Origin: Meghimatium bilineatum
Lineage: Eukaryota > Mollusca > Gastropoda > Stylommatophora > Philomycidae
Length of the DNA: 64,000 bases
Direction: 5' to 3'
NCBI GenBank assembly: GCA_034231615.1
Contig: CM067309.1
Coordinates: 39,835,627-39,899,626, forward strand
A program made the position numbers and the translations under genes. The first letter of the stretch is position 1. Each line of letters opens with the position of its first letter. Shown here one piece after another: positions 1 to 64,000 of the stretch. The notes below the pieces were generated by a model, which searched no databases, had not been told where the DNA came from, and saw only the letters and a list, made by a program, of their open reading frames with translations.

Positions 1-92
1 CAAGCTGTATAACATGGCAATACAATCCATTTAACCAGAAGCAGTATGAGAATGTATGTAAAATCGATGAGACTTGCACCGTGAAGTCTTAG

Positions 93-300
93 TGAATGTT
101 TGTACCGTGAACTCTTAGTGAATGTTTGTACCGTGAACTCTTAGTGAATGTTTGTACTGTGAACTCTTAGTGAATGTTTGTACCGTGAACTCTTAGTAAT
201 GTTTGTACCGTGAACTCTTAGTGAATGTTTGTACCGTGAACTCTTAGTGAATGTTTGTACCGTGAACTCTTAGTGAATGTTTGTACCGTGAACTCTTAGT
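93..300 (+). repeat. 26-bp minisatellite, about 8 copies
   Basis: Unit core GTGAACTCTTAGTGAATGTT. One unit has a single-base deletion (near 199). Confidence 0.95.
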
Positions 301-524
301 GGAACAGGGATCAAACTAGTAAATAGATTGAAAGAGTAAATAGGGTTTTGTTCTGTTCACTACAAGTTAATAAACAGAAAAAGTAATTCTTGCGATTGGT
401 CACTGGTTATGAATCGACAGCATTGCACTCCGGAGGTGCTCAATTTTCCTTCAGAAAATATTACATATATACTTAAGCTTGCTGATAATTCCATGGGTCA
501 CTGAACGCATACCATATTCTGTGC

Positions 525-880
525 AGTTCTCATGGCCACCGCCAGTCAATGTCTTGGACAGAATGTTGCTCTCATTTCCAGCCACTCCATAAGCTTCTTG
601 GTTCTGTGCCAGCTTCTTCCAATGTCATTGTTCAGAAGGTCTCCAATAACCTGTGTCCATTGTAGTCTTGGTCTGCCTCTTATTCTCTTTCCTGGAACTT
701 TTCCTTCCATGATTAATTTTTCTAAACAATTGTATTTTTTTATATGTCAAAAATATGTTAGTTTGCATTTTTTGATAATTTTTGAGGCACCAGTTTCATT
801 CTATATTCAGGACTTTGCTGACTTCTGTGTTGGTTCATCTTTCTATCCATAATATCTTGGGAACTTTCTATAAAATTTCA
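525..880 (-). mobile_element. LINE 3'-end fragment, RTE-like
   Basis: The minus strand reads KLIMEGKVPGKRIRGRPRLQ, the C-terminal block of endonuclease/reverse-transcriptase LINEs (EGKV.GKR.RGRP). Frameshifted, 5'-truncated. Confidence 0.75.
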
Positions 881-974
881 TTTGGAGCTATTTTATTTTC
901 TATTGTGAAGGTCATACAACTATATCATATCACATGCCAGACTTACCACATCCCCCCAGTCACTATATGAACAA

Positions 975-1995
975 TCTTTCACCGTGTCACCATCTGTTCC
1001 CTTGTCCCAATCTAATATGTACAATCTGTTCCCTTGTTTCCATCTAATATGCACCATCTGTTCCCTTGTCCCCATCTAATATGCACCATCTGTTCCCTTG
1101 TCCCCATCTAATATGCACCATCTGTTCCCTTGTCCCCATCTAATATGCACCATCTGTTCCCTTGTCCCCATCTAATATGCACCATCTGTTCCCTTGTCCC
1201 CATCTAATATGCACCATCTGTTCCCTTGTCCCCATCTAATATGCACCATCTGTTCCCTTGTCGCCATCTAATATGTACCATCTGTTCCCTTGTCCCCATC
1301 TAATATGCACCATCTGTTCCCTTGTCCCCATCTAATATGTACCATCTGTTCCCTTGTTTCCATCTAATATGCACCATCTGTTCCCTTGTCCCCATCTAAT
1401 ATGCACCATGTTCCCTTGTCCCCATCTAATATGCACCATATGTTCCCTTGTCCCCATCTAATATGCACCATATGTTCCCTTGTCCCCATCTAATATGCAC
1501 CATCTGTTCCCTTGTTACCATCTAATATGCACCATCTGTTCCCTTGTCCCCATCTAATATGTACCATCTGTTCCCTTGTCCCCATCTAATATGCACCATC
1601 TGTTCCCTTGTTTCCATCTAATATGCACCATCTGTTCCCTTGTCCCCATCTAATATGCACCATCTGTTCCCTTGTCCCCATCTAATATGCACCATATGTT
1701 CCCTTGTCCCCATCTAATATGCACCATCTGTTCCCTTGTTCCCATCTAATATGCACCATCTGTTCCCTTGTCCCCATCTAATATGCACCATCTGTTCCCT
1801 TGTCCCCATCTAATATGCACCATCTGTTCCCTTGTCCCCATCTAATATGCACCATCTGTTCCCTTGTCCCCATCTAATATGCACCATCTGTTCCCTTGTC
1901 CCCATCTAATATGCACCATCTGTTCCCTTGTCCCCATCTAATATGCACCATCTGTTCCCTTGTCACCATCTGTTCCCTTGTCCCCATCTAATATG
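975..1995 (+). repeat. 32-bp minisatellite, about 31 copies
   Basis: Unit core CATCTAATATGCACCATCTG plus TTCCCTTGTCCC. Variants with TTTCC, CATATG or a two-base deletion are interspersed. Confidence 0.95.
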
Positions 1996-2639
1996 AACTC
2001 ATTAAGCAAGTGTACATTCTCAATTGATTAATAACAGACACAAGCCTATCTTCTATTTCATTTCCACAAACATGTTTAGGACAGTAGATCTGTGTTCAGG
2101 GGGCAGTAGATCCCTTTATACCCACAGGTTGGAATGGAGCTACAAATGCTATGTCACATCATGAAAAATCAGAATGTAGATGACAATTTCAGATTTGTAA
2201 ACTGACACCAATTGCCTTCAAAACCTGGGACAAATTTTATGATTTTGACCAATCCATATCCCTAAAAAAATGTGATTTTAGTCAAGACATCAAACATTTA
2301 TTGGTGTATTTATTGATAAACGTTAACCCATAGCATTTAACTGCCGAGGGGTGTGAGATGTTAGTGATCTCATATTTCAGCGGCTCTGCTATATGAGGGC
2401 AGAAGCCATCTCCACTCCCTCAGTCTTTACTTTCTGAACTGATTCGGTACACAATCATGGGAGCTGTTGCGGCCTGAAAAACAAAGTGCTTTAGACTTCT
2501 CTTAAAGGTGGTACAGATATTCGACTACTTCGCCAGAAAAGTCCCCAATCCCCACACACTACACGCCCAATTATGTTTGAACTATCATCAATTCACAACA
2601 GGTAGTAAATAAGTTGTGCTCCAATCTATTTTTTACACA

Positions 2640-3130
2640 GGAGTATCTTCTTCTTCTTCTTCATTGTTCTTCAGTCAGATATCAGGTTACAGCACCAATA
2701 GCTTCAATGAATTGTGTGATTCGCTTCAGGTCATCCATGGAACCCCTCAAGTCTGGAAGCAGTGCCGTCTCAGTAGGCCATATTTTCTCCCTCTCTTCTT
2801 GGTAGAGTTGACAGGCATGAAGAATGTGTTCTGTAGTCTCTGGGCTCAGTCCACAGTTGCACAGGTCCGTCTCACCAATCTTCAGCTTTCGGAACATGTG
2901 ACTTCTCAGTCTGTTGTGACCAGATCGTAGTCTGAAAATGATGGTTTGTTCCTTGCGTGACATTTGGTGGTAGGGGTCATTTGGTTCTGCAGTTGGGTGC
3001 ATTTGCTTCCACTTTTTCTTATATTCTGCTTTTAACATGGTCTTACTTTCATAATACATATTATCATTTTCTATTTGTTCCAGTGATCCCCCTTTCCTTG
3101 CCAGGAGATCAGCATTTTCATTTCCAACAG
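2640..3130 (-). mobile_element. LINE 3'-end fragment with RNase H edge and zinc-knuckle tail (family A)
   Basis: The minus strand encodes GNENADLLARKGG (end of RNase H), then LRSGHNRLRSHMFRKLKIGE, CNCGLSPETTEHILHAC and stop, typical of I/Jockey-group LINE tails. The 3' UTR is very short and ends in (GAA)n. About 140 codons are open. A second copy lies at 53955-54370. Confidence 0.85.
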
Positions 3131-3179
3131 GAGTATCTCATCAGCAGAACATTGTCACACTAGAGTTGTTGTCCATTAC

Positions 3180-3350
3180 AAGTGATGATGACCATTTGTT
3201 ACATCCACTCTTGAAATTCAGTTAAGAGTTATGTCATTGATTATGAGTACGTAGATGGCTAATAAGCCTTATTCTGGCCGTAAATGTCCTTTGACAGTGT
3301 GGGCATGGAATGACCACTGTAGACGGTTTTAGATTTATGCGTTACCTTCT
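3180..3350 (+). mobile_element. Dispersed repeat, partner of 24480-24660
   Basis: Shared segments: GATCATTTGTTACATTCACT-like start, TGGCTAATAAGCCTTATTCT and CACTGTAGACGGTTTT. No coding content. Confidence 0.45.
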
Positions 3351-3429
3351 AGTTACTTTCCGCTGTTGTACTTTTTTCACAAGATGATGCACCCTTTTTG
3401 GCTACATTTGCTAAACAAACAATAAGAAG

Positions 3430-3765
3430 ACTGAGTTGATGCCTTTGAGATGTGGGTATATAGAAGAATAGGGAGAACATCATGGACAGAGAAGAAAACA
3501 AATAAAGAGGCGTTAAAACACTTAATATGAAGAAAGAAGTACTAAGAGAAATAAAGATCAGGCAAATAAAATATTTTGGACACATTAAAAGATATGACAC
3601 CTTATTGAAGACCTTACTTGAGGGTAAAGTCAAAGGGAAGCGAGCAAGAGGTAGACAGAGATACAAGTGGTCTAGCAGAATGCACCACCAATACAAGAGA
3701 TGTTGGAGGTCTGTTGGAGCCAATCTTCGTTGCGGAAATGACACTTGCAGATGATGACATCTGCT
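3430..3765 (+). mobile_element. LINE 3'-end fragment, RTE-like (family B)
   Basis: Encodes LREIKIRQIKYFGHIKRYDT and LLEGKVKGKRARGRQRY, ending CGNDT before TGATGATGA-type sequence. Other copies: 11490-11910, 21295-21660, 45185-45475, 51330-51995. Confidence 0.8.
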
Positions 3766-3805
3766 TATCTGCAGGAGTTTGAGAATGAATGCAGAATAAG
3801 AAAGA
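3760..3805 (+). mobile_element. Short interspersed family S, tail remnant
   Basis: TCTGCAGGAGTTTGAGAATG followed by AATGCAG. Joined to the 3' end of a LINE family B copy. Confidence 0.5.
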
Positions 3806-4789
3806 TTTGTAGGAATGTTAAAACCATATTCAAGTTCTTGAAATCAAATCACCAGTTTGTCTGGGGTAACTAAAGATGGGAGCTGCGACAATACAGGGCA
3901 AATGTAAGTAAGAATGGAAATAGTTAAACTGTTGTAACAAGTAAATGTGACATAACTGAAATGTACTAAGAATGAAACATGAATACAGATATTTCAACTA
4001 AAATGTGTTCGCCAGGATGAAAAATAATTGACAAACAGCGAGAGACCAAAATAAGAACACATACATGGTAAGGCGAGCACTGTGTTTGCTTCGGTAGTGG
4101 CTCTTTATTGATTAATTCTGTTAGTTCTTTAATAGGCATAACTTGCACATGGGGCCTCAGAGTTTATCATCCATCTCCAATAGGACTAATCTCTTTATTG
4201 CATCTACTTATAATTTAGGAAATCATGTAAATAATTTTTTTTTCAAATAATGTTGAACAATTTAGACAGTATATTTTCACATTGCCAGTATAATATGAAT
4301 GGTCAGGCTGCCCTGTGCTGCAAATCATGACCAAGTTTAAGCAAGTTGAATTTGTGAGACTCGCCTCTCCACCACCGAAGCCGACAGCACTTAATTATGG
4401 TTAGGAATTAATTCGTTATTTTTCTGAAATGTCTCACTGGCGACTCGAATTCATGATTTTCTGGTTAAAGGGCAAATGCTGAATCTTCATTATGAAAATT
4501 AACTCACAGGAAATGATCAATGTAAACAATTCAATAACCAATCCACCATTTTAAAGTTTATTTTGTCTACTGTATTGAATTTGTTATACATAATATATAT
4601 ATATATATATTTATTTAAATAAACACATTAATCTGCATTCAATGAGTTTTTTTTGCCTCCAGTGTCACAGGTAAGAAGAAATATATTTCAAATGAAATAA
4701 GGGCTGTAATGCACTCCTCATACAATGTGGGGCAAAACAAACAAATAAATCTTTATGAAACATTGTGTTTACCAGATAAAATGAAGAAA

Positions 4790-5130
4790 ATATGAGTTAT
4801 GAACCAGCATCATAAAACATGATTTGTCTTAGTGCTCTGCTGTCTAGTCAGTGGTTGACCATAAACATTAAGTGCTCTGCTGTCTAGTCAGTGGTTGACC
4901 AGAAATTGCATAATTTCTCCTACTGCACTTATTCAGTAGTGATGGCATTATTCCTCAAGCATCCAAGAGCATGAGTCCTAGTGCCCTACTTCCTGGTTGA
5001 GCCACTGAAGTAATTTATATTTCAAGCCACCAAATTATGCGTGGATTCAAATTCTGGGTTTGTTAGTCAGCTGGTGAATGACTTAACATTATGACTCCTA
5101 AAGTTACTATGTATAAGCCAGAGTTTTTTG
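4790..5130. repeat. Dispersed repeat, inverted partner of 36330-36520
   Basis: Shares GTCTAGTCAGTGGTTGACCA, GGCATTATTCCTC and GCATGAGTCCTAGTGCCCTA with the reverse complement of 36330-36520. Its first part is itself duplicated (4830-4905). Confidence 0.6.
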
Positions 5131-6619
5131 CTGTCAATTCCAGATGTTTCGACCAGAAAATAACACAGTAAAAAGTCATTTAAACCATGTCAGTCACCAG
5201 CAACTATGTGTAGACACTGCTCTCGTGCCAACAAAACAGTTGAAAACCTCATTGACTACCTTCCCCCTCAACTGCCAGAAAAAACTTGACACCCTTACGT
5301 CACTAACTCACTGTATCAATCGCTATGTTAACTTCGCTATTTAACATAGAAGACACACTTTATTTTAGCTGCTCTCCACAAGATGGAGATACAATGAAAG
5401 ATTTCTATCCGAATTGTATTGGCATCAGGTGTATTCAACCACCTAACAAACATCTGGAAATCAAAAACAATAAGTATATGTACCAAACTATGACTGCTGA
5501 ACTCGCATGTAATGTCCGTATTAACATATGGTTGAGACAGCAGGAAAATAGAATAACTGTCAAAGAAGAAATTTAATTCATTTGAAAATACATGTTTTAA
5601 AGAAAACAAGCAAGAGAAGACAGAAATATGTTTCTACAACAATAAGAAGAAAACGATGGACAAGTGTAGAAGTGCTGAGCTTATCCTTGGTGGAGTGGTC
5701 ACTCCTCTTGACAAACTTTGATATTGTTCAAATAATAATAGAGTCAATCTTCTCTACGTTAGCTGCTAAAGTCTCCCAACAAACAGCAGGGTCTATAATA
5801 GTACATTGGTGGAAAGGTCATGCCTCTGACAAACTTTGATTTAGTTTTTCAAATAATAATAATATAGTGGAGGGGTCACAACTCTGATGAACTTTGGAAT
5901 TGTTGTTCAAATAATAACATGGCCAATCATCTCTACTTTAGCTGCACATGTCTCCCAGCTAAACCCACAATATGTTCCCAATCAGTACTCTCTTAGCGTT
6001 CGTACATCCAACCATATCTACAAACGTCTCATTCCAGAAAAAAAACTGGCTGCCACAACTAATCACCGTAGTAATCCTTACTGAATATCACCGTAACATA
6101 ATCCCTTTCTTACTGAATATCACTAACACAATCCCTTTATTATATGAAATCACAAAAGGTTTAAAGGAAGAAATGGAGTTGGCGGTTTCAATGTATAATC
6201 AGAGGTTGAGGTACATGACCGCACTCAAGGTAAATTACCCCATTCGGCGTAAAATACAAATTTCAGGGGTAACTAATGCTGGCAGTAAATTTCAAAGATT
6301 CATTTTTACAAAACAAAATTTGAATATGTAAATATTTAATGTATATCTATTATGCATTCCATTCTTTGGACTACACCCTATTAACTAACAAGAGTGTGAG
6401 AATGGAAAAATAAGACTTGGCTTCCATTTTACACATGAGGCAGAGGGACAGTCACTGAAACTAATTCTGATGAGCAGAGGTTCAACCTTGTTTCGTTTGT
6501 TTGAGAATCCCAGGAATTGCGAGAGATTAACTCATACTTCCTACGCGCAGTGGGGTGTTTTTTCTGAGCTTTCTTTCACACCCAGGAACTTCAGCTTTCG
6601 GCTTAGTGCGATGCCTATT

Positions 6620-6785
6620 GAAGGAATCTTCTACTTAGAGAGAGTCTATAATTGTATAGATGACATGCTATAAAGTTTCCGTAAGAGAGCCCAAAATATA
6701 ACGACATGTCATCATTTCTGTTGCAAGGGTAGTTTGTCTAGTGGTTCACTGGTAAGACCCACAGATGCAACCACATGCGTCGGTT
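6620..6785 (+). repeat. Dispersed repeat shared with 44820-44985
   Basis: Shared blocks: ACATGTCATC, TTTCTGTTGC and GTAAGACCCACAGATGCAAC. Confidence 0.5.
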
Positions 6786-6960
6786 CTTCTTCTTCTTCAG
6801 CGTTCATTCTCAAACTCCTGCTGGATCTCCTTTATAGCTGGACCATGGCCCTACTAGATATCCAGCAGGATGTAGTCCAGAGAATGGAAATGCGTTGTGT
6901 CACAGTTTTATTTTCGCCTTGGCCCGGCACATCCGTCTTCGGCAGAATGCATCAGTTCAA
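6775..6960 (-). mobile_element. Short interspersed family S, 3' variant
   Basis: Plus strand reads TTCTTCTTCAGCGTTCATTC then CTGGACCATGGCCCTACTAG and CCAGCAGGATGTAGTCCAGA, that is, an inverted copy with an extra palindromic segment shared with 23890-24060 and 28465-28635. Confidence 0.65.
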
Positions 6961-7011
6961 CCTCCAAATAATAGCCTATAACCTGGTTTGCTATCTGGAA
7001 GTGAACATATT

Positions 7012-7125
7012 TTACAGCAGCATCAGAAGACATTTTACTTTGTCCATGACTGTGCCACACTTCTCACTGGAAGCTAGAGATTGTAGTTGATGAACTTGAT
7101 CTGCATTCAGTATAGTTGTCTTTCC
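7012..7125 (-). CDS. TMCO6-like terminal coding exon
   Basis: Acceptor TTATTTTTCAG, phase 0, 37 codons then TAA at 7012-7014. It encodes GKTTILNADQVHQLQSLASS and a short helical tail ending KVKCLLMLL. TMCO6 also ends in a short helix (LQALERHQ...). No AATAAA was seen close downstream; a short interspersed element begins about 50 bp beyond the stop. Confidence 0.7.
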   Translation of the reverse strand, partial: GKTTILNADQVHQLQSLASSEKCGTVMDKVKCLLMLL

Positions 7126-10100
7126 CTGAAAAATAACATTTGTAATAACTGCAGAAAAACTGTAATCCAATGGGTTAAACTTAGAAAAGGGCGATGAAAC
7201 TTTGATAATCATTTGTAACACACATTCAATTCTGGATCTCCACAATTCTATTTCAAGTATCTTTGCTCATGATTGTTGTTGTCTCTGGTCATGCTATGAT
7301 ATCAGACTAATATTTTCTCATGCTGTTGTCCTTTATTTCTCCTGCCTTCTATTTTGTCTGTCCTAACTCGTCGTGTATGGTGGAATCTATTTTTTCTCTC
7401 CTGCTTTCAATCTTCCGTCCTAACTCATTATGCACAGTGGAATCCCTTTATAGCACATTCTTTTATAACAAATTTCCCCATATAACAACACTTTTCAAAA
7501 TCCTCAATTATATTTATTCTTTATACTGCATATAGTGAACTTCTGTTATTACATACATATTTTATCGGTCCGGAACCAAGTTGTTATAACGATATTCCAC
7601 TCGTATTTATGTTGTGCTACTGATGAAGGTCTTTTGGTAGAAATGAAGATTTTTGTGTTATGTATATTTTACCAGTGATTATCGAAACTTCATCACTCTT
7701 TCCGAAGTTTCACCTAGAAATCAATTTATTGTTACTAGATGTAAACAAAAATGTTTACAATTTAAAGCATATATAAATAATAGAAAACAGATTTAGCATC
7801 ATATGACACTTGTGTGTTGACAGGGCCTGAAAGGGGAGCACAACATAGCAACACTGACCTATCATGTATATCATAAGAGGTTTTGCGGTTGGTTATTCAA
7901 CTCCATAGGTCAGTGTCACTCAAAAGTCATGCTGAAATCGTATGTATCAGGCTGAAAGACAGAAATATCACAGTAAAGAGGTAAATCCCGCCCGTGTGTT
8001 GCAGCGCCCGAAAGGGGAGCAAAGAATATCAACACTGTTTACCTTCCACGCATGTCGTAAAAGGCGACTAGGGAGGTTATGGGATGGAGTTGGCTGTCCC
8101 ATCCCATATAGGGTCATCCCCTATGTCTCAAAAAGACACTCCTAATACCCTGATGGGTTATAAGTTATATTAATTATTATTAATAAGGTCTATGCAATAT
8201 ACGAAGATCAGTTTTCAATATCCATTCTCTGAAACTGTAACCATCCATTTCAGTGTGGTAATCCATACCATCCGCACACTTTGGCTGAAAAAGTTCTGGA
8301 TCTTTGAGAAACCCATTCTATTTACTGCCAACATGCATTAGAATAATGCATTGCCCTTTATTGTTTGGGATTTTCATTATTTACATTCAGTCAAATGATT
8401 GTCATTCTTTTTCATAATTATGTTTAGCATTTGTCCATGATTTGTTCAAATATATAATCTTATAGCCTTCCATGCATCATTTGCAGATCTGTCTCAAGTG
8501 TTTTGCTTTGGTCTGTAATCAGGTCCATCTTTTCATAAACAATATTCCATAACAATAATCCTGCAGTTTTTTTTAAAGCATGAAACCAACACCCCTTACA
8601 AGTTTCCACAGAATTTATTCTGATGATTCAATGAATTTTGAGTTTGTGAAGAGTAATGAGTAAATGTATTTTCTACAAACATTTTAAAGATTCTAAAATC
8701 TAATGATATCTCTTACCGAAATCACTGACTTTTATTTTTCTTGCATGTTTAACTGTACTCGCCGACGTACATTCAACCTGTTTTACCAAACAGAAAAATG
8801 ATTTACTGTCTACAACAAGATGACACCAAGCTCTCTTTCCCGATGTTGGGTGTAATAGATATCCTCTCTTCGCTTACATGCAGAAATGTCGGAACAACAT
8901 TTGCATAGTAACTAATCTATAATAGAAAGTAGGAAAGGAACATCAAACTTAGAACAAAGACTAAACACTTTTAAAATAAATGTCTTAGAAGGCCTTTAAA
9001 TCAAACACAACTGTCGGACAAGAATCAAAACAGGAATATGTATCCACCTATATTAGAAAGTGTCGCTGGAATTACACCGGACAAGCACTACGAAAGGATA
9101 CTGAAAGACTCTCATGTCAAGCTTTGATGTGGTCACCAAAGGGCAAGAGAAAACGAGGAAAACCAAAAGAAACTTTATGTAGAACTATTACAAGAGAACG
9201 TTTCACCATCGGTATCAGAAACAATGAAGATATAAAGCAAATTTCAATGAAACAAGAGACATTGGAAATCTATGACATCCGCCCTATGTGCTGTCTTTAG
9301 CCCTAGAGGAATAACTAACCAATCTGCACTTCAGAGTGAGTCATTGAGAATTTCATTTGTGCCAGCTTGGCATTATAATTTATATTGGTCTGCAATCCAA
9401 CTCTTGTACAGAATGACCTAGGCTGGTGGTGGGAAACATACAGCCAGTTAGCTAAACCATATCTAACGAAGATCTTCAGACATTTCCACAAGCAAATGTG
9501 AATAAACATACCTCAACTGATGTTCCTGTAATGAGACCAATCAGGATGTCTAAAACAGCTTCTTGTATTTGCTGTCTCGGGTCATCAAGTAACTTGACCA
9601 GTACACTTGCTGTCTCACGCTGGATAAGAAACTGGCAGATATAACTGGAGACTTTGCATGCAGCATCCAGAAGATACAAAGCCTAAAATATGAATTGACA
9701 TCAGAATGGTGTGTGTACACATACTTTCTCTATTTCTTTCATTTTTCTCTGCATTTCTATTCTTAATTACTGTTTTCTTCATATTTTTCTCTTTCTTACT
9801 TTCTTCATCTCTTCTTATCTATTGCTTTCTTTCTTTCTCTTTCTCTTTCTAGCACATAACATTATGTGAGTATACAAAAACAAGACTGATCGTGTAACAA
9901 ACAAGTAAATACTTTTACCCAATCCCCAGGATTGCAAGCTTTCACTCTTTCTTCCCTGTGCCAAATGGTGGTAGGTGCATATCGTTTTCAGCTGTGTTGT
10001 GGTTGTGTAAAGGGTGTTAGTGATGGAGGGGTTTGGTGGTAACAGTTGTTTTCGCATGTCTTGTATTGCTGAGCATTCAATAAGTTGGTGTTTTACTGTT

Positions 10101-13100
10101 TCTTTCTCGTCTGTTGCAGTATGGTGTATGGTCTGCAGTAACCCTTTGTAGATGTTTGTTAAGTTGTACATGTGCTGCTCACAGACTAAATATTGTGGTT
10201 TTATCTTTGCGGTGTAGTCTATTTATGCTGTCGTGTGGATTTGGCTGGGACACGTCTGCATATAGTACTCTTCCTTTTGAGTCAGTGCCCAGCGATCCAT
10301 CCATTGTTGTTTCGGATAATGTGTTGAGCTTAGCAAAGCATGACCACAGCCAGCAATGATCCTAGCCAGCAATGATCCTAGCCAGCAATGACCCTATCTG
10401 GGAATGATCCTAGCCAGCAATGACCCTAGCCAGCAATGACCCTATCTGGGAATGACCCTAGCCAGCAATGATCCTAAGAGAGCTAATTATTCACATCCGC
10501 GTGTTGAAATGCAAATTTATTCGATGGTAGCATCTCATATTCAGGATGTAGTGACTAAACCAACATTTCATTCGTACGTTGCCAGGGTCCAAAAGGGGAG
10601 CAAAAGAATGGTGACACTGTTACCTGACATGCATGTTCTACGAGGCAACTAAGAAAGTTTTCTGTGTGGAGTTGGCTGTCTCATCCTATAGAGTCAAGTG
10701 ACAGAAGTCATGCTGATATTGGATGTGTCCGACCAAAAGGCACGAATATTGCAGCCAATCTGTAAACCATGACACAGCATTCCATTCTCCAAACTACATC
10801 CTGCTAATCTGTAGGAATTTGAGAATGAACGCAGAAGAAGAAGAACCCTGCATGTTTAGCTGAAGTGACACTCTAGGCAATATTTACCTTCAGTAGGTTG
10901 TACTACACAACTGTTTAGAAAGACAAATAATGGAGGGAAGAGTACCTGGGTAGAGGAGAGAAAGGGCAGACCAAGAAGACGATGGACTGATGACATTAAA
11001 GATAACATGAATACATCGCTAGAAAATGCAAGCCACATCGCCCAAGACAGAGAGAGATTCAGAGAGTTCTTTGGGAAGACAACATTCTGGAAGGAATACG
11101 TCACATGACAGGTTGTACTTGCTTCAATGTCTGATAAGAATATACAGTGAAACAAAATACTTCAGCTGAAGCTTCTAATAAGGTCGACTTATTGTTGTGA
11201 TCTCATGATCCTGTTGGTATTAACAACAAGCGGTGGTGGAAGCAGATACTTACACTTAATGCCATTTCTTCATCAGAACTTTGACAACGCTGAAAAATCA
11301 ATTTTAGATATCCAGTGTGAAGAATGGACTGGACTCTACAACTTGGCTCAGCTGAAAAAAAAAAGTGAATAAAAATTATACAACAATCATTTCAAGACAC
11401 TAAAACATATGAACGCTCACCAACGACACCTATCAAAACAGATGTCCTTTCGCATTAATTGCACACGCTATAATCTAATTTCGCCCCCGACCATCATCAT
11501 CATCAAGTGCCGTCTCCGCAACGAAGGTTGGCTGCAACGTATCTCCAACATCTGTCTCTTGTCTTGGTGGTGCACTCTGCTAGACTGTAACCTGTCCATC
11601 GTGCAATGTTACTCTCCCACGTGTATCTCTGCCTACCTCTTGCTCGCTTCCCTTTGACTTTACCCTCAAGTAAGGTCTTCAATAGGGTGTCATGTCTTTT
11701 AATGTGTCCAAAGTATTTTATTTGCCTGATCTTTATTTCTCTTAGTAGTTCTTTCTTCATATTAAGTGTCTTTAGCACCTCTTTATTTGTTTTCTTCTCT
11801 TTCCATGATGTTCTCCCTATTCTTCTATATACCCACATCTCAAAGGCATCAATTTTGTCTTCTAATTGTTTATTTAGTGTCCATGTCTGTCCCTGACCAT
11901 AAGCTTGCACAAAGAAAAAGCCAACATCTCCTGTTATGACCATGTTAGACACCAGTCTTATTTTAAAAGGACATGCCTTGACAAGTAGCGGCTTCAATTG
12001 TATAATTAACAAACAAAACTTATTGCTCAATTGTTTATTCGTTTAATGTAGATCTGTGTGTCCAGGCAGCACCATCACATTGTGTATCCATGAAGCACCA
12101 CCACATTGTGTATCCATGAAGCACCACCACATTGTGTATCCATGAAGCACCACCACATTGTGTATCCATGAAGCACCACCACATTGTGTATCCATGAAGC
12201 ACCACCACATTGTGTATCCATGAAGCACCACCACATTGTGTATCCATGAAGCACCACCACATTGTGTATCCATGAAGCACCACCACATTGTGTATCCATG
12301 AAGCACCACCACATTGTGTATCCATGAAGCACCACCACATTGTGTATCCATCAGAATGAATGTGGTTTTATAATAACAAACAAAGAAACAGCTGAATGAA
12401 TGTGGTTTTATAATAACAAACAAAGAAACAGCAGAATGAATGTGGTTTTATAATAACAAACAAAGAAACAGCAGAATGAATGTGGTTTTATAATAACAAA
12501 CAAAGAAACAGCCGAATGAATGTGGTTTTATAATAACAAACAAAGAAACAGCCGAATGAATGTGGTTTTATAATAACAAACAAAGAAACAGCCGAATGAA
12601 TGTGGTTTTATAATAACAAACAAAGAAACAGCCGAATGAATGTGGTTTTATAATAACAAACAAAGAAACAGCCGAATGAATGTGGTTTTATAATAACAAA
12701 CAAAGAAACAGCCGAATGAATGTGGTTTTATAATAACAAACAAAGAAACAGCCGAATGAATGTGGTTTTATAAACTAAGAAACATATTAATAATGCAACC
12801 TATAAAGTTTCCCAATATCCAAAGTGATTCTCTCTGTATGAACTCTATGTCACTGGTGAGAAGGAAGTAAAGTGTCTGTAAGAAGTGACGGTGGCTGGAA
12901 GCTATTAAAGCAATCAATGGACTCAATCCTATCATGTTACCCAAACAATGCAGGTAAGGAAGAATTATCTGAAAGAAATACAGAGAAATTGTTGGCAATA
13001 GTGACAATTATTATCAAACTCATAGACACACAACAATTAGTGAGGTACTTTGAAACAAGTAAAAAAAATATTTTTGAATAAAATCATTAAAAGAAAAACC

Positions 13101-16100
13101 AAAAAACTAAACGATAAACATTTTTCTTTTTGATAAAGCACATTCTTCATTCTTTTAACCTAGTTGTATCTATGACTCCGATCATTATTGGAGTAGGTAG
13201 TTTGATTACCAATAATAAGTCATTCAATCAGGTTAAAGAAACAGGTCTAGTGATAAATTATTCCAAGCATGTTAAAAAATGTCTAGCGATAAATTATTCC
13301 AATGCTGGATTTGAATAAGCACAAGGCAGATGGCGTAACTACTATGCCAGAGAAATTCCCCCCATAATGTATAACACAATAATTAGACTACATGAAGAAA
13401 ATCTATACAAAATGTGCCAATAGTAAAAGTTCCTCACCTTATCTTCTCTGATCTGCCAATAGTAAAAGTTCCTCACCTTATCTTCTCTGATCTGCCAATA
13501 GTAAAAGTTCTCACCTTATCTTCTCTGATCTGCCAATAGTAAAAGTTCCTCACCTTATCTTCTCTGATCTGCCAATAGTAAAAGTTCTTATCTTCTCTGA
13601 TCTGCCAATAGTAAAAGTTCTTATCTTCTCTGATCTGCCAATAGTAAAAGTTCCTCACCTTATCTTCTCTGATCTGCCAATAGTAAAAGTTCTTATCTTC
13701 TCTGATCTGCCAATAGTAAAAGTTCTTATCTTCTCTGATCTGCCAATAGTAAAAGTTCCTCACCTTATCTTCTCTGATCTGCCAATAGTAAAAGTTCCTC
13801 ACCTTATCTTCTCTGATCTGCCAATAGTAAAAGTTCTCACCTTATCTTCTCTGATCTGCCAATAGTAAAAGTTCCTCACCTTATCTTCTCTGATCTGCCA
13901 ATAGTAAAAGTTCTTATCTTCTCTGATCTGCCAATAGTAAAAGTTCTTATCTTCTCTGATCTGCCAATAGTAAAAGTTCCTCACCTTATCTTCTCTGATT
14001 TGCCAATAGTAAAAGTTCTCACCTTATCTTCTCTGATTTGCCAATAGTAAAAGTTCCTCACCTTATCTTCTCTGATCTGCCAATAGTAAAAGTTCCTCAC
14101 CTTATCTTCTCTGATCTGCCAATAGTAAAAGTTCCTCACCTTATCTTCTCTGATCTGCCAATAGTAAAAGTTCCTCACCTTATCTTCTCTGATCTGCCAA
14201 TAGTAAAAGTTCCTCACCTTATCTTCTCTGATCTGCCAATAGTAAAAGTTCCTCACCTTATCTTCTCTGATCTGCCAATAGTAAAAGTTCCTCACCTTAT
14301 CTTCTCTGATCTGCAAATAGTAAAAGTTCCTCACCTTATCTTCTCTGATCTGCGACAGTTTTGTTATCACAGAGAGCACAATAACATTGTAATGGTCTTT
14401 ATGTTCTAAATATGTCTCCTGTCTGTAATGATACAAGATGATAGTGTTTATAACTATATTTTTAGACAAGAATTTGCTGCCTGAGAATTTATTGAGTTTA
14501 TTTTAATCACCAGGAATTATGAGCAATATAGCTCTTGTATCATTTTATGCAATTGTGGTGTGTTTCTTCCAGATCTATATATCATATCCCAACTCTCCAA
14601 GGTGTACACGATGCTTTGAGAAGCCTTCAACTCAGTTTGTTAAGTTATTCCTCTAGGGCCAAAGATAGCACATAAGGCGGATGTCAGATTTCCATGTCTC
14701 AAGTTTCATTGCAATTTGTCTTAGGTCTTCATTGTTTCTTATACCGATGGTGAAGCACTCTCTTGTAATAGTTCTACGTAAGGTCTCTCTCTTCCTCGTT
14801 TTCTCTTGCCTCTTGGTGACCACATCAAAGCTTGACAGGGGAGTCTTTTGGTATTCATTCACACGCGTTACCGATGTAATTCCAGCGACACCTTCTAATA
14901 TAGGTGGATACGGTACATATTTTTACCTTGACCAGCCCACCGGCTTTCACTAATACCAGTAATATCTAAGTTGTAATCACACATTACACGACACATTTGA
15001 CTTGTCTATGTTGTAATCACACATTACACGACACACTTGACTTGTTTTTCCAGTTTGAAACACCGTTCTTAGTTTCAACTCAGAGGGGAAAAAAAAAATA
15101 AAAAACACTGGTTTCCAATCCAAAGATTGTGACCCCCAAAACAGGGGTCATAGTCTGATGATGATGAGATAACTGATCCCTTTAGCTGTGAACATTTAGC
15201 TCTTGACAGCCCATAACCTTCCTGACAGAAGCTAAGTCCTCCTCAGCTGTCTCAAAGGCATGTTGTGTAAGGAGGTTTATGGATGCATATATAAATAATC
15301 AAAATATCGGAGGATGTCGGACAAAATGGAAAGTGCTGCAGTAACCAGACAAATCTATTGTTTTATGGATGCATATTTAGCCCTTGAAGGGAGGCCATCT
15401 AGTGCAGTAGTAACCCAGAATCACCTCATCCTGCCAGGAACACAGCATATACACTTATATTTCATTACTTATATGTCAAATATTTCATTATTCTTCGGTC
15501 AGATCTGTTGACCCATCTGCAGTGATGACACACTCAGTACTCCCTGCCACTTTAGAGTCTGTCACAAAAGGACAAGGTGCAATGTTCACTGGCCTGCATC
15601 TCTCCGTCATCCATGGGGTCCATTTGGCAGAAGACAAGTAAAAACTGAGACAAGACATGCAGTAACATTGATTTTTCTCACAAGTGACAAGATAGAGTGA
15701 CAAGTGACACTCTATCCCCTAACTTTCCGTAGTCACCTCCTACAAGTCACAATCTGAAATATTAAACTAAAAAGATATTGATTTTAAAGGAATTTTAATT
15801 TGCAAACACTATCTTAAAGTTAAAAAAACCACTGAAAAATCTATTTTTGACGTTTCCATAAGTTAAAATTAGACTGAAAAATCCATTTTTGATGTTTCCA
15901 TAAGTTAAAATTCGACTGAAAAATTTATTTTTGATATGTTTTATGTTTCCTTATTACAAATTTTAAAAATAAATGTGCCAGGGTAGCAGGTAATTTTGTT
16001 TTTATTTTTAAAAGTGCCACTGTCATTTTTCTGTTGAAGATTGTATTTTCGTTGTTGACACATTCAGGATGTATGCATCCCGATGGCACAGAATAATTAT

Positions 16101-19100
16101 GACATTTTTCAGGACAAACCAACTGCCACCTTAGCATGTCCAAATGTTTTCTGTTCTCTGTCAATGTCCAAATGTTTTCTGTTCTCTGTCAATGTCCAAA
16201 TGTTTTCTGTTCTCTGTGAAACTGTTTGCTGTTGATGTTAAAATACAAATCTGACATGACTTACCTGCTATAAATCAAGTTACACAACCACCCCACCTCC
16301 AAAACAAAGTCACATGATTCATCTAGTGTTCTAAGCATAAGTTCCATGTGATCAAATAATGAATTGTCAAGCATACATCTGGAACAGAACAATTTATTTG
16401 TGAGCCAACAGTTGTATCTCATTATAGTTGGGCATTTTTATTTAAACAAGTGCAATTTAAATTGAAGGAAGTAATGCTCTACATTGCGCAATGATAATGT
16501 TCCTCCTTCGCAAGCATAGCATGAAAAACAAAAAACATATGAGAGGAAAATGATGAAGAATAAAACATTGGTAGTTGCCTATTTTGGTTTTGGTTTGTGA
16601 GTTTGTAGATGTCAGAGGAGTCCGATTCGTGCCAGGAAAGATATTTTGCAGTGTGTGCAGTGCATGAGAGAAGAGGGTCTCGAGTGAGAGCATTTCAGAT
16701 CATTCCTTTCGTTTTTGTCTTTTGTAGATTGCCCGCAGTGTACTTTCTTGTTTGAATTTTGTGATGTTAGCGGTGATCTGAGTGTCAAGAGCAATCAAGA
16801 GCTGTAGTTTCCCAGAGGCTTGGATCAATGCTACAGTGTATGAGGGAGGTCTTTAAGTAATCCTTGAAGCGATTTTTTGTGCTTGAACGCTTACCATCTC
16901 ACAGCTCCCCATAGAACAATCTCTTTAGAAAATACATGTCTGGCGTATGGATGAAGTGGCCGGTACAGCGGAGTTGGGATGTAATCAACAAGGCATGGAT
17001 GCTTTTCATAGAATTTTTGAAGAATTTCATGTCTGATATTTGATTCAGTCAACATACTCCAATAAGATTTTTTAGGCACCGAAGGTAGAAAGGTTAAGCC
17101 GTCGAGCATGTCTTGCATAGACAGTCCAGGATGATGCAGCATAAAGCAGTGTTGGTAGAACTTGTGCGGTAGACGTCCAACTTAGTTGTCAAACTGAGAC
17201 CACGCCTGATCCAGACGTTGGCAGGAAGGCTCCCGAAGGCCACATTGACCCGAGCAGTACACAGAGCAACATATACATCAATTGTCGCAGTTTGTAATAG
17301 GGTGCAGCTATATACCAACCTATCAGCAGTGTTGAGTTTCTGTCCTTTCACTGTGATTACTGGTTCTGTGTAGTAGAAACATTGCATGAAGTAAGACACA
17401 CACATTTCTTAACTTTTATCTTCTGTCAAATGGTCCCCATGGATGATGGAGAGATGCAAGCTAGTAAACATTGCACCTTTGTCCTTTTGTGGCAGACTGT
17501 TAGAAGTTGGGGAATGTTAGGTGTACCATCATTGCAGATGGGTCAACAGATCTGACGGAAGACTGATGAACTAGTTGTCCTGGATGTACATGCTGCACTA
17601 CTAGCAGGAGGTGATGACCAGTGAGATACTGCCACAATGGAATGCCTCATTTTGGGGATTAAACATGCATCCATAAACCTCCCTTAAGATACCCTTGCCT
17701 TTGAGACAGCACATTTTTGCTTTTGAGTGTTACTTCTGTTACACAACTTGGGAGATACTATTCTTTTGTCAGAAAGGTTACAGGCGGTTACGAGCTACCT
17801 GCTCACAGCTGAAGGGATTATTTGAGCTACCTGCTCACAGCTGAAGGGATTATTTGAGCTACCTGCTCACAGCTGAAGGGATTATTTGAGCTACCTGCTC
17901 ACAGCTGAAGGGATTATTTGAGCTACCTGCTCACAGCTGAAGGGATTATTTGAGCTACCTGCTCACAACTGAAGGGATTATTTGAGCTACCTGCTCACAG
18001 CTGAAGGGATTATTTGAGCTACCTGCTTACAGCTGAAGGATTATTTCATCATCATCAGACTACAGCTGTTACGAGCAAGTTTATCCGTTCCTCAATTTGA
18101 CTGCTATTGACATTTTAACCCATTTTATTTCAGGTTATCTATCTCCTCATTGTTACACAATAAGTTCACTCTAAAATTGGCAAGTGTCAACCATCTCATC
18201 AGCAAGTGTCAACCATCTCCTCAGCAAGTGTCAACCATCTCATCAGCAAGTGTCAACCATCTCATCAGCAAGTGTCAACCATCTCATCAGCAAGTGTCAA
18301 CCATCTCATCAGCAACTGTCAACCATCTCATCAGCAAGTGTCAACCATCTCATCAGCAAGTGTCAACCATCTCATCAGCAAGCATTAAAACCATCTCATC
18401 AGCAAGCATCAACCATCTCATCAGCAAGCGTCAACCATCTTATCACCAAGCATTAAAACCATCTCATCAGCAAGCATCAACCATCTCATCAGCAAGCATC
18501 AACCATCTCATCAGCAAGCATCAACCATCTCATCAGCAAGCATTAAAACCATCTCATCAGCAAGCATCAACCATCTCATCAGCAAGCATCAACCATCTCA
18601 TCAGCAAGCGTCAACCATCTTATCACCAAGCATTAAAACCATCTCATCAGCAAGCGTCAACCATCTTATCACCAAGCATTAAAACCATCTCATCAGCAAG
18701 TGTCAACCATCTCATCAGCAAGCGTCAACCATCTTATCACCAAGCATTAAAACCATCTCATCAGCAAGCATCAACCATCTCATCAGCAAGCGTCAACCAT
18801 CTTATCACCAAGCATTAAAACCATCTCATCGGCAAGTGTCAACCGTCTAATCCACGATGTATATATTTTTTGGTGTTAATAAAAAGCCAGTACATGAAAT
18901 CTCTCTTATTTTTTTCTTCTTATTTTATAGAAAGAATCGGTATAGGCAGTAAGTTATTGTGGAAAGAATTGAACACAGCTGGGATCGATTACCAAAAACA
19001 AAGTTGCAGCTAAAGAGTACAGGTGAGAAAAGATGATATGTACTAACTGTATGAGATGATATGTACTAACTGTATGAGATGATATGTACGAACCGTATGA

Positions 19101-22100
19101 GATGATATGTACTAACCGTATGAGATGATATGTACGAACCGTATGGGATGATATGTACGAACCGTATGAGATGATATGTACGAACCGTATGAGATGATAT
19201 GTACGAACCGTATGAAGGAATAATCACTATCTCTAGCTAGGTTCACAAGGGCAAACAGCGCACTCTGCGACCTCGCTTCTAGGCTCAGATGATATTCCTG
19301 GTGGGAAATATGAATTTGTCTGAATTTTATCAAACATTTTAATTAGAATTTTAGTTTGAGTGGGGCATAAGTTGGTTAGTTACTTATCCAGCTAAACATT
19401 TTAACTATAATTGATTGATAGTCTTACATTTTTTTTTGGGTGGGGCACACAGCAGCTGTTGGTTGGTTGCTGATCCAGCTTCCCATGCCCCTTGACCCAT
19501 ATTATAATGCTGGGAAGTCTGAATTTTTGACCCAACCCTGGCCAAAAATAATTATCCCACCACCAGGAAGGTAGGTTTCTAACTATACACTGCTCCAAGC
19601 CACTGCAGCCAAGATACGGTTCAATGTGCTCATTCCCCACCACCAATTTCCTACTGGTTATGCTGAACTTCTCTATGGCTCTAGGCATGTAACAAAATGT
19701 TCAAGGCAAAAGGCTTGTCACGTCCTGAGTCACTGTAAAACTTTGTTGTCGCTAGTTGAAACTGTTCACATAAGTATTGATATTTGACAGTGGTTGAAAC
19801 TGTTCATATAAATATTGATGTTTGGCAGTCGTTGAAACAATTTACACAAATATTGATGTTTGGCAGTCGTTGAAACTGTTTACACAAATATTGATGTTTG
19901 ACAGTGGTTGAAACAGTGTTCACACATCTAGAGACAAACTGTTGATATGTGGAGATGGAGACAGCAAAATAATTATGACCATAAATACAGTAAGCGCTTT
20001 ATATTTAAAAAAATGTTTGGGCTGTTAGCGACAAATACTACAACGTCCTTTGGAACATGCACCAAAGCTTAGAGAGATTGACATAGGAATTGTTTGTGGC
20101 CGTAAAATATGTTTCAGTTAAACTGGAAATCAAATTTTACTAATAATAATTGAAACAGATCCTGTACAAGATAGTGCTATTCAACTATTGTTGAATATGA
20201 AGGGAAATGAATGAACTGACAAGTTGGTGGGTTCTGCTACTATAACAGGTAGTCAACCTATGAACAAAGCAGATATACTCAATGTTCTATGAGAGTCTGC
20301 ACGATTGAAGGTCAATGTGCATGAGTTAATATTGAGAAAGCACAAATTGGGGGTAAGGATAGGCGTGGAAGTAAAAAAGCACCTCACGAAAATTTCAAAA
20401 TAACACTCAACCAACAACGAATAAGAACTATGAGTCGCTACACCGTAAGAGATTTTCTGAAGACGATATCCGAGTACCTATGTTCTCGGTGTGTGAAGAT
20501 GATAATCAACATACCTAAACCTATTATTAAATGTTGTATATCTGACTACAGTGTAACCAATCTGCTTTTCAACCATGAACTAATTCAACCAAGTTTGGAT
20601 TGGAGGCGGGCCCACTAACCACCCTGCCGCTAAGCCTAACAGTACTTGCATATAAACACTTACTGAAGAGACTAATGTAACAAGTGGAGCCATACAGCCT
20701 TGCTGTAGAAGAAGTTCTCTATGTTTATGAGAATCGCCAGCAAAATTTCCAACAGCCCAGGCACAAAGTTCCTGATAAACATATAAACACATAAAATATT
20801 ACGATAAATATATAAACACATAAAATATTACGATAAACATATAAACACATAAAATATTACGATAAATATATAAACACATAAAATATTACGATAAACACAT
20901 AAAATATTACGATAAACATATAAACATATAAAATATTACGATAAATATATAAACACACAAAATATTACGATAAACATATAAACACATAAAATATTACGAT
21001 AAACATATAAACACATAAAATATTACGATAAATATATAAACACACAAAATATTACGATAAACATATAAACACATAAAATATTACGATAAACATATAAACA
21101 CATAAAATATTACGATAAACATATAAACACATAAAATATTACGATAAACATATAAACACATAAAATATTACGATAAACATATAAACACACAAAATATTAC
21201 GATAAATATATAAACACATAAAATATTACGATAAATATATAAACACATAAAATATTACATTTTGAAATATGTATATAATAAAATTCAATGATCATCATAA
21301 ACATTAAGTGCTGTCTTCGCAATGGACCTCCAACATCCCATCTCTTGCCTTGGTGGTGCATTCTGTCAAGACTAACCTCCCCATTCTGTGATCTTTCCCT
21401 CCCACTTGCATTTCTGTGTACATACTCTTCCCACCTCGACCTTCACCAAGTAAGGTCTTCAACAAGGTGTTATGAACTTTAATATGTCTTAATATGTGTT
21501 ATGAATTTTAATACTTTATTTGTTTAATCTTTATTTATTTGAGTGCTTCTATTTTCATACGAAGTGTTGCTAGAACCTCTTTGTTCATTTTCTTCTCTTT
21601 CCATGAAGTTTCACCTATTCTTCTATATATCCACATCTTAAAGGCATAATATAAAAGTTGAATGCAATGGATAATGCATATCCATAAAACAGTTGGATGA
21701 CTCATAACCCTTCAGGGTTGTAAGAATACTACATCGGAACATCAACGCACAGTACTACAATGATGCTATAGAGTAGTTAAACCATGAACTGTCCATTCTA
21801 TACTGTTGTGTGTGCATGATTGTTTTGTCTTCCTCAATTAATTCTGCCTTTTTATTGCTCCATGTAGGCATGCATGCTTCCCTCCCATGTTACAACGACA
21901 TGTATTCTCTTGCTGTTGCCACATCATGTACAGGGTGGTTTTGTAATTTACACTCTGACAGAAAAAAACCCAGTCCTTACCGAGGATCAAATACAAGACC
22001 TCATCGGTGTGAGACCAAAGCTCTAGCTTCTCAGCCATGTGACACAAAATAATAAAACTATTCATTACAAATTTAAAAACTATCTACTAACAATTAAAAT

Positions 22101-25100
22101 CTCTTTTCTAAAAATAAAATAGCTATTTACCAAAAATAATAAAACATTTTACAAACTATTTATTAAAAATAATAAAACTATTTACTACAAATAATAAAAC
22201 CTTCAACGCAACAAAATAATTTCAATTCAAAACATTTGAAACTTTGTTTAGATACCTGCATCTGTGGATCCGTCCCTTGCATAAACTGGATAATCAGAGA
22301 AGATATTTGTGCCATGCTATTAACATTAAGGGAGGTACAAGCAGACAGATTAACAAGACAATACGCAGCTGCCTGCAGCACTTCAACATCCGTGGATAAC
22401 AAACAGCGTTGTAAAGTCTGCAATCCGTCATTTCTGTAGATGTAGTGTAAAGAAAGAAATTCACAGAGGTTACTAATAAGAAAAATGGAGTTTGGAAAGG
22501 CTGAATATTATTATTTTGTGATCTCTTTTCTGGATGCAGAGCCCGGAGCAAAGTTCTCCACATGGGAGCACATCACCCCCCCCCCCCATATCACTGCGGT
22601 TCACTGTGGGGCCACGGCCCACCTATAATTATTCAGACCATATTTAATAAATCATATAATAATAAGACATGGAAAGCTGACAAGTTTTTTTGTTAATCCC
22701 CTATATGGAGCACACGGAAGAAAATGTATCCTGAAAGGGGGCCATGAGTAAAAATAAATCATCAGAAGCACTAATCTAGAAAACAGAATGTGTTGCATCA
22801 TGGTGTAGTTTGCTTGCAACAGTAACACTTTTCTACCTGACACATCCAACTTCAGCATAGCATTTTTAGATCACTAACTCTTCTACAGAGCTGTGGTAAC
22901 CAGCTCCGTAAAGTAAATCCAGGAATAGGGTAATGAAGTTTTGCTAATCACATAATAACACACACAAATCGACTTTTTGACCAAAAGGCCTTTATCAAGA
23001 CAAAAATTTAAATTAAATTAAAACATACAACAGAAAACGGACAGTAAGGATATGGATGTTCACATTGGCATGTGTAATATAGATCGCCAACTCTCTGTCA
23101 CCATTTGAAAAGAAAGTACAAGGGAATAAAAGAATTCTGTATTAGCTACAAAACACAAGTTTACAGAGGAGACGAATCTCCAGATATTGGGACATTCCAG
23201 GTGAACACGAGAAGAAAATCATCACTTTGACAACATAAATGGCAGGTGTAAAATATAATATGAGGAGTGAGGTAGTCTAGTGGATAGTGAGCTTGCCTGC
23301 TATCATCTGGTTACAGCGTGCCAGGTTCAAAACCACGTCCGGACATTTAAAAATAAAAACAAAAAAATCCGGGTTGTGATTTCTCACTTGACACGACCAC
23401 TCCTCCAGTTGACTCAGCTGTAAATGAGTACCTGATGCATGAGTTAGGGAAGGTAAAAACAGCAAGGAAGGGAACTGGCCACCCCACCTAATAGTTGCTG
23501 TGGTTTAGTACATGAAGAGTTACAAATATCTTCATCCCTGACGGCAGATGCCATGGGACCTACCTTTACCTTTACAATATAATATACAAGCATCGAGGAT
23601 TTATTATTAAAGAAAAATCATAAAGCAGAAAATGGGATTTGAACCAGGTCCTCTCAGATAGCACCTACTCGCATTGCTACTTGAGTCAACATATTTTGTG
23701 TCTTCGACGACACTGAATACCCCAGTGGTTCAAATCCTGTTTGTTGTCTTTGATTCTTTGTTCTCAATTTGGACCCTGACAACAAGCAGGTACTTTGTTG
23801 ATATAAGTACCAGGGGGTGTTGTTGTTTCGATTCTAGGAATTCCGAGTAATTAGTTTTTAATTTTTATGTGCAGTGGGTCTATCAATCAAATCTTCTTCT
23901 TCTTCAGCCTTCATTCTCAAACTCCCACTGGATCTCTCTTATAGCAAGACAATGGTCCAACTAGACTTCCAGCAGGATGTTATCCAGAAAATGGAAATGC
24001 GTTGTCGCCGTTTTATTTGCGTCAATGGCCCGACACATCCATCTCAGCAGAAATCAACCAATCAAGTGCCATGTGAGTGGCATAAACGATCATGTTTCTC
24101 CACAACTCAGCCTCTTGAGTTGTTGATAAGTTCAGTTTTTTTGTAACAGTTTTTCTGTAACTTATCCAGCCATTTCTCTCTGTCTCTTCTAACAAAAGTA
24201 GCAATAGGATTAAAAGTTATGGAAGTCCAAAAGTAGCACTAGGATTAAAAGTTATGGAAGTTCTTAATAATCTATTTCAACTAGCATGACACACATAAGA
24301 CATCAATAATAAGTAATAACTGCAGTAAAACTATAATCCAACAGGTGAAACTTTAAACGTGTAATGAAATTTTGATAATCACCTGTAACACATATAACAC
24401 ACTAATCTATGTTTTGACCAAAAGGCTTCTGTCAAAAACACAACGCAATACACGAAGAGTAAGACTGTTCATGTTCACCCATCACATGATCATTTGTTAC
24501 ATTCACTTTTGAAATTAAGTTAGTTATGTCCTTGACTCAGTATGTATATGGCAAATAAGCCCTACTTTGGCCACAAATCTCCTTGCACAGTTCGAGCATG
24601 AGATAATTACTGTAGATGGTTTTTGGTCTACCCGTGACTTTCTACTTATGTCCACATATTAAATTGCTAGACAAGATAAAGCCAGAAGTGTATGAATGAT
24701 GAAAATACTAGAAGGATCGAGAAGAAACAAAACCACACAGAAAGTTGACAAAATATCACAGGATATTGACAAAATGAAACAAACATAAAAATAGTGAACG
24801 TAACCTGATATCTGCACATATGAATGACGGATGTTAATCCCAAAGAGCTGTAGTATGCCAATTTGGTAGAAATACCGGTTCCCATGTAGTCATTAATGGA
24901 GCATAATTTAACTAGAATCTGTAGATGCCCGAGAACTGGTATATCCAACAATTTGGCAAATTACAGCCCTTTGGGATTAACATATTTCATTCATATATGT
25001 AGATATTCTGATATGTTATACCATATTTCGGTTTATTTTGTCGATATGCAGCGATATTCTGTCACTCTTCTGTTTGGTTTGTTTGTTTGGCGTTTGCTCC

Positions 25101-27359
25101 ATTGAATCCATCTGTTTGGTTTCATTTTATATCTATCCTTTTTTTTTTTTACATCATTCATACTTCAAGGAATTATCTTGTGTAGTGATTAATATGTGAA
25201 AGTGGACAGTGCCGTTTCTTACTCATAGTGTGTTAGGTTGTGGTTTTTTATAAAGTCCTTTTGGTGGAAATGTTGATTGTTGTGTGTTATCAGTGATTAC
25301 CACAACTTTGTTACCCGTTACCAAGTTTCACACATGAGAGATAGAGGACAAATAAAAGAACCTAAGGAAGCTCTTGGAACTGCTAGGGTCTCTTGCAAAA
25401 CATCTCCTCAGTATAGTTAGCGCATCAACTTTCTTTCCTTGTTTCAGTAATTTTGTTGCATTTGTCACCTGGTGGATGAATAATGATGATAGTTGAGTTG
25501 TGATGACAGTTGAGTTGTGACGACAGTTGAGTTGTGACGACAGTTGAGTTGTGACGACAGTTGAGTTGTGACGACAGTTGAGTTGTGACGACAGTTGAGT
25601 TGTGATGACAGTTGAGTTGTGACGACAGTTGAGTTGTGACGACAGTTGAGTTGTGACGACAGTTGAGAATTACAGATATAGACATGTTTCAAGTGAACGA
25701 AAGAAGAAGACAAATGTTTTAGTAAAACTATAGCATATTGAGCATTTATTCGGGCTGTTAATGATCTTTTCATGACAATATCATAGATTGTCATGGTAAC
25801 CAACCTTCTACCACTTGAAAACAAATTTGAAAACTGCAAACAACTTTACAGTGAATCTATTGATGTTTACGACACATATTGTGGAAGAGACTTTCGGTAA
25901 TTACTCTAATTTTCACCTGTTTTAAAATGTAATTAGTTATATTATACATGTGTCTTTATCAGTACTATTGCAAGCTGCTGTTACTTTATCAGTACTATTG
26001 CAAGCTGCTGTTACCGGCTTACTCACATTGTTAAAGACCCCTTAAGCAGATGGGAGCTGTGCTTGATGTAGACTATATTAATACCCCTCTAAAAGGTCAT
26101 ACACTACTGTTAATGTACCGGTATATAATTGCATACAGCAAATTTTGGTGTAGACATACAAAATTTGTCTGTTCTGAAATAATGTTTTATAAACAGAGCT
26201 CACTGTATTCATGTCTAGCACCTTCAGACCTTGTTAGCAGATATCTTTATAGCAAAGGAGTGATTGTTCTTTGGTTCTGCTGCAAGAGGTCAATTCACGG
26301 AACACAAAAAGATTCCCAAATCTTCCATCCTTTATTCAGAATTCTGGCACGTTCACATCTCACTAGTATAAGTCTACAAAATTTGTAAACATTCCACTAC
26401 CCCCTAAATTAACAATCAATACAAGGTAACTGCGTGAAACGTAACAACAATTAGACTTACGTAAAACACAGGTTTATATATCGTTTCAATGGGACACGAC
26501 AGACTACAGCTAAAACTAGTAGGTAATGATGGGCAATGATGAGCACTCAAGAAATCATAAAAATTACAATACACAAATCACATTCAACGTTTCAACCAAA
26601 AGATCTTTATCAAGACACAAACAAAACATCAAAAGACGATGAATGGAAAAATTATCACAACGTCCAACGGAAATGATATGCCGGAAGGTAAGAAAGTACA
26701 AAAAACGTAAATATATGTGGAAACGAAACAAACAAATAGATGAGTAAATGACGAAACAAAAAGAATAAAGACAAAAACCACACCAACCCAGTACTAGACA
26801 TAAGAGTGGTCGGAATTGAGTCCAAAAGGCTTGAGTGTACCCAATTAAAAAATGAGATGATTTTCTAGAGCATACCTAGATCTATCATCGGTGGTGCAAA
26901 ATCTGATAGTGGTGACCTGAATATCCAAAGCACCATGATGACCATCGCCGTTGACGTGTGTGGCCACAGGAGTGGGTGTTCTGTGCTTGATGGCATGAAG
27001 ATGGTTACAAAAGCGATCGCTCAATCGTAGGCCGGTTTCCCTGATGTACTGTTTGCCACAGCTTTTATATATGATCACGTAAATGACATTACGGGATTCA
27101 CATGTAAAGACCTCATCAATGGAGAAAGTGGCCTTGGGAAATGAAATGGAGCGCATCTGAACTACGTAAGGACATTTACCCCCTAAATTAAGAAAGCTAT
27201 GGAGAGCGATTATCAGTTGCCCTGTGCTAAATTAGCATTCACTGTAACGTACCTTTTCAAGTTCTTCTTGAGCAGACAGTACCACCTCTGCTTCTTCCAA
27301 ACTTTCAGTCTTAAATCGTTTTCTTAAAATCATGCGGTCCCTCTGACGAGACTGGTCGA
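7012..27359 (-). CDS. TMCO6-like armadillo-repeat protein gene (eleven exons, 5' end missing)
   Basis: Exons in transcript order: 27359-27253, 25833-about 25684, 22433-22256, 20771-20664, 19297-19209, 16378-16265, 14422-14335, 12968-12800, 11351-11254, 9682-9512, 7125-7012. All have AG acceptors and GT donors; phases agree at every junction except 25684/22433. The product is about 462 residues, near the roughly 490 of vertebrate TMCO6. It has a basic N-terminal stretch (RQRDRMILRKRFK) like an importin-beta-binding region, then helical armadillo repeats (AAAYCLVNLSA, LCAWAVGNFAGDS, SALFALVNLARDS, LEVGWLCNLIYS, ESLWILGNFIAEP, ALYLLDAACKVSSY). The order matches TMCO6 as I recall it; importin-alpha is the alternative but its Trp-Asn ladder is incomplete here. 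Role: probably a protein-binding solenoid; substrate unknown. The first coding exon, expected to end with one spare base, was not located upstream of 27359. Several introns start or end in tandem arrays. Confidence 0.72.
7820..8160 (+). mobile_element. Short interspersed family S, two tandem head fragments
   Basis: First head at 7823 (CCTGAAAGGGGAGCACAACA), second at 7990 (CCCGAAAGGGGAGCAAAGAA); both lack the tail. Confidence 0.65.
8985..9310 (+). mobile_element. LINE 3'-end fragment, RTE-like (family C)
   Basis: Encodes WSPKGKRKRGKPKETLCRTI and TRERFTIGIRNNEDIKQI, ending near CCCTAGAGGAATAACT. The paired copy at 14640-14930 is inverted. Confidence 0.75.
9512..9682 (-). CDS. TMCO6-like exon: last armadillo repeats
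   Basis: 171 nt, phase 0 at both ends, donor GTTGAG/GTATGT. It encodes ALYLLDAACKVSSYICQFLI through LLDDPRQQIQEAVLDILIGL. Spliced to the preceding exon it reads DEEMALSALYLLDAACKV, an uninterrupted armadillo helix. Confidence 0.8.
9900..10335 (-). mobile_element. LINE 3'-end fragment
   Basis: The minus strand has LNRLHRKDKTTIFSL, AAHVQLNKHLQR, then in another frame ETVKHQLIECSAIQDMRKQL. This is the post-RNase H tail of I-group LINEs with frameshifts. Confidence 0.55.
10341..10473 (+). repeat. 16-bp minisatellite, about 8 copies
   Basis: Unit AGCCAGCAATGATCCT; every third unit reads ATCTGGGAATGA, giving a 48-bp higher-order period. Confidence 0.9.
10570..10850 (+). mobile_element. Short interspersed family S, near-complete copy
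   Basis: Head GGGTCCAAAAGGGGAGCAAA, middle GTGGAGTTGGCTGTCTCATC and AAACCATGACACAGCATTCC, tail GAATTTGAGAATGAACGCAG then (GAA)n. About 280 bp, non-coding. No tRNA boxes recognised, so it may be an atypical SINE. Confidence 0.8.
10905..11105 (+). mobile_element. LINE 3'-end fragment
   Basis: Plus strand: RPRRRWTDDIKDNMNTSLEN and ASHIAQDRERFREFF, a common LINE C-terminal block after the RGRP motif. Confidence 0.7.
11254..11351 (-). CDS. TMCO6-like exon
   Basis: 98 nt, acceptor TTTTTTTTCAG, donor TTAAGT/GTAAGT. It encodes EPSCRVQSILHTGYLKLIFQ and RCQSSDEEMALS, finishing one armadillo repeat and starting the next helix, which continues in frame into the next exon. Confidence 0.75.
11490..11910 (-). 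mobile_element. LINE 3'-end fragment, RTE-like (family B)
   Basis: The best-preserved copy: WTLNKQLEDKIDAFEMWVYR, RRIGRTSWKEKK, IKYFGHIKRHDTLLKTLLEG, KVKGKRARGRQRYTW, RWTGYSLAE, ending CGDGT-stop then a (TGA)n tail. Lies between TMCO6-like exons at 11254 and 12800. Confidence 0.85.
12057..12355 (+). repeat. 26-bp minisatellite, about 11 copies
   Basis: Unit core CACCACCACATTGTGTATCC then ATGAAG. Nearly invariant, so recently expanded or homogenised. Lies in a TMCO6-like intron. Confidence 0.95.
12346..12775 (+). repeat. 40-bp minisatellite, about 10.7 copies
   Basis: Unit core GAATGAATGTGGTTTTATAA then TAACAAACAAAGAAACAGCC. Ends 25 bp from the donor of the exon 12800-12968. Confidence 0.95.
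12800..12968 (-). CDS. TMCO6-like exon: armadillo repeat
   Basis: 169 nt, acceptor TATTTCTTTCAG, donor TTATAG/GTTGCA. It encodes ILPYLHCLGNMIGLSPLIAL through FIQRESLWILGNFI. ESLWILGNF parallels EGLWLLNNL of TMCO6. It ends with one base that joins CT of the next exon to give Ala. Confidence 0.8.
13417..14352 (-). repeat. 39-bp minisatellite, 25 copies, made of an exon end plus 5' splice site
   Basis: On the minus strand each unit starts CAGATCAGAGAAGATAAG (last 18 nt of the exon 14335-14422) followed by intron GTGAGGAACTTTTACTATTG. Counting units: sixteen of 39 nt, six of 33 nt that lack six bases including the GT, three of 38 nt. The first unit contains the real donor. Confidence 0.95.
14335..14422 (-). 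CDS. TMCO6-like exon whose 3' edge seeds a 25-unit array
   Basis: 88 nt, acceptor TATCATTACAG, donor GATAAG/GTGAGG. It encodes QETYLEHKDHYNVIVLSVIT and KLSQIREDK. Phase 2 in, phase 0 out, matching both neighbours. The last 18 nt plus the first 21 intron nt form the 39-nt unit repeated at 13417-14352. Confidence 0.7.
14640..14930 (-). mobile_element. LINE 3'-end fragment, RTE-like (family C)
   Basis: Minus strand: KRQEKTRKRETLRRTITREC and FTIGIRNNEDLRQIAMKLET, then the same CTAGAGGAATAACT end as 8985-9310. Confidence 0.75.
15470..15720 (-). repeat. Dispersed repeat, inverted partner of 17420-17580
   Basis: Minus strand: CCATGGATGACGGAGAGATG and CTGCAGATGGGTCAACAGAT; the plus strand at 17420-17580 carries the same blocks. 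The pair brackets about 1.7 kb that includes the TMCO6-like exon at 16265. Confidence 0.55.
15835..15935 (+). repeat. Short tandem repeat, about 2.5 copies
   Basis: Unit core TTTTTGATGTTTCCATAAGT with AAAATTCGACTGAAAAAT. Confidence 0.8.
16130..16220 (+). repeat. 28-bp tandem repeat, 3 copies
   Basis: Unit core TGTCCAAATGTTTTCTGTTC. Lies about 45 bp past the donor of the exon 16265-16378. Confidence 0.9.
16265..16378 (-). CDS. TMCO6-like exon
   Basis: 114 nt, acceptor TTCTGTTCCAG, donor AGCAG/GTAAGT. It encodes CMLDNSLFDHMELMLRTLDE and then SCDFVLEVGWLCNLIYS. LEVGWLCNLIYS corresponds to VEFAWCLHYIICS of TMCO6 as recalled. Too short to stand out as an open frame; recognised by splice sites, phase and motif. 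Confidence 0.7.
16440..17410 (-). mobile_element. LINE 3' region, frameshifted; spans no gene exon
   Basis: Minus strand: EPVITVKGQKLNTADRLVY, NVAFGSLPANVWIRRGLSLT, YARHARRLNL in the next frame, KASMPC, and a terminal finger-like MHCTHCKISFLARIGLL. Lies in the intron before the exon at 16265-16378. Confidence 0.75.
17420..17580 (+). repeat. Dispersed repeat, inverted partner of 15470-15720
   Basis: CCATGGATGATGGAGAGATG and TTGCAGATGGGTCAACAGAT. No coding content recognised. Confidence 0.55.
17795..18045 (+). repeat. 32-bp minisatellite, about 8 copies
   Basis: Unit core GAGCTACCTGCTCACAGCTG then AAGGGATTATTT. Confidence 0.95.
18182..18845 (+). repeat. 22-bp minisatellite with composite higher-order units, about 30 copies
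   Basis: Unit AACCATCTCATCAGCAAGTG. In the second half, 22-bp and CATTAAAACC-containing units alternate in repeated blocks. The long open frame across it (18150-18818) is a by-product. Confidence 0.95.
19035..19215 (-). repeat. 23-bp minisatellite, about 8 copies, includes a 5' splice site
   Basis: Minus-strand unit CATACGGTTCGTACATATCA then TCT. The first unit overlaps the end of the exon 19209-19297 (ATACG/GTTCGT). Confidence 0.9.
19209..19297 (-). CDS. TMCO6-like exon: armadillo repeat ending in an array
   Basis: Acceptor TTCCCACCAG, phase 0. It encodes EYHLSLEARSQSALFALVNL and ARDSDYSFI. The donor is inferred as ATACG/GTTCGT because it leaves the two bases the next exon needs (joint codon CGA, Arg). 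An alternative GTACAT lies four bases further on. Both sit inside the first unit of a 23-bp array. Confidence 0.65.
19760..19920 (+). repeat. About 37-bp tandem repeat, 4 copies
   Basis: Unit core CAAATATTGATGTTTGGCAG then TCGTTGAAACTGTTTACA; diverged. Confidence 0.85.
20190..20420 (+). mobile_element. LINE RNase H-tail fragment
   Basis: Plus strand with stops: DKLVGSATITGSQPMNKADI then LKVNVHELILRKHKLGV. Resembles the NERADLLVGNAA.I block of family E. Weak. Confidence 0.45.
20664..20771 (-). CDS. TMCO6-like exon: armadillo repeat
   Basis: 108 nt, phase 0 at both ends, donor TCTTCA/GTAAGT. It encodes ELCAWAVGNFAGDSHKHREL and LLQQGCMAPLVTLVSS. WAVGNFAGDS is the classic armadillo H3 motif, shared with importin-alpha. 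The acceptor (TTTATCAG) lies at the edge of a 29-bp AT-rich array. Confidence 0.8.
20772..21260 (-). repeat. 29-bp AT-rich minisatellite, about 17 copies, abutting an acceptor
   Basis: Minus-strand unit core GTTTATATGTTTATCGTAAT. The acceptor of the exon 20664-20771 reads GTTTATATGTTTATCAG, so the array begins within the splice acceptor. Confidence 0.95.
21295..21660 (-). mobile_element. LINE 3'-end fragment, RTE-like (family B)
   Basis: Degenerate copy of the same tail; nucleotide blocks for the CGDGT end and the FEMWVYRRIG / SWKEKK segment are recognisable on the minus strand, with frameshifts. Confidence 0.7.
21840..22055 (-). mobile_element. tRNA-derived SINE
   Basis: Minus strand: TGGCTGAGAAGCTAGAGC and a degenerate B-box TTTGATCC. 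Layout resembles 43345-43505. Not a tRNA gene: no acceptor-stem pairing. Confidence 0.55.
22256..22433 (-). CDS. TMCO6-like exon: armadillo repeat
   Basis: 178 nt, acceptor ACATCTACAG, donor ATGCAG/GTATCT. It encodes NDGLQTLQRCLLSTDVEVL and QAAAYCLVNLSACTSLN, a textbook armadillo H2-H3 pattern (AAxxLxNLS), and ends TDPQMQ in phase 0, directly compatible with the next exon. Confidence 0.75.
22920..23020 (+). mobile_element. Penelope-type terminal sequence
   Basis: Carries GACCAAAAGGCCTTTATCAA, the same motif as the end of the 26560-27210 element and as 24355-24440, 28010-28090 and (inverted) 25245-25340 and 7600-7710. Confidence 0.5.
23265..23585 (+). mobile_element. tRNA-derived SINE
   Basis: Starts with an A-box-like TAGTCTAGTGGATAGTG and a B-box GGTTCAAAACC, then a core with GACTCAGCTGTAAATGAGTA and GAACTGGCCACCCCACC, ending CTTTACCTTTAC. 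This head-core-tail layout matches SINEs known from molluscs. Confidence 0.75.
23890..24060 (-). mobile_element. Short interspersed family S, 3' variant
   Basis: Inverted copy with the same extra segment: TTCAGCCTTCATTCTCAAAC, TTCCAGCAGGATGTTATCCA, GTCAATGGCCCGACACATCC. Confidence 0.65.
24310..24660 (+). mobile_element. Dispersed repeat with Penelope-type end
   Basis: 24355-24440 carries the end motif; 24480-24660 matches 3180-3350 (shared CATTTGTTACAT and GCAAATAAGCCCTACTTTGG-like blocks). Confidence 0.45.
25488..25670 (-). repeat. 17-bp minisatellite, about 10 copies
   Basis: Minus-strand unit CAACTCAACTGTCGTCA. Follows the TMCO6-like exon 25684-25833 directly. Confidence 0.95.
25684..25833 (-). 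CDS. TMCO6-like exon: first armadillo helices (3' limit uncertain)
   Basis: Acceptor TTTGCAG at 25834-25836 opens phase 0. The open frame includes TIYDIVMKRSLTARINAQY and AIVLLKHLSSSFVHL, which aligns by eye with the first helical repeat of TMCO6. The donor is unclear. A GT at 25683 gives phase 0 and one at 25673 gives phase 1, but the next exon needs phase 2. The frame then runs into a 17-bp minisatellite. Confidence 0.45.
26560..27210 (-). mobile_element. Penelope-like element fragment with GIY-YIG endonuclease
   Basis: Minus strand: LGGKCPYVVQMRSISFPKAT, NVIYVIIYKSCGKQYIRETG then LRLSDRFCNHLHAIKH. YI.ETG.RL..R...H is the EN domain of Penelope-like elements. The 26580-26640 part holds the GTTTCAACCAAAAGATCTTT end motif seen elsewhere. 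The RT part is absent (5' truncated). Confidence 0.85.
27253..27359 (-). CDS. TMCO6-like exon: basic N-terminal segment
   Basis: 107 nt between acceptor CTCCACAG and donor AAAAG/GTACGT. After two bases completing a split codon it encodes 35 residues containing RQRDRMILRKRFK, followed by an acidic helix (ESLEEAEVVLSAQEELEK). Arg/Lys-rich N-termini of this kind precede the armadillo repeats in TMCO6 and importin-alpha. It ends in phase 0, which fits the next exon. Confidence 0.65.
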
Positions 27360-27479
27360 CTGTGGAGGGTGTACATAAAAATAGTGTGTCATGTAAACAC
27401 AAATTATTTATTTACCAAAAGATCACTGCCAATATATTATGTAATAATGTGTTCTTCTAGCTTATTTTGTAGTTATATG

Positions 27480-27610
27480 AACCATCTGTACATATACGAT
27501 GGATCTACAAGTGGAGGATGTACATATATGACACATCTACAAGTGGAGGATGTACATATATGACACATCTACAAGTGGAGGATGTACATATATGATAGAT
27601 TTACAAGTGG
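27480..27610 (+). repeat. 32-bp tandem repeat, about 4 copies
   Basis: Unit core AAGTGGAGGATGTACATATA. Its inverse resembles the acceptor of the exon 27253-27359 (ATGTACACCCTCCACAG). Confidence 0.9.
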
Positions 27611-27999
27611 CAGAACCGTTGTTACTAACAGGAAGAAGGGCTAAAGGTGAGTCTCTGGCATCTCAAAACCAGATGCTTCAGATAGTATCTAAAAACACAG
27701 TAGCATCACATGGACTCTGCTCAAACTGGAGAGCACTGGTTTCTGCTCTATGCATCATATTCAGCACTAAAGGAATATAGATTGATAGAATCACTCAAAC
27801 TGTGACATGCTTTAGGTATATATTAAAGCGAAACTTGAAGACACTTCTGATAGTCATTTATTGTGATGCAGATGTATTAAAAAAACCAAAAACGAAAGAT
27901 AGAGCCTAAGTATTGGGTAACAACACAAAAATTGAAATGAGATGGCTGTGGTAACACAAGGCAAATATCAAAATGAATAGAAAAAGATATAAGTACTAC

Positions 28000-28440
28000 C
28001 AATGTTAGTCAATAAAATAACCTAGCAACGATACACAGTGACAAACAATGTTTCGACTAACAGCCTTCATCAGGACAAAAGACAACAAACGAAATAAACA
28101 ATATACTGAACATAGGAAAGCACATATGAGGGTGGTATAGAAGGAAGATATTAAATCATGGCAACAAACATGTCATAGCGAAGAGAAAGATCACAGCTGG
28201 GAGGGTCCACAGAATTTCACAGAAGTGGATCGATATACATAGTATGACGAGAAGAAATGTATGAGATAGTGATGAGATAGGCAATAAGATGAGACAAAAA
28301 CTAATAATAAATAAAATGGGTAACTTATCTCAGTGTGGTGCACTGCAGTCCAGGTAAAATGGATAAATCCACAGTAGGGAACAACCTAATGAAAAATTAC
28401 CTTGGCGCGCATTAAACCAAACCAAGGATCACGTGATGGA
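28000..28440 (+). mobile_element. Penelope-type terminal sequence, diverged
   Basis: Contains TTTCGACTAACAGCCTTCAT followed by CAGGACAAAAGACAACAAAC, a variant of the Penelope end motif. No coding part recognised. Confidence 0.45.
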
Positions 28441-28464
28441 CAGTAGAAAATTGAATGTGGATAA

Positions 28465-28635
28465 ATCCTCTTCTTCTTCAGCGTTCATTCTCAAACTCCC
28501 GCTGGATCTCTCTTATAGTAGGACCATGGTCCTATTAGATTTCCAGCAGGATATAGTCCAAAGAATGTAAATGGCGTTGTGTCGCCGTTTGATTTGCGTC
28601 AATGGCCCGACACACCTATCTTCGGTGAAGAATGT
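28465..28635 (-). mobile_element. Short interspersed family S, 3' variant
   Basis: Inverted copy: TTCAGCGTTCATTCTCAAAC, TTCCAGCAGGATATAGTCCA, GTCAATGGCCCGACACACCT. Confidence 0.65.
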
Positions 28636-28869
28636 GGATAAATGACATAGGACCCCCATCTCAGGCTGGAAATGCAATAAAGAAAGATCAGAAGAAAGGC
28701 AAGCCCCTAGTTAAGGAAAAAAAGGGGGAAAGTTGTAAAGTAGATATGTCCACAGTGGGTCATAGTGACCCATAGGGTAAGATCGAATAGAGAAGAAAGG
28801 TGCTGAATTCACGATTTAACAAACCATCCATGGTGCACATAAATGAAATCATAAATGCGCTCAGGTGCA

Positions 28870-29065
28870 TAAATGAATGAAGAGGTAGGTGAACAGAAGA
28901 AGTAGGTGAACAGAAGAGGTAGGTGAACAGAAGAAGTAGGTGAACAGAAGAGGTAGGTGAACAGAAGAGGTAGGTGAACAGAAGAGATAGGTGAACAGAA
29001 GAGATAGGTGAACAGAAGAGATAGGTGAACAGAAGAGGTAGGTGAACAGAAGAAGTAGGTGAACA
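28870..29065 (+). repeat. 17-bp minisatellite, about 11 copies
   Basis: Unit GAACAGAAGAGGTAGGT, with GAAG and GATAG variants. Confidence 0.95.
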
Positions 29066-29107
29066 GACATAAAAGGTGGAGGAAATGATAGAAAAGAAGT
29101 AGGAGGA

Positions 29108-29290
29108 AAGATAGTCAGTGACTGTAGTAACAAGCTGGTTAGGAAAGATAGTCAGTGACTGTAGTAACAAGCTGGTTAGGAAAGATAGTCAGTGACTGTA
29201 GTAACAAGCTGGTTAGGAAAGATAGTCAGTGACTATAGTAATAAGCTGGTTAGGAAAGATAGTCAGTGACTATAGTAACAAGCTGGTTAG
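29108..29290 (+). repeat. 37-bp tandem repeat, 5 copies
   Basis: Unit core GGAAAGATAGTCAGTGACTG then TAGTAACAAGCTGGTTA. Confidence 0.95.
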
Positions 29291-30436
29291 GACCCATGAA
29301 ATATAAAAGAGATAAATCACAGGAGGTGGACATATGGGGATGGTGAGGGAACCAGAGAGTAAACACTACTAAATGGTGGAGACTGTTTGAGACATGCGTC
29401 ATAAGAAGGTATCACTGTATAGATGGCTGGGAGGTAGGCTATAACTAAGAAGGCAATAAAAAAAACCCACAAAAACACCTAGTTTATATGTTGTAATACT
29501 AAATTGTCTATGGCAAGTCAAATCCTAAAGTAAAGTAACTGAAGTCATTACTTACTTTTAACTGTAGTTTTTGTTGCAAATTTTATTTCAGAGATATTTT
29601 TCCCTTTATGTTTGTACAGATCTTCATGCACAACCGTCGTCATCATAATTGTTTAGTGAATGCTGAACTCAACTGATACACTTTGAGTACTTTGTGGACA
29701 AGTACTCACTAACTGAAAATCTCTGTCAGTAGATGTAACATGACGTTCCAATTATCTGTTAGTCCTGAAAGTTCAAGGGAAATTTGTATTGATTGTAAGT
29801 ACCTCACAAATTACACCATCATACTCACTGATACTGAGTAATTCATTGAAATCATTGGGTTAGTTAATTATCTATCCCTCCTCTCCACCCATTGGCACTC
29901 ACAATTTATATTTTGAAATCATGGCTAAAAGTCGACATTACTTCTTCTTCTACTGACATTACAAATAACTGTGGCGCTGTAGTGTAGTTACCTCAGTAGA
30001 CCTAGGCATAATCATTAGTTTAACAATACCGTGAATAACAAGTCAACACACCCTGGCCGGCATGAAGATCGGAACATTTGCAACCTCTTCCCTTTGCAAA
30101 TTTTAGCTCACAAACAGAACTGCAGAAATATTTCAGAAGTATGTAGACCTAATAGAAATGTAAATATTCAACCAGAATAATCAAGTCGGCTCATATATTA
30201 AACAAGTATAATTATATGCCTATTATATTATTTTTATGAAATGCATAAATATCAATTTTAAGTAATTTTAAAATTTTAATCTTAACTTAACCCGGAAGCA
30301 GTTATAAAATTGACTATCTACACGGACCGGGTCACCGCAATGTTGAATTTAACCGTTTCATTCCATACTAAAGCATATTTGTCAATATTATTACCAAGAC
30401 AGAGTTGTTTGTCGGTATTTTAAGCCATTACTATTC

Positions 30437-30448
30437 ATGCAGAAGTAG
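30437..30448 (+). promoter_or_regulatory. Minimal upstream ORF ahead of the PTRH2 start
   Basis: ATG CAG AAG TAG ends four bases before the PTRH2 ATG at 30453. If the transcript includes it, ribosomes would have to re-initiate or scan past, so it may damp translation. The transcription start is unknown. Confidence 0.4.
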
Positions 30449-30452
30449 CGTA

Positions 30453-30629
30453 ATGGGTTTTAAAGATTTGCTTAACAGTAATCCCAAATTAATGTCTGCC
30501 GCGTTGTTTGGGGCAGGCTTCGCGTTTGCTACCCTTCTATTCAGATACACTAGATCTCGATCAAGAGCTGCTTTGATTCTTCAACCGAGTGTTTCCAGAT
30601 CAAATTCAGTAGACAGTCGAATCAGTCAG
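30453..30629 (+). CDS. PTRH2: PTRH2 exon 1: N-terminal membrane anchor
   Basis: 59 codons from ATG to GTCAG/GTAAAA, ending in phase 0. The hydrophobic stretch at residues 12-31 is followed by [10 protein letters not shown] and a Ser-rich linker. The first coding exon of PTRH2 is variable in sequence between phyla; assignment rests on the anchor and on phase with exon 2. Confidence 0.85.
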
Positions 30630-33600
30630 GTAAAAACAATGTCCAAAGTAGAATATTCAGTAGATAGTTGAGTCAGTCAGGCAAAAGCAAGCATAAGCCT
30701 AGCCTTATAAATATACTCTGATTAAGACGGCAAAATCTGTTGTCTTAGTCTAGCCTGTAGCCTATACTATGAGTAGTCTCAGTAGGTATGATTTACTATG
30801 AAACTAATCTGTAATCATAGGCTAAGTCTATGGTGGCGATAGCTATCTTACAATCATGCGTTGCCTGAAAATATTAGTAATTACTTATTAGTTACATGCC
30901 GAAATCGGATGTGCTAGGCCTACAAGGCGTATAACGGTGGCACAACGTAATCACGCTCCCGGCGGAAATCGCACGGATATCCGTGATGGTTACAATGGAG
31001 CGAACGCAAAACAAACAAACTTATTAGTTAAACCTAGGCCTATTTTAACTATTTAATTATTATTAATTATACTGTCACGCGCTAACTAATTGCTACATGC
31101 TAGTTACACAAGAATCATACACTACAGGTCTCCAGATTTCAGAGAACATCAGAACTTTACATTCACTCTGGTTTGATCCAACAGTTATGAGATTTAGATG
31201 TAGTGCCATTATTATAACTCTTGCAATGTGCTGTTTGAAGGAGGGGATGGGTTTCTAGTTTCTCCGAGCTTTATTTCATACCCACCTGTTAGAGTGTGAG
31301 AAGGTATACTTATCTATTGCAATATTTTTCAATCAATAGACATACTTCAACGTTGATAAAACTTCCAACTCTGACAAAGGGGGTAAAACATAATTGTGTA
31401 GTACCTAGGCCTATAGAGTATAGTAGGCTTGATAGATTAAGGTGCTGTGGCAGACCTACTGCATGCAGGTTTTAGCCCATAAAATGACATGATGAGTAGT
31501 AATGAGAATGTTGTGCAAAGGTCAGCCATGCCACATGTCATGCCACACTTGCAAAGGTCAGCCATGCCACATGTCATGCCACACTTGCAAAGGTCAGCCA
31601 TGCCACACAGTGAATAAGCTAGTTACAGGTGAAATGTCCTGAGTTTGTATTATTCATAAAGCTATTCAGAAAAAATTCATTTACCTGTAACGTAACAACT
31701 GTTCAAGAAAAATTGACTCTTGACCTAGCTGCAGTAAGTAGTGTCGATACTAGGAATTTGGGTACCCCAAGAAAGCTCTGTCCTCATCCCCCTCTATGGG
31801 GTGCAAAGGGTCTTGCATTGCTCTCATGCAGACCCAATGTTAGCAGATAACCATGACCATAAAAGTACTTCCTTGTGGTGCACCCTAGAAACAGAAATAC
31901 AGCTGCTCTTGTTGTATTCCTGGCCAACACTTTTAGGCTCGTGGATATGGAGGCTGTAGATGGAATAAGAATTGCCTGCAAAGAGACAAGCAATATCTCC
32001 TAGACCTCTACACCAACACACCAGTAGCATTGTTGGCACACAGTGATAAAAGGCTGTACTTGTGCAGCATAAAAATGCAGAATCATTGGAGGGGTGGTCA
32101 ATGTCCGATATGGGTAGATCCCGCTAAGACATGGTGACCCTATGAGTACACATTAAACCTGGAAAAAAGGAAAAAGCGCTAGAGGCAGCATTGTGTATGT
32201 GAATTGATATAGTGGCAACAAAGCCACAATTGTCCAGCCTGAGACAGACTGGTGGAAAGGCTGTTCATGCTCGGGAACACACAGAAACCCACATGTCCTA
32301 CCACAATTGACCCTATTCAAAGTAAGAGTTATGTCTCAGGTATTGGATATGCCAACTTGAACATGTACCCCTAGGTATGAAAGAAAGCTTTGAATACCGC
32401 TCCCCATTGCACACAGGACAAGTATGGAACAAATGTCGGGAAGCACATTGTTCAAAATTCTGATTGAAGCCGTGTTGAGATTCAGACTCTTGACTCTGGG
32501 CAACATAGAGGTTGAAGCAAGTCACTAACAACACTGCAGACATAGCCAAACTTGACAGTCAGTCGCTGCTCAACATCGCTCATACAGAGAGAATTGGGTT
32601 CACTACTCAAGGTCCCACTGTGTAGCTCTTTATCTGAGATAGGCATAATCTACCCATTTCTTTGGGTAATATACGTAATGGCAAAGAGTCAAAATACACT
32701 GGTGATGGATTGGAAGGCGAGTCACAAGCGAGTGCATGAGAAATTCACAGGTCAATTCCAGACCCCCAACATGTTTGCCAAAGCAACACCTCATCTAGGA
32801 AGGTGTATCAACCCTGAGTCTAATTGGACTGTCGCCGAAACCCAACACTGCTTATACATAAAAAATTAGGTCTGGGTCATATGGACATATAGAGTGGTAA
32901 TGGAATGGTCTTCCTACATAAAGACAAGCTCACTGGCTGCGAAATACCTTGCCGGATAAAAGACACAAGATGGGTGACACAGGGAAATTATCAGCTCGTC
33001 TTGTGACATATACCCCTCTGAGTAGAAGGCTCCTTCAATAGGTATCAAGCCGAAAGCTGAAGTATCCTGGGTATGATAGAAAGCTTAGAAAAAACACACA
33101 ACTGCACGTAGGATGTAAGAGCTAATCACTCGCAATATTGACAAACATCCCCCTCTATATAAACTTCATTTGGTTGTGGTGCCCACAGGGATTGCTTTTG
33201 GTGCCACTAACTGGAATGACTGCTCTGGTTACTCTAGTTTTTACACTGCACACAAGTTTCTAATCATAACATAGTAGGTGAACTTATTTCTAATGTTACC
33301 AAAGTCAGATGTGTTCAGCCATTGGTGCAAATAAATTGTTGATGCGGTACATATGCATTCTCTGGACTTCTTGCTGCTGAAAATCTAATATTATTATCCT
33401 GCTACAAGTTTTTTTTCCTATAGGGAGATTTTGAAAATGAAGCAATGACTAACAGAAGACTATAAAGTGTTTATGTTTTTTCCCTATAGGGAGATTTTGA
33501 AAATGAAGTAAATGACTAACGGAAGACTATAAAATGTTTCTGTTTTTGTCCTATAGGGAGATTTTGAAAATGAAGCAATGACTGTAACAGAAGAGTATAA

Positions 33601-36600
33601 AATGGTTCTTGTCGTACGCCTGGACTTGAAAATGGGAAAAGGAAAAGTGGCAGCACAGGTAACCTGTTGTAAATGTTTTGTTCTCACTTTGAACCCTGCA
33701 CCCTTGAGGCGGAAATTTTGGTCTGATGTAAAATCATTTTTCTTGTTGGATCGATATAATCATTTCTGATCCTTATAGACCCTCACTTTTGTTACTGTAT
33801 GTTTTCCTGTGAAAGAGTGTAGGCAGGTCGAGCTGTGTTCACTCTAATTTATAATCGCTCCATTTTATACTAAGTGAATTGTGTTCGCTCCATTTTATAA
33901 TTGTGAATAATTTTGATCTAATTTTATAATTAGTAAATTATGTTTGTTTCATTTTATAATTAGTGAATTATGTTTGTTTCATTTTATAATTAGTGATTTG
34001 TGTTCACTCTAATTTATAATATCCCTGTATATTTCAGTGTGCTCATGCTGCTGTAGGTGCAGTAGAGAAGGCAAGCTATGAGAACATCAATGCACTGAAA
34101 CAATGGCAGAGACATGCACAGCCAAAAGTTGTACTGAAAGTCAACGATGAGGAATCCTTGTAAGTTTTCTGTGTATATTTATGTTGCAGATTCCGGATAC
34201 CACTGTCTTTGACAGATCTGGTATTCCTAGCATTGACACTATTCTAATGTTAATTTTGTTGCCAGGGTTGTCACATAATTATAATTATTCACTGTCCCTG
34301 AAACGTTTAAGTGTAAGGAAGGTTAACTGCTGTTTTTGCTAATGCTTGCAAACATCCAATAACATGAAAGCTGCAACTATTTGGTGGTATTAATGTTAAC
34401 TGACCACACAGTCCATATAACTGACCACACAGTCTATACGATGGTTCATGTTAAGCAGATGTGGCCTATTTTTATGGAACTAATCTCATACATTATTTAA
34501 TGAAACAAACTTTCGCTAAAGGTGCATACAACGCAGCATCCATCGATCTGCGTGTAATGCACTGAAAGGTCCTGCCCTTCTCTCTCTCCTAAAACACCCT
34601 TTGGGAGAGCTCTCAATATTGTACACGAAGATCAAATTAGCACTAGCAGATGCTTTGTGTTTTTTTATCTCCATGTTACGGAAGCTCAATGAAATCAAAC
34701 TTACTATTAAAAAGATGGACTGTTATCACATGATGAGGTCACATTTGCATAACATGTACCTATATAACTGACCACACAGTCCATATGACTGACCACACAT
34801 TCTATATGATGGCATGGCTTCAATATGGGTTAGTATATAAATATACTATAATTAGGAAACATCGAAGAGTTGCAATCAGTGTCAGCTGAATAAAACAAGT
34901 CCTTATATAGAATTCTATAGCAGCCCCACCAGCAAGGAAATCAGAACATGGCTTTTAGTGCTAGAAACCCAACAATTCTTTGCAGAAAAGTCATCAAAAA
35001 TCTAACGGAAAGAGGGATTTGTGATGGAACTGTGTGTATGGCCTTTTTTTTTAAAGGTAAACACTCCCCAAACCATACTGAAGATGAATTTATGGCCCTG
35101 CATCTGATATTTGTTGCCAGGGATGCCACAGTGAGAAGATATGAACTTGAGAAATTATTACTGGACTCCTTTGTTGCTAAAGATGCCATTGAGAATATAT
35201 AAACTTGAGAATATATAAACTTGAGAATTGGTTACTGGACTCCTTTGTTGCTAAAGATGCCATTGAGAATATATAAACTTGAGAATTGGTTACTGGACTC
35301 CTTTGCTGCCAGGAATGCCACAGTGAGAAGATATAAACTTGAGAATTGGTTACTGGACTCCTTTGCTGCCAGGAATGCCACAGTGAGAAGATATGAACAC
35401 TTCACTTTGAGAAGTGATTACTGGACTATTTTGAATCATGACTTATGTTCCTTAATGTTTCAGATTGAATCTAGTCAAGGTTGCAAAGGCTAAACATATA
35501 ACCACATGTCTGATCAGTGATGCTGGAAGGACACAGATTGCTGCAGGATCCAAGACAGTCCTTGCTGTTGGACCTGGTAAAGTTTTTGTTTGAAATATTT
35601 TTGGTCATTGGTAAAAAAAAATTGAGAACTCTAGAGGGGGTCACAGAGATGTGGTTAGACACAAAAATTTTGAAAATCTCATGAACTGCTAATAATACAA
35701 GTCTCGTACTTTGTTATAAATAGATCAGTGGTTCTCAACCATTTTTTGCCCATTGTTCCATTATTGGGATTTTTTCTTTCATGTCCTCTTGGTTCCCAAA
35801 ATAAAATATTATAGACTTTCTGTACAGATCACTAAGGTTAATCAATATCCATCTTGTTATTTAAGTCATTCACCTGCTTTGACTTGGAACACAGACATCC
35901 ACTGTCCTACAGAGAAGCAAGCACCATAATCCACACCACTTACATTGCCTCAAAAGATATCAACAGACCACATTATTTTTCCTTAAAGCAGACCATTGCA
36001 GACTGTTGGACCACCTTTACTAAGTGAGGATCTCATACACAGATGAATGTTCATACAGATCTGGAATCCAAACCCCCCAAACACATAATTCAGGATTACC
36101 CAAACATACAAAGAGCAGAGATGGCAGGTCTGGCCAGAGGATACAGATTTGAGGCAAAAACTATTGGGCAGCCACTCTGACCTGGAGAAGACAGTGGATT
36201 TCATTCAGACGACAGGCCTGACAATCTAACATGAACTGCAGATGCTGAGCACAGAAGATTTACCTGCTAACCATTAAACCCAGGTTATGAGGTTATTCAT
36301 TGTTTGAAATAAAAATTGCTCCTGTGGTTTACCTAGCCACAAGAAAGTAGGGTACCAGCACTCATGCTCCAGGAAGGTCGAGGAATGGTACCATCACTAC
36401 TGAGCAAGTGTGGTAGGCGACGCTAGTCAGGTGGTTTCTGGTCAACCACTGACTAGGCAACTGAGCACTTATGGGAAGCCATGTGTTATGACACTGGTTC
36501 ATAACTTAGCTTACCCGTATACCAATAAATAATGTGGCTAGCATCATGCCTGCTGATTTGTATTTATTCCATACCAGATTTTTTCAAATTTGTAGGCCTA

Positions 36601-37049
36601 TTATTATAATTAGTGGTCCTCAGTTTGTGACCATGTGTGCACATATAATTATTATAATTAGTTGTTCTCAGTTTGGGACCATGTGTGCACATATAATTAT
36701 TATAATTAGTGGTCCTCAGTTTGGGACCATGTGTGCAAATATAATTATTATAATTAGTGGTCCACAGTTTGGGACCATGGGTGCACATATAATTATTATA
36801 ATTAGTGGTCCTCAGTTTGGGACCATGGGTGCACATATAATTATTATAATTAGTGGTCCTCAGTTTGGGACCATGGGTGCACATATAATTATGTATCAAG
36901 AAGTGTGTGTGTTCAGACATTCTTCTTACTTGTCATAATATTATTCACAGAAGAAATAACTGATTAACTGAAAATTGATTTTTTCTGTTTATTTTTCAGG
37001 TCCAGCAAGTCTGATTGATCAGATAACAGGGCACTTAAAGTTATTATAG
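30453..37049 (+). CDS. PTRH2: Peptidyl-tRNA hydrolase 2 (Bit1), five-exon gene
   Basis: Exons 30453-30629, 33557-33658, 34038-34159, 35464-35576, 37000-37049 make 564 nt, 187 residues plus TAG, with every phase consistent. The product hydrolyses peptidyl-tRNA; in animals it is anchored in the mitochondrial outer membrane and linked to anoikis. Residues 12-31 form a hydrophobic anchor ([16 protein letters not shown]) followed by a basic patch. The PTH2 fold starts near residue 74 with [20 protein letters not shown], then [42 protein letters not shown] and the end [17 protein letters not shown]. All PTH2 signature blocks are present; the human protein has 179 residues. The ATG at 30453 was chosen because it opens the anchor exon and an upstream ATG closes at once. 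Introns contain only repeats. Exon-edge duplications occur at exon 1 and exon 2. Confidence 0.95.
30605..30690 (+). repeat. Duplicated exon 1 end and donor of PTRH2
   Basis: ATTCAGTAGACAGTCGAATC / AGTCAG/GTAAAA recurs 51 bp later as ATTCAGTAGATAGTTGAGTC / AGTCAG/GCAAAA. Confidence 0.9.
30630..33556 (+). other. PTRH2 intron 1
   Basis: Contains a degraded copy of the exon 1 donor (to 30690), a 35-bp triplicate (31505-31612) and 31740-33120, a moderate-GC stretch without stop-free frames above about 105 codons that I cannot assign. Ends in the triplicated exon 2 acceptor. Confidence 0.6.
31505..31612 (+). repeat. 35-bp tandem repeat, 3 copies
   Basis: Unit core AAAGGTCAGCCATGCCACAT. Confidence 0.9.
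33411..33620 (+). repeat. Triplicated acceptor and exon 2 start of PTRH2
   Basis: CCTATAG/GGAGATTTTGAAAATGAAG occurs at 33424, 33490 and 33557 (first exon-like base). Only the last continues in frame. Confidence 0.95.
33557..33658 (+). CDS. PTRH2: PTRH2 exon 2
   Basis: 34 codons between CCTATAG and GCACAG/GTAACC. It encodes the linker [13 protein letters not shown] and the first beta strand and loop of the PTH2 domain, including the MGKGKVAAQ motif at the active site. Two degenerate copies of its first half lie just upstream. Confidence 0.95.
33830..34020 (+). repeat. About 30-bp AT-rich tandem repeat, 5-6 copies
   Basis: Unit core ATTTTATAATTAGTGAATTA with TGTTTGTTTC. Lies just upstream of PTRH2 exon 3. 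Confidence 0.85.
34038..34159 (+). CDS. PTRH2: PTRH2 exon 3
   Basis: Acceptor ATATTTCAG, donor TCCTT/GTAAGT. It encodes [20 protein letters not shown] and then [20 protein letters not shown]. The motifs CxHA and QPKVV.K are diagnostic of PTH2. Confidence 0.95.
35155..35400 (+). repeat. 60-bp tandem repeat, about 4 copies
   Basis: Unit core TTGAGAATTGGTTACTGGAC then TCCTTTGCTGCCAGGAATGC. PTRH2 intron 3. Confidence 0.9.
35464..35576 (+). CDS. PTRH2: PTRH2 exon 4
   Basis: Acceptor AATGTTTCAG, donor GACCTG/GTAAAG. It encodes [20 protein letters not shown] followed by [17 protein letters not shown], the DAGRTQI and GS.TVL.vGP blocks that close the PTH2 active site. Confidence 0.95.
36330..36520. 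repeat. Dispersed repeat, inverted partner of 4790-5130
   Basis: Reads TGGTCAACCACTGACTAGGC and AGTAGGGTACCAGCACTCAT; single copy of the core. Lies in PTRH2 intron 4. Confidence 0.6.
36605..36890 (+). repeat. 48-bp minisatellite, 6 copies
   Basis: Unit core CAGTTTGGGACCATGTGTGC then ACATATAATTATTATAATTA. PTRH2 intron 4. Confidence 0.95.
37000..37049 (+). CDS. PTRH2: PTRH2 exon 5 and stop
   Basis: Acceptor TATTTTTCAG; 50 nt encoding [15 protein letters not shown] and TAG. G.LIDK.TGHLKLY is the invariant PTH2 C-terminus. No canonical AATAAA is seen within about 150 nt after the stop. Confidence 0.95.
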
Positions 37050-37189
37050 AAAAATGATTTTTATTTATGCTAAGTAATTTTTGAATGTATTCATCAACAA
37101 TACAACATCTGGTAATAATACAAACACTATACAACAACTACAAGTGCTTTAACATAGAACTAGCCTATCCACCAGTTTTATGATTTCTA

Positions 37190-37730
37190 AATCTTTCTTT
37201 TCTTTTTTCTTTATAACCCTTTATGCCTTGCAGCATCAGGGGTAGAAGAGTCCTCAGGAGACAGCCTTTATGTGTGCTTTTTATATGCTTGTTTTCGTGG
37301 TCTATTTTATTTCTGTAATCTATCTTTTGCATGGTCTGCCCCCGGCTTTGTATCCATCGTGTCTCTATAGCAATGTCTTTTGAGGGGCACTATTTGATGG
37401 TAGTCCAGTGGCATGTGAGAACCTCTTAATCTGTTGTCTTCTAATGCAGTCCAAAATTGACATTGTGTTTGTTAGTCTTCTGATGTTTTCATAGATTCTA
37501 TTGTTGCTCCGATAATTCTACGTGGTCAAGTCTTTTCTGCTGTAACAAGTTTTTTTTTTTGTTGAGTGTTTGTGAAAATAGGAGACATCTGCCCCAAGAT
37601 CTGGTATGCAATGTTGCATATAATTGGCTTATCTACCTACAAGTTTTAAATGTTTATATATGTAATGTAAATTTTGATGAAAAAAAACATGGATATGTGC
37701 AGAAGGGTTTGTTAAATATCTACCAACCTG

Positions 37731-37776
<46 letters not shown>

Positions 37777-38130
37777 CTGTCTATCTATCTGTCTGTCTAT
37801 CTATCTGTCTATCTATCTATCTATCTCTTTGCTCTGTTTTTGCTGTTAGGTGTTGTAGAATTGAATGTAGGTTGGTTTTTCGATTAATAGAATGTTTGAT
37901 AGCTTGATATGCAGTAATATTATGACATCTCAAAAAATTGGTATCTCCACTTTCTTCTAGAGTCTTCCTTTGGTGTTCCATCCTCATGTAGTATGCGTTT
38001 TCCACTGGCCAATAAGGGTTCATTCTTATTAAATAGTTGAACCATTTCAGTTTCTGTTTGTCAGTATATTTGACCAGACATTGTTCCAACAGTTCTTGTA
38101 ATCTCTTCATTCCTCACATGGTCTCTCTTC
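37190..38130 (-). mobile_element. LINE fragment (family D)
   Basis: Minus strand: KYTDKQKLKWFNYLIRMN and EHQRKTLEESGDTNFLRCHN, then, beyond a TCTA microsatellite, a degraded G.RPCKR..EIK block. RTE-type C-terminal region split by the microsatellite. Confidence 0.65.
37730..37830 (+). repeat. TCTA/TCTG microsatellite
   Basis: (CTAT)n with CTGT interruptions, inside a LINE family D remnant. Confidence 0.95.
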
Positions 38131-38249
38131 TTGTTCTGTTTGCCGCTTTTCATATACAAGAGATCAATATACAGTAAACAATAAATAGTTAAATATACAA
38201 TGAATAGTTAAATATATATGATAAAAATGCATTCAAGATGTAGACTGAT

Positions 38250-38620
38250 GTTAGTTATCCGATCATCATCATGGCACTCTGGACAAGTCCAGAGATGTTC
38301 CGGTCTCATATTCAGTATGTGTTTCAGCTTGTGGTAACTGACTGTTCCAATTGTGTGTTTGTTGATAGCTCTTCGTTTCATTCCTGTTTGCCATTAGTTT
38401 CTTACAACACTGCACTTTAATCCTAGGTCCTGCATTCTAGTCATAGATACGGAAGAAGAAACACAGCCCACATCATCCAATCATTTAACTCCTTGATTGC
38501 ATTCAAAATATCAGCACAGTCCATTTAACTACCGCCAGTCACTATGGCCACATTCGCAATTATCTATTCTTTCATTTCCTCTAACATCCATATGTCCAGG
38601 TACAAAATGATGTAAAGTAG
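38250..38620 (-). mobile_element. LINE 3'-end fragment (family E-like)
   Basis: Degraded minus-strand copy that aligns along its length with 48685-49080 (shared blocks TGTGGTAACTGACTGTTCCA and TTGCATTCAAAATATCAG). Confidence 0.65.
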
Positions 38621-38814
38621 AACATTGGTGAAGAATGTGGCAGATGATCTGCTTTTAAAGCAGAGAGTCTCTATGGAAGACCTGAAGTGAATCATAGTTT
38701 GTTAAAGTTACTCTTGATGTGATCTGGTGTTAAACTTAATGAAAAAGTGAATTATACAACTGATACTGTGATCTGATGATTGACATAAGTACATTGAAGG
38801 AGCGAATCATACAG

Positions 38815-38945
38815 TGTGCTGAAGTCGGATGTATTGTGCCAAAAGGTACATATATTGCAACCAAGCTGTAAACCATAGCACATTCCTGACTACCTCCTGA
38901 TAATTAGCAGAAGTTTGAGAACGAGTGAGGAAGAAGAATCATAGA
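38815..38945 (+). mobile_element. Short interspersed family S, tail half
   Basis: GTGCTGAAGTCGGATGTATT, AAACCATAGCACATTCC, tail AGTTTGAGAACGAGTGAGGA. Confidence 0.65.
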
Positions 38946-39054
38946 GTTGAGTGTAGCTACTGAGACTGTGATCTGATGACTGTTAGAGGTACAACAAGGA
39001 TTGACTGAATCGTATAATAATAATAAAAGCTCATAACTTATCAGGACTGTGAAG

Positions 39055-39205
39055 ATGGCACATTGGAGACATCAGCACAAAAAACCCGACAACTACCTTT
39101 GTCCTCTGCCACATTGGAGACATCAGAACAAAAAACCCGACAACTACCTTTGTCCTCTGCCACATTGGAGACATCAGAACAAAAAAACCCAACATATACC
39201 TTTGT
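39055..39205 (+). repeat. 51-bp tandem repeat, 3 copies
   Basis: Unit core CACATTGGAGACATCAGAAC then AAAAAACCCGACAACTACCT. Confidence 0.95.
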
Positions 39206-40089
39206 CCTCAGTCATTTGGATCAATGTAGAGAAATTGTACTTGGACCATTGCTTGATCTTGTCAATCTACCATTTTCTATGTCCACTTTCTCACCTTCCA
39301 CCATGAACTGTACATTGTAAAAATAGTTTTTTGATCTCATATAGTTGATTGAAGCAACTGAGGTTGTGCTCCGATGAGCTGACTTACTAGCTTAAAAGAA
39401 GATAACAGAAATATTGCTGCTTATTATGGAAGAAGCCTAGACATTGTTAAGTCTGAACTGGATGTATCATCTGTACAACATCTGCACCTTCCAAACTTGA
39501 TACAAATAAATAATGTATTCATTTTATATCTTATGTTTTGTTTCATTCTTTGTTCTAATTCAATGATTTGTTTGAGACTGAGTGGAAATACATGTTTTTG
39601 TGTTTATTTTGAAACTTCCATTAGATCTCTTTTGTTTCAGGACAAAAGTTCTACTAAATTTCAAATAAAATTAATGTAGTCAGTCAACAGAAATATGTTA
39701 TGTCACTATTTTATTTGTGATAATGATCCAACAGATCTGACTTCTGCAGTGATAACTAATACAGTCAGTGTTTTTACCACTTCTACTGAACGGTAGACGT
39801 CTGTAACCAAATCGCTAGTAGGACAGCAGTATGAGAGAACTTATTACTGTACTATACATTGGTCACCACCCTGAAAGCTAACCACATTCAAGCTTGCTTG
39901 ACCTTCTTGCCTCTGTTCTTCTTCTGTCAACATAGTCACAGACTCATTTGTTCTAATTCAATGATTTGTTTGGGATGAGTAGAGGCAACTAAGAGAATGG
40001 ATTGATAACCTTTACCTTTAGATGGTAAAAATGACCAAATAATTCAAGCTAAAATTTTTCTTTTGTTTTCTATTAATGTATTTTTTTGG

Positions 40090-41930
40090 GTCTATTGTCT
40101 ATCCCCTCCACAGGTGGTGTTGTCTTAGCTTCCAGACTTGCCGTTGATCATAGGGATCTATGAAGGAATGTAGTCTGCGTTCCAGGGTCAGGTGTGTTGC
40201 TCTGGTTGAGTTGTTGTCATGTTTATTCAGGATGGTCTTGATGTTGTCTATCCATCTTTACCTAGGTCTTCCCGTGACTCTGTATCCTGATTACATCTTG
40301 TTATAAGCTCTTATGGGAAGTTGATTGTTCATCCTCATAAGATGTCCTAACCATTTTATCTGTTGTTTCTCTGTATATTTGATGCATGATGTGATACCTA
40401 TTATCTTTCTGATGTTCTCACTGCACATTTTGTCCAGTCTGGTGACTCCAGTAGCCTTCCTTAGACATTTCATTTCGCAAGTTTAAATCTATCTCTTATG
40501 TGTAGATATCAGTTGCCAAGTCTGGCATTGGTAGCATAGTGTTGGTATAAAGATGCTCTTAATCATTTGTTTCTTTACTTCCATGTTGATTTTTGGGTGC
40601 AAAGGTGACAGGTGGTATATCACAGCATTTGTCTTTCTTGACATCTTGTTTCTATCTCTCTATCGAGTAGCCAGTCTTCTATGGCGATACTTCCTAGGTA
40701 CTTGAACTTTTTGACTTGTTTTATTATTGTGTTCTCTATTTGGATGTTTAAGTGTTCTGTTCATCTCGTTATTTGCATAGTTTCTGTTTTGTGTGTGTGT
40801 GTGTTAATCCGCATGTTGTATTTATTGCATATTCTTGATAGTGAGTTGATGTGTGTTTGCAGTTTTTCTTTGTCTCCTGTTTTTGTTGTGAATGGTTCTG
40901 ATACTCCATCTGTTGTTCTCACCTTGCTTTGGCTTTTTTTCGAAGAATGCTTTGATGTGTAGTAATTGTTCCATGATTCCATATATTTCTAGTGTTCCCC
41001 ATAGTATGTCTCTGTTTATTTAGTTATATGCTTTTTCTTGGTCGACAAAGATAATGTTTAGCTTTTTGTCATATTAAATAGCTTTTTCACTGAGTTGTCT
41101 AAGGGTAAATAGTGCATCCTGCTCCTCTTCTGAAACCCTTCTTGACTTGATTTAGTTGTTGTTGTTCTATGATGTTCTTTGTGCAAGTATTTTAGCGTAT
41201 ATTTTCCCAGTGTGGCTGAGTAGTGTGAGATGGTGCGATAAGTTTCACATTCTCTTTTTTGTTATCTTTGTTTTTCCATGTTAGAACTAATAATTGAGTT
41301 TTCCAGTCATGTGGGACCCTATTTTCTTCCCATGCTATTGGAAATATTATGCTCAGCCATTTCACACCAATCTTTCTGCATGCTTTAATTGCTTCTTTTG
41401 GTAGTCCATCCTCTCCTGGTAATTTATTTTTGGGGATATTTTTAGTTCCTTTTTCTATTTCATGGTATCAATGGCTCAGAGGTTTTTTAGTCTTTTATTG
41501 TATATGTGTATTCTACTGTAGTATTTGTATGATTCTTGGAAGTATTCCTTCCATCTATTCTTTCTTTCATTTTTAAGATTGGGTTTTTCTCTTTAGTGTT
41601 TATTATTATTGTTGTTGTTGTTGGTTCATATCTTTCGTCTTATTCTCATTGAGTTCATACTCTTAAAAAATTCTCGTGGGTTTGTCCTACATTTGTGGAC
41701 CAGGCTTTCCCTATATTTAGTCCACAAATTTTCTTTGGCTTTTTTAAAATTTGTAGGTAGTCAATGCTTTTGTTTGGACTTTAAGAATGTGTTGAAACAT
41801 TTCTTTTTAATTTTAAAGAAATGTCCAACAGATCTGACTGTCTTTTATCTCGTAGAAGTTTTTTTTCTCATTTATTTTGTATTACAGAGTTTATAATTTA
41901 TTTGTGTAATTTAACGTCAATGCTGGGGTC
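40090..41930 (-). mobile_element. LINE remnant including reverse-transcriptase domain (family D)
   Basis: The longest LINE piece here. Minus strand: PGEDGLPKEAIKACRKIGVK and WLSIIFPIAWEENRVPHDWK (RT fingers), RICNKYNMRINTHTHKTETM (RT palm, KTE.M), and CIKYTEKQQIKWLGHLMRMN (C-terminal). Many frameshifts; inactive. Confidence 0.8.
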
Positions 41931-42279
41931 AGACTAAAAGTCAAAGCCGATAACTGCGATGTAACTTATTCTGTTCTATGGGCTGCATCGAGCTATCTCG
42001 CTGGAGTTTTTAGAAGGAATGCAAAAGTAGAAGTTACCTGGTATAGTCGAATCCCATTATAACAATTTGGTCCATACTGATGAAATATCGATGTAATAAC
42101 AGAAGTTTGTTAAATATTAATAGTTTTTTGTGTGTGTAGATCTGTATATGATCAGCCGGCCTAAATCATGTTGACTTTTTATTTCTACATTCAGTGTCAT
42201 GTGCAAAATAAAAGGGTCTTTAATATATTATTTATTAAACAGATTTAAACAATATCTTTCCATTAAACAATAGTACTAA

Positions 42280-42770
42280 TATTAGTGGGATGTAGTTAGT
42301 CGTTGGATCATCGTTACTGCACTTCGGACAGGTCAATAGGTGCTCAGATCTCTCCTTGAGTGTAGCCGCCAATACACGTTGACTGATGGTCCCAGTACAC
42401 TGTTGATTGACCATCATTCTTTCTCGCCGACAAAACCATTCCTTTCTAGTGATGCCACATTTGAAACCAAGCTCCCTTATTCTAGTCATGGAAGAAGAGT
42501 CATCGTCACTTATACAGTAATTTGTTTGTGCGATTTCCGGTAGGGTTTAAAATGTCTGCCCGATCCATTTGCTCCGCCAACAGCTGTAGTAGCAGCATGT
42601 GCGGCCAACATATCTGCGCAATACCCCAGACTCCCGCATGTCCCGGGCATAAAAATAAAAGTCAGTTTACACACACAGGAATTCTTTACTGCATCCAACC
42701 ACTGTTTCTGATTGAACCCCACCTGCACTTTCACAATCATGCTCATTGAGTCACTGAGTATACAGGCATG
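42280..42770 (-). mobile_element. LINE 3'-end fragment (family E, RNase H tail)
   Basis: Minus strand: GYCADMLAAHAATTAVGGAN, then TRIRELGFKCGITRKEW and TGTISQRVLAATLKERSEHL and CPKCSNDDPTTN. Near-identical end at 60605. Confidence 0.75.
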
Positions 42771-42851
42771 TGATGCTGTTTGCGATCACACCCATCTAAG
42801 TATGTACATTAAATAGCAATATTTTGTGTAGACACCTTTATTTTTTTTTTA

Positions 42852-43262
42852 CATATCATGCATACCAATACACCTGAAATATCATGCATATCAATACACC
42901 TGAAATATCATGCATACCAATACACCTGAAATATCATGCATACCAATACACCTGAAATATCATGCATACCAATACACCTGAAATATCATGCATACCAATA
43001 CACCTGAAATATCATGCATACCAATACACCTGAAATATCATGCATACCAATACACCTGAAATATCATGCATACCAATACACCTGAAATATCAAGCATACC
43101 AATACACCTGAAATATCATGCATACCAATACACCTGAAATATCATGCATACCAATACACCTGAAATATCATGCATACCAATACACCTGAAATATCATGCA
43201 TACCAATACACCTGAAATATCAAGCATACCAATACACCTGAAATATCATGAAATATACACCT
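42852..43262 (+). repeat. 26-bp minisatellite, about 16 copies
   Basis: Unit core ATCATGCATACCAATACACC then TGAAAT. Very homogeneous. Confidence 0.95.
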
Positions 43263-43344
43263 GAGATATTCAATAAACATATTTTTATCATGAAAAACTT
43301 TAACTGTTATAAAATAGAGAGTTAATGGTTTTTATTTTCTGCAC

Positions 43345-43505
43345 AACAGATGCTGGGCATGACTTTCATTACTGCATGTTTTCCTGTTGCCAAAGCTGTC
43401 GCCGCGACGTGTAAGAAGAACTTTTTATTGCACCCCCGAAAGATAAAAATCCTTGTCCCAACCGCGGATTGAACCTGAAGCCGGCTTTCTAGCCATACGG
43501 CCATA
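43345..43505 (-). mobile_element. tRNA-derived SINE
   Basis: Minus strand: GCCGTATGGCTAGAAAGC then a perfect B-box GGTTCAATCC. The following CTGTTGCC / CATG segment parallels 21840-22055. Confidence 0.6.
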
Positions 43506-43867
43506 AAACAACCAATGATTCTTCTAACTTGTGCATTGTTCACACTGGGTCTCCAGATTTCACTTCTAATAGAGACTAGACACTTGACCACATTTAGCAA
43601 TAGTTGGAGAGTCAAATCACATTTTTTTCTTGTGCCACATTATTGATGGAAGAAAGTCGGAATACTCGATGTGAGGAACCAACGTCATAGCTCAGTGCTA
43701 GGATGACCAATAATACTATGTTAAGATTATCAACTATAATGTACTAGGTGACCAATTATATAGTGCTAGGATGCACATTTATAACTGTGCTAGAAAGACC
43801 ACATATAATGTGTTGGGCCCAGTGAACGATTGTATTTCTTCTCTGCAATACAAACTTTATAGACTTG

Positions 43868-43926
43868 AGATTTTACTCGGATGCTGAGTGCGGTTGAGAT
43901 TTTACTGGGATGCTGAGTGAGGAGGG
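43868..43926 (-). repeat. Duplicated stop-codon region of the SRRM-like gene
   Basis: CACTCAGCATCC(C/G)AGTAAAATCTCAA occurs twice, about 30 bp apart. The first copy (43902 upwards) contains the used TAA, the second lies in the 3' UTR. Confidence 0.9.
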
Positions 43927-44154
43927 GACTCCTCAGCAGAGTCAGATGATGATGATGTAGATGATACATTGCGATGCCGCTGTTGTTGATGTCTGTGCTG
44001 GACATGTTTATGTTGATGTGGGCTGGTAGAACGAGACAAACTATGAAAATTCGATCTTGGGGAGTGTGATCTTGATTGAGATGAGGAAGAAGAGTCAGTG
44101 TCTGATGATGATGACCGAGAAGGTCTTATATATGGTACTGGTCGCTTCCGAGCA
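43902..44154 (-). CDS. SRRM-like terminal exon: second half of eMIC and stop
   Basis: Acceptor TCATTTCAG, 83 codons, TAA at 43902-43904. It begins ARKRPVPYIRPSRSSSSDTD and continues as a Ser/Arg/His-rich tail ending ESPPHSASQ. ARKRP(I/V)PYxRPS is the diagnostic eMIC block of SRRM3/SRRM4. The last coding bases and the stop are duplicated just downstream. Confidence 0.85.
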
Positions 44155-47100
44155 CTGAAATGAAAGTTTTAATTGCAGGAATTAGTATAGCCAATGTGAC
44201 ATCTTTATAAAGAATTTTGTGCAGATCATTGTAATTGTCTGTAGAATTACATGTAGACATATCAAATATAAATTATGGACAAGATATAAACATTCAGAAA
44301 ACAAACAAAAAATATATAAAAGCAAGATCAAAGAGGAACGGGTACTAAACATAAAAATACATGGATAGATACTACAACAAGTAGAACATTACCAATATCT
44401 ATCTATCTATTGACTTTTTTAAAGTGCAGTTAGGCGTCGTGGGGAATTGAAGTTTTCTGTCTTTACCTGTCTTTGTTGCATTTTCCAAATTGCAGTTAGG
44501 CATTGTGGCGAGTTGAAGCTTTCTGCCTTTGTTGCATTTGCCGGTTAGGCCGTGGTTCTTAAGATCTCTCTGATTGAATCTTGCCATTTTGTTCTTGATT
44601 AGAAAACTGGCCTCACAGCTCGTGGGGCATTCCCATAAGTGCTTCGCCCTCTGTTCTAGCAGCCATTCGACTCGATGGTGTTTCTAGTCCAATGCAGCCA
44701 AAACAGACGTCGACATCAGGGCACAACTCTGGCCCTTGCGACAGATTTCTTTGTTGTTCCGCCTACACACACCTGTAACTAGTTCAAGCACAACGTCGGC
44801 CTGTCGGAACAAAATGGTAACTGTTATCGAAGGTTACGACTACGAGATTGTATAGATGACGTTCCATGAAGCTTCTATAAGAAGATAACCTCAATATAAA
44901 GGCATGTCATCTACTAAGGTTTTCTGTTGCATGGGTGGTTTATCTAGTGAGCCATTGGTGAGACCCACAGACACAACCGCATACGCGTTCTTGGTCTTCC
45001 TCTTGCTTTGTACGCGTTCTTTCTGCTGTTGTATGCCGTGATGGTTCCATTCACATAGGTATCCAAACCTTGTTTGATCTGCTATATTTCTATATATATT
45101 GTTTACATGATATGGTCTTTACTATCTTTCTGATGTCTTCATTTCTCATTCAGTCTCTTCTGGTGACGTTTATAGACCTTATCTCGGTACAAATATCTCA
45201 GACACACAATCACAAATAATGGTAGATGTGAAACAGAAATTAAAAGGAGAATAGGAATGGCTAAAAGCACTGTTAATGTAAATAGTAACATCTAAAGAAA
45301 TCACAAACTAAACATGAGAATTATGAAAAGAATGCTACATCAATTCTATATGAATGTATGGCTCAGAAACATGGACAATGAACAAACAACTTGAAGACAG
45401 AACTGATACCTTTGACATGGAGATATATAGAAGAATAGGATGGACATGGAAAGAGAATAAAACACTAATGAGTCTTATTCATTCATTTTCCTTTTGTGCT
45501 GCAGTTAGCGCAGAGGTCAGATCTCTCCAATTCTGTCTGTTCAAAGCTATTCTGTGCAGCTCTTGAATAGTATGAATATTGGTTGTTTTACTTTCTCTAA
45601 GTATTGTTCTTCTGAGTGTTTCTTTTGGTCTACCCCTGTCTCTTTTGCCTGTGGGTATCCATTTCAAGAGATTGGTGGTGTATTCTGTTGATGTCTGCGT
45701 GTAGAACATGCCCGATGTAGGGCCAACAGCGTTTTCTGATAACATCTGTGATGAAGCATCGAATGGTGACAGTTACCTGCAATGCATGTAGTAAGAGGTA
45801 ATTAAGGAGGTTGGTTTTTGGGGTGGAATTGGCTGTCCGATCCTATAAAGTGTCAAAATGATAAAAATCCATGCTGAAGTTTGATGTGTTAGGGTGAAGG
45901 ACGCATATATCGTAGCAAAGTGTAAACAATAACACAACACATTCCATTCTCCGGACTACATCCTGCTAATCTTCAGGAGTTAGAGAACAAACGCAGAAGA
46001 AGATCCCAGGTAGTGATGTCTTTTTTAGAAAATACAATTTTTAATGAAGTGTGGGGGGTGAGGGGGTTAATCACTTGAAGCTGTGCGCTGTCAATGGTAC
46101 TCTTGGCAGACGGCGGGCAATCATGTCCCACAAAAACAATAAAAAAACTGACATCTAGTTCCTACCCTGTCTCCCCTGTCTTACAAAAATAATTTAAAAA
46201 CGGATTACTAGTTCCTATCCTGTCTTACCAAAAAAAACCTAATCATAAATTGATTTCTAGTTCCTATCCTATTTTTTTAAATTCTCTAAGAGGCATTAAC
46301 AAAAATTATCAGAAGAGTTCTAATTCTATTCTCATTCTGTCATAGTTACCTTGTGATCCGTCTCTTATCCAAATAACAGGGTGAACCGCTCCGACGTCTG
46401 ATAGATGGTGACCTTACCCGTCGGTCCCCACTTCGATGGTCCAACAAAGAACTCACACTTCTGCTCTCACTTCTATTTTGTATCTTACTGATGTCGTGAC
46501 GATATGTTGGCTGACTTAGATTGCTGGACTCGCTGTCACTGGATCCACGACTTGAAGTTGATGATTTGGAGCACCGTCTGTTTAATAGAATCAACAATGA
46601 AGCAGAGCTATTGTCGAATAAGATAACACAGAGGTATTGTCGAATAAGATAACACAGAGCTATTGTCGAATAAGATAAAAACAGAGCTATTGTTGAATAA
46701 GATAAAAACAGAGCTATTGTTGAATAAGATAAAAACAGAGCTATTGATTGCTGCATTTTTTTCCATTTCATTAATGGGAAGTTCTTCATGTCACCTGTGA
46801 TATGGCGAAGTACTTGATTTTAGCCCTTGTCCAGAGCTGGGAAATGACCATCATCATCTAGATAATTCGGATTTGCCTTTAAAAATCATTTGATCAATAG
46901 GATGTCTATAAGTGATAGGATCTAACACATCATCTATAAGCAGTACTTGAAAGAAACACAAATAACTAACGTATATTTTGTACTTGAAACACAAATAACT
47001 AACGTATATTTTGTACTTGAAACACAAATAACTAACGTATATTTTGTACTTGAAACAGAAATAACTAACATATATTTTGTACTTAAAACACAAATAACTA

Positions 47101-50100
47101 ACGTATATTTTGTACTTACAACACAAATAGGTAACGTATATTTTGTACTTGAAATACAAACAACGAACATATATTTTGTACTTGAAATACAAACAACGAA
47201 CGTATATTTTGTACTTGAAACACAAATAACTAACGTATATTTTGTACTTAAAACACAAATAGGTAACGTATATTTTGTACTTGAAATACAAACAACGAAC
47301 ATATATTTTGTACTTGAAATACAAACAACGAACGTATATTTTGTACTTGAACCACAAACAACGAACGTATATTTTAAGACATCCACTATCGACGGTGCTT
47401 TAAAACTGCTGTTTCAACAATATTACTTACGTAGAGCACATGTTTTTGATGTACTTGAAGACAACAGACGAACCATAACTAAGACTAAGGGGTTATGAGT
47501 GTTAACACGAAAACATACAAATTACAATACACAAGACATTTGTGTTCAAGTGAAACATCAAAAACCTGTGTTCTACGTAACTACTATTGTTGGTCTGTTT
47601 CACTGCAGTATTACCTTATAATGCTTTTAACTATGCGATTCTATGTTCTTATATTCATTCAACAATTAATCAGACGCTGTACCTTCTATAGGAATAACGA
47701 GATGAGGATCTTGACCGTGACTTGGACTCAAATCTTGACCGTGACTTGGACTCAAATCTTGACCATGACTTGGACACAAATCTTGACCGTATCTTGGAGT
47801 CAAATCGTGACCTCGACTTGGAATCAAACTGTGACCGTAATTTCGACTCAAATCTTGACAGTGACTTCGACTCAAATCTTGACAGTGACTTGGACTCAAA
47901 TCTTGACCCCACAGTTTTCCCAGTGACACGTCCATCGGCACTTAATTTTGTGCCTTTTTGACCACCGCTTTCGTACACAACACACGGTTTTTGTGCTAAA
48001 GAGGAACAAGAGACCGCAGTACGCTGATGAGAAGAATACACAGAGGAACTGACATCTCTTCCATGTAGACTTGACCTGCAGCACACAAGAAACACATTAA
48101 AAAAAATATAAATACTGTAGTTAGAATATATTCCTATCAGATAAGAACATTTACAAATCAGAGGAACATTAAAAAATCTGAAGAGCATTTACAAATTAGT
48201 GGAAAATTTAAAATTAGAAGAACATTTACAAATTGGAGAAAATTTTTTTAAAAGGTGATAGAAATGATGCGGTGTTTTTCATGACACTATTTGATACGGT
48301 CAGGGCCGGTCTTAGGCCATTGCAAAGTATGCGGCCGCAGTGGGCCCCGCACTTCATAGGCCCATAAATTCATATTAGAATTTATTTTATTATCATCTTC
48401 CCTACCCAGACTGGGCCCCGCACAATCCGTTTCGCTTTGGGCCCCTTAATTGTTAGGGCCGGCCCTGGATACGGTGTACGTTTTCATGACACTATTTGAT
48501 ACCGTGTACGTTTTCATGATACTATTTGATACCGTGTACGTTTTCATGACACTGATATCGTGTACATTTTCATGATACTATTTGATACCGTGTACGTTTT
48601 CATAACACTATTTGATACAACAGAAGTTGCAGGATGAATTAGAAATTGCTAAAAGTACTTTCAATGACATAAGGAAAATATGAACATTCAAGCTAGTCGC
48701 CAGCGCATCATCTTGGCATATGATGAAATCCCAGAATTGCTCCAATCTCAAATTCAGTATGTCCTTCAGCATGTGGTAACTGACTGTTCCAGTTCTATGT
48801 TGGTTGATAACTCTTCTTTTGGATTCCTATATGCAGCTCGTTTCTTGCAACACCACACTTCACTTCACTCACAAGTTCTGAATTCTAGCTATAGACACAA
48901 AAGATAAAATGCACCTTACATCTTCCAACTGGTATAACTCCATGATTGCATTCAAAATATCAGGACAGTATCAAAATATCATAAAATACCACCAGTCATT
49001 GTGGCCACGCTGGCAAGTCTGTCTGCTCTTTCATTTTTCCCTAACACATTCGTGTCCGTACTCAAATGTAGGTAACTGTTCATCAACGATTCCTACCACT
49101 GTATCTACTACCCCTACCCCTACCACTACATCTACTACCCCTACCACTACATCTACTACCCCTACCACTACATCTACTACCCCTACCACTACATCTACTA
49201 CCCCTACCACTACATCTACTACCCCTACCACTGTATCTACTACATCTACTACCCCTACCACTACATCTACTACCCCTACCACTACATCTACTACCCCTAC
49301 CACTACATCTACTACCCCTACCACTGTATCTACTACCACTGTATCTACTACCCCTACCACTGCATCTACTACTCCTACCACTGTATCTACTACTCCTACC
49401 ACTGTATCTACTACTCCTACCACTGTATCTACTACTCCTACCACTGTATCTACTACCCCTACCACTACATCTACTACCCCTACCACTACATCTACTACCC
49501 CTACCACTACATCTACTACCCCTACCACTACATCTACTACCCCTACCACTACATCTACTACCCCTACCACTACATCTACTACCCCTACCACTACATCTAC
49601 TACCCCTACCACTACATCTACTACCCCTACCACTACATCTACTACCCCTACCACTATATCTACTACCCCTACCACTACATCTACTACCCCTACCACTACA
49701 TCTACTACCCCTACCACTACATCTACTACCCCTACCACTACATCTACTACCCCTACCACTACATCTACTACCCCTACCACTACATCTACTACCCCTACCA
49801 CTACATCTACTACTCCTACCACTGTATCTACTACTCCTACCACTGTATCTACTACCCCTACCACTACATCTACTACCCCTACCACTACATCTACTACCCC
49901 TACCACTACAACTACTACCCCTACCACTACATCTACTACCCCTACCACTACATCTACTACCCCTACCACTACATCTACTACCCCTACCACTGTATCTACT
50001 ACCCCTACCACTACATCTACTACCCCTACCACTGTATCTACTACCCCTACCACTGTATCTACTACCCCTACCACTACATCTACTACCCCTACCACTGTAT

Positions 50101-53100
50101 CTACTATCCCTACCACTACATCTACTACCCCTACCACTGTATCTATTACCCCTACCACTACATCTACTACCCCTACCACTACATCTACTACTCCTACCAC
50201 TGTATCTACTACCCCTACCACTGTATCTACTACCCCTACCACTACATCTACTACTCCTACCACTGTATCTACTATCCCTACCACTACATCTACTACCCCT
50301 ACCACTGTATCTACTACCCCTACCACTACATCTACTACTCCTACCACTGTATCTACTATCCCTACCACTACATCTACTACCCCTACCACTACATCTACTA
50401 CTCCTACCACTGTATCTACTATCCCTACCACTACATCTACTACTCCTACCACTGTATCTACTACCCCTACCACTACATCTACTACCCCTACCACTACATC
50501 TACTACTCCTACCACTGTATCTACTACCCCTACCACTACATCTACTACTCCTACCACTGTATCTACTACTCCTACCACTGTATCTACTACCCCTACCACT
50601 ACATCTACTACCCCTACCACTGTATCTACTATTCCTACCACTACATCTACTACCCCTACCACTGTATCTATTACCCCTACCACTACATCTACTACCCCTA
50701 CCACTGTATCTATTACCCCTACCACTACATCTACTACCCCTACCACTACATCTACTACCCCTACCACTACATCTACTACCCCTACCACTACATCTACTAC
50801 CCCTACCACTGTATCTATTACCCCTACCACTACATCTACTACCCCTACCACTACATCTACTACCCCTACCACTGTATCTACTACCCCTACCACTACATCT
50901 ACTACCCCTACCACTGTATCTACTACATCTACTACCCCTACCACTGTATCTACTACCCTACCACTGTATCTACTACCCCTACCACTACATCTACTACCCC
51001 TACCACTGTATCTATTACCCCTACCACTACATCTATTACCCCTACCACTACATCTACTACCCCTACCACTACATCTACTACCCCTACCACTACATCTACT
51101 ACCCCTACCACTACATCTACTACTCCTACCACTGATGGCATAAAATAACCGGACAAAATTTGTAGAATGATACTCTTAGAATCGGTAAGAAAACAGATAG
51201 GTCTACCTACCTACAGTACTATGACACGACGGTCATATCATTGCCCGGATCTCCGCCATCACCTCATTCGTCATACTACAAGTGATTGCACAGAAGATAC
51301 AACTTCCTTCCCTAATATTAACATCTAAACAAATCATAAACTAACAATAAGAACTGTAGAATTCTACGCCTATTCTATATTAATGTATGGCTCAGAAACA
51401 TGGATACTCAACAAACGACTAGAAGATAGAATTAGATGCCTTTGAGATGTCGATATATAGAAGCAGAGGAGGACAAATAAAGACATGGACAGACAACATC
51501 AAGGAATGGACAGACAACATCAAGGAATGGACAGGGCAAGATATTTCCACACTCATCCGCATCGCCGATGATAGAATTCGCTGGAGACTCTGTGTGCTGA
51601 GGCATCCAATGTGGTACCCCTACGACCCTGAAGGGTTACGGGTTTATTCATTGATTGATATAGAAGAATATGGAGAACTTCGTGGAAAGAGAAGAAAACA
51701 AAAAAGTTCAGACAACACTGCGTATGGAAATGAACCATTACAGGAAATAAAGATCAATCAAATAAAATATTTTGCACATGCTAAAAGATATGACACCTTG
51801 TTGAAGACAGTACTTGAGGGTAGAGTTTGTGAGGAGCAGCTAGAGGTAGGCAGCAGAGATAAAAGTGGGAGGGTCAGATAATGAGATGGACAGGTTACAT
51901 CTAGCAGAGTAGACCGTCACAGGAAGAGACAGGATGTTGGAGGCCCTTTGCGGTCAATTTTCGTTGCAGAGACGGCACTTGATGATGATAAATATATAAC
52001 GTAATGAAGGAATAATAACAAGAAGATAGGTCAAAAAGACGTTTTTTTAAATTTTAAACGCTTCTTCTTCTGCGATCAATTGTAAAACATCCAGTTCAAT
52101 ATTGTTCATGTATAGAGCAGTTTGTTAAACATTCAGTCAAATATTGTTCATGTATAGAGCAGTAGTCCTTCCTATAAGATTTCCAGCAGGATATAGTTCA
52201 GAGAATGGAAACGCGCTGTGTCACCATTTTATGTGCGTCAATGTCTTAACACATCGGTCTTCGACCGTGGTGAAAGTGCAACATTCGTATACATTAACAG
52301 CGGTTCTCTGTTGTTATGAGAGACCACATGCCCTTAAAATTGATTGCTTTTTCCTTGTTATGTTTGTGGTCTCGATTATTTCCTCTTCTGCGATTGTTCT
52401 CAAACTCGTTTACATTAACAGAATGTAGTCCGGAGAACGGATTGCGTTGTGCCATGGTTTACAGCTTAGATGCAATATCTGCACTTTTAAGCCGAACACA
52501 TCCGACTTCAGCATGGGTTCTAGGTAATTTGGCCCTCTATGAGATGATACAGGCAACTCCACCCGCAAAACATCCTTAGTCATTTTTACGATGTGCATGG
52601 CAGGTCATATAGTCACTACTTTTTTGCTCCCGCATTCGGACCTCAGCATCACACGGGCGAGTTCCCCCTTTTTGTGGTATATTCTTTTATGCATTATTTG
52701 TTAATTTTATTTTTGTGCCCATTAAACGGGAAAGTACCGAACAAAATTACATAGACATATAACAAATTCTACCAAACATTTAAATAATAAACAAAAAAAT
52801 TATATCCCACGCTATAAAATATCATTCTAAAACAGTCTCAGAATTCATAGTGGCAGGATTACACGAACCGCAACATTCATTTTTTTCATTATTCATTATT
52901 TATAGTCACACGCTGCTGACTGAATGTATTTATAAATTTGCCTAGAAAATGACTACAGCAAATAAATGTTGAGTTTATGGTTACATACAGAATAGGATAT
53001 GTTACCAATGGAAAACAAAAAATTATGCCAGAACATGGAGAAAATATACATACTAAAAATATACGAATGTGGATCACATAAAATATACATACCAAAAAAT

Positions 53101-56100
53101 ATACCAGTAATCCTCCCATTACATAAATATTTAAAAAAAAAAGATATTTGTCCGGAAGAAATTTATTAGCAGAGTGAAACATGACAACAACGAAACTAAA
53201 GAACGTTGTAATTTGACCACATTAACCTTTCTTCAGATTCAGAACCGGAGATGCGATCATGTTTTTCCTTGCAAGAAATAAAAATGATTGTACGGTTTCA
53301 CTTGCATGTTAGCAGCATTTTCGTATTTAAATTATATCCCCTATGCTCTCATTTTGTGTCATCGTATTTCAGCCCTCGTTCCTTCCTCCACAAACACGTC
53401 TGAAATTAGCTTTCATATTTGAAACCCTCGGGTTGGACACATGCACTAAAAACTAACTGCCTAAAAAACTGAGAAGAATTAAAAAATGTCCAGGCGGGGG
53501 AACCAGCAAGTGCTAGTTTGTGAGGTTTCTGTTCAAATCCAAACGGTGAAATAAGATTCTGAGAAATATAATCCAATTTCAATATATATATATATTTTTT
53601 TAAATATCAAAATCTATGACACTATTAGATTCGTGATAAAAGTTAGTAAAAATTGTGTTTGAAAGAAAATGTAATGACAGGAAGGGCTATAACTCTTATA
53701 GCGAACAAACGTATGAGTTACCGGTAATAGAAAGGATACAAATTTAAAGCAGGATCAGGTTTGTTGAACATTTTATTTAGAATAACCTTTGTAAAATACA
53801 AAATGATAAGTTGGTTTATAATAAGCGCACAGGTTATCAGACTATTGGGAACGGGTACGCAAAAATACAAATAACAGAATAAAGACAAACAGTTTTAACT
53901 TTTAAAACATTCTAAAAGGCTGACGAAAATTTGAACCAGGTCCGTTCTAGCGGCACCAAATCCCCTTCTTCTTCTTCATCGTTCTTCAGTCAGATATCAG
54001 GTTACAGCACCAATAGATTCAATGAATTGTGTGATTCACTTTAGGTCATCCATGGAACAACTCAAGTCTGGAAGCAGTGTCGTCTCAGTAGGCCATATTT
54101 TCTCCCTCTCTTCTTGGTAGAGTTGACAGGCATGAAGAATGTGTTCTGCAGTCTCTGGGCTCAGTCCACAGTTGCACAGGTCTGTCTCACCAATCTTCAG
54201 TTTTCGGAACATGTGACTTCTCAGTCTGTTGTGGCCAGTTCGTAGTCTGAAGATGATGGTTTGTTCCTTACGTGACATTTGATGGTAGGGGTCATTTGGT
54301 TCTGCAGTTGGGTGCATCTGCTTTCATATTTTCTTATATTCTGCTTTTAACATGGTCTTACATTCATCCAAATCCCCAAATTCCTTTGAATCTCAAGTAA
54401 ACAGAGTTTCCGTACTTCACCAACCACATGCTCCCCCCCCCCAAAAAAAAAAGATGTGATCTTGTTAAGACATTAAGCCGATGTACTCAAGATATTGAGA
54501 ACGGAACAGTCAAAACAAGGACTATTACAACAACAAACATCCCGTACAAGTATTGAAGTATCCCCAGGACCACAGACATAGAACACCAGAACTCGTACTA
54601 CAAGGACCGAAAGGCCTACTTGAAAACAAAAATAACATATAGAGACATGACCTGTGGCTTCACATAATATCTTATAAAATATTTCTCAAGAAAATACAAC
54701 ACAAACCCGTGTATAATTTGTATTTTTTGTGTGTGTACCAGTACCCAATAGTCTAATAGTCTCTACGTTCATGGCACCTGATGATGATGACTCAATAGTC
54801 TAATAGTCTCTACGCTTATGGCACCTGATGATGACGACCCAATAGTCTAATAGTCTCTACACTTATGGCACCTGATGATGATGACTCAATAGTCTAATAG
54901 TCTCTACGTTAATGGAAAACCTGATCAACCTTGTGTTTTACGTTATGTTTTACCTTGTTTTTTTGCGTTGTTTTACGTTGTTTTACCGTGTGTTTTTACC
55001 TTGTGTTTTACGTATGTACTGCTGTTATACGGTTTTACACACAAGTCTCACGTATTATGGAATGTGATGTTGGATGTGTTTCAAATATATTTGAGTATTT
55101 TAGAAATACTTGTGGTTTATATTTTAGCCAGTCATTGCACATGGCTCCCCTCAAGTGTGGACGGGAACATGGCTCCCCTCAAGTGTGGACGGGAACATGG
55201 CTCTCCTCAAGTGTGGACGTGAACATGGCTCTCCTCAAACGTGGAATTAAAATGGCCCCCACCAAGCGTGGATGTGAACATATCTCTCATCAAGCGTGGA
55301 TGTGAGTCCCGTTTGGTTATATCATAGCTATACAACCATAAAAAATAGTGAATGTAGCGGTTCGTATAATCCTGACACTACGAAATCTGAGATTGTTTTT
55401 GAATGGTATTGCATAATTAGATTCCATGCATTTAAATCAAACGGCTTCTATCACAGCCGACTAGAGATGAGAACCTCCCAAATTGTCACTCCATGATGCG
55501 ACTGATTCGTGTTTTCCATTGGCAGGCGACACGCAATGTACGCAAAGTGATCAATGAAAATCTGTGTTCTATCAAACGGCTAGATATCGGAAGTGACCAA
55601 TTAGAAGCGAAACAGTCGTCAATATAAGACATATTGGCTAATGGGAAAACAACCTTCCAAAATGATTCATTTGACTTTTGCCGTGTTTTTATTGGTCGCC
55701 ATAATTATACTTTGTGTCGAAAACCCACCTATCTATTCGCTAAACTCTTTGTTGCCTTTCAGCGTCAGAGGTACACGATTTTTCTGGAGATGCCCTCGTG
55801 TGTGCTGAGTATATTGTGGAATTTGTCGCCTCTTTAATTTCAGTGGTCCATCGTTTCCGTGGTTGGCCTCTAAGTCGTCCTTCACTGTATCTGTGTAGCA
55901 TAGCTTGCTGTGGTATGCTGTCTGATGGTAGCCTGCTGATGTGTGCAAACCATTTCATCTGTTGTGTCTACCAATATTCCAAGATTGGAGTGGTACTGAT
56001 TCTTTTTTATAATGTCCTCATTCTTCACTCTGTCTCTTAACGATATTCCTAGGATTCTGCGTAAGAATGCCATTTCATCTGTCACTAGTTTACGTTTGTC

Positions 56101-59100
56101 TTGTGCTGTCGTTGTCCATGGTTAACATTGGTAGCACAGCGTCGGCATAATAATCGTTATGAATAGTGTTATTTTGATGTTTAAATCTACATTTTTGTTT
56201 CTGAAGATTGGTGTCATTTGTCCTAGGGCTTGGCATGATTTACTACATCTATTGTGTATTTCGTTGCTGCGCTTGCCATCTGTTGTTATATTGCTTCCTA
56301 GATATGTGAACTCTGTGAGAAAATGTCGAAAACCAATGAGAAAAATTTGGTCACAAAATGTGGTTAATGTTGCAACCCTGTCTCAGAACATGACACAAGA
56401 GCCTATTGCTCTTAATTACTATATGTACAGAATCAACCCAAATGGCCAAATTAAAAGTGTAAATTACCATCACCTGTATTAAACTGTAGATTATGCTCTA
56501 TATACATGTATATGGCTTGATCAAGCTAGATAAGATCTTCTACCAGCAAGTCTATATAAGTGTCTATGGCTTGATTAAGCTAGATAAGAGCTTCTACCAG
56601 CAAGTCTATATACGTGTCTATGGCTTGATTAAGCTAGATAAGAGCTTCTACCAGCAAGTCTATATACGTATCTACGGCTTGATGAAGCTAGATAGAGCTT
56701 CTACCAGCAAGTTTATATAAGTGTCTATGGCTTGATTAAGCTAGATAAGAGCTTCTACCAGCAAGTCTATATACGTGTCTATGGCTTGATCAAGCTAGAT
56801 AAGAGCTTCTACCATCAAGTCTATATACGTGTCTATGACTATATTAAGCTAGATAAGAGCTTCTACCAGCAAGTCTATATACGTGTCTATGGCTTGATCA
56901 AGCTAGATAAGAGCTTCTACCAGCAAGTCTATATAAGTGTCTATGGCTTACTGAAACTAGATAAGAGGTTCTACCAGCAAGTCTATATAAGTGTATATGG
57001 CTTGATCAAGCTAGATAAGAGCTTCTACCAGCAAGTCTATCTATATAACAACATCTGCCACCACTTAAATCTATTCATAAACATCCATGGATGTCAATCC
57101 CAACTACACAGAACATGGAGATTACACAGATTTGTATGTGCTGCCCAGGAGATTACATGGAGATTACACAGATTTTGTTTTACAGCACGTGGGACATTCC
57201 CATAAGTGCTCCGCCCTCAGTTCCAGCAGCCATCCCAGTGTATGTAGACGCATAGTTCCGGTCAGGTGTTGATTCTGTGATCTTCGGAACTTTCCAAAAA
57301 GTTTTTCCTTTTTTTCCCCTCTCCTCTTGATACTCCCATTTCTAACATTTTCTGTATGTGTACGTTCTCAGCCTCATTGACATCATCTTCATCATGAAAT
57401 GAATTTATTATTGCCTTGATCAAGTCTGCTTTATCTCTTCTCAGCATTGTGCGGTCTATCGCCGCATTGCCTACCAATAAGTCGGCTCTCTCGTTTCCTC
57501 TGAACCCAGTATGACCAGGGCTGTATATCCATGTAATGCTCTGGACAATTGAGTTGTTCAATAAGTCCCACCATTCTTTTTCTCAGCATGAACTTTTCTA
57601 TCTTGCGCAGCATGCTTTGAGAGTCTGTGAGTATTACCGAGTGTGTTTATGTATGAGTTATCAACCAATTAAGTGCTGCTGTAACTCCCTCTATCTCCAT
57701 CCTCATAGGGAAGGCATTCTAACAAACAGTATACCACCTTACGATGGGAAACACATTCAAACATACAGTAGAACGTCTTCTACTAGTAGTCTGAAACAGA
57801 TTTGTTACCCCGGTGTGTCAGAAAACAACTTTATTACATGAGAGATTGAATGAGTGAGAAGAATTATATAATAACATACCAGTGTCGTTTGTTAAGTTTT
57901 CGTCGTTTCCTCCCAAATCCTATACGGGACTCTGAAGACGTGCTGTCATTTCTGAGAATGGGATTATATATATATTCAGTGAAAGTAGAAAATGTATATA
58001 TATAACAAAATTGAGCTAGCCTCCGCGGTTAAATGAGGCGTACCTTCCAATAAGCGGTATATTTGACTGAACCAACTAATCAATGAAAAAAGGAAATGAA
58101 TAAGTAGATTTTATTTTCAAATCCTGGCAAAGGAGAATTTGTGCCAAAAGGAATCCAAGAGACGGTAACCCTATATTATACTGTGTTGTTTTTACAACAA
58201 ACCAATTCTTCTCAAATATCTTCATTTTTTATTAAATATTTTGACGGTTATTTCCCTTTAAATCCAGATATTTTTCGGTGGATTCTTGACATTTTCAAGA
58301 TGATGCGTGATTCTGCATGTATTTAAATTAGTGAAAACAATTTTTGTCAAAATAATTTTGCAAATAGTAATTTTTTGTGTGTGCATTTTTACAAGGTATA
58401 TTTGTCTTATTTAATTTTACTTTAGTTAGTTTTCTAAAATTAATATTCAGTATTGATACCACTTTAGTCTTTCTGCATTCAGTTTTTGTAAAAATATACT
58501 CCGTTCTCTCAAAAAATCATATTATACAGAAAAGGGTACCACGTCTATAGAAACAATAATATAAAACTTTTTCGTATTTTTGTTCATATTATGCATACAT
58601 GTGCCTAATACATATGAAATACAGTGAAACTTCGGTTTTCATTTCCTTTGGTTATCGTCGTTTTCGGTTATCGCAGATTTATTCAGCGAAAAATTTGTGT
58701 CGATTTTCGTCGGTTTCCTCGGATTTCGTCGACGTGATGACGGGACCTCGTTGCTGTTATCCCGGCAACAAACAACTGCAAGACCTTGACATACAGTTTG
58801 ACAGACGGCAGACGAAGAAGTTGCGTCAGATGAGGAGGAATAGATAGAGGAGCATGCGCCTTCTTCAGAGATAACGCATTTCTTCTCCATTTGTAGTAAG
58901 GTACAGGGGTTTCTGTCAATATCTTCTCCATTTGTAGTAAGGTACAGGGATTTCTGTCAATATCTTCTCCATTTGTAGTAAGGTACAGGGGTTTCTGGAG
59001 ACAATCACCCAGACAAAGTTGTTGCAGGATATGTCTGCAACCTGTTTAATGATAATGTCTTGCCCCACTTTAGACAAATCTTCGTCCGTCTGTTGTCAGG

Positions 59101-61641
59101 GCCAGACAGGGGAGCAAAGAATAGCAACACTGTTTACCTTCCATGCATATCATACGAGGCGACTAAGGAGGTTATGGGATAGTGTTGGCTGTCCCATCCC
59201 ATATAGGGCCAGTGACCCAAAGCCATGCTGAAGTCGGATGTTAGTTAGTTAGTCTACATTTCAACATTTTTCAAAACATTTCAACATTTGGCCGAAAAGC
59301 GCAGATATCGCAGCAATGCTGTAAACCATGACAGAACGCATTTCGTTCTCCGGACTATATCCTGCTGATCTGCAGGAGTTTGAGAACGAACGCAGAAGAA
59401 GAAGAAGAAGACAAATCTCTGTGTACAGCTTTCTTTTGCAACATACGTCCACTGACTCTAGTGCCAAAATACTAAAAAGAGAAGTGACCCCAGTTAGTGC
59501 CCCCTGATACCTAAGGTCTTAATGTAGGAGGATTTCTCTAAGGCATCACTTTCATGTATTCAAACTCACGACTTCTTGAACAAGGCAGCTGGTTTAACCA
59601 CTTTCCCACGAGCATCCTTTTTGTGAATCGCAAACCAAGTCTTGAATAAAATTATTCAAATCATGTACCTACAACATAACTTACCTGTATTTTTTCTGGA
59701 CCTCAGGTGTTGTATTCTTGGATTGTATATTTTCCACGCTGCCAACAACTCTGTCATCCGCAGAGGTGGACAGTTCATACGCTGCTGTAACATCACCACC
59801 CAACTTGTGGTTCGATTCGTATAGGTTGTGCGTTTCTTTGGCACTGTTGAAAAAAATACATCACAAATTCCATAACAAGGAATAAGAAATAATTGATTAA
59901 CTATTGATACACATAGTGATGATGAATATACAAATACAGAAGATTGTTAAGAAGACATCATGCTTTTCCTTGTTTACGAAAAAATTAAACCCGACCAAGG
60001 TGAACAACAGTCTCAGCTGGAAACCTCACCCACCCACCCCCACCCCACACAATCAAAGTGAACAACACTGTGTCAGCTGGAAAAATATACATTTGAAGTG
60101 AATATGTTTAGGACAGTTCAATATTTGCCAGGAGGAATTGGGGGGAAAAAAATTAAGTAAAAAGTCAGCAAGTGGTCTACGGGTAAAAATGTTTGGGTTT
60201 CTCTGATCTAGATAATTGGGGAAATACCTCTAAAATCATTCGACCCATTAGGATGTAACACATCATCTATAAGTGATAGAGTGTAACACGACATGTATAA
60301 GTGATAGAGTGTAACACGACATCTATAAGTGATAGAGTGTAACACGACATCTATAAGTGATAGAGTGTAACACGACATGTATAAGTGATAGAGTGTAACA
60401 CGACATCTATAAGTGATAGAGTGTAACACGACATCTATAAGTGCTAGGGTGTAACACAAGATCTATAAGTGCTAGGGTGTAACACAAGATCTATAAGTGC
60501 TAGGGTGTAACACAAGATCTATAAGTGCTAGGGTGTAACACAAGATCTATAAGTGCTAGGGTGTAACACAAGATCTATAAGTGCTAGGGTGTAGGTAGAC
60601 GTTAGTTAGGTAGTTAGTTAGTCGTCGGATCATCATCACTGCAAACTGGACACATCCATAGTTGCTCCGATCTCTCCTTGAGTGTATCCGCCATCACACA
60701 TCTGCTGACAGTACCGGTCCTATGCTGGTTGACCATCATTCTTCTGCGCCCTCCAAAATGTTCACCTCTAGCAACACCGCATTTCAATCTCTGATCTTTA
60801 ATCCTAGCCATTGAAAAGGAATCATCATCCACATTAGTCTCACTCTCGCGTGTTATATCTCTTAAGGAGTTCAAAACGTCAGCGCGATCCATTGCCTCAT
60901 CGCCCTTTGCCACAATCGCACACGATGCCAGTTGATCCGCTCTTTCATTGCCTCTTTCATTGTAGGTAGAAGTACTTACAGGTAAATCTGGAAACAACTA
61001 AATTACACAAAGTAGGCACAAATACTTACAGATGAACATGGAAACATCAAATTACACAAAGTAAGCAGAAGTACTTACAGATAAACCTGGAAACAGCCAA
61101 GTGGTGTGCCAAATGTTGAGTGACCATGTTCTCGATATTTTATGTCACCAATGACGCTGCCTTTCACATTTGGAAACGAGTGGTCAATGTCAATAGAAGA
61201 ATGACACGTTTTCATAGAAACTTGTGCACCTGAAGACGTCAGTGAAAACGGACAATATTTCTGCTTATCGTTTCTAGAACTTAATGAAGGTAGTTGAGAC
61301 AAATTGGTCCCGGTGTCTTTGTTTCCAAGAAATAACGGTTTAGTCTCTGCATCACATACACAATCAGTTGTTCTACAGCGACTACAAGCGATAGAAGTTT
61401 GCCGCTTATCCGAGTACAGTTGTTCGTAAAAGTAATCAAAAACAGATTTGGGTTTCTCTTCTTGCTGCATTTGGGTAATGTCTTGTGTTCCTTTAAGGCA
61501 ACAAAGCCGGAATGGATAATTTCTTTGGGAGATTACACAACAATGACAGTGGCACCCGCAGCATGTCAGACCCATGCCAGCTTGCACACTTGATATATTT
61601 CTAAGCAGTAACACACCGTTACTGCCGTGTCCTCTGCTCAT
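43902..61641 (-). CDS. SRRM3/SRRM4-like (Srrm234) arginine/serine-rich splicing factor with eMIC domain
   Basis: Exons in transcript order: 61641-61079, 59843-59685, 57951-57880, 48075-47683, 46577-46350, 44154-43902. All GT-AG, all phases agree, 1668 nt, 555 residues (human SRRM4 is 611). The C-terminal half is rich in Ser/Arg. At residues 467-484 it reads KRRITSARKRPVPYIRPS, nearly identical to the eMIC (enhancer of microexons) core of vertebrate SRRM3/SRRM4, recalled as ARRITSARKRPIPYYRP. eMIC proteins are nuclear and promote neural microexon splicing through early spliceosome parts. The start RGHGSNG...RNIS resembles the beginning of SRRM2/CWC21 proteins, but no cwf21 domain follows; instead there is a Cys-rich stretch (residues 26-36, GLTCCGCHCHC). 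The intron at 48076-57879 is nearly 10 kb and holds a 2 kb minisatellite. Upstream untranslated exons cannot be excluded. Confidence 0.75.
44820..44985 (+). repeat. Dispersed repeat shared with 6620-6785
   Basis: GCATGTCATCTACTAAGGTT, TTCTGTTGCATGGGTGG and GTGAGACCCACAGACACAAC. Confidence 0.5.
44980..45185 (-). mobile_element. LINE fragment (family D)
   Basis: Short minus-strand piece matching the ENIRKI.GI and RGRP regions of the family D copies. Ends where a plus-strand family B copy begins. Confidence 0.5.
45185..45475 (+). mobile_element. LINE fragment, RTE-like (family B, truncated both ends)
   Basis: Reads YGSETWTMNKQLEDRTDTFD and MEIYRRIGWTWKENK, then stops abruptly where a minus-strand LINE piece begins. 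Confidence 0.75.
45479..45790 (-). mobile_element. LINE 3'-end fragment, RTE-like
   Basis: Minus strand: LLKWIPTGKRDRGRPKETLR, RTILRESKTTNIHTIQEL, NRQNWRDLTSALTAAQK-stop. Related to family C but distinct. Abuts family B head to head. Confidence 0.75.
45735..46005 (+). mobile_element. Short interspersed family S copy
   Basis: TTGGCTGTCCGATCCTATAA, CATTCCATTCTCCGGACTAC, tail AGAGAACAAACGCAGAAGAA. The head is missing where it meets the LINE fragment at 45479-45790. Confidence 0.75.
46120..46275 (+). repeat. Diverged tandem repeat, about 3 copies
   Basis: Shared core CTAGTTCCTATCCTGTCTTA, spacing 60-65 bp. Confidence 0.75.
46350..46577 (-). CDS. SRRM-like exon 5: RS region and first half of eMIC
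   Basis: 228 nt (frame-neutral), acceptor TATTAAACAG, donor ACAAG/GTAACT. It encodes RCSKSSTSSRGSSDSESSNL and on to RRVRSPSIRRRSGSPCYLDK and RRIT. The RRRxSPxxL-xxRRITS arrangement is the front half of the eMIC core. The intron falls inside the motif, at RRITS/ARKRP. Confidence 0.85.
46597..46745 (+). repeat. 26/27-bp tandem repeat, 5 copies
   Basis: Unit core AGAGCTATTGTTGAATAAGA. Begins 20 bp beyond the acceptor of SRRM-like exon 5. Confidence 0.9.
46945..47375 (+). repeat. 33-bp minisatellite, about 13 copies
   Basis: Unit core AACTAACGTATATTTTGTAC then TTGAAACACAAAT. Lies in the SRRM-like intron 46578-47682. Confidence 0.95.
47683..48075 (-). CDS. SRRM-like exon 4: eight-unit RS-type repeat
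   Basis: 393 nt (131 codons, frame-neutral), acceptor GTGTGCTGCAG, donor AGAAG/GTACAG. After a Ser-rich lead it carries eight copies of an eight-residue unit (consensus SRFESKSR), then SRSRSSSRYSYRR. The units come from a 24-bp coding minisatellite. They behave as a degenerate RS domain, with Arg/Lys-Ser pairs plus Phe. Confidence 0.75.
47705..47905 (-). repeat. 24-bp coding minisatellite, 8 copies, inside SRRM-like exon 4
   Basis: Minus-strand unit TCAAGATTTGAGTCCAAGTC plus four bases, reading SRFESKSx in frame. Confidence 0.95.
48270..48625 (+). repeat. 30-bp tandem repeat interrupted by a MITE
   Basis: Unit core GATACCGTGTACGTTTTCAT then GACACTATTT; about six units, the first split by the 167-bp hAT MITE. 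Confidence 0.9.
48301..48467. mobile_element. hAT-type MITE with 8-bp target duplication
   Basis: Ends CAGGGCCGGTCTTAG and (inverted) CAGGGCCGGCCCTAAC; flanked on both sides by GATACGGT (48293-48300 and 48468-48475). 167 bp, no coding capacity, internal GGGCCCCGCAC blocks. Inserted into a unit of the 30-bp array at 48270-48625. Confidence 0.9.
48685..49080 (-). mobile_element. LINE 3'-end fragment (family E-like)
   Basis: Partner of 38250-38620, same orientation. Its upstream edge runs straight into the 21-bp minisatellite at 49085, so the array may have grown from the junction. Confidence 0.65.
49085..51137 (+). repeat. 21-bp minisatellite, over 90 copies
   Basis: Plus-strand unit CTACCACTACATCTACTACC plus C; ACA/GTA variants form local blocks. 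No stop codon in several frames because 21 is divisible by three. Located in the 9.8-kb SRRM-like intron, where the transcript strand reads GGTAGGGGTAGTAGATGTAG. Confidence 0.98.
51330..51995 (+). mobile_element. LINE 3'-end fragment, RTE-like (family B, with insertion)
   Basis: Begins YGSETWILNKRLED, is interrupted by about 190 bp (51470-51655), resumes with EEYGELRGKRRKQKSS and IKINQIKYFAHAKRYDTLLK, and ends GTGATGATGATAA. Confidence 0.75.
52155..52290 (-). mobile_element. Short interspersed family S, 3' variant, truncated
   Basis: Inverted fragment: TTTCCAGCAGGATATAGTTC and GTGCGTCAATGTCTTAACAC. Confidence 0.55.
52370..52650 (-). mobile_element. Short interspersed family S copy
   Basis: Inverted: TTCTGCGATTGTTCTCAAAC, GTAGTCCGGAGAACGGATTG, ACATCCGACTTCAGCATGGG; ends in the TTTGCTCCC head. 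Confidence 0.65.
53955..54370 (-). mobile_element. LINE 3'-end fragment (family A, second copy)
   Basis: Nearly identical to 2640-3060: LRTGHNRLRSHMFRKLKIGE, CNCGLSPETAEHILHAC, the same UTR and the same GAAGAAG tail. Close identity suggests recent activity. Confidence 0.85.
54750..54915 (+). repeat. About 47-bp tandem repeat, 4 copies
   Basis: Unit core CAATAGTCTAATAGTCTCTA then CGTTCATGGCACCTGATGAT. Confidence 0.9.
55138..55305 (+). repeat. 28-bp tandem repeat, about 6 copies
   Basis: Unit core CTCAAGTGTGGACGGGAACA then TGGCTCCC; the last units diverge. Confidence 0.9.
55730..56330 (-). mobile_element. LINE 3'-end fragment (family D)
   Basis: Minus strand: MTDEMAFLRRILGISLRDRV then MKWFAHISRLPSDSIPQQAM and GRLRGQPRKRWTTEIKEATN, with a frameshift between the two parts. 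Confidence 0.75.
56500..57045 (+). repeat. 54-bp minisatellite, about 10 copies
   Basis: Unit core GTCTATGGCTTGATCAAGCT then AGATAAGAGCTTCTACCAGC. Open in frame because 54 is divisible by three. Confidence 0.95.
57255..57730 (-). mobile_element. LINE RNase H fragment (family E)
   Basis: Minus strand: SITWIYSPGHTGFRGNERAD and LLVGNAAIDRTMLRRDKADL. The SPGHxGxxGNERAD block is the RNase H active-site region. Lies in the long SRRM-like intron. Confidence 0.8.
57880..57951 (-). CDS. SRRM-like exon 3 with basic motif
   Basis: 72 nt, acceptor CATTCTCAG, donor CACTG/GTATGT. It encodes NDSTSSESRIGFGRKRRKLN and KRH. GRKRRKLNKRH looks like a nuclear localisation signal. A short, phase-symmetrical (72 nt) exon, so it could be skipped without changing frame. 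Confidence 0.65.
58880..59000 (+). repeat. 41-bp tandem repeat, 3 copies
   Basis: Unit core CTTCTCCATTTGTAGTAAGG then TACAGGGGTTTCTGTCAAT. Confidence 0.95.
59095..59412 (+). mobile_element. Short interspersed family S, complete copy
   Basis: Head GGCCAGACAGGGGAGCAAAG, GTTGGCTGTCCCATCCCATA, tail GGAGTTTGAGAACGAACGCA and (GAA)5. Best preserved copy. Confidence 0.85.
59685..59843 (-). CDS. SRRM-like exon 2
   Basis: 159 nt, acceptor TTTCAACAG, donor ATACAG/GTAAGT. It encodes AKETHNLYESNHKLGGDVTA and on to NTTPEVQKKY. No known domain. Placement rests on splice sites and the phase match on both sides (CT+T and AG+A). Confidence 0.65.
60245..60595 (+). repeat. 28-bp minisatellite, about 12 copies, two sub-blocks
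   Basis: First block AAGTGATAGAGTGTAACACG, second block AAGTGCTAGGGTGTAACACA; each block is internally homogeneous. Confidence 0.95.
60605..60965 (-). mobile_element. LINE 3'-end fragment (family E)
   Basis: Minus strand: ERGNERADQLASCAIVAKGD, LKCGVARGEHFGGRRRMMVN and TLKERSEQLWMCPVCSDDDP, ending TTN-stop. Confidence 0.8.
60961..61090 (-). repeat. Triplicated donor of SRRM-like exon 1
   Basis: Minus strand: TTTCCAGGTTTATCT/GTAAGT, TTTCCATGTTCATCT/GTAAGT and TTTCCAGATTTACCT/GTAAGT, with GT at 61078-61077, 61029-61028 and 60979-60978 (spacing 49 and 50 bp). Confidence 0.95.
61079..61641 (-). CDS. SRRM-like coding exon 1
   Basis: 187 codons plus two bases, donor TTATCT/GTAAGT. ATG at 61641 has A at -3. 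It begins MSRGHGSNGVLLLRNISSVQ, then Cys-rich GLTCCGCHCHC, an acidic KPKSVFDYFYEQLY segment, a second Cys cluster (ACSRCRTTDCVCD) and a Ser-rich tail. A possible acceptor (TTTTCATTCAG) lies just before the ATG, so an upstream exon is possible. I recognise no known domain in residues 20-187. The donor is triplicated downstream. Confidence 0.65.
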
Positions 61642-61699
61642 TTTATAGATAGTTTTTAGTAGTTTGTACTGAATGAAAAATTAACGTTTATGGTTGAAA

Positions 61700-61820
61700 G
61701 TAATCTCCAAGCTGTAATCTTTAACGTTCGTTGTGGAACTGATCTTCAAACTGTAATCTTTAACGTTCGTTGTGGAACTGATCTTCAAACTGTAATCTTT
61801 GATGTTCGTTGTGGAACTGT
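61700..61820 (+). repeat. 39-bp tandem repeat, 3 copies
   Basis: Unit core CTGTAATCTTTAACGTTCGT then TGTGGAACTGATCTTCAAA. Lies 60-180 bp upstream of the SRRM-like ATG. Confidence 0.95.
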
Positions 61821-61904
61821 TCAAGTTCTAATAACATTAAAACAGGAACACTGGCTGTACAATAATACGCAGGGCCGTAGATAAAATTACAGCTGGATTA
61901 CAGC

Positions 61905-61996
61905 CTGCATGAAATCTAGCAGAACCATTGTCCTGCTACAAGAGAGATCGAGCCGGAGTTTGATAATGAATGCCGAAGAAAAAGAAGAATTAGCAT
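61905..61996 (+). mobile_element. Short interspersed family S, tail remnant
   Basis: CGGAGTTTGATAATGAATGC followed by (GAA)-rich sequence. Confidence 0.5.
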
Positions 61997-62699
61997 ATTT
62001 TGTGAATGTTTACAATTTAAAAATTTTAGTGGGAACCTTGATGAATATTGCCAACGAGCTATTTGCAAAGATTACGTGACAATGCTTGTAGCAATTAGAG
62101 TTATACGTCAATTTCCGAACACAATACAGATATCTCTTTTAATTGCTTTAAAAGTAGTTCTTCGTTTTTTGCACTTAATGTAATTTTAAGAAAATTGTTG
62201 AATTATTTCTACAAATGTATTGAGTTTAAGTATTTTTCATAACATTTCAAATCTTATGAGAAAAAACCATAACGTAGCAAGGCTTGGTTCTATGTAAGAA
62301 TAAGGGCATAGACGCGACTTTAATGTTACGTATGCACGTGGCGTGAGATTATCGTAATCGAAGCTAAATTAAGCTGTTTATTTTATCATTGTAATGATAT
62401 TTTAGGGTGATTTTATTTGTGGGGGGGGGGGGAGAATCCTTAAATATCTCTCCAGCAAGGGATTGGAGAACATTGGGGGGGGGGGGAGAAAAGACAATAG
62501 TTTTAGCGTATAAATTTATAGTGAAACACCGAACTCCATTTATGCTTCTATTTTTAGCATACTTACACAATTCCGCTGTGTTAGACCAATCGCAGTCGTG
62601 GATACATCAGCATAAATAAATTAAATATCGGGTAACAAAACACGACGAAGACCAAGATGTAGATGGGTGGAGACATTCAAAGAAACCATATCAAGAGAA

Positions 62700-62805
62700 G
62701 ACCATGGCTAATGGTCTAAGACAGACTTACTCCAATTCCCCGAAATGGTCTAAGACAGACTACTCCAATTCCCCGAAATGGTCTAAGACAGACTACTCCA
62801 ATCCC
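62700..62805 (+). repeat. 33-bp tandem repeat, 3 copies
   Basis: Unit core GGTCTAAGACAGACTACTCC. Confidence 0.9.
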
Positions 62806-62934
62806 CCTCCTCCCCCCACCCCGAGATGCTTAACGGCGCTAGTGGAAATGACAATTGATAGATAGATTTTATAGGTAGATGAATTATATAGGAAGATATA
62901 TTATATAGACAGATTATATACATAAATTATATAG

Positions 62935-63118
<184 letters not shown>

Positions 63119-64000
63119 TTATAAAGATAAATATATTTAATATATAGATATATTATATAGATATATTATTTAGATAGATATGCCTGCATTATATTGATAG
63201 ATTATATAAATATGCCAAGCTCAGTTGCGAAGTGGTACAGTATACACGACCCGTCACTACAGTCACAAAGTAGCACATATAACTTACACAAACGAATCAA
63301 CCAAGTCTAAAACTGTGAAATATGCGCGACTGACAAACATTATTTATTTGAAGAGTACAGGGTAACGGCACATAAACCATGCATCCCAAGTCCCTTTCAG
63401 CGGTGCACAAAATACGATCAGTGGGTCTAGTCCCACCCGTCGTCATTTTCAACCGACCGTCCGGCTTATTTGAACCGACTATATACGCTGGCTACTAGCT
63501 GAACAAAGTATAAAACTACAAACTATCAAACCGACTAGTTTCTAAGCAATTTAAAAAGAAAAAAACTTGTCACAGTCTCACGCGAGTTGTGCACACATAG
63601 TCCGGCAGGTCGACAAAGTTTGCTCACATCTGCACTACATTGTCGTTCAGAATCGTTTGCCGAGATGTTATGATTTATAATTCAAAAAGTTCTTGATGAT
63701 TTCACATGAATTTTGGCATACGTTGTTAAAATGTCCATGTCGCGAAAACATATGTGTTACTTGATGTCTAGCTGTAACGGTTATTTGAAAGCGGCGAATT
63801 CTTTTGATGTTTGCCCATGTAAATATGATTTCGACCATAAACAAAATATTTTACAGTAATCTAGTGCAATGATGACCCATAGGCGTGTCCACAAAATTTT
63901 ACATGGTGGCAGTGTAAAAAAAATTTAAAATATATCATTTGTTCGTAGAGTCAATTTGATATTGTTCCATGCCTTTGGTGTGAGTTTCACAAATGTTGTC

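Follow-up and report, generated by a model that had tools for sequence, protein, structure and literature searches.

A tandem array over an exon end and its 5' splice site in an importin-alpha-like armadillo gene of the slug Meghimatium bilineatum

An 88-nt exon of a slug armadillo gene (exon A, 14335-14422, minus strand) ends inside the first unit of a 25-unit minisatellite (13417-14352, minus strand) that contains 19 GT donors; coordinates are those of the window, the whole 64-kb stretch of DNA that was analyzed. We consider there to be a good probability that this is a tolerated splice-junction minisatellite, with its first donor used by all or nearly all transcripts. This reading builds on the array and its units, the frame of the host gene, the abundance of minisatellites in the sampled parts of the genome, and the other arrays found on likely exon ends, all of which are observed. 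The feature is real and its cause ordinary, and any function is putative.

Structure of the exon A array

TRF delimits the array at 13415-14353 with a period of 39 nt, 25.1 copies and 95% matches, and unit-by-unit analysis resolves it into 25 head-to-tail units on the minus strand, the first beginning at 14352 and the last ending at 13417. Unit 1 comprises the last 18 nt of exon A, the hexamer GTGAGG, and 15 further intron bases; its donor reads AAG/GTGAGG, with the canonical GT at 14334-14333. Counting outward from the exon, units 1-12 are 39 nt (eight consecutive units), 38, 39, 33 and 33 nt long, and units 13-25 are 39, 38, 39, 39, 33, 33, 39, 33, 33, 39, 38, 39 and 39 nt long. The array is far beyond chance, and it takes up 918 nt of the 1366-nt intron between exons A and B. 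A sequence-only reading of this DNA had placed the exon A junction in the first of 25 units and had described the eight units nearest the exon as all 39 nt with intact GTGAGG, and both descriptions agree with the unit analysis. It had also taken all 25 units as copies of the exon end plus its splice site, and here the unit count stands while the donor count does not. GTGAGG is retained in 16 of the 25 units (each 39 nt), and three others (each 38 nt) have GTGAGA after a 1-nt loss; the hexamer is lost from the remaining six (each 33 nt), which have no GT at that place, and there are therefore 19 donors rather than 25.

The 33- and 38-nt variants are spread in blocks with a higher-order period of 221 nt, and the variation inside the array looks like copying rather than selection. 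The higher-order period shows that unlike units were copied jointly as blocks, and as few as two events may account for all nine altered donors. Selection against decoy donors in the distal units was considered and dropped, as the two variants recur in these copied blocks. A similarity search with the array gave seven matches, three of them the array itself; the other four, on contigs C11 and C1, are 66-67% identical (E values of 1e-8 to 4e-10).

The host gene

The host gene has nine minus-strand exons between 27359 and 9512, which have AG/GT borders and form one open frame of 366 codons. Exon E1 (27253-27359) encodes a basic N-terminal segment that is IBB-like by eye. The next three exons are E2 (25362-25468), with the inferred donor TTAG/GTTCTT, E3 (22256-22433), which encodes an armadillo repeat, and E4 (20664-20771), with the acceptor TATCAG/GAACTT. 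Exon E5 (19209-19297) has a phase that fits the next exon and an inferred donor, ACG/GTTCGT, that falls within unit 1 of another array and is weak (U1 duplex energy of -3.3 kcal/mol). Exon E6 (16265-16378), located upstream of exon A, has the donor GCAG/GTAAGT. Exon A is supported by its frame, its AG/GT borders and importin alpha alignments, and exon B (12800-12968), the next after it, has the acceptor TTTCAG/ATAATT and importin alpha alignments that run through the A-B junction. The start of exon C (9512-9651) was picked by phase and by eye against importin. The less certain points of the model are the 5' end of E1, the weak donors of E2, E5 and B, and the acceptor of C.

The conceptual product of the nine exons matches Pfam Arm (E value 4.8e-15), and importin alpha chains match the protein as well, the best natural chain with an E value of 9.4e-19 over residues 86-317; the protein has Arm repeats, and its similarity to importin alpha extends across several of them. 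These matches support the earlier assignment to an armadillo protein, and the host appears to be an intact importin-alpha-like armadillo gene, putatively TMCO6. Pfam searches of the three minus-strand frames of 5001-14601 gave no match, probably because the exons are short, and the window likewise had no Rfam hit at the gathering threshold and no tRNA hit. A genome-wide protein search with exons A and B found these two places only, among the matches listed, and the same search yielded no retrocopy that would reveal which donor was spliced.

The A-B junction is best judged from three alignments of the first-donor product to importin alpha. Those to 20ze and 20yg cross the junction with no gap, and in that to 4tnm the importin is longer by 3 residues just before it. 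An earlier alignment of an A-B piece to 3tj3 places 63 query residues on 62, and another A-B importin alignment places 81 residues on 81, but with merely four before the junction. Gapless or near-gapless alignment through the junction leaves no room for an added 13-residue unit, and the conserved junction therefore corresponds to the first donor. An insert at this point would presumably sit at the loop that joins helix 2 to helix 3 within a single armadillo repeat.

Coding potential and donor strength

The protein unit of the array is QIREDKVRNFYYW, but unit 1 reads ...FYYL. Use of donors 1-9 would lengthen exon A in frame by 0-8 copies of 13 residues with no stop, and donors 10-19 would all run into a single TAA in unit 10; the frame is open only as far as donor 9 because the 38-nt unit 9 shifts it into this TAA. 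The earlier claim that the donors nearest the exon add whole 13-residue units in frame holds, and extends as far as donor 9; donors 10-19 meet a premature stop. A bank of donors making a variable loop would keep the frame at all or most of its sites, and here nine of the 19 are in frame and open and ten reach the stop. We regard the open 39-nt unit as weak evidence for coding, since a third of all periods are divisible by 3 and the E5 array, in the same gene, has a period of 23. The U1 duplex energies of all 19 donors are nearly equal (-10.1 or -9.6 kcal/mol), and because the donors are about equally strong with U1, use of downstream donors is physically possible.

Arrays at other splice sites

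Two other arrays lie at splice sites of the host gene. A 23-bp minisatellite of eight copies (19031-19215, minus strand) overlaps the end and inferred donor of exon E5, and read in the exon frame it changes frame at every 23-nt unit and reaches a stop after about 30 codons. A 29-bp minisatellite of 17 copies (20774-21258, minus strand) ends 2 nt before the E4 acceptor, and the 3' end of that intron is almost wholly repeat. A further pair of different minisatellites (26 bp, 11 copies; 40 bp, 10 copies) sits back to back at 12055-12773, beginning 26 nt past exon B.

Tandem arrays with at least 4 copies and periods of 10-100 are dense throughout the sampled parts of this genome (1.61 Gb in 32 contigs): the 64-kb window contains 27, five other places totalling 50 kb contain 12, and the 93 kb surveyed around 29 dynein exons, in stretches that partly overlap, contain 10. 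The dynein set derives from 30 fetched loci, several overlapping and some with stops in the match, from which one (L063) was left out because its match was spurious, lying in a stop-containing repeat. Minisatellites abound in the sampled genome, and an array on a junction is not unusual for it; at this density, the summed periods divided by the length give a chance of about 0.4-1.35% that a random seed would span any given junction. Other repeats in the window include a 21/42-bp array of about 96 copies at 48882-51143 (plus strand) that is open in several frames; one plus-strand frame is mucin-like, (TTPTTTS)n, with a 626-residue run of T, P, S, V, I and A only, and the GC skew over 48001-52000 is -0.51. 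Fragments at 10856-12042, 2682-3137 and other places resemble, by eye and by their motifs, the reverse transcriptase or C-terminal part of non-LTR retrotransposons.

In the host gene three of ten arrays touch an exon edge, against 0.45 expected under uniform placement (P 0.008), and with the exon A array left out the figure is two of nine (P 0.055). At the dynein loci three of ten arrays are at an exon edge, against 1.23 expected (P 0.03), all three at acceptors and none at donors. These counts hint at an excess of arrays at exon edges, and we take them as a hint only because the acceptors of three dynein loci were set by eye and the rest by profile match. The most extensive dynein case is a 57-bp array of 18 copies across the 3' splice site of a stalk exon (L059, 482-1526) that includes 26 nt of the exon, an acceptor counterpart of the exon A donor array; at two more dynein acceptors (L057 and L073) arrays end 3 and 5 nt before the exon.

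Donor-bearing arrays were counted genome-wide as three occurrences of AGGTRAGT spaced 10-40 nt apart, a pattern that matched 7019 times, compared with 4384, 6925 and 9756 times when three control words were used. They are abundant but, by match count, not special, and we claim no enrichment of donor words among arrays, as 7019 falls inside the control range. Counted by eye among the 100 matches listed per search, the first 16.4 Mb of C1 contains 13 distinct arrays with the donor word against 3 with TGAGGART, and the first 2.7 Mb contains 6 arrays with the backwards word, 2 with the donor word and 2 with TGAGGART.

The upstream flank was read for 12 of the 13 distinct AGGTRAGT arrays among the matches listed, excluding the one at 16.43 Mb. 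Three are at likely exon ends with weak family support, three at possible ones, and six have no coding sign by eye. The likely cases are two 20-bp arrays on the ends of near-identical BTB-like exons (BTB_2 match with an E value of 6.2e-4, 0.9 bit under the cut-off) and a 31-copy array with a 21-bp unit at the end of an HRDC-like exon (L029 from 1490, at about 4.23 Mb of C1; HRDC match with an E value of 0.002, under the cut-off). The possible cases (L023, L024 and L026) were recognized by frame and AG alone; Pfam searches of L023 and L024 gave no match, and L026 is too short for a search. In the exon frame the HRDC-like array is open for about 130 codons, and the 20-bp BTB-like arrays and the 36-bp array at the putative exon L026 stop at once. 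Of the four donor arrays for which there is exon support, the exon A and HRDC-like ones keep frame over many units and the BTB-like and E5 ones do not, and two cases are too few to show selection.

Comparison with known splice-junction repeats

Repeats of this kind are known from intron 7 of human F7, for which Borensztajn et al. 2006 is the primary paper. There, 37-bp repeats duplicate the donor, the repeat varies between individuals, and normally only the most upstream donor is used (PMC6627357). The exon A array is alike in that its unit 1 spans the exon end and the 5' splice site, authentic by frame and homology, and near-identical donors follow in further intronic units (19 of the 25 units carry a donor). 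It differs in its 25 units, 19 donors and first nine donors in frame, and in lying in another gene and animal; moreover, the choice of the most upstream donor is established for F7, whereas for the slug array it is predicted. De Grassi and Ciccarelli (2009) described internal tandem repeats at exon-intron boundaries in human segmental duplications (PMC2812944). Those repeats are likewise tandem, placed at exon-intron borders and able to alter splicing, but they show copy-number differences between recent paralogs with RNA support, whereas in the slug a single gene copy was found and the data are genomic. In C. elegans the intronic minisatellite CeRep25B is over-represented near alternative splicing regions (PMC4039745); it too is a minisatellite tied to splicing in an invertebrate, but it is a named repeat, whereas the exon A array is a local copy of one exon's own donor. 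No invertebrate report of such splice-junction arrays was found in the open-licence literature. F7 and PMC2812944 already define this kind of repeat, and the exon A array is therefore a further case and not a new kind, notable for its copy number and for similar sites in the same genome.

Discussion

We propose that the array began with the duplication of about 39 bp that by chance spanned both the last bases of exon A and its 5' splice site, and that slippage or unequal exchange then amplified it. The extra copies would have grown into the intron and left the first donor beside the exon, and all or nearly all transcripts would use the exon-proximal GT at 14334. U1 recognition would be coupled to the exon, such that the first strong donor wins as reported for F7 intron 7, and the other 18 donors would be spliced out with the intron; longer in-frame or stop-containing products would be rare at most. 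Like the F7 repeat, the array is probably a by-product of a repeat-rich genome, and the spliceosome likely uses its first donor only. Against this, the scanning rule was established in mammals and may not apply to the slug, the U1 energies are nearly equal, and the HRDC-like 21-bp array is a second in-frame case; the possible exon-edge excess and the 13 donor arrays against 3 TGAGGART arrays on C1 (by eye, among the matches listed) would also be unexpected under pure chance.

The sequence-only reading proposed a bank of alternative 5' splice sites, in which several of donors 1-9 would be used and one to eight copies of the 13-residue unit placed between two helices of one armadillo repeat, giving a length-variable protein. 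The anatomy of that proposal survives, as donors 1-9 differ little or not at all and each keeps an open frame, the first eight units are uniform, and the HRDC-like array at a likely exon end is similarly open, but we think a working bank unlikely: uniform units are equally expected from recent copying, only nine of the 19 donors are in frame, and the added residues would lie within a compact armadillo repeat at a place where the importin alignments have no extra residues and no room for a unit. The BTB-like and L026 arrays stop at once and the E5 array shifts frame, and frame keeping is therefore not general. We favor a tolerated minisatellite over a donor bank because F7 intron 7 normally uses only its most upstream donor (PMC6627357). 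It is similarly improbable that the surplus donors serve as decoys or regulators that bind U1, slow or misdirect splicing, or cause decay via donors 10-19, with array length tuning the mRNA level. Ten of the 19 donors would give a premature stop, and by analogy with the variable F7 repeat, array length is likely to vary between individuals, but the donor-word counts inside the control range genome-wide argue against strong selection.

A dead gene or an unreal exon A, with the array merely an intergenic repeat, is hardly credible: the inferred donors of E2, E5 and B are weak and joining B to C required choosing an acceptor, but nine AG/GT exons give 366 codons without a stop and the protein matches both importin alpha and Pfam Arm at the E values given above. 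A broader reading, in which splice junctions are preferred birthplaces of minisatellites in this genome and banks of donors or acceptors are read in several ways, with unit number setting in-frame protein variants in the armadillo and other genes, we hold to be very unlikely.

How the splicing machinery chooses among several equal donors is an old question, for which the F7 locus offers a published natural case, and this genome seems to hold several natural cases bearing on it, with varied unit lengths, copy numbers and frames and at donors as well as acceptors; there are probably many more. The HRDC-like array is another candidate for tests of donor choice. For the armadillo gene alone the likely answer is that nothing unusual happens, and the main worth of these arrays would be as a natural set of competing identical donors, a test bed for donor choice and for the rule that the first donor wins.
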